The notes under the pieces: model-generated
Seen by the model: the letters and a program-made list of their open reading frames with translations, nothing else
Told to the model about the DNA's origin: nothing
The model's database searches: none
Part shown: in pieces, positions 1 to 46,343 of the stretch
How positions within the stretch are numbered: the stretch's first letter is position 1
Layout: each line of letters opens with the position of its first letter
Virus record (IMG/VR): IMGVR_UViG_3300012936_000029
Coordinates: 1 to 46,343 of that record
Reading direction: 5' to 3' (one strand)
From: a virus
Length of the DNA stretch: 46,343 nt
Translations under genes and position numbers: made by a program

Positions 1-771
1 AGCGATGAAGAGACTATCGATCGCTTGCGTGAGAGATTCGACATGCTGGAGGACATGACCCGAGCATGTAAGAAGGGTGATGTGCGAGCTATGATCGTAT
101 CAGGACCTCCAGGTGTTGGTAAGTCGTTTGGTGTTGAGAAGGTACTGGGCCGACACGATATGATCGCCACACTGAGCGAAAGCCAGCCCAAGTATGAGGT
201 TGTGAAAGGTGCTATGTCAGCTATCGGCCTCTACTGTAAGCTGTACAAGTTCGCTGACAAGGATAACGTTATAGTCTTTGATGACTGTGACTCAGTGTTC
301 AGCGATGAGCTTTGCTTGAACATCCTAAAGGCGGCACTGGACTCTAAGAAGACCAGACGTATACATTGGAACACAGATTCGTTCAAGCTAAGGAACGAAG
401 GTGTGCCGGATTCATTTGAATTCAAAGGTTCAGCGATATTCATTACGAACATCAAGTTCGACAATGTCAAGAGCAAGAAGATGAGGGATCACTTGGAAGC
501 TCTTGAGAGCAGATGCCACTACATTGATTTGACTATTGATACAGAGCGAGAGAAGATGCTGCGTATCAAGCAGATCACCGAAGATGGTATGTTGAATGAA
601 TATGGCTTCTCAGAGCCCAAGGTTGACGAGATCGTTGACTATGTGGACATCAACAAGAAGAAGCTGAGAGAACTTAGTTTGCGAACAGTGCTTAAGATCG
701 CAGACTTGGCCAAGGCGTTCCCAGACAAGTGGGAGTCAATGGCAGAGAATACTGTGATGCGTCGAGCATAA
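1..771 (+). CDS. AAA-type P-loop ATPase, 5' end cut by window
   Basis: The frame is open from base 1, so the gene starts upstream and the TTG at 25 is probably internal. The visible part has a Walker A motif (GPPGVGKS), a Walker B-like run (VIVFDDCDSVF) and a sensor-like FITN segment, the order expected of an AAA+ ATPase. Related single-domain ATPases of unknown role are common in marine T4-like phages. I infer a phage remodelling or loading ATPase; the substrate is unknown. It ends shortly before a strong terminator at 834-873, so it closes its transcription unit. Codon use is rich in AAG, CTG and GAG, unlike the AT-rich genes after 5.2 kb. Confidence 0.75.
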   Translation, partial: SDEETIDRLRERFDMLEDMTRACKKGDVRAMIVSGPPGVGKSFGVEKVLGRHDMIATLSESQPKYEVVKGAMSAIGLYCKLYKFADKDNVIVFDDCDSVFSDELCLNILKAALDSKKTRRIHWNTDSFKLRNEGVPDSFEFKGSAIFITNIKFDNVKSKKMRDHLEALESRCHYIDLTIDTEREKMLRIKQITEDGMLNEYGFSEPKVDEIVDYVDINKKKLRELSLRTVLKIADLAKAFPDKWESMAENTVMRRA

Positions 772-833
772 TTGCCCTCACGCTCCGCTCACAGGGAAGC
801 AGAGATACGCCCTCAAAGCTCTGCTTCACAACG

Positions 834-873
834 ATGCCCGGGATCAAGCACAAAAGGTCCCGGGCATTTTTTT
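834..873 (+). terminator. Rho-independent terminator
   Basis: A perfect 10-bp stem (834-843 with 858-867, ATGCCCGGGA arm) encloses a 14-nt loop and runs into seven T (867-873). It ends the ATPase transcription unit and insulates the promoter that follows. Confidence 0.9.
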
Positions 874-884
874 ACCAAATGAGG

Positions 885-913
885 TTGACCTTTGATCAAA
901 TAGAATGTAATAT
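885..913 (+). promoter_or_regulatory. Sigma70-type promoter
   Basis: TTGACC (885-890), a 17-nt spacer and TAATAT (908-913) precede the gene at 942, which also has its own Shine-Dalgarno GAGAGGG at 931-937. It sits just after a terminator, so it starts a new host-polymerase transcription unit. Confidence 0.8.
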
Positions 914-941
914 CTTTATATAAACTAAAAGAGAGGGCAAT

Positions 942-1265
942 ATGCAAATACAAGTTATCCACGCAGCGTTTGAAGATCAAGCAGAGCACATGGCAACCGT
1001 CACAGCAGATGACAGAATGGGTGTTATGGAGGCTCTTGAGTATGCGTATCGTTGGACCAACAATGTGATGGGAAGCTGGAGCAGAACAGACATTGAGAAC
1101 AATGGTGATGCGAACGACGATGTTGAAGTTGTTAAGCCTGTGGGCGACATGGGACACAGATCAACATCAGTAGGTGACTACATGAGAGTAGACGGCAGTC
1201 TGTATCGTGTAGCAATGATGGGCTTTGAGCCTGCAGACGCAATTCAAACTCGTAAATCAATATAA
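942..1265 (+). CDS. Small phage protein of unknown function
   Basis: A 107-aa acidic soluble protein with no membrane segment. Its C-terminal part (RSTSVGDYMRVDGSLYRVAMMGF) resembles a short SVGD...VDG..Y.VA..GF module that I recall from small early proteins of many marine phages, where its role is unknown. It is the first gene after the sigma70 promoter at 885-913 and has a good ribosome site (GAGAGGG) five bases before ATG. The next gene follows after 10 bases, so the two form an early operon. Function is not inferred. Confidence 0.75.
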   Translation: MQIQVIHAAFEDQAEHMATVTADDRMGVMEALEYAYRWTNNVMGSWSRTDIENNGDANDDVEVVKPVGDMGHRSTSVGDYMRVDGSLYRVAMMGFEPADAIQTRKSI

Positions 1266-1275
1266 GGAGGGCACT

Positions 1276-1596
1276 ATGCTAACACGAGAACTTCACGAAC
1301 GAGCTTTGGTAGCAGCTGAAACAGCTACCGCAGACTACATCAACCAGTATGGCGAGCATGATGCTTGCGGCTTTGCTTGGGTCACAGCATATGTGAACGG
1401 TGCATCAAAGCTGGGCAAGAGCTTCAAAGCACAGGGCTTTGACAAAGCATACGGCGGAGGCTGGCAGTTGTGGAACCCCAGCAAGAGTTTCACACAGAGC
1501 ATATCAGCTAAAGAAGCTGGTGCAGCTGCTTACGTGGCTACAGTGCGTAGCGAGCTGCCCGACGTTAAGATCTACAGCAACTCTAGAATGGACTAG
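1276..1596 (+). CDS. Small phage protein of unknown function
   Basis: A 106-aa protein. The start at 1276 is chosen because AAGGAGG lies at 1264-1270, directly upstream; an in-frame ATG at 1225 would overlap the preceding gene by 41 bases and has no such site. It contains ACGFAWV, a GGGWQLWNPS segment and a KEAGAAAYVATVRSELP segment, a pattern I recall from small proteins of marine and other tailed phages, all uncharacterised. A strong terminator follows 20 bases after the stop, so it ends the two-gene early operon. Confidence 0.75.
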   Translation: MLTRELHERALVAAETATADYINQYGEHDACGFAWVTAYVNGASKLGKSFKAQGFDKAYGGGWQLWNPSKSFTQSISAKEAGAAAYVATVRSELPDVKIYSNSRMD

Positions 1597-1617
1597 AGTT
1601 TTACAGCAGAAAAAAAG

Positions 1618-1641
1618 AAAGGTCCTTCGGGGCCTTTTTTT
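1618..1641 (+). terminator. Rho-independent terminator with TTCG loop
   Basis: Eight-bp stem (1618-1625 with 1630-1637, one G-T wobble) capped by a TTCG tetraloop and followed by T to 1641. It ends the operon at 942-1596. Confidence 0.9.
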
Positions 1642-1644
1642 ATG

Positions 1645-1687
1645 AAAAAAATTTCTCGAGAGAAAAAATAAAAAAATTTTTCTCGAG
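1645..1687 (+). repeat. Two imperfect A-tract/CTCGAG repeats
   Basis: AAAAAAATTTCTCGAG (1645-1660) and AAAAAAATTTTTCTCGAG (1670-1687) lie in tandem immediately after the terminator. Each ends in the palindrome CTCGAG. Possible protein-binding site or a bent-DNA element; no function is assigned. Confidence 0.6.
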
Positions 1688-1690
1688 GGG

Positions 1691-1776
1691 TGGGGAGGGT
1701 AAATGCACATATTTTCAACAACTTAGCACAGTCCTTAAGCCTCCCCATAGATGGAGAATCACCTGGTTGAATCTAT
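1691..1776 (+). other. Non-coding stretch with pairing potential
   Basis: The only part of 1597-1848 with structure beyond the terminator and repeats. TGGGGAGG (1691-1698) is perfectly complementary to CCTCCCCA (1740-1747), and ATAGAT (1747-1752) to ATCTAT (1771-1776). No reading frame and no tRNA fold was found. It could be a small RNA or a leader element for the gene at 1849; the evidence is pairing by eye only. Confidence 0.35.
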
Positions 1777-1848
1777 AAGTACTTCACCTAAATTTTTTGT
1801 AATTTGATTTTTTCAGCTGCAGAACCCTTTTCGAGTAAATAGTATACG

Positions 1849-1956
1849 ATGATAGAAACTTCAGCAGACATACAGCTCACAGCAGGCATTATACTTGCAC
1901 TGCTAGTCATACTCGTACTGTTGGGTTTCTTTGATCCTCCACGCAATAAGAAATGA
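1849..1956 (+). CDS. Tiny single-span membrane protein (35 aa)
   Basis: The frame encodes 35 residues: a polar N-terminus (MIETSADIQLTAG), a hydrophobic run of about 14 residues (IILALLVILVLLGFF) and a basic tail (DPPRNKK), typical of a single transmembrane segment. Its TGA stop overlaps the ATG of the next gene (ATGA at 1953-1956), which argues for translational coupling. A late-promoter-like AGTAAATA lies at 1834-1841, seven bases before ATG, and there is no Shine-Dalgarno. Function unknown; small phage membrane proteins often act on the inner membrane, but nothing here shows that. Confidence 0.55.
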   Translation: MIETSADIQLTAGIILALLVILVLLGFFDPPRNKK

Positions 1957-2291
1957 CACACATACCAGTCAATCGTTTACTACGATATCTAGAACGAGAA
2001 TCTGCTCTACCACGCTTTACTGTAGCACAGAAACTGGACCTCCTACGCTGTATAGCAACACTCAGGCGCTGTCATCGTCAGCGTGAATCAATGCGATCAG
2101 CACTGCGTGAACATTTTGAACCGCAGATATCATCATACGATCTAAGCATACACGAACAGTATCAAACCACAATGGCCATAATGACACAGGGACTGCAAGA
2201 TCGTTTTGGCACAGTGAATCGCATACTTACCAGTCGTAGTCGTAAAGCTGTATTGGGTCTTTTTCACAGCCATGCACACACACGTTTATAA
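1953..2291 (+). CDS. Hypothetical basic protein
   Basis: A 112-aa arginine-rich, probably helical protein (RLLRYLERE, LRRCHRQRESMRSALREHF) with no recognised domain. It is coupled by ATGA to the tiny membrane protein before it. Its last 65 bases overlap, on the opposite strand, the end of the leftward gene at 2227-2640, a longer convergent overlap than elsewhere in the window. A basic helical protein could bind nucleic acid, but this is only a guess. Confidence 0.6.
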   Translation: MTHIPVNRLLRYLERESALPRFTVAQKLDLLRCIATLRRCHRQRESMRSALREHFEPQISSYDLSIHEQYQTTMAIMTQGLQDRFGTVNRILTSRSRKAVLGLFHSHAHTRL

Positions 2292-2640
2292 AGTCTGATA
2301 TAGTTGCGAAGTGTACACTCACCATATTAAACAGTTCAGTGTCTATGCGTGTGTATGCTGATTGTCCTATTGATATATAGTAGTTACGATCAATACCGTA
2401 GTTAGGAAACACACCAGTTACAAATAGGCATGTGTCGCCCAGTTCCTTTGCAGTGCGTGAGTTGTGTACAGTCAGCAACGACTCAGCGAACGATCTTTTA
2501 GGAAGAAAGTCACTACGATCAACATGCTCAGCAAGCAGTGCCACAACATAGTGTTCTATGTGCAGTGGAAATTCAATTCCAGTTTGTTCTCTAGCTGTGC
2601 TTACTACATCTCTAAACACAGCGACATAAGCATCCTGCAT
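2227..2640 (-). CDS. Hypothetical protein
   Basis: A 137-aa soluble protein without membrane segments. It has an ordered composition with several aromatic residues (LGDTCLFVTGVFP, IDRNYYISIGQSAY), unlike a random frame, and I recall similar proteins of unknown function in marine phages and proteobacteria. The ATG at 2640 is preceded by no Shine-Dalgarno but by TATAAGTA (2646-2653) exactly five bases upstream, the same arrangement as at five other late genes here. The 3' end overlaps a rightward gene by 65 bases. Confidence 0.65.
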   Translation of the reverse strand: MQDAYVAVFRDVVSTAREQTGIEFPLHIEHYVVALLAEHVDRSDFLPKRSFAESLLTVHNSRTAKELGDTCLFVTGVFPNYGIDRNYYISIGQSAYTRIDTELFNMVSVHFATISDFINVCVHGCEKDPIQLYDYDW

Positions 2641-2645
2641 ACTAT

Positions 2646-2653
2646 TACTTATA
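2646..2653 (-). promoter_or_regulatory. T4-like late promoter, leaderless arrangement
   Basis: TATAAGTA on the minus strand, five bases before the ATG at 2640. It differs from the T4 late consensus TATAAATA at one base. With the usual position of the element, transcription would start at the A of ATG. Confidence 0.55.
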
Positions 2654-2682
2654 CACGAACCCCTCTACACTGTGCGTGTGTG

Positions 2683-2775
2683 CTAACGGCAGTTTACACA
2701 CGGATCTAACTCTAGCTCGTGCAAATAAGAGCCATATTTACGACAATCTGTATTGTAGGGGTATTGCACATGCAT
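2683..2775 (-). CDS. Possible 30-aa protein with CxxC end
   Basis: A short frame starting with ATG at 2775 and ending at TAG 2683-2685. The peptide has the composition of a real protein (YNTDCRKYGSYLHELELD, then PCVNCR) and three cysteines, two as CVNC, which could bind a metal. It lies in the otherwise unexplained 2641-2903 gap, downstream of a candidate sigma70 promoter (2817-2845). There is no clear ribosome site, so it may be spurious. Confidence 0.3.
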   Translation of the reverse strand: MHVQYPYNTDCRKYGSYLHELELDPCVNCR

Positions 2776-2816
2776 GTTTGATATCTGTCGTGGCGATTGA
2801 CAGAATTCCAATCTTA

Positions 2817-2845
2817 TATACACCATACAGTACTGTTGTAGTCAA
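2817..2845 (-). promoter_or_regulatory. Candidate sigma70-type promoter
   Basis: Minus-strand TTGACT (2840-2845), a 17-nt spacer and TGTATA (2817-2822). The -35 box matches the TTGACT seen at four other promoters here, but the -10 box is poor (TATATA with a 19-nt spacer is the alternative). It would serve the small frame at 2683-2775 and the gene at 2227-2640. Confidence 0.4.
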
Positions 2846-2894
2846 TTTTCGCTTTACCGTGTTTTGCTACCGCAAACGCTTCGCGTTGTTTGAG

Positions 2895-2918
2895 AAAAAA
2901 CCGCTAACCGCTTCGCGG
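2895..2918 (-). terminator. Rho-independent terminator
   Basis: On the minus strand CCGC (2915-2918) pairs with GCGG (2901-2904), followed directly by six T (2895-2900). It overlaps the stop codon of the oxygenase gene. A second small hairpin (AACGC-GAA-GCGTT) lies just beyond, at about 2873-2887. Confidence 0.6.
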
Positions 2919-3464
2919 ATCGTCTATGAGGCTGTCCGGATTCCAACGCATTCCCCAAGCTGTGAAACTCCAACGAGATCCTGTGTGAGGAGGTCTAGCA
3001 CGATGCAGATCATCACTGGGAAACAGCACTGCCCAGCCTACAGGTAGATCCCATTCATGCTGTTCAGTTTGCAGTGTAGCACCAGGTGCTGACTGTAGCG
3101 TACAGGTCAGTGTAAGACTGCGTTGACTGCTTCTGCGTTCTCGTGTCCATTTGGGAATTGAGTCTCTGTGCCAGTCATAGAACTGTCCAGCTTCATACTG
3201 ACTGATCTGCCAGTGTTCCTGTATCCAGTCCATGGGAAGATCTGGTCTAGCAGTCATTACTGATCTTATTCTTGAGTACAGGTTCCACTTAGGAGGCACA
3301 CAGTCTTGATGCAGCCACCATATGCTGTTGGTGCGTATTGAATGTATTCCGCCCACAGTCCAACCTCTCATCTTGGCATGCTGTAGCTGTGCCAGTTTGA
3401 TTATCTTTTTTGATTCTTTGGCAGTGAACAGTTCAAAAGGAGTGTACAGTGGTTGATGTGGCAT
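2904..3464 (-). CDS. 2-oxoglutarate/Fe(II)-dependent oxygenase
   Basis: A 186-aa protein of the 2OG-Fe(II) dioxygenase superfamily, which hydroxylates a substrate using iron, oxygen and 2-oxoglutarate. The iron triad is visible as HRD (H99, D101) in FYDWHRDSIP and the distal H154 in LFPSDDLHRARP, with R164 ten residues later as the 2-oxoglutarate anchor. The start at 3464 is preferred over the upstream in-frame GTG at 3512: GTTAAATA sits exactly five bases before this ATG, and the GTG start would overlap the DnaE-like gene by 28 bases. Marine myophages often carry such oxygenases; the substrate (protein, nucleotide or sugar) is unknown. Confidence 0.8.
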   Translation of the reverse strand: MPHQPLYTPFELFTAKESKKIIKLAQLQHAKMRGWTVGGIHSIRTNSIWWLHQDCVPPKWNLYSRIRSVMTARPDLPMDWIQEHWQISQYEAGQFYDWHRDSIPKWTRERRSSQRSLTLTCTLQSAPGATLQTEQHEWDLPVGWAVLFPSDDLHRARPPHTGSRWSFTAWGMRWNPDSLIDDPRSG

Positions 3465-3469
3465 GTGTG

Positions 3470-3489
3470 TATTTAACCACGTATTTAAT
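3470..3489 (-). promoter_or_regulatory. Tandem T4-like late promoters
   Basis: Two minus-strand elements: ATTAAATA (3482-3489), which contains the TAA stop of the DnaE-like gene (3485-3487), and GTTAAATA (3470-3477), five bases before the oxygenase ATG. The second is identical to the element before the terminase gene and has the same spacing. Confidence 0.6.
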
Positions 3490-5131
3490 CTCTCTTTTGT
3501 GTTGCGGACCACTCGCTCAGTGTGACAACTTCAGCATCAGAACACTGCACATAGTCTGAATTGTTTGAGTGTCGCACACGGCCTGAGCCTGACACTACAT
3601 CACCATCACGATACTGAAACGGACGCTGTATGGTGATGTCTATGTATTCACCATAGTCAGTGCCCAGGGTGAGAAACGTTACCCAGCGATTGTTACGTCC
3701 TCTGAATACCCTGCCATTGGCTATGATGCCTGCAAACTGTACCCTGTCCAACCACTGCTGACGTACACCCATGCCCTTGGGAAAACTGTGTTGCCACCAG
3801 CCTGGTTTGGTATCAAGGCCCCGACGATGTGCTTCACATTGATACACCCACCCTCGGTAAGAACCTTCACAGTGTTTGAGGTTAGCTCTCCAGAATGCTT
3901 CTGGGTTGTGTGCTTTTTGATAGGCCAGAGCCCATATCAGTCTGCCCAAGTTCACAGCATGAGCTCTGCACAGTCCGAACCCTGACAATTCTTGCAGTGC
4001 TGACATGGCTTCCTGCTTGCGTGGGTTGTTACCCAAGCGTTCTACAAACTCCAATATCTTCTCATCATTCTTTTTTGCAAATGCACGTCTGTACATGTCA
4101 GCTTCATAGTGATCAACACCTATGATGGTTGATATGATATCTATTGCGTCATCTTCAAACACAATAGCGTCCTGCACAGCTTCTCTGCTCCAGTCTTGGA
4201 ACATTGATGCTTTCTGTCTTCCTGACATGGCCACAGGTCTGATCATTGCAGTGGCGAACACACAGTCCTGCATTGATGTAGGCTGTATAGCTCTAAACAG
4301 TCTACGCATTGCAGGCGATTCACCCTGTGTTACACCCAACACATCACCTCTGGCCAACAAGGCGCTTGTGTGTGCATCTGTGTGCGGATAATCCGCCAAT
4401 GCAGTGTGTGGGTCTATTTCCATTAGTTGTGATAATCCGCGGTTGGCCAGTATGTCAACCTTGAGATGTTCTAAGTCTTCAACTTCATATTTGTCTAGTA
4501 GTATTTGATTGTCTGCTGATATAAGTGATTTAGGTAGTTGCCTTGTAAACATTACGATTCCTCCACAGTGTTTTGATATACATCTTTTCTTGCCTAACAG
4601 CTTACGCTCTATGCGTTTAGCTTCTTTTGGATCTACACCTACTGATTCATAGGTGAAGCCCCTGGGCAGATTACCTGTGGCTCCGAGTCGCTTGGCAGCT
4701 TCTCGACGGGCTGACTTTTCCTTATAGGTCACGTAATTGCTTAACCTTGCCGTTTTGCCTGGCCATTTTTTGAATATGCGTTCCATTACTTCTAGTTGAC
4801 GCCAATGTTCAAAGTCAATATCAACATCTGGCAGGTCGTCCCTCATAGGGTTCATAAACCGTGCCACAGGTATCTGCCACTGTATTGGGTCAACATCTGT
4901 TATACCCAATAGGTAGCATACTAGGCTAGAACCTGCTGACCCACGTGTCATATGTGTAAGGTCCGCAGTTAAGTCAATGATGTCGCAGATTTGTAGGAAG
5001 TAATCAGTGAAACGTTGAGAGAGAATGAGCTCAAATTCTTCAGCTAAACGATTTTGATATTCGGGTCCGGGTGGGACAGGCCTTTTAAATCGATTGAGTA
5101 GCCTTTGTATGTTTTCTAAATCTGTTGCCAT
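3485..5131 (-). CDS. Compact DnaE-like DNA polymerase III alpha subunit
   Basis: A 548-aa relative of bacterial DnaE, about half the usual length. It begins where the DnaE palm begins and lacks the N-terminal PHP domain. Visible in order: RGSAGSS (63-69) followed by LLGITDVDPI; the catalytic PDVDIDF (D102, D104); KHCGG (187-191); KVDIL with the third catalytic aspartate (D226); an AHAVN segment corresponding to the KSHA motif; and a C-terminal OB-like domain (FAGIIANGRVF to GRVRH). All three metal-binding aspartates are kept, so activity is plausible. T4-like phages normally replicate with a family-B polymerase (gp43), not seen in this window, so the role may be repair or accessory synthesis. 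Expression is from the late promoter at 5174-5181 with a ribosome site (GAAGG). Confidence 0.85.
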   Translation of the reverse strand: MATDLENIQRLLNRFKRPVPPGPEYQNRLAEEFELILSQRFTDYFLQICDIIDLTADLTHMTRGSAGSSLVCYLLGITDVDPIQWQIPVARFMNPMRDDLPDVDIDFEHWRQLEVMERIFKKWPGKTARLSNYVTYKEKSARREAAKRLGATGNLPRGFTYESVGVDPKEAKRIERKLLGKKRCISKHCGGIVMFTRQLPKSLISADNQILLDKYEVEDLEHLKVDILANRGLSQLMEIDPHTALADYPHTDAHTSALLARGDVLGVTQGESPAMRRLFRAIQPTSMQDCVFATAMIRPVAMSGRQKASMFQDWSREAVQDAIVFEDDAIDIISTIIGVDHYEADMYRRAFAKKNDEKILEFVERLGNNPRKQEAMSALQELSGFGLCRAHAVNLGRLIWALAYQKAHNPEAFWRANLKHCEGSYRGWVYQCEAHRRGLDTKPGWWQHSFPKGMGVRQQWLDRVQFAGIIANGRVFRGRNNRWVTFLTLGTDYGEYIDITIQRPFQYRDGDVVSGSGRVRHSNNSDYVQCSDAEVVTLSEWSATQKRD

Positions 5132-5173
5132 AATAGCCTTCTTTCTTGCCTAGTCGTTGTTTCCAACGCTAAC

Positions 5174-5181
5174 TATTTATA
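5174..5181 (-). promoter_or_regulatory. T4-like late promoter
   Basis: A perfect minus-strand TATAAATA, followed by about 37 bases of leader with a ribosome site before the DnaE-like ATG at 5131. This late promoter lies inside the high-G+C part of the window. Confidence 0.7.
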
Positions 5182-5206
5182 TCAGACAAAATCAGCGGAG
5201 AAGAAA

Positions 5207-5398
5207 ATGGAATGGATTCTTGTTTACATATTAATTGTGGGTAATGAAATAATGGCTGTAAACGCTATGGGGCCAGGTGTTAGATTGGAAACAATGGAGC
5301 AGTGTTTTGTAAGAAGAGAAGAACTTGTTTACAGTATAGGAAATGACAACGGGCAACTACCTCCTGGTAGACAAGCAATTTGTGTTAAGGTTGAATAG
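5207..5398 (+). CDS. Small protein with hydrophobic N-terminus
   Basis: A 63-aa protein. The first 12 residues (MEWILVYILIVG) are hydrophobic, like a signal or anchor, followed by a polar domain with two cysteines (MEQCFVRRE and AICVKVE). I recall similar small proteins with an EQCF...RE segment and a late AICV cysteine in marine T4-like phages, without known function. GGAGAAG precedes the ATG. It is a lone rightward gene, and its end overlaps the leftward acetyltransferase-like gene by 14 bases. Confidence 0.65.
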   Translation: MEWILVYILIVGNEIMAVNAMGPGVRLETMEQCFVRREELVYSIGNDNGQLPPGRQAICVKVE

Positions 5399-5876
5399 TA
5401 TATTCAAAATTTTGTGTATCAGGATTGTGTTGTATTAGTTTTGCACCATTACGGATATGAAAATGTGTTGCCATAGGAGTTAGTGGCGATAGGGTAACAA
5501 CTCTTTTAATATCCTTATTTTGTTTAACATGTTCTAATAATTTGTGGATTATTTCTCTGCCTGCTCCTCTTTTACGTGACCACACAGTATAAGCCACTGC
5601 TACTGATGCATCTTTTTTCATATCTGCATTTTCGCTCATAAGTTCTAATTCTCTTACACTTTGTGGTACATCATTAGTAAATGCTACACAAACTATACCT
5701 TCTATATTTTCTTCAAACTTCAAACCAAATATTCTTCTGCCGAAGTCTTTACGCCATTCTAAACTAAGTTCTGGTCTGACAGGATCTTCACTTACGTCGA
5801 TATCTTCTAATTGTACCAGTTCAGTACCTTTTACCCACTTGAAAAAATCATTTAGCTTTTTTTGAAATGTCTTCAT
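5385..5876 (-). CDS. GNAT-like acetyltransferase
   Basis: A 163-aa protein whose central and C-terminal parts look like a GNAT fold: a beta strand SVAVAYTVW, then the acetyl-CoA loop-like RKRGAGREIIHKLLEHV, then a strand (KRVVTLSP) and AthFHIRNGAKLI at the end. The substrate is unknown. It is the last gene of the leftward run behind gp41 (three bases apart). The N-terminal 50 residues are not recognised. Confidence 0.6.
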   Translation of the reverse strand: MKTFQKKLNDFFKWVKGTELVQLEDIDVSEDPVRPELSLEWRKDFGRRIFGLKFEENIEGIVCVAFTNDVPQSVRELELMSENADMKKDASVAVAYTVWSRKRGAGREIIHKLLEHVKQNKDIKRVVTLSPLTPMATHFHIRNGAKLIQHNPDTQNFEYTIQP

Positions 5877-5879
5877 AAC

Positions 5880-7310
5880 TTAGTCACTGCCTAAGTTATT
5901 TAAGAATTGTTTTAGTTTTGTGCTGTCAGTTTGAACTTTAATTTTTCCTACAGTATCTCCTTGACTTGGATCATCTTTAGGTTCATCAGTGTCAGTGTCA
6001 ATAGTTCCTGCATTTCTTTTTATTTGATCAAATACTGTTGACTTGCGTTTTGAAAACTCTTGATAATCTTCATCTTCAGCCAAATCTCTAATGCGTAAAC
6101 TGTCTACATCAAACTCTAAATCAATCTTTTGTCCTACGCCCGAACTACTTCTAGTTTTCATAAGTTGTATTTGATATCTGCCACGTTCACGCATAGCACG
6201 ACTTGTAAAGATACCAATCAAGTTGTCAGCTGTATTGATCTTAGATATACCACCACTGATGTGCGAATGATCAAACTCAATCTCTTCTACTGAACTTCTA
6301 TTTAACTGCGATGCAGTAACAAACAGTGTGTTAAGTTCCATTGCTAAATCTCTTAGTTCTTCTGATACATACTTGTCTTTAACAAACAAGTTCTCTGCAC
6401 TAATACGTTTTGCAATAGGCATCATTAAATCTAAATAGTCTACAAGTAACACATCAACTTTGCGTCCTGTTTTTATTTCATATTCTTTCAAATAGCTTCG
6501 TATGTCATTTGCATTTTTACCTGTTGGCATATATTTTACTTGGAATGCTCCAGACTTCTTACCAATCATTTTAACTTTCATTTCAACATCTTCAATATTT
6601 TTAAATATATCGCGTGTTGGAATATCAGTTGTCATACTGTCTACCCGCATACTTACAAGATTTTCACTAAGTTCAAATGTTAGATATACAACGTTCAAAC
6701 CTGCTAATGCCCAATTAACACCTAAGTTTGCTAAGAACAAACTCTTACCACTACCACTACCACCTGCAAATATATTCAGTTCACCTCTGTTGAATCCGCC
6801 AAACAACTTTTTATCAAGGCTTGCCCAACCTGTTGTTACTTGTCCGTTCTTATCTTTTATTGCTTCTAGTCTTGCTCTAGGATCTTTCCAATAGTCTGTT
6901 CCTAAATCTTTTTGTAATCCTATCTGTACTGCCTGTTTTACTAAATCTTCAACAGGACCGTATTCTCCTTTTTCCAGCAAGTCTGCACTTTTTAGTATAG
7001 CACTTTCTAATGCTTTGTGTTTACTAAATGTTTCAAACTCCATAAGAAGCCAGTCATAGTGATTCTCTGCTAATTCTCCAGGATGATTTAAGTCAGCCTT
7101 TGTTGCGGCATTGACCATATCAAATGTAGGCATTGCATTGTGTTCGACTACATATTCATTTATAAACTTTGCCGCAGGCTGTAAGCGTCTGTCAAATGCT
7201 ACGTCATCAAACACAGCCTGACATCTTACAAATGTTTCTGCATCTGTAAGCATCATTTCTAAATATACTTTCTGTATATCGTATCCGTAATCAGCGTTCT
7301 GTCTTGTCAT
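5880..7310 (-). CDS. 41: Replicative DNA helicase, T4 gp41-like (DnaB family)
   Basis: A 476-aa hexameric replicative helicase. The N-terminal helical domain (about 1-130) resembles the primase-interacting region of DnaB-type helicases. The RecA-like domain has Walker A GGSGSGKS (183-190), a Walker B segment VDVLLVDYLDLM and a switch-like TASQLNR. It should unwind the fork and pair with the primase at 10022-11005. It has its own sigma70 promoter (7319-7347) inside the end of the epimerase gene, whose -10 box lies only eight bases before ATG; no Shine-Dalgarno is present. Confidence 0.93.
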   Translation of the reverse strand: MTRQNADYGYDIQKVYLEMMLTDAETFVRCQAVFDDVAFDRRLQPAAKFINEYVVEHNAMPTFDMVNAATKADLNHPGELAENHYDWLLMEFETFSKHKALESAILKSADLLEKGEYGPVEDLVKQAVQIGLQKDLGTDYWKDPRARLEAIKDKNGQVTTGWASLDKKLFGGFNRGELNIFAGGSGSGKSLFLANLGVNWALAGLNVVYLTFELSENLVSMRVDSMTTDIPTRDIFKNIEDVEMKVKMIGKKSGAFQVKYMPTGKNANDIRSYLKEYEIKTGRKVDVLLVDYLDLMMPIAKRISAENLFVKDKYVSEELRDLAMELNTLFVTASQLNRSSVEEIEFDHSHISGGISKINTADNLIGIFTSRAMRERGRYQIQLMKTRSSSGVGQKIDLEFDVDSLRIRDLAEDEDYQEFSKRKSTVFDQIKRNAGTIDTDTDEPKDDPSQGDTVGKIKVQTDSTKLKQFLNNLGSD

Positions 7311-8046
7311 GTAATACTACTATATTATCTTTCTGTCTGTTTGTCAACATATATTTAAGGCTATGCTTAGGTTTAAAGCCTAAACGTTTTAGTTTTTCCA
7401 TATTTGCACAGGTCCACTGTCTTTCATGTGGTGTGTGCATCTTTATAGGCAAGTCTGCAAGTTCTGTTATTTTAATAGGACAGCCTGTCCCTATATCAAT
7501 AGTATCTCCAAAATACTTACTATTAATACATAGTTCAATTGCGTCACATAGGTCGTCTATGTGAATGAAGTCTCTATAATGATTAGTAACATATTCTAAT
7601 TCATTATCAAATAACTTTTGTAGAAACATACCCTTTCTTGGTGTGCTAGAATACACTGTATGAAATCGCATGCCAAGTGTATTAGGATGTCTTGCGGCAG
7701 CTTCTTCTACACAATATTTTGATGCGGCATATGGATTTAAGTCTGGCTCATAAGCTGAACTAGAGCTTGCATAAAGTATACGTGTGTTTGAATAACGTTG
7801 GAATAATCTTTTACTTGCTTCTACATTATTTTCCCAGTAGCTTGAAGGATCTGAAATACTTTCACGTACACCGCTCTTACCTGCAAGGTGAATAATTAAA
7901 TCAAAGTCTTCTTTAAATTCACAAGTTAGTAAATTTTGTTTATCATCATCTACAATATCAAAACCTACAACACTTGCATATTTTGTCAAACGTTTTATAA
8001 GATGACTTCCTATAAAACCTCTATGCCCTGTTAGCATTATTTTCAT
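7291..8046 (-). CDS. NAD-dependent nucleotide-sugar epimerase/dehydratase
   Basis: A 251-aa extended short-chain dehydrogenase. The NAD-binding TGHRGFIG starts at residue 6 and the active-site YAASK pair is Y106/K110. At about 250 residues it is shorter than typical UDP-glucose 4-epimerases (about 310-340), so the C-terminal sugar-binding part is reduced. It overlaps the carbamoyltransferase by ATGA and gp41 by 20 bases. The exact sugar cannot be told from sequence. It likely supplies or modifies a nucleotide sugar for the surface-glycan genes elsewhere in the window. Confidence 0.8.
   Translation of the reverse strand: MKIMLTGHRGFIGSHLIKRLTKYASVVGFDIVDDDKQNLLTCEFKEDFDLIIHLAGKSGVRESISDPSSYWENNVEASKRLFQRYSNTRILYASSSSAYEPDLNPYAASKYCVEEAAARHPNTLGMRFHTVYSSTPRKGMFLQKLFDNELEYVTNHYRDFIHIDDLCDAIELCINSKYFGDTIDIGTGCPIKITELADLPIKMHTPHERQWTCANMEKLKRLGFKPKHSLKYMLTNRQKDNIVVLHDKTER
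7319..7347 (-). promoter_or_regulatory. Sigma70-type promoter, near-leaderless
   Basis: Minus-strand TTGACA (7342-7347), 17-nt spacer, TATAGT (7319-7324), then eight bases to the gp41 ATG at 7310. The predicted transcript starts one or two bases before ATG. It lies inside the epimerase coding region. Confidence 0.7.
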
Positions 8047-9512
8047 GTAAATACCTTTGTATTATATTTTTCTTCAAACAGTTTTGCATCAAGTTCTGTG
8101 TTAACAATTGGTTCACCTTTTATGTTGAGAGAAGTATTCAACAACATAGGACACCCTGTTTCTTTATACCATGCTTCTAACAATTTTCGAAAGCCGTTGT
8201 TAGAATTTTTGCGTACACTTTGTACCCTACTGGTGTTGTCGAAATGTGTGATTGCAGGATAAAGTTTTGGATTTCTGCATCTTGCTGTAAACTGCATATA
8301 CTCTGACTTTGGACCTTCGAAGTTACGTTCGAAAAATTCGTCAAGGATGGCTGGTGCGAAAGGTCTGAACTGTTGTCTTTGTTTAATTTTATTGACTCTA
8401 TCTTTGATGTGCAAGCCCCTAGGATCAGCGAGCAGACTACGATTACCAAGAGCACGTGGACCGAATTCTGCCTTGCCGTTAGCAATTCCGCAAATTCCTT
8501 TGTCTTTAAGTTCTTGTATAGTTTTGTCAATTGGGTAATCTCCTTTAATGTTGTATCCTAAAAATGTATCGTTCCATTTGATACGTTTGTTAAAATGTGC
8601 AAGAACACAACCCACAGCCGAACCACTGTCTCCTGGGTTCGGCATTATCCATACATTACCATTATAATATTTGTGTGCAATGCTGTTTGCTACACAATTC
8701 AAAGCACAGCCTCCACCCAGGACAATATTCCTACTGCCGACCAGCGTTAGTGTTTGTTGTATTAAATGTTCAAACACCATTTCATATACTGCCTGCGTTC
8801 CTGCCGCAATGTCTGCTATATCCTGTATTGTGTTAAGTTCAGGACGCCACCAACGACATCCTCTGTGCAAATTATGTTTGAATCTAATGTATGGATCGTG
8901 TAACCTTAACTCCTCAAAGAAGTCTTCATAAATTATTTGTTTGTATTTTTCAGGATCCCCACAAGCGGCCATACCCATTAGGATATATTCTTCTTCATTG
9001 GGTTTTAGTCCTATACGTTGTGTCATAGCACTATACCAAAGTCCTATACTGTTAGGATAACTTTGACTGTAAATTTTTTTAAGTTTATCTTTAGAGCCTT
9101 CCCAAACTGTTAATGTTTCGAATTCGCCTATACTATCAATAACCACTACAGTAGCATCTGAAAAGGGACTAGTAAAATAGCCGCCGGCGGCATGACTTAA
9201 ATGATGACTAACATAACTAATAGGAGCATTAATACCATACCTACTGAGATAATTTTTAATATTGTTTTCTCCCAGGTTCCAGCCTTGTCCTGCTCGTAAT
9301 TGTCTAATAGTCTTTCTAAAAGGCTTTTCGTACCAAACCACTTCATTAGGTTCTCCCCATTGTTTTGCATATTCAACTATGGATGCATTGAGATGAGGAT
9401 CATTTTTGTTTCTGCTAAACCTTTCACTTTGACTTGCAAATACTAATTTTTTATCATTAAATACTGCAAGACCAGCGTCATGACTGTTGGCACTAATACC
9501 CCATGTAATCAT
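8043..9512 (-). CDS. NodU/CmcH-type carbamoyltransferase
   Basis: A 489-aa O-carbamoyltransferase, which moves a carbamoyl group from carbamoyl phosphate to a hydroxyl, often on a sugar. Visible are the N-terminal GISANSHDAG, the histidine cluster SHHLSHAAGG (H103, H104, H107), GGGCALNCVANS, PGDSGSAVG, and the C-terminal EFGPRALGNRS block. Slightly shorter than most family members (roughly 540-600). Start ATG 9512 has AGGATACGTA upstream. With the coupled epimerase it forms a sugar-modification pair placed between primase and helicase. Confidence 0.9.
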   Translation of the reverse strand: MITWGISANSHDAGLAVFNDKKLVFASQSERFSRNKNDPHLNASIVEYAKQWGEPNEVVWYEKPFRKTIRQLRAGQGWNLGENNIKNYLSRYGINAPISYVSHHLSHAAGGYFTSPFSDATVVVIDSIGEFETLTVWEGSKDKLKKIYSQSYPNSIGLWYSAMTQRIGLKPNEEEYILMGMAACGDPEKYKQIIYEDFFEELRLHDPYIRFKHNLHRGCRWWRPELNTIQDIADIAAGTQAVYEMVFEHLIQQTLTLVGSRNIVLGGGCALNCVANSIAHKYYNGNVWIMPNPGDSGSAVGCVLAHFNKRIKWNDTFLGYNIKGDYPIDKTIQELKDKGICGIANGKAEFGPRALGNRSLLADPRGLHIKDRVNKIKQRQQFRPFAPAILDEFFERNFEGPKSEYMQFTARCRNPKLYPAITHFDNTSRVQSVRKNSNNGFRKLLEAWYKETGCPMLLNTSLNIKGEPIVNTELDAKLFEEKYNTKVFT

Positions 9513-9520
9513 TACGTATC

Positions 9521-9652
9521 CTAAAAATTATAGTTATACCACTTGTATACTATTTTTGTTTTTGTTTCTTTTGTTGATACTTTGTATGCATGTATAGATA
9601 TTAAACTTAATAATCCTATACTCAATATTAACAAAATTAATTCTTCTTTCAT
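9521..9652 (-). CDS. Tiny single-span membrane protein (43 aa)
   Basis: Encodes 43 residues with a hydrophobic N-terminal helix (ELILLILSIGLLSLISI) and a lysine-rich tail (YKVSTKETKTKIVYKWYNYNF). Its ATG overlaps the stop of the DUF2061-type gene by ATGA (9649-9652). Topology suggests an inner-membrane protein with a basic end; function unknown. Confidence 0.6.
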   Translation of the reverse strand: MKEELILLILSIGLLSLISIHAYKVSTKETKTKIVYKWYNYNF

Positions 9653-9882
9653 GTATTGAATTTCTTCCAAAGTTTATGTAACACATAAAACCAGACTGAA
9701 TTGACAGCAGGCTCTACCAAAGCAACTAATCCTGCTTCCCATATACTTGCACCTGTGATAGCACTTACTACAATCATTGCAATTATAATATGTCCAATAA
9801 AAAATATTATTGCCAGTAGTAAACTTTCATCCATTCTGTCTTTGAAGGCATTTAAAATACCTTTAGTGATTTCTGTCATCAA
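9649..9882 (-). CDS. DUF2061-like membrane protein
   Basis: A 77-aa protein with two hydrophobic spans (LLLAIIFFIGHIIIAMIVV and WEAGLVALVEPAVNSVWFYV) and the ending VWFYVLHKLWKK, matching my recollection of the small DUF2061 membrane family, whose role is unknown. ATGATG start; AGGTGA upstream. It is coupled downstream to the 43-aa membrane protein, giving two tiny membrane genes in a row behind primase. Confidence 0.7.
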   Translation of the reverse strand: MMTEITKGILNAFKDRMDESLLLAIIFFIGHIIIAMIVVSAITGASIWEAGLVALVEPAVNSVWFYVLHKLWKKFNT

Positions 9883-9899
9883 ATCTTCACCTAACTTTC

Positions 9900-10016
9900 T
9901 TATTTGTATATGAAAGGATCTCTTTTCTTAAGTTCCTTCAGTTTTTTCCTAAAAGCTATCTCTGCTATTAACCAATCATACGGCCATCTTACATATAACC
10001 ATACATTGTAAAACAT
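9900..10016 (-). CDS. Small hypothetical protein (38 aa)
   Basis: A 38-residue frame filling the gap between primase (ends 10022) and the DUF2061-like gene. It begins MFYNVWLYVRWPYDWLIAEI, aromatic and amphipathic, and ends lysine-rich. No convincing ribosome site; support comes from position, tight packing and composition. Confidence 0.45.
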   Translation of the reverse strand: MFYNVWLYVRWPYDWLIAEIAFRKKLKELKKRDPFIYK

Positions 10017-10021
10017 ATGTT

Positions 10022-11005
10022 TTAATTTTTTAACCATCGTTTTTCTCTCAACTGTATTTTTAGCTTTGTGCTTTCTGCGGCTGATACAATGCTGTATAAA
10101 GTATATAGCCTGCCATTTTCTCTCACACTATCGCCTATATCGTTTATTCCTTCCTGCCAATCAGGCATACTTACAGACCAACCTAATTCAATAGCTTGTT
10201 CTATAAGTTTTGATCCTGCTTTATCTCTATCAGGTATAAGTATTACCTGTTTGTTCAAACTGTTAATTAGTAATGCTTGTTGATCTTTTATTTCACTTCC
10301 TAATAGTGCTACACCTTCTATATGTATAGCATCAAGTGGCCCTTCACAAACAATTACAAATGATTTGTTATAACTTTGTTCATCTAAGTTATATACAAAT
10401 CCAGGTTGTTGTTCGCTTAGATATTTAGGCTTTTTATTATCTAGTATTGTTCTAGCTGTCCAGCCTACAATATGATTGTTATAATAAAAAGGCACTATGA
10501 GTCGATCTCTATATCCAAGCTCAGGTGACCAATAAAACTCTGTATCGTCTAATTGAAAATTTCTTTTTTTCATATAGGAAAGAACTTTATCTAAGTTAGT
10601 ATCTTGTCCCCAATCAGTAATTTTTGTAGCAGAAGGAGGTAAACTAACTTGATTAAATGTTGGTAGTTCTAACATAGGCTTGTAATTTACTACGTCTTCA
10701 TTTATACGGATTATATCAAGAGCTAACTTATTAATAATGTCATCTGGTGCGCCAAGCCATTGTAATAGTTTTCGTAGTTTATGAGATAAGTTTCTACCAG
10801 GTTGCCAACTTGCTTTGAATCCGCAATTGAAACAGTGATAACTTAACCCGCCATCACCATTAGCTATGAGACCGCCTCTGCCTCTAGTATCAGCACCGGT
10901 GCCATTGTGATGGCAACACGGTGCATTGAAAGACAACCACCCACTAGGTGTTTGCTTACGTTTAGGTGGTAAAAAGGTTACCAGAATTTCTTTCACGACA
11001 CTCAT
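10022..11005 (-). CDS. 61: DNA primase, T4 gp61-like
   Basis: A 327-aa primase. The N-terminal zinc-binding region has C30/C31, H32/H33 and C58/C61 (YHCFNCGF). It is followed by a TOPRIM core with the conserved glutamate in VIVCEGPLDAIH and the aspartates in LIPDRDKAGSKL. It would make RNA primers at the fork with gp41, encoded downstream. The gene has a textbook sigma70 promoter (11012-11040) whose -10 box ends six bases before ATG and no Shine-Dalgarno, so its mRNA is probably leaderless. Confidence 0.9.
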   Translation of the reverse strand: MSVVKEILVTFLPPKRKQTPSGWLSFNAPCCHHNGTGADTRGRGGLIANGDGGLSYHCFNCGFKASWQPGRNLSHKLRKLLQWLGAPDDIINKLALDIIRINEDVVNYKPMLELPTFNQVSLPPSATKITDWGQDTNLDKVLSYMKKRNFQLDDTEFYWSPELGYRDRLIVPFYYNNHIVGWTARTILDNKKPKYLSEQQPGFVYNLDEQSYNKSFVIVCEGPLDAIHIEGVALLGSEIKDQQALLINSLNKQVILIPDRDKAGSKLIEQAIELGWSVSMPDWQEGINDIGDSVRENGRLYTLYSIVSAAESTKLKIQLREKRWLKN

Positions 11006-11011
11006 AGTATT

Positions 11012-11040
11012 AGTATACTATCAAGCGGTTGGAAAGTCAA
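11012..11040 (-). promoter_or_regulatory. Sigma70-type promoter, leaderless
   Basis: Minus-strand TTGACT (11035-11040), 17-nt spacer, TATACT (11012-11017), six bases, then the primase ATG at 11005. With normal spacing the start point is the A of ATG. Confidence 0.8.
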
Positions 11041-11043
11041 TAC

Positions 11044-11526
11044 CTAAATGTATTTTAGTGTTATATTTTTATCAAAAACTTTAGCTACTCCGTAAAATAT
11101 TATGAAGTAGAATATAGTTCCTAATAACGTATTTTGAAAGAACGGAATAGCCGCTATGTAACATTCTAGTAATCCGCTGAATGTATATCCATAGTAACCG
11201 CTTGTCCATACTGCAAAATTTGTTATAACAAAAAACATAACAGGTCCTAAGAACAACATAGGTAATAGTTTTACACGAGTCGATAACAAAGTGCAAAGAG
11301 CTATTGAACTATATGTCCAAAGCATAAAGCTATGTAGTCCCCAATATAAGTCTGCAACAAACATTGCTAATAGTGTTGCGGCAATTACTGCTAACTTATC
11401 TTTTACTATATAGGGAGCAAATATAGCTACTGCTAATATAGGAGTAAAGTTTGGCGGATGGGGGATTATCCGACTTAGAGCCATTACAGCTACGAACCCC
11501 CCAAACCACAAGATTTTCTCTACCAT
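11044..11526 (-). CDS. DUF6580-like membrane transport protein
   Basis: A polytopic membrane protein of about 160 residues with five or six hydrophobic spans. Landmarks match the DUF6580 family (putative transporter, possibly ECF substrate-binding-like): RIIPHPPNFTPI near the start, ADLYWGLHSFMLWTY, FFVITNFAVWTSGYYGYT, and CYIAAIPFFQNTLLGTI near the end. The start at 11526 gives a 7-base overlap with the upstream gene; an in-frame ATG at 11547 is the alternative. A phage copy could change small-solute uptake by the host; the substrate is unknown. It is transcribed with the exported protein at 11520-11882. Confidence 0.75.
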   Translation of the reverse strand: MVEKILWFGGFVAVMALSRIIPHPPNFTPILAVAIFAPYIVKDKLAVIAATLLAMFVADLYWGLHSFMLWTYSSIALCTLLSTRVKLLPMLFLGPVMFFVITNFAVWTSGYYGYTFSGLLECYIAAIPFFQNTLLGTIFYFIIFYGVAKVFDKNITLKYI

Positions 11527-11882
11527 GAGTAAATAATTCCTGTCCATGTTTCCGTTCTTTGAAAATGTGGATTGATATCATTTAACATGTAAAGACTTAC
11601 GCCATTACCTAATGAATAACTTAGGTTTACGGTTTGGCTGTACACGTCTAGCATATGATCTGATCCGGCACTATCTATTGCAACCGAGGCACTATAGGTT
11701 GTACTAAACTTGTCTGTCCAAGGTTTAGTGGCATAAAAATATCCATACTTTAATTGGGAGTTCATGCCTTGCTCTACAGTTACACTATACATAATGTCGT
11801 CAGTAAACTTTTTGCTAGGAACTTCTTCTGCTTGTATTACTGTTGCGAAAAGCAGAACAAAAACGCTTATTATTGTTTTCAT
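11520..11882 (-). CDS. Small exported, beta-rich protein
   Basis: A 120-aa protein with a clear signal peptide (MKTIISVFVLLFATVIQA, cleavage probably before EE). The mature part alternates polar and aromatic residues (YGYFYATKPW, TVNLSYSLGNGVSLYML, TWTGIIYSW) and ends in W, like a short outer-membrane-type beta protein, though about 100 residues is small for a closed barrel. First gene of a two-gene unit under the TTGACT promoter at 11891-11918. Function unknown. Confidence 0.65.
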   Translation of the reverse strand: MKTIISVFVLLFATVIQAEEVPSKKFTDDIMYSVTVEQGMNSQLKYGYFYATKPWTDKFSTTYSASVAIDSAGSDHMLDVYSQTVNLSYSLGNGVSLYMLNDINPHFQRTETWTGIIYSW

Positions 11883-11890
11883 ATAAAACT

Positions 11891-11918
11891 AATATACATT
11901 CTTTTGTATAGAAGTCAA
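11891..11918 (-). promoter_or_regulatory. Sigma70-type promoter, near-leaderless
   Basis: Minus-strand TTGACT (11913-11918) continuing TTGACTTCT, 16-nt spacer, TATATT (11891-11896), eight bases to ATG 11882. Confidence 0.7.
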
Positions 11919-11929
11919 CCGAAAACTTA

Positions 11930-12730
11930 TTAATTTCTAACCAAAATTTTGGATAACTTATCTGCAGGATTTTTGCTTGCTTTGAATCTTAAATAGTTGT
12001 ATATACCATTAAAGTTAGCATGTGTGGGTTCAGTTTCTGATCCTGTGAATGTTAAAGTAGAAACATCAGCCCACTGAGTCTGGTTAGTCACCTGATTCTC
12101 TAACGTAGCTTGTATAGTCAAAGTTCCATCATAACTGCTTGTATATGCCGCTATTGTGTGCAATGCTTCATTTCCATTTATTGCTGGTTCTGCTGTAATA
12201 GACTCTGAATACCAAACACTATCATCAACGCCAGCTTTTCCTGTATCTTCTGTAAATGTGCTTACGCTGTATGAGTTTTGTGCACCTGGAAAGGCATAGC
12301 TATCTACAAATATAGTTGCATTATTATCAAAATGACTATCAACATATGTCAGTGTCTTGTTATTTGCACTGTCTACAAGATAAATGTTATACCTTAAAAA
12401 CTGTTGTTTGATATTTAATAAATCATTTTCAGTAATAGTTACAGTAAATTTTCCTCTACTTGCACTACTATCATCAAGTTGGGTAACACTTCCGTCATGT
12501 TCTATTACTTGTATACCGTTCTCATCAAATGCAACAAACTTAGGTGTATAAGATGCAACGTTTACAGGTTTTTGATCAGCATTAAGTAATCTAAATTGTA
12601 TGACATTATCTATGCCTCTATACACTTTTATTTGTCTACTATACATAGGTCTAAACTCCGTTATGTGTCCACTGTCATTCGTGACAATGGTTACTACATT
12701 ATTTACTAAATATCTTGGTATTAACTGCAT
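11930..12730 (-). CDS. Virion structural protein, probably tail/fibre
   Basis: A 266-aa beta-rich protein. An N-terminal segment (about 35-140: YRGIDNVIQFRLLNAD, then GKFTVTITENDLLNI, YNIYLVD) resembles the beta-sandwich found at the start of phage baseplate/fibre proteins. The C-terminal half (ADVSTLTFTGSE, IYNYLRFKASKNP) looks like repeated beta strands seen in marine T4-like virion proteins. Preceded by a perfect TATAAATA four bases before ATG and no ribosome site, so late and probably leaderless. Located among replication and membrane genes, away from other structural genes. Confidence 0.6.
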   Translation of the reverse strand: MQLIPRYLVNNVVTIVTNDSGHITEFRPMYSRQIKVYRGIDNVIQFRLLNADQKPVNVASYTPKFVAFDENGIQVIEHDGSVTQLDDSSASRGKFTVTITENDLLNIKQQFLRYNIYLVDSANNKTLTYVDSHFDNNATIFVDSYAFPGAQNSYSVSTFTEDTGKAGVDDSVWYSESITAEPAINGNEALHTIAAYTSSYDGTLTIQATLENQVTNQTQWADVSTLTFTGSETEPTHANFNGIYNYLRFKASKNPADKLSKILVRN

Positions 12731-12734
12731 AATG

Positions 12735-12742
12735 TATTTATA
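12735..12742 (-). promoter_or_regulatory. T4-like late promoter, leaderless arrangement
   Basis: Perfect minus-strand TATAAATA, four bases before the ATG at 12730; no Shine-Dalgarno in between. Confidence 0.65.
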
Positions 12743-12759
12743 AGGAAAAAGACTAAGGA

Positions 12760-13131
12760 ATGTTACGCCAAGAAATTGAGGACAAATATCCTTTTATCAG
12801 TGTCATAACATATGGAGGGAACGAATATGTAGGCATTGTAGTCAACCAGGATCAATACGTTACAACTATTTTAAATTTCGATCATTTAAGATCAACATAT
12901 GATAAAAAGTTATTACTAAAACTAGGACAAATATGGTGGATGGAAAGTAATAGACTAATACCTATTACAATATTTTTACGTAAAGAAATAGAATCAATTA
13001 AGTATTGTGCAATGTCTATGAATAGCAAGGATGTAAAGGTAGTATTAGGTCCTACTGTAAACCTTACTAACTTACATGTAAAGAGAGTAAAACGTAAAAG
13101 CGTTCAGCTAATTAGAAAACCTAAGAAGTAA
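12760..13131 (+). CDS. Hypothetical basic protein
   Basis: A 123-aa protein rich in lysine at its end (VKRVKRKSVQLIRKPKK). It starts after AAGGA at 12754-12758, directly before ATG. The N-terminal half (FISVITYGGNEYVGIVVNQD) looks like a small beta barrel of the SH3 or Sm/Hfq type, which with the basic tail could suggest nucleic-acid binding; this is inference. It is the only rightward gene between 5.4 and 22.9 kb and overlaps the end of the mini-DnaE gene by 11 bases. Confidence 0.6.
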   Translation: MLRQEIEDKYPFISVITYGGNEYVGIVVNQDQYVTTILNFDHLRSTYDKKLLLKLGQIWWMESNRLIPITIFLRKEIESIKYCAMSMNSKDVKVVLGPTVNLTNLHVKRVKRKSVQLIRKPKK

Positions 13132-13681
13132 CTTGCTCACATAATAAATTCATGTGTACTACACACGCCATTGCATACGAAACAGCGTGTGCTTTTTTAA
13201 AGTAGTATTCACCGTTTGTCGGTTTTATCCACACTTCCTTCATTATTATCTCCCAACTCTTGCTCGCTAGATGTCTCTTTGCTGGCCTGATTATTGCTAG
13301 TGTCGCGGCCAATTGACTTACCGAGGTAGGTTTCAATTGTGTCAAGAGTTTGTCGTGACCGCTTAGATGAAAGACTTGATCGACGAAGTCCTTGTGCTCC
13401 AATAGTTCCCATAATGGCTCCTTTCTCATTAGGCTGATTAAATGTGTCTCGTCTTTTACATCTTTGTAAATAGACACATTTAAAAAATCTAATTTAAAGT
13501 ATCCTCTATCTTCTGCTGTTTGATAATCTAACGTGCATAAATTATCAATAGGATTGTGAGGACACTCTGTAACGTATACGCCAGTGTTGTGTTTTTTTCC
13601 TGTATCTAGTTTTGCTACACGGTGAGGAATCTTGTTTAAGATTACATCTCTGTCAGCAAAGTCTATATCAATATCAGGCAT
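13121..13681 (-). CDS. Miniature DnaE-like protein (186 aa)
   Basis: A drastically shortened relative of DnaE that keeps the landmark motifs in order: PDIDIDF at residues 2-8 (D3, D5), HNTGVYV (31-37) matching the HASGVVI region, GYFKLDFLN with the third catalytic aspartate (D65), SQLAATLAIIRP (122-133) and YYFKKAHAVSYA (159-170) matching the KSHA.AYA motif. The PHP domain, the RGS motif, most of the fingers, thumb and OB parts are missing. Too small for an ordinary processive polymerase; it may act with a partner, for instance the compact DnaE at 3485-5131 or another subunit. The ATG at 13681 overlaps the gene before it by 8 bases; it closes the operon that begins at 22019. Confidence 0.75.
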   Translation of the reverse strand: MPDIDIDFADRDVILNKIPHRVAKLDTGKKHNTGVYVTECPHNPIDNLCTLDYQTAEDRGYFKLDFLNVSIYKDVKDETHLISLMRKEPLWELLEHKDFVDQVFHLSGHDKLLTQLKPTSVSQLAATLAIIRPAKRHLASKSWEIIMKEVWIKPTNGEYYFKKAHAVSYAMACVVHMNLLCEQVTS

Positions 13682-13874
13682 TAGATTCCTTTATAATTTT
13701 TTTCCAATGTACTACTTGCTTTTCACCACCAATTGGTTTTTGTCCTACATATACTTCACCTGTTTCCATATCAGTCAATAACCACTTTGATGGACAATGT
13801 GTGACAACTTGCAGTACAACATTTTCTTTGTATGCTTTGACTTCTTTTCCATCAAGCATTTTTCTTGTTGTCAT
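13674..13874 (-). CDS. Small hypothetical protein
   Basis: A 66-aa soluble protein (CPSKWLLTDMETGEVYVG, then HWKKIIKE). The WLLTD.ETGE..VG pattern suggests a small beta domain; I recall similar short phage proteins of unknown role. It overlaps the 57-aa gene upstream by 23 bases and mini-DnaE downstream by 8. A later in-frame ATG at 13859 is possible. Confidence 0.6.
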   Translation of the reverse strand: MTTRKMLDGKEVKAYKENVVLQVVTHCPSKWLLTDMETGEVYVGQKPIGGEKQVVHWKKIIKESNA

Positions 13875-14025
13875 TTTGAATTACCCCGATCTCCCAATTC
13901 TCTGCACAGTCTTCAGCATATCGTTTGCTATGTCCTACTATAGGTCTGCTTTCTACTAGCACATTATTTTCATCATACATATCAACTACGTAATGTGTTT
14001 CTTCTCTTATTTCTGCTTTACGCAT
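13852..14025 (-). CDS. Small hypothetical protein (57 aa)
   Basis: A 57-residue frame with a good ribosome site (GGAG eight bases before ATG 14025). Sequence features: VVDMYDENNVLVESRPIVGH, then KRYAEDCAENWEIGVI. The composition is protein-like and it fills an otherwise empty 143-base gap in the operon, overlapping both neighbours by 8 and 23 bases. Function unknown. Confidence 0.6.
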   Translation of the reverse strand: MRKAEIREETHYVVDMYDENNVLVESRPIVGHSKRYAEDCAENWEIGVIQNDNKKNA

Positions 14026-14782
14026 ATTTTTTCTCCACTCTATTTTTTGTCAAATGTTTTGGAGTTTTTCTTTCTCCTTCAATAAAAGTTCTATCATTCA
14101 TTACCATTAATTCGTATTCTAATTCTTTTTCATAATCAGGCATTTCAATTGCAAACTCATAATCGGATCGTTTAAACGGTATTATCTGAAGTAACGGTTG
14201 ACCTTTATCTATTCTTATTTCACCATGTTTGTTTAACTTTATAAAAATGTTTATTTCTTTATTTGAAATTAAATCAATATCTGGATCTATTATCCCTGGT
14301 ATAATAGTTATATCATTATTAACATGATAAAACGGAGCAGTTAAAAATAAACTTACACCTTTAGGTACGTCAACAAACCAAGGTGTAGTAAGTTTAATTA
14401 ACTTAGGACAACTATTTTCTAACAATGGTGCATCTTTTATTTGCATCGAATCGTGTGCATATACACATTCACTTAGTTCTTGCATAGCATGAGATAGTTG
14501 ATATTCAAACCCATCTTTCTTTTGTTCACTCCATTTAAATATAATATCAGACCACATTGGTACAATATAACCAGCTCGTACTGAATCAAATATACCTGGA
14601 CAAGTTTTTGCAGTACGTGCATTTGGTTTTCCAAAACGTTTGTAATCCTTTGACAAATTTTTCCACCAAGAAGGAATAAAATCTGTTGCAGGCACAATAG
14701 GACTACCTAGCCCTAATAACCTCCAAATTTTCTTATCATTATCACTAAATCCTCTAGTTGGATAAAATTTAATCTTGTCCAC
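14018..14782 (-). CDS. Conserved hypothetical protein (about 254 aa)
   Basis: A 254-aa soluble protein with several conserved-looking blocks: IPSWWKNL, TCPGIFDSVRAGYIVPMWSD, LTTPWFVDVPKGVSLFLTAP, IIPGIIDPD and QPLLQIIPF. I recall proteins with the WWKNL...CPGI..GY..P.WSD pattern in marine phages and bacteria, all uncharacterised. Starts with GTG sharing its G with the TAG stop of peptide deformylase (TAGTG at 14782). No function is inferred. Confidence 0.7.
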   Translation of the reverse strand: MDKIKFYPTRGFSDNDKKIWRLLGLGSPIVPATDFIPSWWKNLSKDYKRFGKPNARTAKTCPGIFDSVRAGYIVPMWSDIIFKWSEQKKDGFEYQLSHAMQELSECVYAHDSMQIKDAPLLENSCPKLIKLTTPWFVDVPKGVSLFLTAPFYHVNNDITIIPGIIDPDIDLISNKEINIFIKLNKHGEIRIDKGQPLLQIIPFKRSDYEFAIEMPDYEKELEYELMVMNDRTFIEGERKTPKHLTKNRVEKKYA

Positions 14783-15285
14783 TATGCAAGCATCCTATTT
14801 TTTTCTATCTTCTTAGATTTTTTGACTGCCATATTCCATTTCATATTTGAAGCTCTATCTTTAAAAGTAATTCCATGTAAGTGATCCCATTCATGTAAAA
14901 AAACTTTTGTCGTATAGTTACGTACTGCTGTTCTTTTTAATTCAAGTGTTTCGTCATAGTATTCTACAAGTATTTCTTTTGGTCTACGTATTTTCATAAA
15001 CACATTAGGAAAACTTAAACAGCCTTCCATATCTAGTTGTGTTTCTTCTGTGTGTTGTAATACTTTTGGATTAATACAAATTGTTGCGTTGTCTTTAGTA
15101 TCGCCCATTACAAAAACTTTTTTATCTAAACCTATTTGATTAGCTGATAACCCAATACCTTGATTAGAAAGCATGAAGTCTACCATTTCGTCTTTCAATT
15201 TTTTTGGATCAAAGTCTGGATTTTCTATGTCCACATCTGCTACTTCTTTGTTTAAAAATTCGTTAGGATAATATATTAGTTTCAT
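14782..15285 (-). CDS. def: Peptide deformylase
   Basis: A 167-aa metal-dependent enzyme that removes the formyl group from the N-terminal methionine of new proteins. All three family motifs are present: GIGLSANQ (43-50), EGCLSFP with the metal cysteine (87-93) and HEWDH (131-135) with the two metal histidines and catalytic glutamate. Marine T4-like phages often encode deformylase, presumably to speed maturation of phage or photosystem proteins. Coupled to the gene before it by ATGA. Confidence 0.92.
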   Translation of the reverse strand: MKLIYYPNEFLNKEVADVDIENPDFDPKKLKDEMVDFMLSNQGIGLSANQIGLDKKVFVMGDTKDNATICINPKVLQHTEETQLDMEGCLSFPNVFMKIRRPKEILVEYYDETLELKRTAVRNYTTKVFLHEWDHLHGITFKDRASNMKWNMAVKKSKKIEKNRMLA

Positions 15286-15425
15286 TTTTTTAGTTCCTTT
15301 ACAAGCTCATTTAGTAAATCGATAAATTCATATATTTTTTCTTTTTTCTTATCTTCACTAACATTGCTTTGTACTGTTTTTAAAAGTTTTGGATATTCGC
15401 TTGTTAATTTTTTATTAACATTCAT
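15282..15425 (-). CDS. Small helical protein (47 aa)
   Basis: Encodes 47 charged residues, likely two helices (KKLTSEYPKLLKTVQSN and KEKIYEFIDLLNELVKELKK). Both ends are ATGA overlaps: with the stop of the zinc-finger gene (15422-15425) and with the start of deformylase (15282-15285). That double coupling is strong evidence for a real gene. Function unknown. Confidence 0.75.
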   Translation of the reverse strand: MNVNKKLTSEYPKLLKTVQSNVSEDKKKEKIYEFIDLLNELVKELKK

Positions 15426-16120
15426 AGTTTACTTTCATGTGCAACGTCTTTAACAAGTTGTACATCCTCTGATTGCCTTCTGAATCTCACAGCCCAATGC
15501 TCTGGATCCATAACGTTATAGACTATACTTAGTTGTTCTTCATTTAATTTAGCCATCATTTTTTTGCCACTACTGCAATTTAGGATTAACCAAGGAGAAA
15601 TTTTTCCATCCTTAATATTCCAAACAGCTCTATTTAAACTTACATGATCGAAATAATGATTCCACGGCGCTGGAGAATTTTCTTCAGCCCACTCCATCAT
15701 AGTCATAATACTTCTTTCAAGTGCAGTTTCAACATTTTCTTTTTTAATTAATTCAGTAGCATACTTTTCATATAACTCTTCTTTACACCAATGATCAAGT
15801 TTTACTCCTGACGTTACAACATGATCAATATAACGCTCAGGATATAAAGGACGCACATTATTGATAAACGATCCAAATTTAACAAATGCATTATAGTAAG
15901 GTGATTTGCAAAAGTCTTCATATGTTTTATCTTTTTTTGCATTTGCACTTAACTTATAAAATTGATTAAAGGCATAGAAGCCCATCTGTACCCGCTTTTC
16001 ACCTTTTTGTAAATGTCTACGCTTTTGCTCGCACATATGTACGGCAAGAGTTTTTTCTCTTGTATATCCTGTGTTACAATATTCGCACACATATGGTTTA
16101 GAGCTTTGCTTCAATTCCAT
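15422..16120 (-). CDS. Zinc-finger protein, phage-conserved
   Basis: A 232-aa protein with an N-terminal C2H2-like finger (C13 and C16 in YVCEYCNTGY; H28, and a following C30/H36 region) and a longer helical domain with many aromatic residues (NHYFDHVSLNRAVWNI, DPEHWAVRFRR). I recall proteins of this layout in marine T4-like phages; the role is unknown, with DNA or RNA contact likely. It overlaps the 150-aa gene upstream by 23 bases. Confidence 0.65.
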   Translation of the reverse strand: MELKQSSKPYVCEYCNTGYTREKTLAVHMCEQKRRHLQKGEKRVQMGFYAFNQFYKLSANAKKDKTYEDFCKSPYYNAFVKFGSFINNVRPLYPERYIDHVVTSGVKLDHWCKEELYEKYATELIKKENVETALERSIMTMMEWAEENSPAPWNHYFDHVSLNRAVWNIKDGKISPWLILNCSSGKKMMAKLNEEQLSIVYNVMDPEHWAVRFRRQSEDVQLVKDVAHESKL

Positions 16121-16550
16121 GTTCTTCTGCTAACTGCTTTAGTTCTTTTTTATCATATAAAGAAGCAAGTATATCTATTTCATCAAGTTTTTTATTTGGA
16201 TGTATTTGTTGTAAAAGTTTTACACCATTAGAATTAGAACTACCTTTTTTCTTATGTCCTATCCATTGATGGAATTCAATTTTACCTGTGTTGCCAGCTT
16301 GACATAACAGTTGCCATTGCAATTTAGAATGTTTACTTACTTCCATGTAATTTTTATTGTAGTATTCATTAGTTTTGAATACTGCAAGTTCTTGTTTTTC
16401 TCTATTACCCTTAACACTACTTACATATCTGTTCAATAACCAAAAGCTAACCTGTTTTTGTTCGTCTTCTGATAATTCATCCCAAACAGATTTTGCCCCC
16501 ATATCTATGGCGGCAAGTATATCTTTTAGAGGCAGTTTCTGCTGTGCCAT
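16098..16550 (-). CDS. Phage-conserved protein, possibly clamp-loader small subunit-like
   Basis: A 150-aa helical protein. The run WLLNRYVSSVKGNREKQ, TNEYYNKNY, KHSKLQWQLLC has the same order of landmarks (NR..S, NE.N, LQ) as small clamp-loader subunits of T4-like phages, so a gp62-like role is possible. The match is by memory and weak, and the usual neighbours (gp44, gp45, gp43) are not here. Overlaps kdsB by 25 bases and the zinc-finger gene by 23. Confidence 0.45.
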   Translation of the reverse strand: MAQQKLPLKDILAAIDMGAKSVWDELSEDEQKQVSFWLLNRYVSSVKGNREKQELAVFKTNEYYNKNYMEVSKHSKLQWQLLCQAGNTGKIEFHQWIGHKKKGSSNSNGVKLLQQIHPNKKLDEIDILASLYDKKELKQLAEEHGIEAKL

Positions 16551-17194
16551 TCTTTTAAATCCTCTGGTGTATTAATTTCAAGTCCATCAAAATCAACTTG
16601 TGTAACGCCAATTTCATAATTATTTTGTAGCCATCTTAGTTGTTCTAATTTTTCTACTGTCTCTTCATTATATACTCTTAAATGCATATAGTCAAGTAAA
16701 GATTGTCTAGTATATCCGTATACACCTAAGTGCCAATCTCCGTAGCCAGTGAATCCTCTACCAAACCATCTTGCATCTTTGTTATTATGAATAACTTTGA
16801 CAGAATTTGGATTGGCACGTTCTGTTTCTGACATTTGTGTATATGCAGTTGATATAGAATAATTTTCTAAATTACTTTCTACTGCATGAATGATATCTGC
16901 ATTTATATCAGGCATATCTCCTTGTACGTTTATAAAATTATCATATCCATTAGAAATATTGTTTACAAACCAACTACATCTTTCAGTACCATTATCAGCT
17001 GTGTCTGTTATTACTGCTTCTGGAATAAGACTACTTATTTTTTTACTGTCTGTAAGAACAATGGTGTCAAATCCTGTACTTCTACAAATATCATACACAT
17101 GTTTAATCAATGCTTTTCCGTTTAAGGCTTGAAGCATTTTTTCAGGAAAGCGAGTGCTTGCTAATCTAGCGGGTATCAATATAGCGGTATTCAT
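16526..17194 (-). CDS. kdsB: CMP-Kdo synthetase (3-deoxy-manno-octulosonate cytidylyltransferase)
   Basis: A 222-aa nucleotidyltransferase. The N-terminal IPARLASTRFPEKML is the CTP-binding motif of KdsB, with GTERCSW and NVQGDMPDI following as in the family (GTER and NVQGDEP). Somewhat shorter than bacterial KdsB (about 250). It should activate Kdo to CMP-Kdo. The kdsA gene directly upstream makes the precursor; no KdsC-type phosphatase was seen, so the host would have to supply that step. The E of the usual QGDEP is replaced by M. Confidence 0.85.
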   Translation of the reverse strand: MNTAILIPARLASTRFPEKMLQALNGKALIKHVYDICRSTGFDTIVLTDSKKISSLIPEAVITDTADNGTERCSWFVNNISNGYDNFINVQGDMPDINADIIHAVESNLENYSISTAYTQMSETERANPNSVKVIHNNKDARWFGRGFTGYGDWHLGVYGYTRQSLLDYMHLRVYNEETVEKLEQLRWLQNNYEIGVTQVDFDGLEINTPEDLKEWHSRNCL

Positions 17195-17945
17195 CTATGT
17201 CCTTTACTACTTTCTCAAAGTCTTTTAAATGTAACATGTTAGGTCCATCACTAGGTGCATTGTCTGGGTCGTCATGAACTTCTAAAAAGAAATTTTCAAT
17301 TCCTAATGCACTACCTGCACGACACAGGCCAGGAACATAATTCCTATTGCCGCCACTACTGCCCCCAAGGCCGCCTGGTTTTTGTACACTGTGCGTAGCA
17401 TCAAGAACAATAGGATTATCATAATTATCAAGCATATAATCCAAGCCGGTAAAATCAACAACAAGTGTGTTATATCCGAAACTAGTTCCTCTTTCTGTTA
17501 TCCATACTTCTGTAGCATCTTCAGTTTTACTTAGGATACCCTTAATGTCCCATGGAGCTAAAAATTGTCCTTTCTTAATGTTAACTGTTTTACCAGTTCT
17601 ACATGCCGCTTGGACAAGGTCAGTTTGTCTACATAAGAAGGCAGGAATTTGTAAAACATCAACTGCTTCATTATAATAAGCTGCAATTTTTAAAATTTCG
17701 TTCTGTGTATGAACGTCTGTTAAAGTTTTTATCTTTAGTTCATCCTTTAACATAATAAAGTCTTCCATAGTAGTAGCAAGTCCAACTCCACGTTTTCCTT
17801 GCATACTGCTTCTATTTGCTTTGTCAAAACTTGCTTTGAATATATATTCAAAGCCGTGATGCTCACACACACGTTTACATTCTGTAGCTATTTTTAAGCT
17901 GTGTGCATATGATTCGTGTTGACATGGTCCTGCAATTATTCTCAT
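17166..17945 (-). CDS. kdsA: Kdo-8-phosphate synthase
   Basis: A 259-aa member of the DAHP/KDO8P synthase family, which joins phosphoenolpyruvate and arabinose 5-phosphate. Visible family blocks: IAGPCQHES at the start, FKASFDKANRSS, TDVHTQNE, LQIPAFLCRQTDL, KKGQFLAPWD, DATHSVQKPGG with GGNRNYVP, and EVHDDPDNAPSDGPNM near the end. Close to full length (bacterial KdsA is about 280). ATGA overlap with the methyltransferase before it; overlaps kdsB by 29 bases. Confidence 0.93.
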   Translation of the reverse strand: MRIIAGPCQHESYAHSLKIATECKRVCEHHGFEYIFKASFDKANRSSMQGKRGVGLATTMEDFIMLKDELKIKTLTDVHTQNEILKIAAYYNEAVDVLQIPAFLCRQTDLVQAACRTGKTVNIKKGQFLAPWDIKGILSKTEDATEVWITERGTSFGYNTLVVDFTGLDYMLDNYDNPIVLDATHSVQKPGGLGGSSGGNRNYVPGLCRAGSALGIENFFLEVHDDPDNAPSDGPNMLHLKDFEKVVKDIDEYRYIDTR

Positions 17946-18484
17946 ATTGTTTCCTTTTCCAAAGCTATATCAAACTTACCTTTACTGTAACCTGTATAAA
18001 CAATTTTAGCTTTGATGTTTGTACTGACTTGTATCTCCCACCAATCTTTTGGATATAAACTTAGATGAGCATTACGCCCATCGGATAATGTTTTTCTGGC
18101 AGGGTGTGTATCTATTCTTAACCAAATAAATTTTTTTGCTAGATCATTTATGTGACTTAAAACATTTGTTACATATTCTTGTTCTATGTGTTCTAATACA
18201 TCATTGCTAAACACCAAGTCATAATGATCTCTATCAACTGTGCAATATTCAAGCACTGCTGGATCATATCCTTCCCATACTGTGTTTGTGTATTTTAATT
18301 TTAAATGTTCTAAAATTACTGCTTTTCCACATCCGTAATCAAGAGCAGACTGTGGTTTCCAATCATCCATATACTTGTTGAACATTCCTAGAGGTTTAAC
18401 TTTGCCGCCAAATCCTCTAGGTCTGTCTTTACGAACATGTAGTTCTTTCAACTGTCGCATATAATAATTAGAAAACAATTTCAT
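17942..18484 (-). CDS. SAM-dependent methyltransferase
   Basis: A 180-aa class I methyltransferase: SAM motif SALDYGCGKAVILEHL, acidic loop, motif VFSNDVLEHIEQEYV. The basic first 35 residues are not recognised. Between a cupin gene and kdsA, so a sugar substrate is plausible. Confidence 0.75.
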   Translation of the reverse strand: MKLFSNYYMRQLKELHVRKDRPRGFGGKVKPLGMFNKYMDDWKPQSALDYGCGKAVILEHLKLKYTNTVWEGYDPAVLEYCTVDRDHYDLVFSNDVLEHIEQEYVTNVLSHINDLAKKFIWLRIDTHPARKTLSDGRNAHLSLYPKDWWEIQVSTNIKAKIVYTGYSKGKFDIALEKETI

Positions 18485-18834
18485 TAGGTTTTTTTACCTT
18501 GTGAACGCCTTACTATATCATCATGATTAAATTCAGCCCAATACAATTCAAAAGCAACACCATCTTCTAGTCCTTCAAATTGATGTATCTTTCCAGGCTT
18601 TACTTGTGTAAAATCTCCAGCTTCGAGAATAGTTTCATCAACCAAACCATCTTGAATACCATCTTGCCATACTCGCACAAGCATCTTTCCTGATTCAACA
18701 AAGAAACCATTCCATTTAAATTGATGCTCATGTTCAGAACATTTAAATCCTGCTTTATATTCAATTCGGTGAAACTCTAATACACCATTAGCATGGATCA
18801 ATTCTGTTTGACCCCATATCTTTCCAGCTTTCAT
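18484..18834 (-). CDS. Cupin-fold protein
   Basis: A 116-aa single cupin. The first cupin motif is KCSEHEHQFKWNGFFVESGKMLV and the second GDFTQVKPGKIHQFEG, giving histidines for a metal site. Such proteins can be sugar isomerases/epimerases or binding proteins; here it sits beside a methyltransferase and the Kdo genes. Good ribosome site (AAGGAG) before ATG. Confidence 0.75.
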   Translation of the reverse strand: MKAGKIWGQTELIHANGVLEFHRIEYKAGFKCSEHEHQFKWNGFFVESGKMLVRVWQDGIQDGLVDETILEAGDFTQVKPGKIHQFEGLEDGVAFELYWAEFNHDDIVRRSQGKKT

Positions 18835-18844
18835 TTCTTACTCC

Positions 18845-19351
18845 TTATAACAGCTTTCCAAAATCAATCATTTCAAGTTGCCTTGAAATTTCTTTTACAA
18901 AAAATGCACACTGTGGATTGTCTCCTTCTGAAATAGGAACAGATAATAATTGTCCGTTTTTCATTTTAGGAAAGTACCATTTTACATCATTATAAAAATT
19001 TACTACTTTTACTTCAGCATAATCTGCTTGATAACTTTTTAAAGGATTGAATAAAAATGCATCAAATCCTCTATCATTTAAACTTGTTAATGGCAACACT
19101 TCTAAGTCATTGCCTGTGTTTCTATCGCCAACTGCTAAATGCCAATCAACCGGCATCATTACTTCATTGCCATTTATCTCCATTACAACTGCCGGAGAAC
19201 TAAAACTTTCTAAAAAGATTAATGGTATAAAAAAGAAATCTGGATTATCTACATCTGAATTATCTAATACACTAAATCTTAAATCTTCTTCTAGTTCTTC
19301 GGGTAAATTATTTAAATTATAACTTTGATTATCTAACGTTAATATTCTCAT
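18845..19351 (-). CDS. Phage-conserved hypothetical protein
   Basis: A 168-aa acidic protein beginning MRILTLDNQSYNLNNLPEEL. The start at 19351 gives an ATGA overlap with uvsW and is preferred to the ATG two codons upstream. Segments FFFIPLIFLESFSSPAVVMEIN and MMPVDWHLAVGDRNTGNDLEVLPL look conserved; similar genes beside uvsW are familiar from marine T4-like phages. Role unknown. Confidence 0.65.
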   Translation of the reverse strand: MRILTLDNQSYNLNNLPEELEEDLRFSVLDNSDVDNPDFFFIPLIFLESFSSPAVVMEINGNEVMMPVDWHLAVGDRNTGNDLEVLPLTSLNDRGFDAFLFNPLKSYQADYAEVKVVNFYNDVKWYFPKMKNGQLLSVPISEGDNPQCAFFVKEISRQLEMIDFGKLL

Positions 19352-20805
19352 GTCCAATCTACCTTTTCGATGGTGAATGGGTATTGTGCTTCCTTATAAA
19401 ACTTTTTACGTTGGGTAAGGTGCCGCTTCGCAAACTTACATGTAGATGTAAGATCCCATATTTGTACGAAGTCTTTGTCCTTTGCCTTTCTAACGCCTCT
19501 ACCAATTGATTGTATTACACGAACAAACGACTTACCAGGCTCAATAAGCACGAGATTAAAAATACGTGGAATATTAATTCCCACCGCCGCAACTCCATAG
19601 GTTGCGATAACCACATGGTTAGTACCTTCGTTAATTTCGTCATAGGCTTCCTTTCTGTCTTTTAATTTGACATCGCCTTTTACAAAAGTTGAGCCTGGAA
19701 TAAGTTGTTGTAATTTTTCGCCTGCTGATATTCTATCTACAAGTATTAACGTATTACCAGATTCTTTTATTTTATTAAGAACAGATGCCATATAATCTAA
19801 TCTCCTATCATTAGTGACTAGATACTTTAGCTCAGACTGATAATCTCTGTGTGCAACAGTGTCTATCATCTGTACTATATTTACATGACAGTTGGATAAT
19901 ACTCCTTTATCTTGTAATTCTTTTGCACTTATTTGTCCAATTACTGGACCGATACTTGCATGTATACTTTCAAATTCAAATGCCTCTTTTGGTACTGTGC
20001 CTGTCAATCCCCAACGTATTGGGGCATTGCGTAAATTACGTGTTAATAAATTTTTTAATACTTCTGCTTTTGCTTGATGTACTTCGTCTATAATGATTGT
20101 ACTAACACCTTCAAGAAACTCTGCAAGACTCAGCACAGCACTTCCGTCTTTAAATTTTTTATCTAATATATTCAAAGATTGCCATGTACATATTGTATGT
20201 GTTTTGCCGAGCTCTTTTCTATCGCCAAAGTACACGCCTACGTCTAATCCACAATTAATGTAATCATCTTCAGTTTGTGTGACTAGACTTTTATTAGGAA
20301 CAATTACCAGACTACGTCCGTAAGTTTCTGTTAGATTACTTAAGGTGGCAGTAATAATAGTTTTGCCTGCTCCTGTTGCAACCTCTTGTAATGATTGTGG
20401 ATTTTCTAAGAAGTTATTAATTACTTCTACTTGATAATCACGCAAACGAATTTTCTCACCCTCAGCTGGATGACCTTTAGGCCATGTTTTATCTCCCCAG
20501 TACTCTGATGTAATTGGATTGAAAGATAAGTTTACAGGATGTCTTCTATCTTCTATGTCTACTATCTCTACACCTTGTTTGTTAAGAACTGTATTAATAG
20601 TATCAAGATGATTGACATAACCTGATCCACCAATACCAAAGAAAGCAACTTTGCCGTCCCATCGTCCTAATTTATATTGAGGCATATATCTAGCATACGG
20701 CACTTCAAACTTTAGAGCATTAGAGAGCTTCCTACGTACATCTACGTCTAATCCTTCTAATTTTATGTTCACTTCATCTTCAATTATAAGTTTACATGTT
20801 GCCAT
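19348..20805 (-). CDS. uvsW: UvsW-like superfamily 2 DNA helicase
   Basis: A 485-aa helicase related to T4 UvsW, which unwinds recombination intermediates, R-loops and stalled forks. An N-terminal DNA-binding region (about 1-115) is followed by Q-motif LRDYQVEVI, Walker A ATGAGKT (143-149), DEVH, LTGTVPKE, and the C-terminal QSIGRGVRKAKD arginine-finger motif. Full length for the family (T4 UvsW about 500). Adjacent upstream gene is the 404-aa unknown, joined by TAATG. Confidence 0.92.
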   Translation of the reverse strand: MATCKLIIEDEVNIKLEGLDVDVRRKLSNALKFEVPYARYMPQYKLGRWDGKVAFFGIGGSGYVNHLDTINTVLNKQGVEIVDIEDRRHPVNLSFNPITSEYWGDKTWPKGHPAEGEKIRLRDYQVEVINNFLENPQSLQEVATGAGKTIITATLSNLTETYGRSLVIVPNKSLVTQTEDDYINCGLDVGVYFGDRKELGKTHTICTWQSLNILDKKFKDGSAVLSLAEFLEGVSTIIIDEVHQAKAEVLKNLLTRNLRNAPIRWGLTGTVPKEAFEFESIHASIGPVIGQISAKELQDKGVLSNCHVNIVQMIDTVAHRDYQSELKYLVTNDRRLDYMASVLNKIKESGNTLILVDRISAGEKLQQLIPGSTFVKGDVKLKDRKEAYDEINEGTNHVVIATYGVAAVGINIPRIFNLVLIEPGKSFVRVIQSIGRGVRKAKDKDFVQIWDLTSTCKFAKRHLTQRKKFYKEAQYPFTIEKVDWT

Positions 20806-22019
20806 TATATTTTTTCAATCTTTACATGTCCTCCCCAAGGTAAATGCACATCATCATAGTGCATTACAAGATCAATGCTTTCGATATAAGTTTGTATATT
20901 CTTCATTAATCTAAAACCTTTTAACACAATAGCAAGTTCCGGATACCAGTCACTTGCTACTAAAGGTTTAGGAATCTTATTACTACTAATATAAACTATT
21001 TTGGTTTGTTTGTCAAGTGGAGAATTTAAATTATTATTTTTTATAAACTTATTAAATTCTTTTCCTTCTGTATCATTATCTAATCTAAACAATACACTAA
21101 TACTTTCATTAGGTATAATATGTTGAAAAGATCGATATGTATGAAGAAGTAAGTCGTATTCTTGATCTTTAGGTAAAACTATCAATATAGGAAACCTATA
21201 CAATTCAAGAACTGATTCTACAATATTATTAAAAGTATATTGACTAGAATCAATAAAAATTGAACTATTACCTCTACCTAATATTTTTTTTGTTAAAGGT
21301 TGTAAATTTGAGATTGCTTGTTGCAGTTCTACATCATCAAAATATTTTAGTCCTAGAAGATTTTCTCTATCTTTGTATGCAACAATATTTTCAGGAGAAG
21401 GTTCTCCAATAGAACTTATTGCATAATCGATTGCATTGGCATGTAAATTTTTTATCTTAAATCCATATATACCTGGTGCATTATTTTCTTTATCGTCATT
21501 CATTGTTTTAAGTATTCCGTAATAATCAAGCAATTCTTTTTCTACTTCAAAATTACAATCTTTTAATTTATTAATAATTTCAAACAAATTATGTTCATTG
21601 AAATCTATAAAATGTGTTTTTGACTTAGGATCATAATTTTTATTTTTTTGAAGCTTCTGTAAGAATTCAATATGTTTTATCATTTTTTTGCTGAAAGGGA
21701 ATCTTACAGCAATATAATTTTTATCATTTATTTGGTGCAGAGATATTAATTTTTGCCTATCTATACTTCTTAAAGGCATTCTTAAAGAATTAAGATCTTG
21801 CTCTAATGTGTCAAAACCATACACACTAAATTGTTCCTTATATTCTAAAAGTTTTTTCTTTGCCAGTTCGTGTTGCCTGTCTGTTAACGGAGTTTGCCTA
21901 AATACTTGTCTAGCTAAACTATTCATGAGGACTTGATCGTTTTTTGCACAAAAAAATTTAATATCTTTTTTTGTGACAACTAATCCACTGAATATTTCTA
22001 GATAATCTTCTATATACAT
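20805..22019 (-). CDS. Hypothetical 404-aa protein upstream of uvsW
   Basis: A lysine-rich soluble protein of 404 residues. A central segment (about 105-155: NYIAVRFPFSKKMIKHIEFL then TKTHFIDFNEHNLFEIINKL) resembles the HARP-type domain found next to SF2 helicases that rewind DNA, in layout only. The C-terminal half (RFPILIVLPKDQEYDLLLHTY, TKIVYISSNKIPK) could be a degenerate helicase-like fold, but no Walker motif is visible. First gene of the long operon under the TTGACT promoter at 22027-22055. Possible partner of UvsW; inference only. Confidence 0.55.
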   Translation of the reverse strand: MYIEDYLEIFSGLVVTKKDIKFFCAKNDQVLMNSLARQVFRQTPLTDRQHELAKKKLLEYKEQFSVYGFDTLEQDLNSLRMPLRSIDRQKLISLHQINDKNYIAVRFPFSKKMIKHIEFLQKLQKNKNYDPKSKTHFIDFNEHNLFEIINKLKDCNFEVEKELLDYYGILKTMNDDKENNAPGIYGFKIKNLHANAIDYAISSIGEPSPENIVAYKDRENLLGLKYFDDVELQQAISNLQPLTKKILGRGNSSIFIDSSQYTFNNIVESVLELYRFPILIVLPKDQEYDLLLHTYRSFQHIIPNESISVLFRLDNDTEGKEFNKFIKNNNLNSPLDKQTKIVYISSNKIPKPLVASDWYPELAIVLKGFRLMKNIQTYIESIDLVMHYDDVHLPWGGHVKIEKI

Positions 22020-22026
22020 GTATACT

Positions 22027-22055
22027 ATTATACAAGATTATAAACTAGAAGTCAA
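22027..22055 (-). promoter_or_regulatory. Sigma70-type promoter, near-leaderless
   Basis: Minus-strand TTGACT (22050-22055, TTGACTTCT), 17-nt spacer, perfect TATAAT (22027-22032), seven bases to ATG 22019. It drives the operon from 22019 down to about 13121. Confidence 0.8.
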
Positions 22056-22886
22056 TCGGATAAGTGGTAGTCCTTTAGAAATTTCTTCAACTGTCCATTC
22101 GGTATATGCGATATCATTCAACCATTGTGTTCTATCAGGCTTCAACGGATTTTCTATTGTTGAATAATCTGGATTGCCTACTTCGTATGCTAAACTAGAT
22201 GGTCCTGTAAACACAGGTACACCGCCTATCACAGCTTGTGTTGCAGGATTACTTGACCAATTAACTATTGCATATGCGTCTTCTACAATAAAATCATAAT
22301 CATCATAGCTATCAGGATACTTTACTGGTTGTTGTATTCTTACATTTTTAAATTCATATTGCATACCGTCTACTCTACATCTTGGATGTGGACGCACTAT
22401 TACTTCTCGATCAGTATATTTTCTAATTTGATCTATAGCATCAAACACCCATGAAGCAGGTTTTTTAAGATGCCTCCACTGCTGACTTGCAGAATGTTGG
22501 CAAGCTATTACTATCGGTCCATTGCTATCTGTTTTCCATGGTTTTAAATATAAGCCTAGCTGTTTTGCTCTTTCAGGTCCATTTTGTTTAGGTCCAAAAT
22601 TTGCATCTCTGTTTATTCCGTTTATTCCTACTTTCCAAGTGTGTCCTCTATGTAATCCCCCAACTTCTAATACAATAATCTTTTTTCCTGCTAACATTGC
22701 ATTATCCCAAATCTCTTTGTTCTTTAACATTCTTCCGTACCAAAGTACACTCCAAATTACATCTATATCTGCGTTTGGATCGTTATAAACAACTTTATGT
22801 CCGTTAGCTACACAACTATGTGCAAAAGCATCAAATACTGGTTTACTGTTTAGTGCGCCATTTAATGTCCATAAACTAAAAATCAT
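22038..22886 (-). CDS. KpsC/KpsS-like polysaccharide transferase (copy 1)
   Basis: A 282-aa protein. Start 22886 is chosen over the upstream frame extension, which would run into the divergent gene. C-terminal landmarks shared with three other proteins here: REVIVRPHPR, an AIVNWSSNPATQAVIGGVPVF block, and a closing PDRTQWLNDIAYTEWTVEEISKGLP. The pattern recalls capsule-type KpsC/KpsS glycosyltransferases (Kdo transferases), an assignment made from motif shape and context. N-terminal half is less conserved. The promoter region is shared with the divergent gene at 22925. Confidence 0.6.
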   Translation of the reverse strand: MIFSLWTLNGALNSKPVFDAFAHSCVANGHKVVYNDPNADIDVIWSVLWYGRMLKNKEIWDNAMLAGKKIIVLEVGGLHRGHTWKVGINGINRDANFGPKQNGPERAKQLGLYLKPWKTDSNGPIVIACQHSASQQWRHLKKPASWVFDAIDQIRKYTDREVIVRPHPRCRVDGMQYEFKNVRIQQPVKYPDSYDDYDFIVEDAYAIVNWSSNPATQAVIGGVPVFTGPSSLAYEVGNPDYSTIENPLKPDRTQWLNDIAYTEWTVEEISKGLPLIRLTSSL

Positions 22887-22887
22887 G

Positions 22888-22913
22888 ATTAAATACCTTG
22901 TATAGTATTTACA
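22888..22913. promoter_or_regulatory. Divergent pair of T4-like late promoters
   Basis: The 38-base gap between two divergent ATGs holds ATTAAATA (22888-22895, plus strand) and TGTAAATA (22906-22913, minus strand), arranged as an inverted repeat around CCTTGTATAG. The plus gene has ribosome site AAAGGAG (22913-22919). Confidence 0.5.
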
Positions 22914-22924
22914 AAGGAGACATA

Positions 22925-23770
22925 ATGTCAGACATAACTGTGGTAACAACATTTCACAAACCTGGTTTAGAACAATACGGGCAAAGATTTTTAGATTCTT
23001 TTGCACAAAGAGTAGATAAAAAAATAAAACTTTTAGTGTATGCTGAATCATGTCAACCTGTAAATCCGGATCCTAATCAAATTAAAATATTTGATGCATT
23101 TGAAGCATTACCTAAATTGAATCAATTCAAGTCTACTTGGGGGAATGTACCAAAAGCAAACGGAATACCGCCAGATGATATTAAAGCTAGACGCCCAAGA
23201 GATTGGCACAAAGAATTTAAATGGCATGCTATAAGATTTGCTAATAAAGTTTATGCAGTATTTGATGCATGTCAACGTAGTAAAGATTGGTGTGTATGGA
23301 TGGATGCTGATACCTTTGTTCATAGTGACTGGACTTATGCTGATTTTAAAAAACAACTACCCGACAATATATGGTTAACTTATGTTGGCAGAGGCAAAGG
23401 TTCGCAAACTTGGCCGGAATGTGGATTTTACGGAATGAACATGAGAGATCCTGTGTGCAAATTATTCTTAGAAGAATTTGAAAGAATGTATGAAGATGCA
23501 GAAAACGGAATTTTCACTTTAGAAGAGTGGCATGACAGTTTTGTATTTGGCCACATATTAAATAAATTTAAAGCAAGAGATCCTAATGTCCTCGACTATA
23601 GTGCAGAAATGTATTTAAAAGAAGCTAAAACAGGAGGAGGAGGACATCCTTTAATAAATGGTATACTTGGTACTTGGTTAGATCATATGAAGGGTGTGCG
23701 TAAAAAAGAAGGACGAAGTAGAGTTAAGGATATGATGGTGAATCGAACTGAAAGTTATTGGACACAATGA
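22925..23770 (+). CDS. GT-A fold glycosyltransferase
   Basis: A 281-aa protein starting SDITVVTTFHKPGLEQYGQRF with the metal-binding DxD in CVWMDADTFVH (D127, D129). ATG 22925 follows AAAGGAG; the ATG at 22898 has none. It is clearly related to the protein at 32075-32818 (same VTTF...YG opening, AVRF/AIRF, WxDxDT and a late GHPLING/LNGY..H segment), so the island carries two diverged copies. Donor and acceptor sugars unknown. Confidence 0.7.
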   Translation: MSDITVVTTFHKPGLEQYGQRFLDSFAQRVDKKIKLLVYAESCQPVNPDPNQIKIFDAFEALPKLNQFKSTWGNVPKANGIPPDDIKARRPRDWHKEFKWHAIRFANKVYAVFDACQRSKDWCVWMDADTFVHSDWTYADFKKQLPDNIWLTYVGRGKGSQTWPECGFYGMNMRDPVCKLFLEEFERMYEDAENGIFTLEEWHDSFVFGHILNKFKARDPNVLDYSAEMYLKEAKTGGGGHPLINGILGTWLDHMKGVRKKEGRSRVKDMMVNRTESYWTQ

Positions 23771-24303
23771 AGCCTTGGATATTCGACGAATTTAAATTAT
23801 ATCTTGATGAAATAGAAATAGAAACACTTTGTGAAATAGGAACACACAAAGGCAACACTGCTGTACAGATGATTTTGCACCTTGCTCCTAAGGGTAAGAA
23901 TTTTTCTTATTTTGGCTATGATGTGTTTGACTATGCAAGAAACAACGTTCCTTTTAATCAAAAAGAAAGAAATGGTAAAGGCGGTGCATCAAAAGAATTT
24001 GTTATAATGAGACTTAATAACTTACAAGAATCTTTTCTTAATTTTAATTACCAATTATATGAGGGTTTGACCAAGGATACATTACAAGAAAATAGTTTTG
24101 ATTTTGTATATATAGATGGCGGTCATAGTTATGAAACTGTAAAGTTTGATTATAGTAAAGTAAAAAACAGTAAAGTTATAGTATTTGATGATGCAAAAAA
24201 TAAAAATAATGCAAATGATGTACCAATATTTCTAAATGAATTATCTCAAGAAGTTGAAATAGAATATTTTAAACGTTGGGCTATTATACGTAATTACGAA
24301 TAA
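23767..24303 (+). CDS. SAM-dependent methyltransferase
   Basis: A 178-aa methyltransferase-24-like protein: CEIGTHKGNTAVQMIL for SAM binding and DFVYIDGGHSYETVKFDYSKV, the typical IDGGHSYE motif of enzymes that methylate sugars. Coupled by ATGA to the glycosyltransferase before it. The end overlaps the leftward gene at 24284 by 20 bases. Confidence 0.75.
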   Translation: MKPWIFDEFKLYLDEIEIETLCEIGTHKGNTAVQMILHLAPKGKNFSYFGYDVFDYARNNVPFNQKERNGKGGASKEFVIMRLNNLQESFLNFNYQLYEGLTKDTLQENSFDFVYIDGGHSYETVKFDYSKVKNSKVIVFDDAKNKNNANDVPIFLNELSQEVEIEYFKRWAIIRNYE

Positions 24304-25207
24304 ATTCCCATGCTTCTCCGCTTTTTAATTCTTCAAAATTCCAGTGACACATAGATATTCTTTCTAACCATTCTTGTCTATCATTATATAAAGGTGAGTC
24401 TATGTTTTCTAAATCCCAATTTGCAATTTCACTATACATACTACATTCTGGATCTGGATCCATTTGAAATACAGGAACTCCTTGTATAAGACTAGCTACT
24501 CCTGGACTACTATTATATACAACAGTAGCATGTGCTTCATCTAAGTCGTTTATAATATGTCTACCTGGCTCTGATATTTGAACATTTGGAAAATTAATTT
24601 TAAGATAGGTATGTGTTTTTTTGTCTCCTGGATGACCTCTTACTATAATTGGTCTGTCAGTTTTACTTTGTATTTTTTTAATTGCTTTGTTGCAAAACTG
24701 CATAACATCATAGTTTTTCATACTCCAGCCACCATTTCTTTGTAAACATATTAAAATATGTTTACCTTCTTTTTGGTAGGGCTTTACTTGTATACCTAAG
24801 TTTTGTTTAATAGAAGCCCAACGTTTTGGATCAATATCTTTATCAAAATAAAAACCTGTTTTCCTAAATACGCCATCAAAACTGAATCTTAAATAATGAA
24901 AGGGCTGATTACCAGGAGATAAAAATAAAAAAAGATTACTATCAATTACTATAGTCTTTTTATTTTTTAATTTTTGATTTTCTAATACCTGTCTACGTAA
25001 ATTTAAATGTGGAGCGTTTTTACTTTGTTCGTGTACGAATCCTTGTAATACTGCAACGTCACAATCTATAATATCAAATCCATTATGGTTTAAACCTTTA
25101 TCACCTTTTAGGTTTACTCCTTGAATAAAATTTGTTAATACTGCAAATTTTTCTGGACTTTTGTTTACTCTAGGTATTCCTGCGTGATAGCTCACTGCTG
25201 ATTTCAT
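24284..25207 (-). CDS. KpsC/KpsS-like polysaccharide transferase (copy 2)
   Basis: A 307-aa protein. The ATG at 25207, with GGGGA upstream, is preferred over 25225. C-terminal half shares with its three relatives: HILICLQRNGG, RPIIVRGHPGDKK, VVYNSSPGVASLIQGVPVF and NDRQEWLERISMCHWNFEELKSGEAW. Likely a transferase of capsule or Kdo type. Overlaps the fusion gene before it by 38 bases. Confidence 0.6.
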   Translation of the reverse strand: MKSAVSYHAGIPRVNKSPEKFAVLTNFIQGVNLKGDKGLNHNGFDIIDCDVAVLQGFVHEQSKNAPHLNLRRQVLENQKLKNKKTIVIDSNLFLFLSPGNQPFHYLRFSFDGVFRKTGFYFDKDIDPKRWASIKQNLGIQVKPYQKEGKHILICLQRNGGWSMKNYDVMQFCNKAIKKIQSKTDRPIIVRGHPGDKKTHTYLKINFPNVQISEPGRHIINDLDEAHATVVYNSSPGVASLIQGVPVFQMDPDPECSMYSEIANWDLENIDSPLYNDRQEWLERISMCHWNFEELKSGEAWEFIRNYV

Positions 25208-26876
25208 TTGCCATTCCCCATGCATAACCAGAACGCAGTTCCATTACATCATACTGGCAATAACCCATATGTGCAAAAAATGCTTCCATTACATCTCTGT
25301 CTGGCATCTTTGGAGACTCTATATTTGCTAAATTAGTTTCAGCAACAGCCGAAGCGGCATTTTGACCTAATACTATAGCAGGTTTGCCTTCCATCAATGC
25401 TTCTACAGCGGCTATACTGTTATATGTTACTAGGCAATGCACATCATCGTGCAAGGCCATTTGTATTGTTTTTGTACTAACTCTTTCAGTTCTGTTTGGT
25501 TTAAGCCGTATCTCTATAGGTCTATCAGAATATTTTTTAATTTCTTGTACAGTCTTCTTTACCCATTCTTCCGGATCAGGCTGTCCAAAGAGTCTCATTA
25601 CTTTTTCACTTGGCGGACATACTAAAATTTTTGTACCTGTTGTAAATTTTTTATATCTATATCCGTGTCTTTTTGCTCTATCCATTGGCCTTTCTAAAAT
25701 AGGTCCAATGTACTGTAAGTTATTTTTTGTTACTCTGTGTAACCATTTATTTTTAAAATTACCGAAATAACCAGTATCAATTACATAGAAATCTCTGTTA
25801 GTGTCCCAGCATTTTTTAATTGCTTTTCTGCTTCCACCACCAACTCCTCTAATTACTAATGCATTATCTGTATCTAAGTGGTCTTCATACGAAGCAATTT
25901 GTCCATTACTACCTTGACAAAAGTTTTCTAATATAGGATCATATTTCCAACCTTTACGTTCAAAGTTTACTTCACTTGTATCGATTGCTACTACTTTACC
26001 CATGGTATTGTGGACTCTTTCTGTAATGCTTTCCCATGTATTTCCTTTGTAATACTTAGCCTTGGAATCAACCATATAATTTAGAACTGATTTAAGAATA
26101 TCTTTCTTTGCATCATTTACTTCCCAGGTGTCCCATGTAAGTTTTCTTTTTGCGTTTAATTCTTTATTTTTAATGTAACTTTTTTCTGCCAAGTACCAGT
26201 CGCCTGAATATTCGCAACGGTTATATTTTTTAAACCAAGGACCGCCTTCAGTATAGTGTAATGCTTTAGGTGTGCCATCTTCTGGCTCTCTATACCAACC
26301 GACTAACCAGTTCCATTCATGTGATACTTTTCCAATTTCATTATCTTTTAACCAACTAAACCTATGTAAATATTTTCCATCTATTGCGTTATCGTTTACA
26401 AATTCTTTTGTAAGTTTTTTATTTGATTTGTGTTCACAGTTCCATAGTACCATTGAACTCCAATTTTTTCTAGGATAATTATGTTGTATTTTGCCATCCA
26501 TTTTTTCTGTACCCTCTTTAGGAGTATAGTCATGTTGGGCACACATTACTGCATATTTTTCGTCAGCTCTTTCAAATACTTCTCTAACATCATTTCTAAA
26601 AATAAAATCGCAGTCACAAAATAAAGCCCAGCCTTTAAAGTCGCACAGTTCAGGAATAAGAAATCTACTAAAAGTAAATTCTGTAGATGCAAGTTTGTCT
26701 TCGGGTCTAGAATACAAACCTTTCTTTCTAAGTTCATCTAGTTTAATCGGTATTACTTCTATTTGGTTAGGATATTTTGCCGCATCTAATATACTTTGTT
26801 TGCATACTTGATAAGCAATATCTTCTCTTGAATCCCAACCTACAAATACTTTTAAGGTATTATTACTTACGTTCAA
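25170..26876 (-). CDS. Two-domain glycosyltransferase: GT8-like plus KpsC/KpsS-like
   Basis: A 568-aa fusion. N-terminal domain (about 1-280): VFVGWDSREDIAYQV, then the metal motif CDCDF (D88, D90) and YTEGGPWF, as in GT8-type or related GT-A enzymes. C-terminal domain (about 310-568): RPIEIRLKP, CLVTYNSIAAVEALMEGKPAIV and CQYDVMELRSGYAWGM, matching the three stand-alone KpsC/KpsS-like proteins here. A TTG start at 26876 is chosen because GGAGG lies six bases upstream (26883-26887); an in-frame ATG at 26918 lies deeper in the upstream gene. Confidence 0.65.
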   Translation of the reverse strand: MNVSNNTLKVFVGWDSREDIAYQVCKQSILDAAKYPNQIEVIPIKLDELRKKGLYSRPEDKLASTEFTFSRFLIPELCDFKGWALFCDCDFIFRNDVREVFERADEKYAVMCAQHDYTPKEGTEKMDGKIQHNYPRKNWSSMVLWNCEHKSNKKLTKEFVNDNAIDGKYLHRFSWLKDNEIGKVSHEWNWLVGWYREPEDGTPKALHYTEGGPWFKKYNRCEYSGDWYLAEKSYIKNKELNAKRKLTWDTWEVNDAKKDILKSVLNYMVDSKAKYYKGNTWESITERVHNTMGKVVAIDTSEVNFERKGWKYDPILENFCQGSNGQIASYEDHLDTDNALVIRGVGGGSRKAIKKCWDTNRDFYVIDTGYFGNFKNKWLHRVTKNNLQYIGPILERPMDRAKRHGYRYKKFTTGTKILVCPPSEKVMRLFGQPDPEEWVKKTVQEIKKYSDRPIEIRLKPNRTERVSTKTIQMALHDDVHCLVTYNSIAAVEALMEGKPAIVLGQNAASAVAETNLANIESPKMPDRDVMEAFFAHMGYCQYDVMELRSGYAWGMANEISSELSRRNT

Positions 26877-27636
26877 TGTCTTCCTCCACACAATTTTCAC
26901 CGTACTGTATTTCAACAACTTTTAACGGTTTATCTGTTTCATTAGCAAGCATATGCCATTGATGTTTGTTAATATGTAAAGATTGGTGTTCGGCAAATTT
27001 ACCTAACAAATCTAAATCAGTAGAACTGTCTAGTGTGTATACACTAGCAATTCCTTCTGAAACAAACCAATGTTCAGCTCTATGTTTATGTCGTTGCATA
27101 CTTAAAGTTTTACCTGGATCAACAGTCAGCTCTTTTACTTTTACTTCTTGCCCATTTTCATGCAATACACGATAGTAACCCCAAGCTCTTTCTGTCTTAG
27201 GCTCCTTCCACTCTTGTAAAATCCAACTTGAACTATTCATCTTGTTACTTCCTCCAACACCAAATTCAAATGTTACCCAAGGAGTTTTTTCATATACATC
27301 AAGTTCAGGACTATTCGTATTTGTTCGGTCACCACCGTTGGCAAAAATTACTTTGTCTCCGGAACCATTTCTTGATAACACTTTGTATATAGCATTACAT
27401 GCAGAGTCGTCATTATCGTTAAATGAAATTACTTCATCGACCATTTCAAGTGAATTAATAATTGCTTGTCTGTCAGTAAAACTCATAAAAGGCTTACCTT
27501 TTTTTCTTGTTAACCAATCGTCACTATTAAGCCCAACAACTAGTTTATCTCCTAATCGTTTGGCAGCCTTAAAATATTCTAAGTGACCGGAATGTAATGG
27601 ATCAAATCCACCTGTAACCAAGACTATGCGTTTCAT
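26863..27636 (-). CDS. Nucleotidyltransferase fused to a mannose-6-P isomerase-type cupin
   Basis: A 257-aa fusion. The N-terminal part (1-115) is a cytidylyl/adenylyltransferase of the RfaE/TagD type with GGFDPLHSGH (9-18). The C-terminal part (145-257) is a cupin like the isomerase half of ManC/AlgA: WGYYRVLHENGQEVKVKELTV, then LSMQRHKHRAEHW (H183, H185, E188) and INKHQWHML. The pair would make and activate a sugar in one protein; the usual partners of these domains differ. Late promoter TATAAATA five bases before ATG, no ribosome site. Confidence 0.8.
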   Translation of the reverse strand: MKRIVLVTGGFDPLHSGHLEYFKAAKRLGDKLVVGLNSDDWLTRKKGKPFMSFTDRQAIINSLEMVDEVISFNDNDDSACNAIYKVLSRNGSGDKVIFANGGDRTNTNSPELDVYEKTPWVTFEFGVGGSNKMNSSSWILQEWKEPKTERAWGYYRVLHENGQEVKVKELTVDPGKTLSMQRHKHRAEHWFVSEGIASVYTLDSSTDLDLLGKFAEHQSLHINKHQWHMLANETDKPLKVVEIQYGENCVEEDIERK

Positions 27637-27641
27637 GTTTA

Positions 27642-27649
27642 TATTTATA
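27642..27649 (-). promoter_or_regulatory. T4-like late promoter, leaderless arrangement
   Basis: Perfect minus-strand TATAAATA, then TAAAC (five bases) and the ATG at 27636. Confidence 0.65.
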
Positions 27650-27673
27650 TACGCATATAATTATAATATATTT

Positions 27674-28171
27674 TTATGGTTTGTTACAAGTTATTTCTAA
27701 GTGTCTATTTTTGTGACTACGCTTACTTGTTAAGTTTACAAAGCCTTTAGATGCTAGTAATTCAAATAACATGTCCTTTGTATAGCCACTTTTATGGGTG
27801 TCCCATGTATCTTCAAATTCGCCATGTTGCCATCCCCAAAAACCTGCTCTACAATCTTGTTTACCTTTTGCATTTAAAGCACTCCATGTGTTTAACTGCC
27901 TTAGATGAAATTCTAAATTAGGAAGCATCATTCCCATTATACCGTTTGGTTTTAAAATAGTAAACCATTGTTCTAAAACCACATGCCCCTGTGCAAATGT
28001 AAGATGCTCAAAGAAATGTCTTGAAAATATTTCATCAACACTGTTATGCCCTACATGATCTACTATTTTCCAAGCTGGACAAGCAAAATCCACTCCTGGT
28101 AATTTTCTAATATCACAAGTTTTAAAACCTTCTTTTGTAGGGTTTTCTCCACAGCCGAATTCAATTTTCAT
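27674..28171 (-). CDS. SAM-dependent methyltransferase
   Basis: A 165-aa protein: MKIEFGCGENPTKEGFKTCDI (SAM loop), DEIFSRHFFEHLTFAQ, then ILKPNGIMGMMLPN, the pattern of small class I methyltransferases in glycan clusters. Start 28171 gives an ATGA overlap with the gene before it. Confidence 0.75.
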   Translation of the reverse strand: MKIEFGCGENPTKEGFKTCDIRKLPGVDFACPAWKIVDHVGHNSVDEIFSRHFFEHLTFAQGHVVLEQWFTILKPNGIMGMMLPNLEFHLRQLNTWSALNAKGKQDCRAGFWGWQHGEFEDTWDTHKSGYTKDMLFELLASKGFVNLTSKRSHKNRHLEITCNKP

Positions 28172-28956
28172 TTCGCACTCTTCCAATCTTTAAAATTATA
28201 TTTTGTTGTGTTATACATACGCCTAAAAAAATCGTCATCTAAATATATCATACCACCTATACGAAAATTATCAACATAAGTATCATTTTTTAATGCAACA
28301 AAAACTCGTCTATCTGATTTATAAGGCCCCCATGTTGATCTAAAAATATGTTTAAAACCTGCATCTTTTAACCAACTTGCATAACAACCTATAGTAGCAC
28401 CAGTCCAATTACTATTGCTATTACAATATTCATCTGTTCGATAAAATCTTGTAGTTGCAAGTGTTTCAGGCGCATGTAAATCTACATGAGTTTCAAAGCA
28501 AAATATTTCTTTACATACAAGTGATACCCTATCTATTGCTAGTAAAGGATGTCGTAAATGGTATAGTAAGCCGTGACAAAATACTATATCAAAATCTCCT
28601 ACTACATTGTAAATAGATTTTTGTTTATACACTATATTGCTATTTAGATTTTTATGATGTTCATTAAAAACTTGCTTACCTGTTCTAGTTGAATTAATTA
28701 ATTTTATCCAGTCTTCGTCCTTTTTAGCTCCCCAATCATATAATTCTCCGCGTTCTACATCACATGCTTCAACATATTTTGCACCTTTCATTTCTGATTT
28801 GAACGCCCACCAACCTTCGTCAGTGGCAATATCTAAAACAGATTTATTTGTAAAATCTATGTTTTCAAAACCCAATCTTCTAAACCATACAGAATGATCT
28901 TTTTTTCCTTGCTTGATTGTACCGTCTGGATAGGCAATAGTCATTCTATATTTCAT
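28168..28956 (-). CDS. SAM-dependent methyltransferase, CmoB-like layout
   Basis: A 262-aa methyltransferase with KSVLDIATDEGWWAFKSEMKGA (SAM site) and GDFDIVFCHGLLYHLRHPLLAI. The order recalls CmoB-type tRNA enzymes, but in this gene cluster a sugar target is as likely. Overlaps the gene before it by 11 bases; AGGA eight bases before ATG. Confidence 0.7.
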   Translation of the reverse strand: MKYRMTIAYPDGTIKQGKKDHSVWFRRLGFENIDFTNKSVLDIATDEGWWAFKSEMKGAKYVEACDVERGELYDWGAKKDEDWIKLINSTRTGKQVFNEHHKNLNSNIVYKQKSIYNVVGDFDIVFCHGLLYHLRHPLLAIDRVSLVCKEIFCFETHVDLHAPETLATTRFYRTDEYCNSNSNWTGATIGCYASWLKDAGFKHIFRSTWGPYKSDRRVFVALKNDTYVDNFRIGGMIYLDDDFFRRMYNTTKYNFKDWKSAK

Positions 28957-29860
28957 TTATTTTTCCTAACAAATGTTTGAAAGGCAATCCTTCTACACAT
29001 TCTTTTTCATTCCATTGACAATAAGATAAATTATTTAACCATTGTTGTCTATCATACATCTGTGGATTTTCTAAATGGCTTAAACTTTTATTACTACATT
29101 CCCAAGCCATCGAACTAGGACACATACTAAAAGTTGGCACACCTTCGCAAATACTTTCAGTAAGTGCATTGCTGTTGAATCCTACTACAGCCCAAGCATT
29201 TTTAAAATCATCATATAGTTGGTTACCACCTGACAACATACCTTCTCTTGATACATTATCGCTAATTTTAATACCTTTTAAATTACATTTTTTTATAATT
29301 TCTAGTTGCCAATTACGTCTACTAGGATGTGGACGTATAACAATTTGTCTACTACTATATTTTCTTATTTCTGTAATAGTGTATGTAATAAAATTTTCGT
29401 AAGAGCCGTGTTTGTTAATTAAATTTTTTAAACTTGTATCACCTGGTCGTTGTAACACTAATAATATATGGGTACCTGTCTGCCGCCAATCTTTTATTTC
29501 TATATTTTGATCTTTTTGTATTTGCTTCCATCTATCATCAGGACAATTTACATTATTGTATTCGCCTTCATCTCTAAAATAACTTTTCCAACTCCAGCGA
29601 TGATATGCTTTTGGATGCGGAGGGTCTGGCATGTTTCTTCTAAACACTGCTGATTCTAAACATAGATAAGGCTTACCTGAATCAATTACGTATTGGTATA
29701 TGTGTCCTAATTTGCGTTCTTTTTTACCGCCTTTGATATTAGTTTGTACTAAAACATCAGCTTTTCCAATTATACCTTTTTCACTAAATGGTACAACCAC
29801 CCAATCATTAGGAATTGGATGATATGTCCACATTAATTCTTTTATAGCTACTACCCTCAT
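28946..29860 (-). CDS. KpsC/KpsS-like polysaccharide transferase (copy 3)
   Basis: A 304-aa protein. ATG 29860 is preferred to a TTG two codons upstream. It contains HILLVLQRPGDTS, RQIVIRPHPSRRN, AVVGFNSNALTESICEGVPTF and a DRQQWLNNLSYCQWNEKECVEGLP ending, the same C-terminal module as copies 1, 2 and the fusion protein. Probable capsule/Kdo-type transferase. Confidence 0.6.
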   Translation of the reverse strand: MRVVAIKELMWTYHPIPNDWVVVPFSEKGIIGKADVLVQTNIKGGKKERKLGHIYQYVIDSGKPYLCLESAVFRRNMPDPPHPKAYHRWSWKSYFRDEGEYNNVNCPDDRWKQIQKDQNIEIKDWRQTGTHILLVLQRPGDTSLKNLINKHGSYENFITYTITEIRKYSSRQIVIRPHPSRRNWQLEIIKKCNLKGIKISDNVSREGMLSGGNQLYDDFKNAWAVVGFNSNALTESICEGVPTFSMCPSSMAWECSNKSLSHLENPQMYDRQQWLNNLSYCQWNEKECVEGLPFKHLLGKINEI

Positions 29861-29870
29861 TTCCAAATTA

Positions 29871-30437
29871 TCATTTTCTAAAAAGCAACCCTCGTTTTTT
29901 TACATACGCACCTTTTACACCTGTCTTACCTGGTTTCCTCATGCTAGATTTACTTCTAAGCATTTTTGTTAAACCTTGGTCATACGTAAAGCCATAATCT
30001 GTAAATTTTTTTATCCAATATGTTTCAGGTTGGCAATTTACATGATGATGTCCTGGCCACCCTGGAGGAGCATACGTCATGATTACATATTTACATCTTT
30101 GAAAACTTGGCATATAATGAGGTATATATTTTTCATAGACATGTTCAACAAATTCAACACTCCATGCTAAATCAAATTGTTTAGGCTTAATTTTTTTAAT
30201 AGGGCCTTTAGTAAAATCGTGTATAATAAATTTAGAATCATCATACCTGTTGAGTGTATAATCACCATCAATTCCTATTGCATTTATTTTCTTTTGATTT
30301 GCTAATTCAACCATACCACCAGGCCCACACCCAATATCAAGCATACTTTGAACCTGTAACATATCTTTTACAAAATCTAAAGCACCTTCATCTAAATGTG
30401 TGTAGCCTGCATGGCCGCCTAGATGTTCTTCTAACAT
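29871..30437 (-). CDS. SAM-dependent methyltransferase
   Basis: A 188-aa methyltransferase: MLDIGCGPGGMVELANQ, the second acidic motif IGIDGDYTL and DLAWSVEFVEHV. PGWPGHHHVNCQP near the end is typical of sugar-cluster enzymes. Directly coupled to the dehydrogenase gene. Confidence 0.78.
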   Translation of the reverse strand: MLEEHLGGHAGYTHLDEGALDFVKDMLQVQSMLDIGCGPGGMVELANQKKINAIGIDGDYTLNRYDDSKFIIHDFTKGPIKKIKPKQFDLAWSVEFVEHVYEKYIPHYMPSFQRCKYVIMTYAPPGWPGHHHVNCQPETYWIKKFTDYGFTYDQGLTKMLRSKSSMRKPGKTGVKGAYVKKRGLLFRK

Positions 30438-31231
30438 TATTCTCTCATTCCATTGAAAACAGTTTTTTTAAATTTTAAATTATCGTCATGTATAGATTGT
30501 ATAAGATTTAAATCTATATCTAATTTTTTCATTAAACTTGCAATAGCTATTGTATCTTTTGGTAAGCACATTCCTCCATAGCCTCTAAGACTAGGATTGA
30601 CATCTAAATACATGTCTGTTGCTTTTCCTGTTTTGATATATGCATTTTTTATTGTTGTATAATCACAGTTTAGTTTTTCACATATTTCAAACATATTATT
30701 AGCAAACGTTACACGAAGTGCGGCATAAACGTTATTAAAATACTTTAATACTTCTGCTTCATTTGGTGTAAGATGTTCTGTATGTTCAGGTAAGTTTCCG
30801 TGCGACTTAATTACTTTCCTATGTACCCATATATCATGTGTTCCTACTGCAAGTAATTTATGATTATTAATAAAATCATCTTCAGCACAACGTTCACGTA
30901 AAAACTCAGGAACAAAACATATTGTTAAATGGTTAAATTTTTCAATCATACTTTGTGTAAATCCCGGAACCACTGTGCTTCTAATTGCAATTATACCTTT
31001 GTAATTACATTGACCTAATTCATCTATCACACGTTCTATGATACTTGTATCACAACTTCCGTTCTCAGCTTGTGGTGTAGGCACACAAATATAATTTATT
31101 TCGGTATCGCATACGTCTTGTATTTGTGTGTTTAATTTAATATCATGAACTGACACATCATGGTTTAAATATTCGAACCCTTTTTTGTTTGCTGTGCCAA
31201 CAGCTCCAACTCCGATTATACCAATTTTCAT
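30437..31231 (-). CDS. Short UDP-glucose/GDP-mannose dehydrogenase-type protein
   Basis: A 264-aa relative of nucleotide-sugar dehydrogenases that oxidise a sugar to a uronic acid. Rossmann GVGAVG (7-12), the central helical domain and the active-site cysteine C222 in GGMCLPKD are present. The usual C-terminal domain that binds the nucleotide sugar is absent, since full enzymes have about 390-440 residues. Either reduced activity or a different donor is possible. ATGA overlap with the epimerase before it. Confidence 0.78.
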   Translation of the reverse strand: MKIGIIGVGAVGTANKKGFEYLNHDVSVHDIKLNTQIQDVCDTEINYICVPTPQAENGSCDTSIIERVIDELGQCNYKGIIAIRSTVVPGFTQSMIEKFNHLTICFVPEFLRERCAEDDFINNHKLLAVGTHDIWVHRKVIKSHGNLPEHTEHLTPNEAEVLKYFNNVYAALRVTFANNMFEICEKLNCDYTTIKNAYIKTGKATDMYLDVNPSLRGYGGMCLPKDTIAIASLMKKLDIDLNLIQSIHDDNLKFKKTVFNGMRE

Positions 31232-32082
31232 AGCAAACTCTCTACAGTCTTTTTCAATCCTACTTCCAAAGGAGTGTAATTATCAAATCCTGTAATTTTT
31301 TTTACTTTAGTTGTATCGGGACATCTACGTTTTGCACTGCCGATTGGCCCGTCCATAACTTCAAGTTTTTCTGGATTAATTCCCATAATACCCATTATAA
31401 GTTTTGCTACTGTACTAATTTGTGTTTCTTCTTGTCTACCTATATTTACCGTGCAATCTTCTGCATTATCTATAACGGACTGTGTCATTTTTACAGCATC
31501 ATCTATATAACAAAAACTCCTTGTATCATTTCCTTTGATATAGTACTCTCCTTTTGAACAACGTTCAACAAACTCACTTATGAAATGATCTTTTTGTCTT
31601 GGCCCATATATGTTAAAGTATCTAATTATTATATATTTTAATCCACTGTTTGCAACTAAATTTTCACCTAATGCTTTTGGTATACTATAACTCCATCTAG
31701 GGTTATCTATATCGTTAAACATAACAGGCACAGATTCATCTGTTGGCACTGGATGTAAACCTTTGTCGATAGCACCATTAAATATTTCACATGTGCTTGT
31801 AAACACAAATTTTGTATTTGTATTTTGATACTTTTTGATTAAGTTAAAAGTTGGTAATGTATTGTTAAATGCAACTTCTGTAGGTGTTTCATAAAATAAT
31901 CTGGTTCCGTTTGTTGCAGCCATATGCACAAGAATATCACAATCAGGCATGTCGTCTACTATACTTTGATTGCACAAATCTTGCTTACTTGATAAATCAT
32001 AACCCATTGCAACGTCTAATGAGTCGTAGTAATGACTTCCAATAAATCCTTTATGTCCTGTGACTATATATCTTTTATCCAA
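31228..32082 (-). CDS. NAD-dependent nucleotide-sugar epimerase/dehydratase
   Basis: A 284-aa extended SDR: TGHKGFIG (8-15) and the catalytic Y132/K136 (YSIPK), then IIRYFNIYGPRQ and FCYIDDAVK, as in UDP-sugar 4-epimerases. Sugar not determined. Coupled on both sides (8-base overlap with the glycosyltransferase upstream, ATGA with the dehydrogenase downstream). Confidence 0.85.
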   Translation of the reverse strand: MDKRYIVTGHKGFIGSHYYDSLDVAMGYDLSSKQDLCNQSIVDDMPDCDILVHMAATNGTRLFYETPTEVAFNNTLPTFNLIKKYQNTNTKFVFTSTCEIFNGAIDKGLHPVPTDESVPVMFNDIDNPRWSYSIPKALGENLVANSGLKYIIIRYFNIYGPRQKDHFISEFVERCSKGEYYIKGNDTRSFCYIDDAVKMTQSVIDNAEDCTVNIGRQEETQISTVAKLIMGIMGINPEKLEVMDGPIGSAKRRCPDTTKVKKITGFDNYTPLEVGLKKTVESLL

Positions 32083-32818
32083 TTTTTAATTTAGCCTTTC
32101 GTGTAAGTGCTTTACCAAAATGTTTATCACGTTTTTCTTTCTTTGCTCCTTTGTAATGTGCAATATATCCGTTTAGAGCTTGATCAAAATGACTTTTAGT
32201 AATACCCTGGGGGCTAATATTGTGATTTTTTATTTTATGTTCTTTCTCCATCTCTACTCGTACAGCATCAAATACATGACAATCTAATTGTGCTGATAAT
32301 TCATATATTTTATCTGTGTCATAATATTCCTTGAACCTGTCAAAATATTCTTGTGCATATTCGTGTCTCATATCAAATACTAAGAATCCAGTTTCTGTGT
32401 ATGTGCCTGGACGTCCTAAGTAGGCAACAAATTTGTCTTGTGGTAGAAAACTTCTTATATACTGAGAAGTAATTTGTGTAATAATTTCTGTATCAGTATC
32501 TAGCCAGCATAGTATATCAACATCTTTTGTTTTTGCCGCATGGTATAAGCAGTAGCTTTTATGACTGAAACGTACAGCATCAAACATAAAATTAGAAGGT
32601 TTTTTGTGTGCATTTCTTTTTTTGAATTCAGACAGATCAGGAATAGACTCTTCTAATTTTTGATTTGTCATATTAGAAGGTAAGGTTAATTTTGTATTAT
32701 CTGTATAGAAAAATAATTGAATATCTTTATCAATATATTTGATTGCACTTTCTACAAACCAATGCCCGTATTCTTGATAGCCTTTATCACTAAAGGTAGT
32801 AACAATTCCAATCTTCAT
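32075..32818 (-). CDS. GT-A fold glycosyltransferase
   Basis: A 247-aa protein with GIVTTFSDKGYQEYGHWF at the start and the DxD motif LCWLDTDTE (D107, D109). Related to the enzyme at 22925-23770. It opens the leftward sugar operon, 11 bases after uvsY, with AGAGGT as ribosome site. Confidence 0.68.
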   Translation of the reverse strand: MKIGIVTTFSDKGYQEYGHWFVESAIKYIDKDIQLFFYTDNTKLTLPSNMTNQKLEESIPDLSEFKKRNAHKKPSNFMFDAVRFSHKSYCLYHAAKTKDVDILCWLDTDTEIITQITSQYIRSFLPQDKFVAYLGRPGTYTETGFLVFDMRHEYAQEYFDRFKEYYDTDKIYELSAQLDCHVFDAVRVEMEKEHKIKNHNISPQGITKSHFDQALNGYIAHYKGAKKEKRDKHFGKALTRKAKLKIG

Positions 32819-32829
32819 AGTACCTCTTT

Positions 32830-33285
32830 CTATAAAGTAGCATCTTCCATTCCTGCTACTCTTAGCTTTACTATATTAGTTATCTGCCATTGCTTTTGGT
32901 CAAGTGCCTTTAAGACTCCTAACCATTTATTTCTTAACAAGGCAAACTCGTTAATTATTTTTTCATAATCAACCACATCAGATTCACCATCGACATATTT
33001 TTCTACATCTCTACTAGATAATGCTCTTTGATAATTTTCAAGATATTTTTTAAAGTAAGAACTACGCAATCTGCGTAGTTCTATATTCATATAATTTAAT
33101 ATTGCTTCTATTTCTTGAAGTTGGTTAAACCTATGTTCAACAATACCTGGCATAGCCGCAGATGCTTTTTCAACGTTTCCTGCAAGTTTTACTTCCTTTT
33201 TAGCATCAATTAATTCAGACTCGTAATGTCTAATTGCTTCAGGTATTTTTGCTACATCTCGTGATACTTCGCTATACCAACCCAT
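32830..33285 (-). CDS. uvsY: UvsY-like recombination mediator
   Basis: A 151-aa helical protein. The C-terminal part (INEFALLRNKWLGVLKALDQKQWQI, then NIVKLRVAGMED) fits marine T4-like UvsY. In T4, UvsY loads UvsX recombinase onto gp32-coated DNA. Position two genes after uvsX, in the same operon as gp32, supports it. The N-terminal half is less certain. Confidence 0.65.
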   Translation of the reverse strand: MGWYSEVSRDVAKIPEAIRHYESELIDAKKEVKLAGNVEKASAAMPGIVEHRFNQLQEIEAILNYMNIELRRLRSSYFKKYLENYQRALSSRDVEKYVDGESDVVDYEKIINEFALLRNKWLGVLKALDQKQWQITNIVKLRVAGMEDATL

Positions 33286-33288
33286 TAA

Positions 33289-33519
33289 TTATTCATCCCA
33301 TTCATATTCTTCTTCGTATGGGTCTTCATCTAAATCAAGATAGTAATAGATAGCATTATCTAAAAAATTGCAACTTCCTAATGCGCCTTTGAATGCTTCG
33401 TCATCAGCACCGAAGTCTGCACACACTTCAACATATCTTTCAGCACAGATTTCCATTTGCTTTTTATCAATGTTATCTTTGAACACGGACCATATGTCAG
33501 CAATCTGTTGTTCATCCAT
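33289..33519 (-). CDS. Small acidic protein
   Basis: A 76-aa very acidic protein ending DLDEDPYEEEYEWDE, between uvsX and uvsY. Strong ribosome site GAGGAGGT before ATG. Strong negative charge could mimic nucleic acid or bind a basic partner; no function is known. Confidence 0.7.
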   Translation of the reverse strand: MDEQQIADIWSVFKDNIDKKQMEICAERYVEVCADFGADDEAFKGALGSCNFLDNAIYYYLDLDEDPYEEEYEWDE

Positions 33520-33523
33520 ATGA

Positions 33524-34600
33524 TTATACCTCCTCTAGTGTTTCACTCTCTGGGGTATTTACCAATTTGTCTGAAATTGCTTCTTCGATTAAGTTTCCTG
33601 TATAATCTCTCATTACAGTATCGAGCAACGAACCATCCCAATTTTTACGATACTCTTTATGTTCTGTACCGTTAGATGTAACATATTTTAAGCGATTACC
33701 TTCTTTTACTAATAGACCTTTCTTCTCAAAAAGCTCTACTAATCCGCTATAAGGATTCATTCCTGTTTCATATGGAATTTTTACTTGTACACCTTCAAAA
33801 GGTTTTGCGTAACGTGTTTTCATTACTTTACATCCTGCACGAATACCACGCACTTCACTTACTTTGTTACCGTCTTCATCTTCTTTTAGTTTTAGCTTTT
33901 TCATTGCTACAACAATTGAACTTGCATAGATAAAACCTTGTCCGCCTGATATTTTGTCATCTGGGTCAAACATATCTTGTGATGCATATGTATGATTAGT
34001 ACATACAAGCCCAACATTATGAGAACCAATCATGTTAACTGTGTTTCTTACAAGAGATGTAAGTGCTTTAGGCTTACGACCCATATCACCCTTCATATCT
34101 CCTTTATTAAACTGATCAACATCTGTTGGAGTAAGTAACATGCCTAAACTGTCGATAACAAATAAAACTTTAGGTCTGTCTTCTTCCGGCATGTCTTTAT
34201 AATCTGACATAAATGTTGATATTGTTTTAGCAACATCATCGATCATTGACATGTTAAGTTTAAGTAACTTATCTTCACTTGTGTCAACTTGTAGTGCTTG
34301 TAACCATGATTCATCTAATGCATTTTCTGAATCAATAAGAACTACAAATATACCTTGGTCTTGTGCAGCTTTTACAATATTGCCTGCACAGATATAACTT
34401 TTACCTGCACCTGACTCGCCTGCAAACACTGTCACTTTACCCATAGGAACGCCTTTATGAAAGTCTCCTGAGATTAAATAATTTAGTGCGTAGTTTCCAG
34501 TTGAAATCCAATCAGTAGGATCATTAAATCCTGCACTCATGCCTGTAATTGATTTTGTTAATTGTGTCCGAAATTTGCTCGGATCAAATGCTTTTGCCAT
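33524..34600 (-). CDS. uvsX: UvsX recombinase (RecA family)
   Basis: A 358-aa RecA-type recombinase that pairs homologous DNA for replication restart and repair. Walker A GESGAGKS (61-68), Walker B VLFVIDSLGML, and a GGQGFIYASSIVV loop with flanking acidic strand. Good ribosome site (AGGAG). A perfect hairpin (34620-34644) lies between gp32 and this gene. Operon order gp32, uvsX, small acidic gene, uvsY matches recombination partners. Confidence 0.93.
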   Translation of the reverse strand: MAKAFDPSKFRTQLTKSITGMSAGFNDPTDWISTGNYALNYLISGDFHKGVPMGKVTVFAGESGAGKSYICAGNIVKAAQDQGIFVVLIDSENALDESWLQALQVDTSEDKLLKLNMSMIDDVAKTISTFMSDYKDMPEEDRPKVLFVIDSLGMLLTPTDVDQFNKGDMKGDMGRKPKALTSLVRNTVNMIGSHNVGLVCTNHTYASQDMFDPDDKISGGQGFIYASSIVVAMKKLKLKEDEDGNKVSEVRGIRAGCKVMKTRYAKPFEGVQVKIPYETGMNPYSGLVELFEKKGLLVKEGNRLKYVTSNGTEHKEYRKNWDGSLLDTVMRDYTGNLIEEAISDKLVNTPESETLEEV

Positions 34601-34619
34601 ACGTATCTCCTAAGTAATA

Positions 34620-34644
34620 GGGTAGTAGCTATTAACTACTACCC
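34620..34644 (-). other. Perfect 9-bp hairpin between gp32 and uvsX
   Basis: GGGTAGTAG pairs with CTACTACCC around a 7-base loop. On the coding strand it is not followed by a T-run, so it is more likely an mRNA stability or processing element than a terminator. It sits 19 bases before the uvsX ATG. Confidence 0.7.
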
Positions 34645-34652
34645 GATATTTT

Positions 34653-35651
34653 TTACTGATTTTGTCTTGCACGGATCATTGCTAAAATGTCCTGTGCATT
34701 ACCTTCAGACTCTGTAGTTTGTTCTACAGGTGCTTCTGCTTTTGGTGCAGTTTCAGTTTCAGCAGGTGCAGTTTCTGCTACCTTTGCTGGTTCTGGTTTT
34801 GCTTCAGTTCTTGATGTAGCAGTACCATTTGATGATGCTGAATTAGGATCACCTGTTCTAGCACTCATACCAGCCGGACGAAAATATTGTGAAAATTTCT
34901 CTTCATCATATGCTTCGCCGTCTACTGACGCTTCAAACATTTCCTGCATAACCTTTACTTCTACTTCACCTGGCTTCTTAGGAAGAAAGTCGCTTAAATT
35001 AAACAACCCATTGGTGTTAACAGCATTCATTTCTGAATCACCTAGCGGACGTTCTCTACGAGCCCAATTACTTGTGCTGTAGTCTGCGTAACCACCTTTT
35101 GAAGTTTTGTTAAGACGAAAGTCTACACCAGCAGTGTAATCTGTTGGCAGTTCTTCCATATCAGGATCCATTAGAGCCTGTTTGATAATTTGGAAAATTT
35201 GTGGACCAATAATAAAACGTCTAATTGGATTTTCCGGAGTAGTATCCTCTGATAAAGGATTATCTACTACAAAACCTTGGAAAAGATACGAACGCTTTTT
35301 CCAATACTTACGACCCATATCTTCTAGACTTGGATCTTTAAACCAACCTCTAACTTCGTTAAGAATATTACAAGTATCGCCATACATTTCCATACAAGGA
35401 ATCTGTACTTGAACAGGACGACTATCTGTCTGTCCTTTGATACCGGAAAACGGAAGTTTAATCATAAGACGTTCCTTCCAAAAGAACGTGTTTGATTCAT
35501 CTCCATCAGGAAGGAATCGAAGTGTTGCACTTTCGCCTTCTTTAATATTCCAGAAAGGGTAAATTGCGTTGTCGCCGCCGCCTGTGTTAGAACCACCTTG
35601 ACGTGATTCTTGTTCTTTGAGCTTTGCTCTTATTTCAGCTAATGATGCCAT
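34653..35651 (-). CDS. 32: Single-stranded DNA-binding protein, T4 gp32-like
   Basis: A 332-aa gp32-type protein. N-terminal basic segment MASLAEIRAKLKEQ (cooperativity domain), core with FLPDGDESNTFFWKER and the zinc-binding cysteines in QIPCMEMYGDTCNIL, then an alanine/glutamate-rich acidic linker (PAETETAPKAEAPVEQ) and a C-terminal DILAMIRARQ tail. The ATG at 35651 has AAGGAGG; an upstream in-frame GTG is rejected. It coats single-stranded DNA and recruits replication and recombination proteins. Confidence 0.9.
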   Translation of the reverse strand: MASLAEIRAKLKEQESRQGGSNTGGGDNAIYPFWNIKEGESATLRFLPDGDESNTFFWKERLMIKLPFSGIKGQTDSRPVQVQIPCMEMYGDTCNILNEVRGWFKDPSLEDMGRKYWKKRSYLFQGFVVDNPLSEDTTPENPIRRFIIGPQIFQIIKQALMDPDMEELPTDYTAGVDFRLNKTSKGGYADYSTSNWARRERPLGDSEMNAVNTNGLFNLSDFLPKKPGEVEVKVMQEMFEASVDGEAYDEEKFSQYFRPAGMSARTGDPNSASSNGTATSRTEAKPEPAKVAETAPAETETAPKAEAPVEQTTESEGNAQDILAMIRARQNQ

Positions 35652-35662
35652 AATATGCCTCC

Positions 35663-35704
35663 TTATAAATTGCCTATAGCTTTGTGCCTGTTTGTGTAGC
35701 ACAT
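35663..35704 (-). CDS. Possible 13-codon leader peptide before gp32
   Basis: MCYTNRHKAIGNL, then TAA. Its ATG lies seven bases after a -10 box, so it could be the first codon of a leaderless mRNA, and its stop overlaps the AAGGAGG of gp32 (35658-35664). Translation of it could control gp32 entry. Only the arrangement supports it. Confidence 0.35.
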   Translation of the reverse strand: MCYTNRHKAIGNL

Positions 35705-35711
35705 ATTATAC

Positions 35712-35740
35712 ATACTACACAATTATATAGCAGAAGTCAA
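35712..35740 (-). promoter_or_regulatory. Sigma70-type promoter for gp32
   Basis: Minus-strand TTGACT (35735-35740, TTGACTTCT), 17-nt spacer, TAGTAT (35712-35717). About 55 bases of leader precede gp32. Confidence 0.65.
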
Positions 35741-35769
35741 CCTTTTTCTGCTAAATTCTTGAAATTATT

Positions 35770-38040
35770 TTATATTCCTGCTAGTTGCCTGATACTTTCT
35801 AGTTCGACTGACTCTTGACTTTTATCAAAAGATGATACATCAGCTGCGGCCCTGCGAGCTACATCACTACGTATCTTTCTTAACACCTGTCCTAAATTAT
35901 TATCAGTGATGCCGTATTTTCTTTCTGCCATTCTTAGCCAGTTTCGTTCTTCTGTACTTAATACACCTTTTGTATACAATGCTTCAATAGCTTCTGCATC
36001 ATTTAGGTATTCGCCTGGGCCACTGTAATTTGGATCATATTCTGTATTTTGCATACCATACTTACCAGTCACTTCGCTACCACTGTAATCATAGTCTGGT
36101 TTAAATGATTTTTGTGGCTTATCAGCAGCTTTACCAGCATCTTGACTGGATGCCGCATCAGCAGCAGGCATTGATGTTGTTGGTTTTATATCTGGGCCTG
36201 GACCGCCAAATGCATCTAGTTTGTCGTCTGCTGACTTTGGCTTTTCAGCAGCTTTACCAGCATCTTGACTGGATGCTGCTGCTTTCCTGTTGGTTAATTC
36301 ATCTTTTACTCTACCCATTAACTTTCTATATTTCTGTGGAATCATAGGATTATCTTTATAGGTATTGTATAAAGCTAACAACATTTCTTCATCGCCTGCT
36401 TTCAATTTCTCATCTAAATTTGACAAGAAACCTTCTAGTGTAAATTCTTCATCGTCCATTAATTCTGGATCTTTATATCCGTTATACTCTTCAAACTTTG
36501 CGTTGATAGCTTCTATAAACTGCTTTGCTGGATTAATAAAGCTCTCGCCAAAATCTTTTTCTACTGCTGTCAGCACTGCTGTTTCGCCTTTTGGAAACTG
36601 TCCTGTGTTCCTATCATACATTGACAAAACATAATCTGTTACTGTTTCTATTGTTATTTCTTTTCCATCTGGACCCATTACTTTATCACCTTTTTTCTTT
36701 CCATCCATTTTTGCTTTACGGACTGCGTGTGCGTATGCGTTACCTTCATCTGTATCACCTTCACCAAATTTGTAATTAAGATAATGATCAACCATTTCAG
36801 GATCATATCCTAATTTTTCTGCGGCGGCATCTTGTGCATCTTCAGGCTCCATACCTTGATCATGCAACTTCATTTTTAATTGAGATATTTTTGGCCATGC
36901 TTTATCAATATCAGCTAAATCAGCCATTCTAAGTCTTGGTTCTTCGTCTAGTGCTGAATCTACTGTTTCATCTGCCCATTCTTCAAATGCATTAAATTCA
37001 TCTTGATGGTCGCTTGCACTAGATTCTGTATTCTCTTCTATACTGTCTATAAAAGAATCTGGGCCTAGTTCTTCAGTTTTTGTTTCTTCATTAACAAGAT
37101 TGTATATGTATGGAAATACATCTTTTAATTCTTCATTGAACTGTCTAATAGTAAGTTGATCAATCCAGTTCTCAGCTACGTCTTCTGGAACTTCTTTAAT
37201 TTCTTTTACTTCAAAGTTTTCAATCATAGCTGTGTATGATTTTAACTTTTGGATGCCTTCAATAGTTTTTTTGACCGTTAGCACTCGCTCATTAACTATG
37301 TCCATGTATCCAGAAAGTCCTTCTGCCATTACACCTGATCTACCCATATAACTTTTGAATTTTTTAAGTTTGTATAATTCTTCAGATAAACCAGTAATGT
37401 GTTTACCAAAGTCATCGTAAACTTTTCCACCTTCTGATACGTGCATTGCCATAGCTCTTGCACCATTCAAATGTTTGAAAGGATATTTAAATCTTTCTCC
37501 TTCAGAACTTTCTATGTAGATTGTATCAATATGTTGTGTACGTCCACTTGCAAGTTCTTGGTTTATAGGCTTATTGTGTTTGACGCTTACTCTAGCTTTA
37601 CCAACGTCTTGGTAGCTAGTTTTGCTTGTTCCATACATTTTAGATTCGGTCATTTGGCTCTCTCCGGGATTATTCTGTGCTAAAAATTTATAGTCTGTTT
37701 TGTTAAGATTACTTTTAGTTATGTCTCTAGTATCAAAATTTAAAAGTCTTTTCTTAGCAAAATATCTTAACTCTTTTAAAAAATTATACCATGATTCTTT
37801 AGTTAGTTTATCTTCGTTTTCAACAAAATTATTACTATACATAACACTTACAGAATTTTCGTCTAAACTAACACTTACTTTTCCTAAAGACTTTCCTTTT
37901 TGTTTAAAATCAAAATCAAAAAATCTAGCTTCGTTAGGTTTGTTTGTTACAACGCCTTCAGTATTTCCTATTGTAACACTAGGAAATCTTCCGCGTATTT
38001 TATTAAACAATTCTTCACTTATTAAATCAAGGTTTTTCAT
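35770..38040 (-). CDS. Large phage-conserved protein with repeated linker
   Basis: A 756-aa protein. ATG 38040 is chosen because GATAAATA lies five bases upstream; the in-frame ATG at 38055 is inside the terminase end. The part at about 140-290 (SKMYGTSKTSYQDVGKARV, GERFKYPFKHLNGARAMAMHVSEGG) is a module I recall from large marine T4-like phage proteins of unknown role, maybe virion-associated. The last third is acidic, alanine- and proline-rich with two copies of SSQDAGKAA. No enzyme motif seen. Confidence 0.6.
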   Translation of the reverse strand: MKNLDLISEELFNKIRGRFPSVTIGNTEGVVTNKPNEARFFDFDFKQKGKSLGKVSVSLDENSVSVMYSNNFVENEDKLTKESWYNFLKELRYFAKKRLLNFDTRDITKSNLNKTDYKFLAQNNPGESQMTESKMYGTSKTSYQDVGKARVSVKHNKPINQELASGRTQHIDTIYIESSEGERFKYPFKHLNGARAMAMHVSEGGKVYDDFGKHITGLSEELYKLKKFKSYMGRSGVMAEGLSGYMDIVNERVLTVKKTIEGIQKLKSYTAMIENFEVKEIKEVPEDVAENWIDQLTIRQFNEELKDVFPYIYNLVNEETKTEELGPDSFIDSIEENTESSASDHQDEFNAFEEWADETVDSALDEEPRLRMADLADIDKAWPKISQLKMKLHDQGMEPEDAQDAAAEKLGYDPEMVDHYLNYKFGEGDTDEGNAYAHAVRKAKMDGKKKGDKVMGPDGKEITIETVTDYVLSMYDRNTGQFPKGETAVLTAVEKDFGESFINPAKQFIEAINAKFEEYNGYKDPELMDDEEFTLEGFLSNLDEKLKAGDEEMLLALYNTYKDNPMIPQKYRKLMGRVKDELTNRKAAASSQDAGKAAEKPKSADDKLDAFGGPGPDIKPTTSMPAADAASSQDAGKAADKPQKSFKPDYDYSGSEVTGKYGMQNTEYDPNYSGPGEYLNDAEAIEALYTKGVLSTEERNWLRMAERKYGITDNNLGQVLRKIRSDVARRAAADVSSFDKSQESVELESIRQLAGI
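36122..36276 (-). repeat. 32-bp direct repeat encoding the SSQDAGKAA linker
   Basis: Identical 32-base copies at 36122-36153 and 36245-36276, 123 bases apart and in the same reading frame of the large protein at 35770-38040. Each encodes an ASSQDAGKAA linker. Loss or gain by recombination would remove or add 41 codons. Confidence 0.85.
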
Positions 38041-38045
38041 AATAA

Positions 38046-38053
38046 TATTTATC
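38046..38053 (-). promoter_or_regulatory. T4-like late promoter overlapping the gp17 stop
   Basis: Minus-strand GATAAATA, five bases before ATG 38040, embedded in the terminase stop TGA (38052-38054). No ribosome site between. Confidence 0.6.
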
Positions 38054-39632
38054 AATAATTGGTACTAATGAAGATAGGCATAGGCGGCTCATAATCTTCT
38101 GTATCTTCAATACTTTTAAATGTATTGTATATTCTAGGATCCCAATCTTGTAATACTCCCATTATTCTTATACTTAGCAACATAGCTGATATTAAATCAT
38201 CAGTTTCACCTGGTTTTGCTTTGAAACTAGAACCTGTAGCAACAAATCCTTTAAGTTCTGATATTAAAGGTCCAGATGCAACTTTCATTTTATCGTTTTC
38301 TATCATGGTTTTTAGCTTTGCACATGCAGTAATTTTTGAGCTATGTGTTGTATTAAACCCTTTTCTAAATTTTCTCACATGCCCTTTCCTTATAGGTTCA
38401 CTTACAAACATACCTGGTATATTTTCTTCGCCAAAATCTCTAATCACAATAAGTGCTGCTTCTCCTATTGCATTATTTTCTACACTCCAGTATATTCCGG
38501 TTGAACGTCCGCTTTCTCTTTCTATATAATCACATATATCTTTAAGCACTCTTATCTGGCCGGGAATAGGTGTCTGGTTGTGCCTCCATTCAGCTACTTG
38601 TTTATATGAGGGTAACTCTATAACCTGTATGGCGGCATAGTCTCCTCCGGTACCCATACTTGGATCTAATCCAATACAATATGAAGCATCTTTTTTAATT
38701 TTTTCATACCATCGTGTTTGCCCCATATTCATAATTACTGGCAACGATTCCATAGAAGCTAATTTGATACTGTTTAACAAAGTCTCATCAAATACTAAGA
38801 ATTCGCAACCATATTCTCGTCTAAATCTTTCTTCTCCGATACGTCCAATTTCGTCTTCTTTCCATTTATCGTCTCTGTCAGGGTGTTCATCCCACGCACA
38901 TGTAAAACTGTGAAAACCGTTGACACCTACATCCTGTTCGTTACCGTGTTCGTCGTATTTTTGTTCAGCCTGTTTCCAAATAGTTGCAAATGTATCTTCA
39001 TCTGAATTAGGAGTACTTGTTAAAATTGCTCTACCACCTGTTGCTAGTGTAGGCGAAATAGAAGTCCAAAACTCATCAGCAATAGTTGGTTGCACAAATG
39101 CAAACTCGTCGCAGTATAGTAATGAAATACTCATACCTCTACCTGTGTTACCAGTAGTTGTTGCACTAACTATCCGCGACCCGTTTTCAAATTCAATAGA
39201 TCCTTTGTTATAGTTTACAACTCCTGCTCTTATATGATCAGGACAAAGTTCATACCCATATCTAATACGTTGCATTATCTCTTGTGCACCTGTATACTTG
39301 TGAGCTGCAATTAGTATTGTTTGATCTGGATTGAACATAGCGTACCAAAGTAAATAAATTGCTGCACAGGTAGTTTTACCAGTTTGTCTCGGTAACATGT
39401 TAATATTAAAACGATGATTATGATAACTTTCTAATAAACGTTCTTGATAAGTGTAAGGATCAAAAAGTAATTTACCTTCAACAGGGTGTTGAATGTATGC
39501 AAATTTTTTTGCAAAATACAAATAACCTAACTCAGAATCCATGCATTCAGAAAGATCCTGTATTTGAGTTTCTGTAAACGATTCTCTTTGGTTTGCTTTT
39601 TTGGTTAATACACCGTCTAAACTTTTACTCAT
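38052..39632 (-). CDS. 17: Terminase large subunit, T4 gp17-like
   Basis: A 526-aa packaging motor. ATPase domain with PRQTGKT (81-87), SLLYCDEFAFV (Walker B and catalytic region) and TATTTGNTGRGMS coupling motif; RNase H-like nuclease domain with LDPSMGTGGDYAA and DDLISAMLL acidic residues. Drives DNA into the prohead and cuts headful lengths. Promoter GTTAAATA five bases before ATG, right behind a strong terminator. Confidence 0.95.
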   Translation of the reverse strand: MSKSLDGVLTKKANQRESFTETQIQDLSECMDSELGYLYFAKKFAYIQHPVEGKLLFDPYTYQERLLESYHNHRFNINMLPRQTGKTTCAAIYLLWYAMFNPDQTILIAAHKYTGAQEIMQRIRYGYELCPDHIRAGVVNYNKGSIEFENGSRIVSATTTGNTGRGMSISLLYCDEFAFVQPTIADEFWTSISPTLATGGRAILTSTPNSDEDTFATIWKQAEQKYDEHGNEQDVGVNGFHSFTCAWDEHPDRDDKWKEDEIGRIGEERFRREYGCEFLVFDETLLNSIKLASMESLPVIMNMGQTRWYEKIKKDASYCIGLDPSMGTGGDYAAIQVIELPSYKQVAEWRHNQTPIPGQIRVLKDICDYIERESGRSTGIYWSVENNAIGEAALIVIRDFGEENIPGMFVSEPIRKGHVRKFRKGFNTTHSSKITACAKLKTMIENDKMKVASGPLISELKGFVATGSSFKAKPGETDDLISAMLLSIRIMGVLQDWDPRIYNTFKSIEDTEDYEPPMPIFISTNY

Positions 39633-39637
39633 ATGTA

Positions 39638-39645
39638 TATTTAAC
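39638..39645 (-). promoter_or_regulatory. T4-like late promoter, leaderless arrangement
   Basis: Minus-strand GTTAAATA, then TACAT (five bases) and the terminase ATG 39632. Same sequence and spacing as before the oxygenase gene. Confidence 0.65.
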
Positions 39646-39646
39646 C

Positions 39647-39673
39647 AAAAAAATAGGCTCGGGAGAGCCTATT
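39647..39673 (-). terminator. Rho-independent terminator
   Basis: A perfect 9-bp stem (AATAGGCTC/GAGCCTATT, 39652-39660 with 39665-39673), four-base loop, then a T-run (39653-39647) on the minus strand. It ends the structural operon just before the terminase promoter. A second hairpin (GTAGCC/GGCTAC, about 39693-39710) covers the stop of the preceding gene. Confidence 0.88.
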
Positions 39674-39698
39674 GAGTTGCCTGGGGGATATTGTAGCC

Positions 39699-40091
39699 TT
39701 ATGTGGCTACTAATGTAGCTGCGTCTGTTACAAGTGTTCCACTACAATCTTTGTTATTTGGTCCAACTGTTGATACAGAATATGTATCAGTATCTCTATC
39801 ATAGTCACCTGCGATTGTTCTAATTCTATGTTGTAAGTCAGTTGCACTTGCACTGTTAGCACATACTACAGTAATTGTACCACTGTTGTCGTTGGTAGTA
39901 TGATAAATCAAAGGATTTATTTCTTTAACAATAGCTTCAACTGCTTCGTCAATAGCGTCATCCTCATCTCTTAAATCAATTGCTGCCGCACTTGTGTCTT
40001 TTACTAAAATTTTAAATGCAAATGCGCCTGGGCTGTGTACGTCACCTGCTAATGTCAGTCCTGATCCATTTACTCTTGTTACTGTTGCCAT
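39699..40091 (-). CDS. Probable virion structural protein
   Basis: A 130-aa threonine- and serine-rich beta protein (ATVTRVNGSGLTLAGDV, SGTITVVCANSAS, TYSVSTVGP), similar to small structural proteins next to terminase in marine T4-like phages. Ribosome site AAGGGG. Terminator follows. Confidence 0.6.
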   Translation of the reverse strand: MATVTRVNGSGLTLAGDVHSPGAFAFKILVKDTSAAAIDLRDEDDAIDEAVEAIVKEINPLIYHTTNDNSGTITVVCANSASATDLQHRIRTIAGDYDRDTDTYSVSTVGPNNKDCSGTLVTDAATLVAT

Positions 40092-40102
40092 TTGTTATCC
40101 CC

Positions 40103-40648
40103 TTATATGTCGATTCCTAGCTTTGTTTCTTGGTTACTTAGAAATTGATCCATTTTATCTAAGTTACCTTGAAATTTGTTTTGTAAACTTTGAAAGTTTT
40201 TTTCCAAGTTTTTAAGTGCCTTTTTAGCACCCATCTTATTTAGTATCTCTGCAAATCTACGCTTTAATTCTTCGTCATTTATTTCTGTAGGCATTTGTAC
40301 ATCACTGCTTTTGCCTTTGAAAGTTGTTAATTTTTCAAATTCACGTAGCCCCATTGCTTTTTCTTGTTTATCTAAACTTGCCTTTAGAGCTTTTAAATTC
40401 ATACCAAAATTATTTGAATACTTAACCCATGCTTTATGAGCATCGGCTTTTGGATTAACTTTTTGCATTAATTTTAAAAATCTGTTTTTTGTGTCCGTTA
40501 TATCCTTTTCGGTTTTCTTAGCAAAATAATCACGTCGGGCATCCTGTTCAGACGCCCAAAGTGTATTTGTTAATTCGTGCCCGTAGACTTTACGACCGTT
40601 TTTCATTACGGTTTTCATACCTTTATATGAAAACTCATGTAAACGCAT
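40103..40648 (-). CDS. Hypothetical coiled-coil protein
   Basis: A 181-aa charged, mostly helical protein; the end (ALKNLEKNFQSLQNKFQGNL, DKMDQFLSNQETK) has a heptad-like pattern. It starts MRLHEFSYKGMKTV, and neighbouring genes start with similar short amphipathic leaders. In a morphogenesis operon; role unknown. Confidence 0.6.
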   Translation of the reverse strand: MRLHEFSYKGMKTVMKNGRKVYGHELTNTLWASEQDARRDYFAKKTEKDITDTKNRFLKLMQKVNPKADAHKAWVKYSNNFGMNLKALKASLDKQEKAMGLREFEKLTTFKGKSSDVQMPTEINDEELKRRFAEILNKMGAKKALKNLEKNFQSLQNKFQGNLDKMDQFLSNQETKLGIDI

Positions 40649-43600
40649 TAGCCTTTGTTACCCATGTTTTTAAGTTTTGCTTGTTGTTCAGCTTTTCTAG
40701 CTTCCTGTTCGCTTTTGTAAGTTTTTCCTCCAAATTCATAACCATTAGCTGTTTTTTTGTAAGTAAACTTTCCGTATGCTTCTTCTAAGTCTTTAGCTAG
40801 TTGTGCTTTGTACTTTGCTACTTCTTCATTGTGAATAGCAGGATCCTTTGCACGTAATGCACCGGGTGGTTTTGGTCTGTTAAGTCCACCAGCAATATCT
40901 TGATTCATATAATCATCATCCTTATATTCCTCATCTGGTGAATTATCCCATTCTTCTTCTACTTCATCTTCACCCATTCCGCATGGACTTGGACCTTCTG
41001 GCTTGTCCATCATTGGCGGCTCATCAATCATTTTGATTGTGCTTGCCATAGGTGGCATCATATCTGGTGTTACAGGTCCTGCATCTTGCATACCTGCATT
41101 TCTAAGAATACTAACAAGTTCGGAAACTTCTCCTGCGTTGTCACCGCTCATTGATATATTCATAGAAGCCGCTTCGTTCACTTTTTTGGTCATATCGTAC
41201 TCCTTGTTTTCGTTTTTTGGAGACCCATCTGGATTATGAGTTGCTCCGTGTTTTTTGTCCCAAGCCTGCTGTCTCTTTGTTTGATTTTTTTTAGCGTGTC
41301 CACCCGAGGCTGTTACTTCTGGTCTAGGTTCTACACTTGGTTTTGTTTCTGCACTTTTACCTGCTTCTTGATTAGATGTTGCGGCAGGTGCAGTAGTTTT
41401 ATTTTCTTTGGGTGGCCACATCTTTTTCCATTCAGCTTCTGAAGGTTCGCCAGCATTTTTCCATGCATAATATTCTTCAGTGTTTTTAAACTGTTGTGGT
41501 TTTTTACCGTTTGTTTTTGCAGTAGCTGATGCAACACTAGCATCATCTGCAGAATTTGAATTACTAGTAACTCCTGTTGACGATGGATTCATATTAAAAG
41601 CAATTGATTTTCCTGCAAATTTCATAGGTGTGTTCATTACTTCACCTACTTTTATTTTAGAACCGTCAGCAAGAGTCAAACCTCCTGCTAACTGTGCTTT
41701 AGCAAAAGACTTTTTATCCTTAAATCCTAAAGCAGGAAATATTTTATTCCAGTCACCGTCGGCTGGCATTTTAATTACTTTTTTGCCATCTCCTACATTT
41801 TGTGAAGTAGCTACAGCAGTAGCAACCTTATCCATTGTGTCTTGGCCAAGGTCTGCTTTGTCATCTCCGGTGTTGCCTTTTATTTTTGCAACTTTAGCAA
41901 GTAAACGTTTTTCTGTGCCGAAAGAAGTTTCGCCTTTAATTAATTCTTCAATATTTGCGTACTCATTAAACTTTTTATATTCTGTTTCTACTTGTTGGAA
42001 CTGACTTGCTGTTTTAATTTTATCTAAGGCATTTTCTAATTCTGAAAGATCTGTACCAAATCCTTTTGCGGCAACATTAATTTGCATAGCAATCTTTTTA
42101 GCATTAAATGGTGTTGCTTTATCTGTTTCTTTTCCTGCTTCTTGATCAGAAGCTGTATCTTTATCTTTTATTACTGCATCTTTTGTAAGCTCTGCAAGAT
42201 CTCCGTCCCTCCAACCTTTTATCATCTGTGTTGCTCTACGTATGGCTTTGCTTTGTTGTATTACTTCGCCTTGTGGTGTAGTGTTACTTCCGATCAATAT
42301 CTGAACCATTTCGTCAATGTCTTTTTTCAATGTAGTCAAGCCATCTTTATCTAACTTTTGTTTTTCCAATTTAGCTTCAAGAGCATCTATTAAATCGTCC
42401 ATTTCGTCTACAGGATCTAAACCTAAATTTATACCTTTAAAAAATTCTACACTATCTTTTTTAAATTCTCCTACATATTGTGTATCATATTCTACTTCCT
42501 TGCCAGCCTCTTGATCGCTTGCTGTGTCTTTATCTTGTGATGGACCTTTTCTTGGATCACCTTTTTTAGTTTCAACACCTATACTGTTCAAATAATCCAT
42601 TATAAGTTTATGATCACTATCGTTAGGAGCAAACGCTATCCTTGTTTGATGTTTTTTACTACTTTTACTAATGTATATTGTACCAACATTTCCAGTATAT
42701 AGATTAATAAAATAATTCTTTTTAGAGCCTAATCCTAAAGTTTTTTGTAAATCTTTAGGCATTGGTACAAACCAACCGTCAATAACTTCTGCTTTCTTTT
42801 TTGGTGCTTCTTCGCCCGAAGTGTCTTTACCTGAATCGTCTGCAACTTTTCCTGCCTCTTGGTCGGAAGCTGTCCCTGTATCAGCTCCTTTTGGCTTTAT
42901 TACTTGCCTCATTAAATCTTGTACTGATTTAGGCACACCCATTTGATAATCACCATCATCAAACTTTGCTTTATGCTTTGCATATAATTCGTCATATTCT
43001 TTTTGTTCAGCATCAGTCAATGCTTCTAACAGGTCATTGCCTTCCAAGATATTCATAAAGTATCTAAAATCATTAGCAGATTCTTTTAATTTTTTGCTTA
43101 GTTCTGCCATACGCTTTAAATCATCATAAAATGTTATTAGTCCTGGATTACGATTAAATTTAATCAATGCTCTAATTGTATTGGGGCCTGCATCTCCGTC
43201 TTGTTTCACACCTAACATTTCTTGTAATCGTTTGACAGCATCAACAGTACCCTTGCTATATTTGCCATCAACAGTCATGCCAATGCCCATTTCTTTTAGT
43301 CTATCTTGTAATTCTTTAATAGCTTCTACTTCATCTGGATCATTTGCAAGACCGCCTTTACCGCTGTCTGCAAATTTCTCCAAAGCACCGTCAATCATTC
43401 TATCTTTTTCTTTACTAGCATCTTGATCGGAAGCAAATGCTGTGTCCTTAGGTAAAGGTTCACCAGCATTCATATATGCCATTTTCCTTACGTCTGCAAT
43501 TATTTCATCGTCTTTTTGATCTCTAATAGTGTAACGAGCCATCTCGCTATCACCTTTGTAAATTTTTACAACATCGCCGTCTCTTTCAGCTCTATAACCT

Positions 43601-44508
43601 TTTGGCAATTTTCCAAAATCTAATTCTTTGCTAGTAGTTTTGCCTGCACCTGCAAGTCTTTCCTCATCTGACATGCCATCACCAGGTAGATCTCCACCTT
43701 TTTGATCAGCAATGATTTGTCTAATTTCTCTCTTAATACTGTTTGTGTAAATGGTTTTGTCTTTAATTGCTTTTTCAAAAGCTGCAACAATGTCTTTTAA
43801 CTCTTGTTCTTCGTCTTTAGATAGTTGTGCTTCACTTAATATATTATATAGGTTACCAAAAACTGATTTAAATTTACTTGTATAAATTGTAGGATCGCCT
43901 TCTGGCATAGATAATTTCTTCATTAGTTCTTTGTAACGTCTAATGTACTTCATAGCATTGTCATCATTGATAACAATACCTGTTGGTGCATTACCTAAAT
44001 CATCACCATCATACTGGCCATCTGGACCTTTTTTATCTACATCTGCATCTTTAGCCGCATCTTGATCACTCGGTGCATCTGCAGCACTTGCAAATTTTAA
44101 TTTGAGATCCATTTTTTTAGCAATACGTCCAGGTAGTAAACCCATATTATTTTGGGCTTCTGCACTTCCTTTTCTTCCTGATCCTGCACTCATATAACGA
44201 CCAAACTCATCTTTTTTGATCATAACAAAGCCACCAGTATTTTGGTACATGCCCTTTAGTCCATATTTTTCTGCTACTTTACCAAAATATTGTCTTTCTA
44301 TAAAATCATCATTTATAGCAAATCGTTTTGCAAAATTAAACTCATCGTTTAGTGCTAGTGCTTTGTCAAATCCCTTGTTAAGCACTGCATCTCTATCCAC
44401 CATACCGTTTTTAGGTTCTGGTAAACTAGCTACAATACTATCTATTTCTTTATCAAGGCTTGCTTCGTTTAATTGTTGTCTCTCAACAATTTGTATAAAT
44501 TCTTTCAT
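40648..44508 (-). CDS. Giant low-complexity phage protein with peptidoglycan-binding domain
   Basis: A 1286-aa acidic, lysine-rich protein. A PG_binding_1-like domain lies at about 395-450 (LQDRLKEMGIGMTVDGKYS, TVDAVKRLQEMLG, GPNTIRALI). Six variants of an ASDQEAGK motif (about residues 146, 359, 547, 666, 786 and 1048) separate blocks of different sequence, and the last 180 residues (NISMSGDNAGEVSELVSILR, then acidic, then AKYKAQLAKDLEEAYG) look like a separate module. Possible virion-internal or ejected protein acting on the cell wall. ORF intact; one of the largest genes here. Confidence 0.65.
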   Translation of the reverse strand: MKEFIQIVERQQLNEASLDKEIDSIVASLPEPKNGMVDRDAVLNKGFDKALALNDEFNFAKRFAINDDFIERQYFGKVAEKYGLKGMYQNTGGFVMIKKDEFGRYMSAGSGRKGSAEAQNNMGLLPGRIAKKMDLKLKFASAADAPSDQDAAKDADVDKKGPDGQYDGDDLGNAPTGIVINDDNAMKYIRRYKELMKKLSMPEGDPTIYTSKFKSVFGNLYNILSEAQLSKDEEQELKDIVAAFEKAIKDKTIYTNSIKREIRQIIADQKGGDLPGDGMSDEERLAGAGKTTSKELDFGKLPKGYRAERDGDVVKIYKGDSEMARYTIRDQKDDEIIADVRKMAYMNAGEPLPKDTAFASDQDASKEKDRMIDGALEKFADSGKGGLANDPDEVEAIKELQDRLKEMGIGMTVDGKYSKGTVDAVKRLQEMLGVKQDGDAGPNTIRALIKFNRNPGLITFYDDLKRMAELSKKLKESANDFRYFMNILEGNDLLEALTDAEQKEYDELYAKHKAKFDDGDYQMGVPKSVQDLMRQVIKPKGADTGTASDQEAGKVADDSGKDTSGEEAPKKKAEVIDGWFVPMPKDLQKTLGLGSKKNYFINLYTGNVGTIYISKSSKKHQTRIAFAPNDSDHKLIMDYLNSIGVETKKGDPRKGPSQDKDTASDQEAGKEVEYDTQYVGEFKKDSVEFFKGINLGLDPVDEMDDLIDALEAKLEKQKLDKDGLTTLKKDIDEMVQILIGSNTTPQGEVIQQSKAIRRATQMIKGWRDGDLAELTKDAVIKDKDTASDQEAGKETDKATPFNAKKIAMQINVAAKGFGTDLSELENALDKIKTASQFQQVETEYKKFNEYANIEELIKGETSFGTEKRLLAKVAKIKGNTGDDKADLGQDTMDKVATAVATSQNVGDGKKVIKMPADGDWNKIFPALGFKDKKSFAKAQLAGGLTLADGSKIKVGEVMNTPMKFAGKSIAFNMNPSSTGVTSNSNSADDASVASATAKTNGKKPQQFKNTEEYYAWKNAGEPSEAEWKKMWPPKENKTTAPAATSNQEAGKSAETKPSVEPRPEVTASGGHAKKNQTKRQQAWDKKHGATHNPDGSPKNENKEYDMTKKVNEAASMNISMSGDNAGEVSELVSILRNAGMQDAGPVTPDMMPPMASTIKMIDEPPMMDKPEGPSPCGMGEDEVEEEWDNSPDEEYKDDDYMNQDIAGGLNRPKPPGALRAKDPAIHNEEVAKYKAQLAKDLEEAYGKFTYKKTANGYEFGGKTYKSEQEARKAEQQAKLKNMGNKG

Positions 44509-44509
44509 A

Positions 44510-45073
44510 TTAGCTTCCTATGACACTTTTTGAATTTTCTTTATCTGAAATATCTTTAGATTCACCTGGCTTTACACCATCTATAGGATCTATTTCTCTT
44601 TCTTTACGTGCTGTTTCTAATTCTTTCAACAAGTCCATAATTCTATTTCCAGAAACAGTGTCTTGTGCTTTAGGATCAGCTTGTTCCATTTCTGTTGTGT
44701 TTAGTTTTGCTTCATATGGCTTATCGTCTTTTTCTGGTTGCATTTCTTCTACAGGATCGTATTCACCTCTAACAATTAATCTTTCATGAGCACATGGAAT
44801 GTTATCACTTAAATATTTTTCTAGTATATGCGATGTAACAGGATATTTTACTTCAGCCTCAAAGTGTGTAACTTCCATATTCTGTAACCTTGGAAAATCT
44901 AACGGTTTTTCTGATATGGGTCCTGTTTTTCCTTTACTGAATTTAATTATTTCATACTTATTAAGGTGTTGCTCCATTTTATCTTCGCAGTTTTCAGGAA
45001 GTTCTCCAGCAACTCTAATGATAAATTTATATGTTTTTTCTGATTCTGTTAAATATTCTTTAAATGTTTTCAT
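44510..45073 (-). CDS. Phage-conserved morphogenesis-type protein
   Basis: A 187-aa protein starting MKTFKEYLTESEKTYKFII, an N-terminus I recall from marine T4-like structural proteins. Blocks EVTHFEAEVKYPVTSHILEKYL and AHERLIVRGEYDPVEEM are the likely folded part; the end is acidic and disordered. AGGA ribosome site. Its late promoter (45094-45101) overlaps the gp16 stop. Function unknown. Confidence 0.65.
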   Translation of the reverse strand: MKTFKEYLTESEKTYKFIIRVAGELPENCEDKMEQHLNKYEIIKFSKGKTGPISEKPLDFPRLQNMEVTHFEAEVKYPVTSHILEKYLSDNIPCAHERLIVRGEYDPVEEMQPEKDDKPYEAKLNTTEMEQADPKAQDTVSGNRIMDLLKELETARKEREIDPIDGVKPGESKDISDKENSKSVIGS

Positions 45074-45092
45074 GATACTGATCCTATATTAT

Positions 45093-45578
45093 CTATTTAT
45101 CCATATTCTTTAGTTTTTCTAGCAGACTATTACGATCTGTAACTACATACCCTTCGCCCTGCACAATATCACCTTCAGGTCCGCCATCCTTGTCAAGTTT
45201 TTCTTTTTTAAGTTGAAGTTCTATCATCTTAAGTTTTTTATCAACTTTTGCTACCTTGGCATCAAGAGACGTCTTAAGCATTCCTCCAGCCACTTCAAAA
45301 ACTCTGCCACTATATCTACTCTCCACATTCATTCCAAGATCCATTAGATCTTCGTAAGCAGTCATAGCTTTATCAGCTACTTCATTAAGTTCTTTGTCAG
45401 CCATTTCGCCAAGACCTTTGACGGCTGGCAACGCACTTGCAATTTTATCAAACTCTGCTATATCTCTAAAAGAATCCTCTTGAGTCTGTACTGCTGTTTC
45501 TTGTTTTTCTTTTTTACTTTCTTCAACAATTTCTTTTGAATCTGGTAAATTAAGTAAATCTTCTAACTTTTTAGTCAT
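45093..45578 (-). CDS. 16: Terminase small subunit, T4 gp16-like
   Basis: A 161-aa helical protein. MTKKLEDLLNLPDSKEI, then ALPAVKGLGEMADKELNEVADKA, EDLMDLGMNVESRYSGRVFEVAG and a GEGYVVTDRNSLLEKLK ending match marine T4-like gp16. It recognises DNA and stimulates gp17. In T4 order it lies close to gp17; here four genes separate them. Confidence 0.82.
   Translation of the reverse strand: MTKKLEDLLNLPDSKEIVEESKKEKQETAVQTQEDSFRDIAEFDKIASALPAVKGLGEMADKELNEVADKAMTAYEDLMDLGMNVESRYSGRVFEVAGGMLKTSLDAKVAKVDKKLKMIELQLKKEKLDKDGGPEGDIVQGEGYVVTDRNSLLEKLKNMDK
45094..45101 (-). promoter_or_regulatory. T4-like late promoter overlapping the gp16 stop
   Basis: Minus-strand GATAAATA, overlapping the TAG stop (45093-45095) of the gene before it; 20 bases from ATG 45073, with a ribosome site between. 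Confidence 0.6.
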
Positions 45579-45600
45579 AGCTTTTCCAATATATACTGTG

Positions 45601-46230
45601 TTAATTATTTAGTGTAGATAAAGGATCTTCCAGCCAATCTTGTTTGTTTATAATTACATACCATGCTCTAAACGGTTTTTTTGTAAGATTTTCACTGCTA
45701 GGATTCCATAAATATTTTTTCATCCAAACAGGATAACCTTTTCCTGAACCTGCGTTATTGGTTTTAATAAAAACTTGATTAACATATTTAAACACATCAT
45801 TAAAGAAAAATGCCCAATCAAATTGTTCACCTGGGCTTAAGGCTTCTCTATCAAACTCTGTACGAGAAGCAATAAACAAATCATATTTTCCAGGAAATTT
45901 CATTGGCTTTCCATTATTTACATACAGCTCGTGAACTTTCAAACCAATTAAGTCACAGCATTGTTTAAAAATAGGGCCGGTGGTCTGCTCATCTATATCT
46001 GTAGCTTCTACCTTGATGCCTTTTTGCATTAACATATATGGCAACATGCCTACACCTGTGCCTATATCTATTGCAGTTTTCACATTAGATAAATCACATT
46101 TGTTCAGCAAATATTCTTTTTCGCTCCAGTAGTAATCCCATTTGCGAATATATTTTACACCTCTATCATTTTTTCCTTTACTTTTTATAATTGAAAATAA
46201 TTTATCTTTATATTCTTCTTTGTTAAGCAT
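45601..46230 (-). CDS. SAM-dependent methyltransferase
   Basis: A 209-aa methyltransferase: KTAIDIGTGVGMLPYMLMQKG (SAM site), EATDIDEQT, then YDLFIASRTEFDREALSPGE. The second half (KNPFRAWYVIINKQDW-like end) is not recognised. Placed among head-packaging genes, unlike the other five methyltransferases in sugar clusters. Shares one base (TAATG) with the gene before it. Confidence 0.72.
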   Translation of the reverse strand: MLNKEEYKDKLFSIIKSKGKNDRGVKYIRKWDYYWSEKEYLLNKCDLSNVKTAIDIGTGVGMLPYMLMQKGIKVEATDIDEQTTGPIFKQCCDLIGLKVHELYVNNGKPMKFPGKYDLFIASRTEFDREALSPGEQFDWAFFFNDVFKYVNQVFIKTNNAGSGKGYPVWMKKYLWNPSSENLTKKPFRAWYVIINKQDWLEDPLSTLNN

Positions 46231-46343
46231 TATCGTTGTCCTGTGTGAAATATTTCATTTTCTGTTACTACTCTAAATCTTATTTTATTTTGTTTACACC
46301 ATTTATATGCCGCTTCCCATTTTGCTTGATTCAAAATGTAACT
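46230..46343 (-). CDS. Partial gene, possibly head-completion nuclease gp4-like
   Basis: Only the last 37 residues are in the window: QAKWEAAYKWCKQNKIRFRVVTENEIFHTGQR. The AKW.AA..WC......FRV.TE.E pattern resembles the end of T4-like gp4 head-completion proteins and TnsA-type nucleases. Ends TAATG with the next gene. Needs upstream sequence to confirm. Confidence 0.5.
   Translation of the reverse strand, partial: SYILNQAKWEAAYKWCKQNKIRFRVVTENEIFHTGQR

Follow-up and report, generated by a model that had tools for sequence, protein, structure and literature searches.

What is a 186-residue viral protein that carries the catalytic motifs of the DNA polymerase DnaE? The gene lies in a 46,343-nucleotide stretch of viral DNA (IMG/VR record IMGVR_UViG_3300012936_000029, positions 1 to 46,343), which we call the window. 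A sequence-only reading described the product as a "miniature DnaE" and offered three possibilities: a regulator, one half of a split enzyme, or a minimal nucleotidyltransferase. The split enzyme is now the best supported of these: related phages encode a complementary N-terminal half. Such an enzyme was published in 2021, and the protein in the window adds a marine member to that split Pol III alpha family (PHROGs 11778 and 11127). Below, we refer to the window protein and its homologs as the C-half and to the complementary protein as the N-half.

The C-half open reading frame is intact, and the motifs read from its translation are all present in DnaE order: PDIDIDF (residues 2 to 8), a HASG-like KHNTG (H31, G34), KLDF (D65), IIRP, and KKAHAVSYA. 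The protein matches PHROG 11778, annotated as "DNA polymerase," with residues 3 to 186 aligned to positions 8 to 197 of the 197-position profile (E=4.5e-60). There are 63 phage records that match it over at least 80% of its length, nearly all of them jumbo phages, including PA5oct/Paride, RaK2, 121Q, GAP32, Atu_ph07, Phosso, SCTP-2, Munch, and XacN1. Pfam returned the fingers domain PF17657 alone, at 14.4 bits, under the 22-bit cutoff. The profile of the C-half family matches Mycobacterium tuberculosis DnaE1 (5lew) in the collinear blocks 414 to 424, 565 to 663, and 773 to 788, with an E value (0.01) that is weak by itself. Judged from the sequences, the resemblance to DnaE is far beyond chance. 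A search of 84,980 cellular species genomes gave nine matches to the C-half, all on contigs of metagenome-assembled genomes and all beside genes of the phage cluster. Two contigs labelled as a Neomarinimicrobiota metagenome-assembled genome, PBPT01000016.1 (L389; 335 kb) and PBPT01000082.1 (L395; 153 kb), carry the same phage cluster as the C-half and look like jumbo-phage contigs that were wrongly binned.

The aspartates of the C-half can be matched to those of E. coli DnaE. The N-half profile stops at E. coli residue 392, just ahead of PDFDVDF, which places D3 and D5 on D401 and D403, while D65 is assigned to D555 by motif. The catalytic roles of these three E. coli residues are well established. 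The sequence-only reading had proposed that the three aspartates are kept, and homologs bear this out: all 104 that cover D3 and D5 retain both, and all 105 that cover D65 retain it. In addition, H165, Y169, R132, P133, and K135 are unchanged across 106 distinct C-halves. Could the gene nonetheless be what is left of a full-length DnaE gene in decay, as the absence of large portions of DnaE might suggest? Preserved catalytic residues had already been held to argue against decay, and the wider comparison agrees, with a dN/dS of 0.07 to 0.14 (about 0.1) between the window gene and its relatives, constant length and motif spacing across homologs, and invariant catalytic residues. These observations rule decay out, and we give it practically no chance.

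Predicted structures place both halves on DnaE as well. AlphaFold2, a single-chain predictor, gave models with a mean pLDDT of 85.8 for the C-half and 88.5 for the N-half of the viral locus L229. In VIA-align, the best matches of the C-half model were DnaE1 of M. tuberculosis (Z 9.2, residues 419 to 808), DnaE of E. coli (Z 9.0; 2hnh), and that of Taq (Z 8.8; 2hpi). Every chain above Z 3.7 was a bacterial DNA polymerase of the DnaE family, and the first unrelated chain came at Z 3.7. The last 95 residues of the N-half model matched M. tuberculosis residues 307 to 413 (Z 12.6), with the first unrelated chain at Z 3.1. The models of the two halves fit side by side on DnaE with no overlap. Foldseek likewise ranked DnaE first for both halves, at modest E values (0.005 to 0.006). 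Residues 1 to 78 of this N-half (L229:9076-9594) showed no alignment to DnaE.

The C-half has the DnaE palm fold with its metal-binding motifs; like the three bacterial enzymes, it has the metal-binding strands of the palm, the three aspartates, IRP, and KKxHAxxYA. However, it differs from a complete bacterial DnaE in retaining only the C-terminal part of the palm and a short remnant of the fingers. The PHP domain, the thumb, the dNTP-binding fingers segment, and the OB domain are missing from both halves, and the clamp-binding region is absent as well. The sequence-only reading was correct that PHP, most of the fingers, the thumb, and OB are absent from the C-half; it did not mention that the GRGS motif and the initial portion of the palm around it are absent too. 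The distance from the PDIDID start to the third aspartate is 62 to 67 residues in C-halves (about 64 in the window protein) versus about 154 in E. coli, a shortening consistent with a lost thumb. Similarly, IRP and KKxHA are about 31 residues apart in the C-half versus about 110 in M. tuberculosis DnaE1, and the fingers block around ..VYQEQ..AD.LRKAMGKK of intact DnaE is gone.

Where, then, is the rest of the palm? The C-half chain opens at MPDIDIDF, without the preceding GRGS-bearing part, and the codon before (P)DIDID is ATG, TTG, or GTG in 91 of 94 distinct homologs. The N-half (PHROG 11127) terminates ..GRGSSVASYVLYLIG..YDLD..EFLR-stop, and in intact DnaE the segment equivalent to this end runs directly into PDIDIDF. 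The cut is thus exact: the N-half ends at ..EFLR and the C-half begins at MPDIDIDF. Since the one starts precisely where the segment of the other ends, the DnaE core has been cut inside the active site, between GRGS and the catalytic aspartates. For this reason, "miniature DnaE" is a misleading name for a protein whose palm is divided after the GRGS motif and ahead of the catalytic DxD.

The complementary piece was found in whole genomes. A DnaE catalytic-domain model searched against 10 complete genomes of isolate phages gave exactly one match in each, a distant open reading frame of 169 to 213 amino acids (stop to stop) that covers only the palm just before PDIDID. This separate N-half gene of about 175 amino acids occurs in all 10 isolate jumbo phages examined and in 10 of 11 large viral contigs (at least 180 kb, picked by either half), and lies some 15 to 225 kb from the C-half gene in the genomes examined. 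Its last 95 or so residues make up the part of the palm that comes before PDIDID and contains the GRGSS motif, in which G139, G141, R142, G143, and S144 are invariant among 56 sequences. No natural fusion of the two halves appeared among 296 fetched sequences. Each of the 20 genomes carrying both halves (the 10 isolates and 10 contigs) also encodes a family-B polymerase, and PolA was not found in the 10 isolates. The N-half is absent from the 46-kb window, and neither it nor a family-B polymerase was seen in contigs of the window lineage, which extend up to 155 kb and end before the region that holds the N-half in relatives. This absence is uninformative because the contigs stop short: in the nearest large relatives, both genes sit 120 to 210 kb from the C-half. 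The window phage is expected to have both, outside the fragment.

The C-half carries the strand with two aspartates, the third aspartate, and the fingers remnant, and the N-half of its relatives carries the GRGSS palm. Altogether, two genes that occur together supply the complementary parts of a single active site; their catalytic residues are conserved, and they are under purifying selection. It is tempting to attribute a smaller role to the C-half, as a noncatalytic regulator or decoy that mimics part of host DnaE and interferes with host Pol III, in view of its small size and its likeness to one part of the host enzyme. However, a decoy would not need invariant catalytic residues, a matching N-half is found wherever genomes are near complete, and the clamp-binding and OB regions, possible sites of competition, are absent, all of which makes this role improbable. 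Instead, the C-half is probably the C-terminal, metal-binding part of a minimal DnaE-type (family C) nucleotidyltransferase core that is split in two; the two chains would associate, and the enzyme is likely an accessory one. Association would rebuild a single Pol-beta-type active site, with the N-half GRGSS holding phosphates and C-half D3, D5, and D65 holding two metals, and the rebuilt pair would catalyze nucleotidyl transfer. More tentatively, the pair may act as an accessory in replication or repair, for instance by filling gaps or extending ends, next to the family-B polymerase. An accessory role is likelier than that of main replicase because the pair lacks the thumb, PHP, OB, and the fingers segment that selects dNTPs.

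How far can polymerization be assumed? It is not assured, since neither half has the fingers block that handles an incoming dNTP. The pair could be a nucleotidyltransferase other than a templated DNA polymerase, adding to ends or modifying another substrate. We regard this as unlikely, though deserving serious consideration: the Pol-beta-type core alone has been kept, no DnaE fingers segment was detected outside the C-half in the 10 isolate jumbo phage genomes, and a family-B polymerase accompanies the two halves in every genome that has both. However, the fingers motifs that are retained (IRP and KKxHAxxYA) are strongly conserved, and the genes lie in a replication cluster, which fits DNA synthesis. 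The cluster has a conserved order of UvsW helicase, C-half, a convergent 123-amino-acid gene (phrog_11637) that overlaps the C-half by 11 nucleotides at its 3' end, primase, and DnaB helicase (Table 1). Within it we also observed a peptide deformylase (14782-15285, minus strand) and a carbamoyltransferase (8043-9512, minus strand).

Table 1. Position and support of the C-half gene, its motifs, and neighboring replication genes in the window
Feature	Position	Strand	Support
Single-chain 548-aa DnaE core, no PHP	3485..5131	-	PF07733 E=2.2e-41; PF17657 E=1.8e-15
DnaB-like replicative helicase (phrog_19)	5880..7310	-	58/80 C-half loci
DNA primase (Toprim, phrog_47)	10022..11005	-	70/80 C-half loci
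Convergent neighbor, phrog_11637, function unknown	12760..13131	+	phrog_11637 E=3.4e-29; 76/80 C-half loci
C-terminal half of split minimal DnaE (phrog_11778), 186 aa, ATG start	13121..13681	-	phrog_11778 E=4.5e-60; model alignment to DnaE palm and fingers
KKAHAVSYA motif, residues 162-170	13172..13198	-	H165 and Y169 in 106/106
IIRP motif, residues 130-133, in retained fingers part	13283..13294	-	R132 and P133 in 106/106
Codon of third catalytic aspartate D65 (E. coli D555)	13487..13489	-	105/105 homologs
Codons for catalytic aspartates D3 and D5 (D401/D403 in E. coli), the DxD of PDIDIDF	13667..13675	-	104/104 homologs covering site
AAAGGA, ribosome-binding-like, upstream of C-half ATG	13687..13692	-	Sequence
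UvsW-like helicase, opposite side of cluster	19348..20805	-	64/80 C-half loci

The window also encodes a second DnaE-type protein, a single chain of 548 amino acids that is abundant in marine viral contigs. It has a GRGS-like TRGSAGSS, PDVDIDF, a thumb-like insert, fingers, and a C-terminal region that is OB-fold-like by eye. Of 36 contigs from the window's marine lineage with enough sequence to tell, 33 have its gene 4.6 to 9.2 kb away from the C-half, and the DnaB helicase adjoins it in 114 of 117 related loci; recurring at this frequency, the linkage of the two DnaE-type genes is real. The G+C content is 0.41 to 0.49 at positions 1 to 5300 versus 0.30 to 0.39 across the rest of the first 16 kb. 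A chimeric contig, which the composition of the first 5.3 kb might suggest, is rejected by the same helicase and C-half linkages. The two proteins share the superfamily and the catalytic motifs, as do other single-chain phage DnaE-type proteins (phrog_405 and phrog_11165). In contrast to the C-half, these are single chains of about 550 amino acids with fingers, and the relationship is distant (hhalign probability 50%, E=1.7e-4 for the 548-residue protein), too distant to support the latter as a direct parent of the C-half.

In the window lineage, might the C-half partner the single-chain DnaE rather than an N-half? The constant proximity of the two genes and the lack of an N-half in lineage contigs of up to 155 kb point that way. 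However, the 548-residue protein, with a GRGS-like motif, aspartates, and fingers of its own, needs no help, and those contigs fall short of the region where relatives carry the N-half; we consider such a partnership doubtful. A broader conjecture, which we hold to be rather unlikely, is that the marine lineage runs three DnaE-type genes, the two of the split enzyme and the single-chain PHP-less one, or else has lost the N-half and uses the C-half to work with or regulate the single-chain DnaE. If true, the polymerase would be modular, its catalytic half serving as a subunit that can be exchanged. We did not find the co-residence of a split C-half and a single-chain DnaE described.

The split minimal Pol III alpha of group 2.2 jumbo phages, with distantly encoded N- and C-parts, was described by Iyer et al. 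(2021; PMC7824862), who treat it as a model of the ancestral enzyme. The window protein agrees with their description in its C-terminal unit, and its near-complete relatives agree also in the distant N/C split and in the accompanying family-B polymerase; it differs in that no N-half is present in the fragment and that its lineage has a separate single-chain DnaE nearby. Iyer et al. also state that other Pol III domains are lacking in phages that have the split version, which does not hold for the window's marine lineage because of this co-resident single-chain DnaE. No experimental follow-up of the split enzyme was found in the literature searched. The cyanobacterial DnaE is split over two genes and joined by a split intein. 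The phage enzyme likewise occupies two genes, but its cut falls elsewhere in the protein, and neither half has an extension the size of an intein, as the chains end a few residues beyond the DnaE-like region and C-half open reading frames are at most 232 amino acids, stop to stop. The "split polymerase" of phage MIJ3 is a different thing, a family-B enzyme with an intein. Here, an active site is divided between two small proteins encoded far apart, and this arrangement is conserved across jumbo phages of very different hosts. It offers a compact system for asking what minimum of DnaE is needed for nucleotidyl transfer, for which the co-resident single-chain DnaE of the marine lineage provides a natural comparison.

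Elsewhere in the window, a cytidylyltransferase gene (PF02348) adjoins a gene of the DAHP/Kdo8P-synthase family (PF00793; 16526-17945, minus strand), a pair that suggests phage-encoded synthesis of a CMP-Kdo-type sugar. Positions 22000 to 33300 hold a series of genes resembling sugar-nucleotide epimerases, methyltransferases, and glycosyltransferases, mostly recognized from translations alone, which suggests surface-glycan modification.
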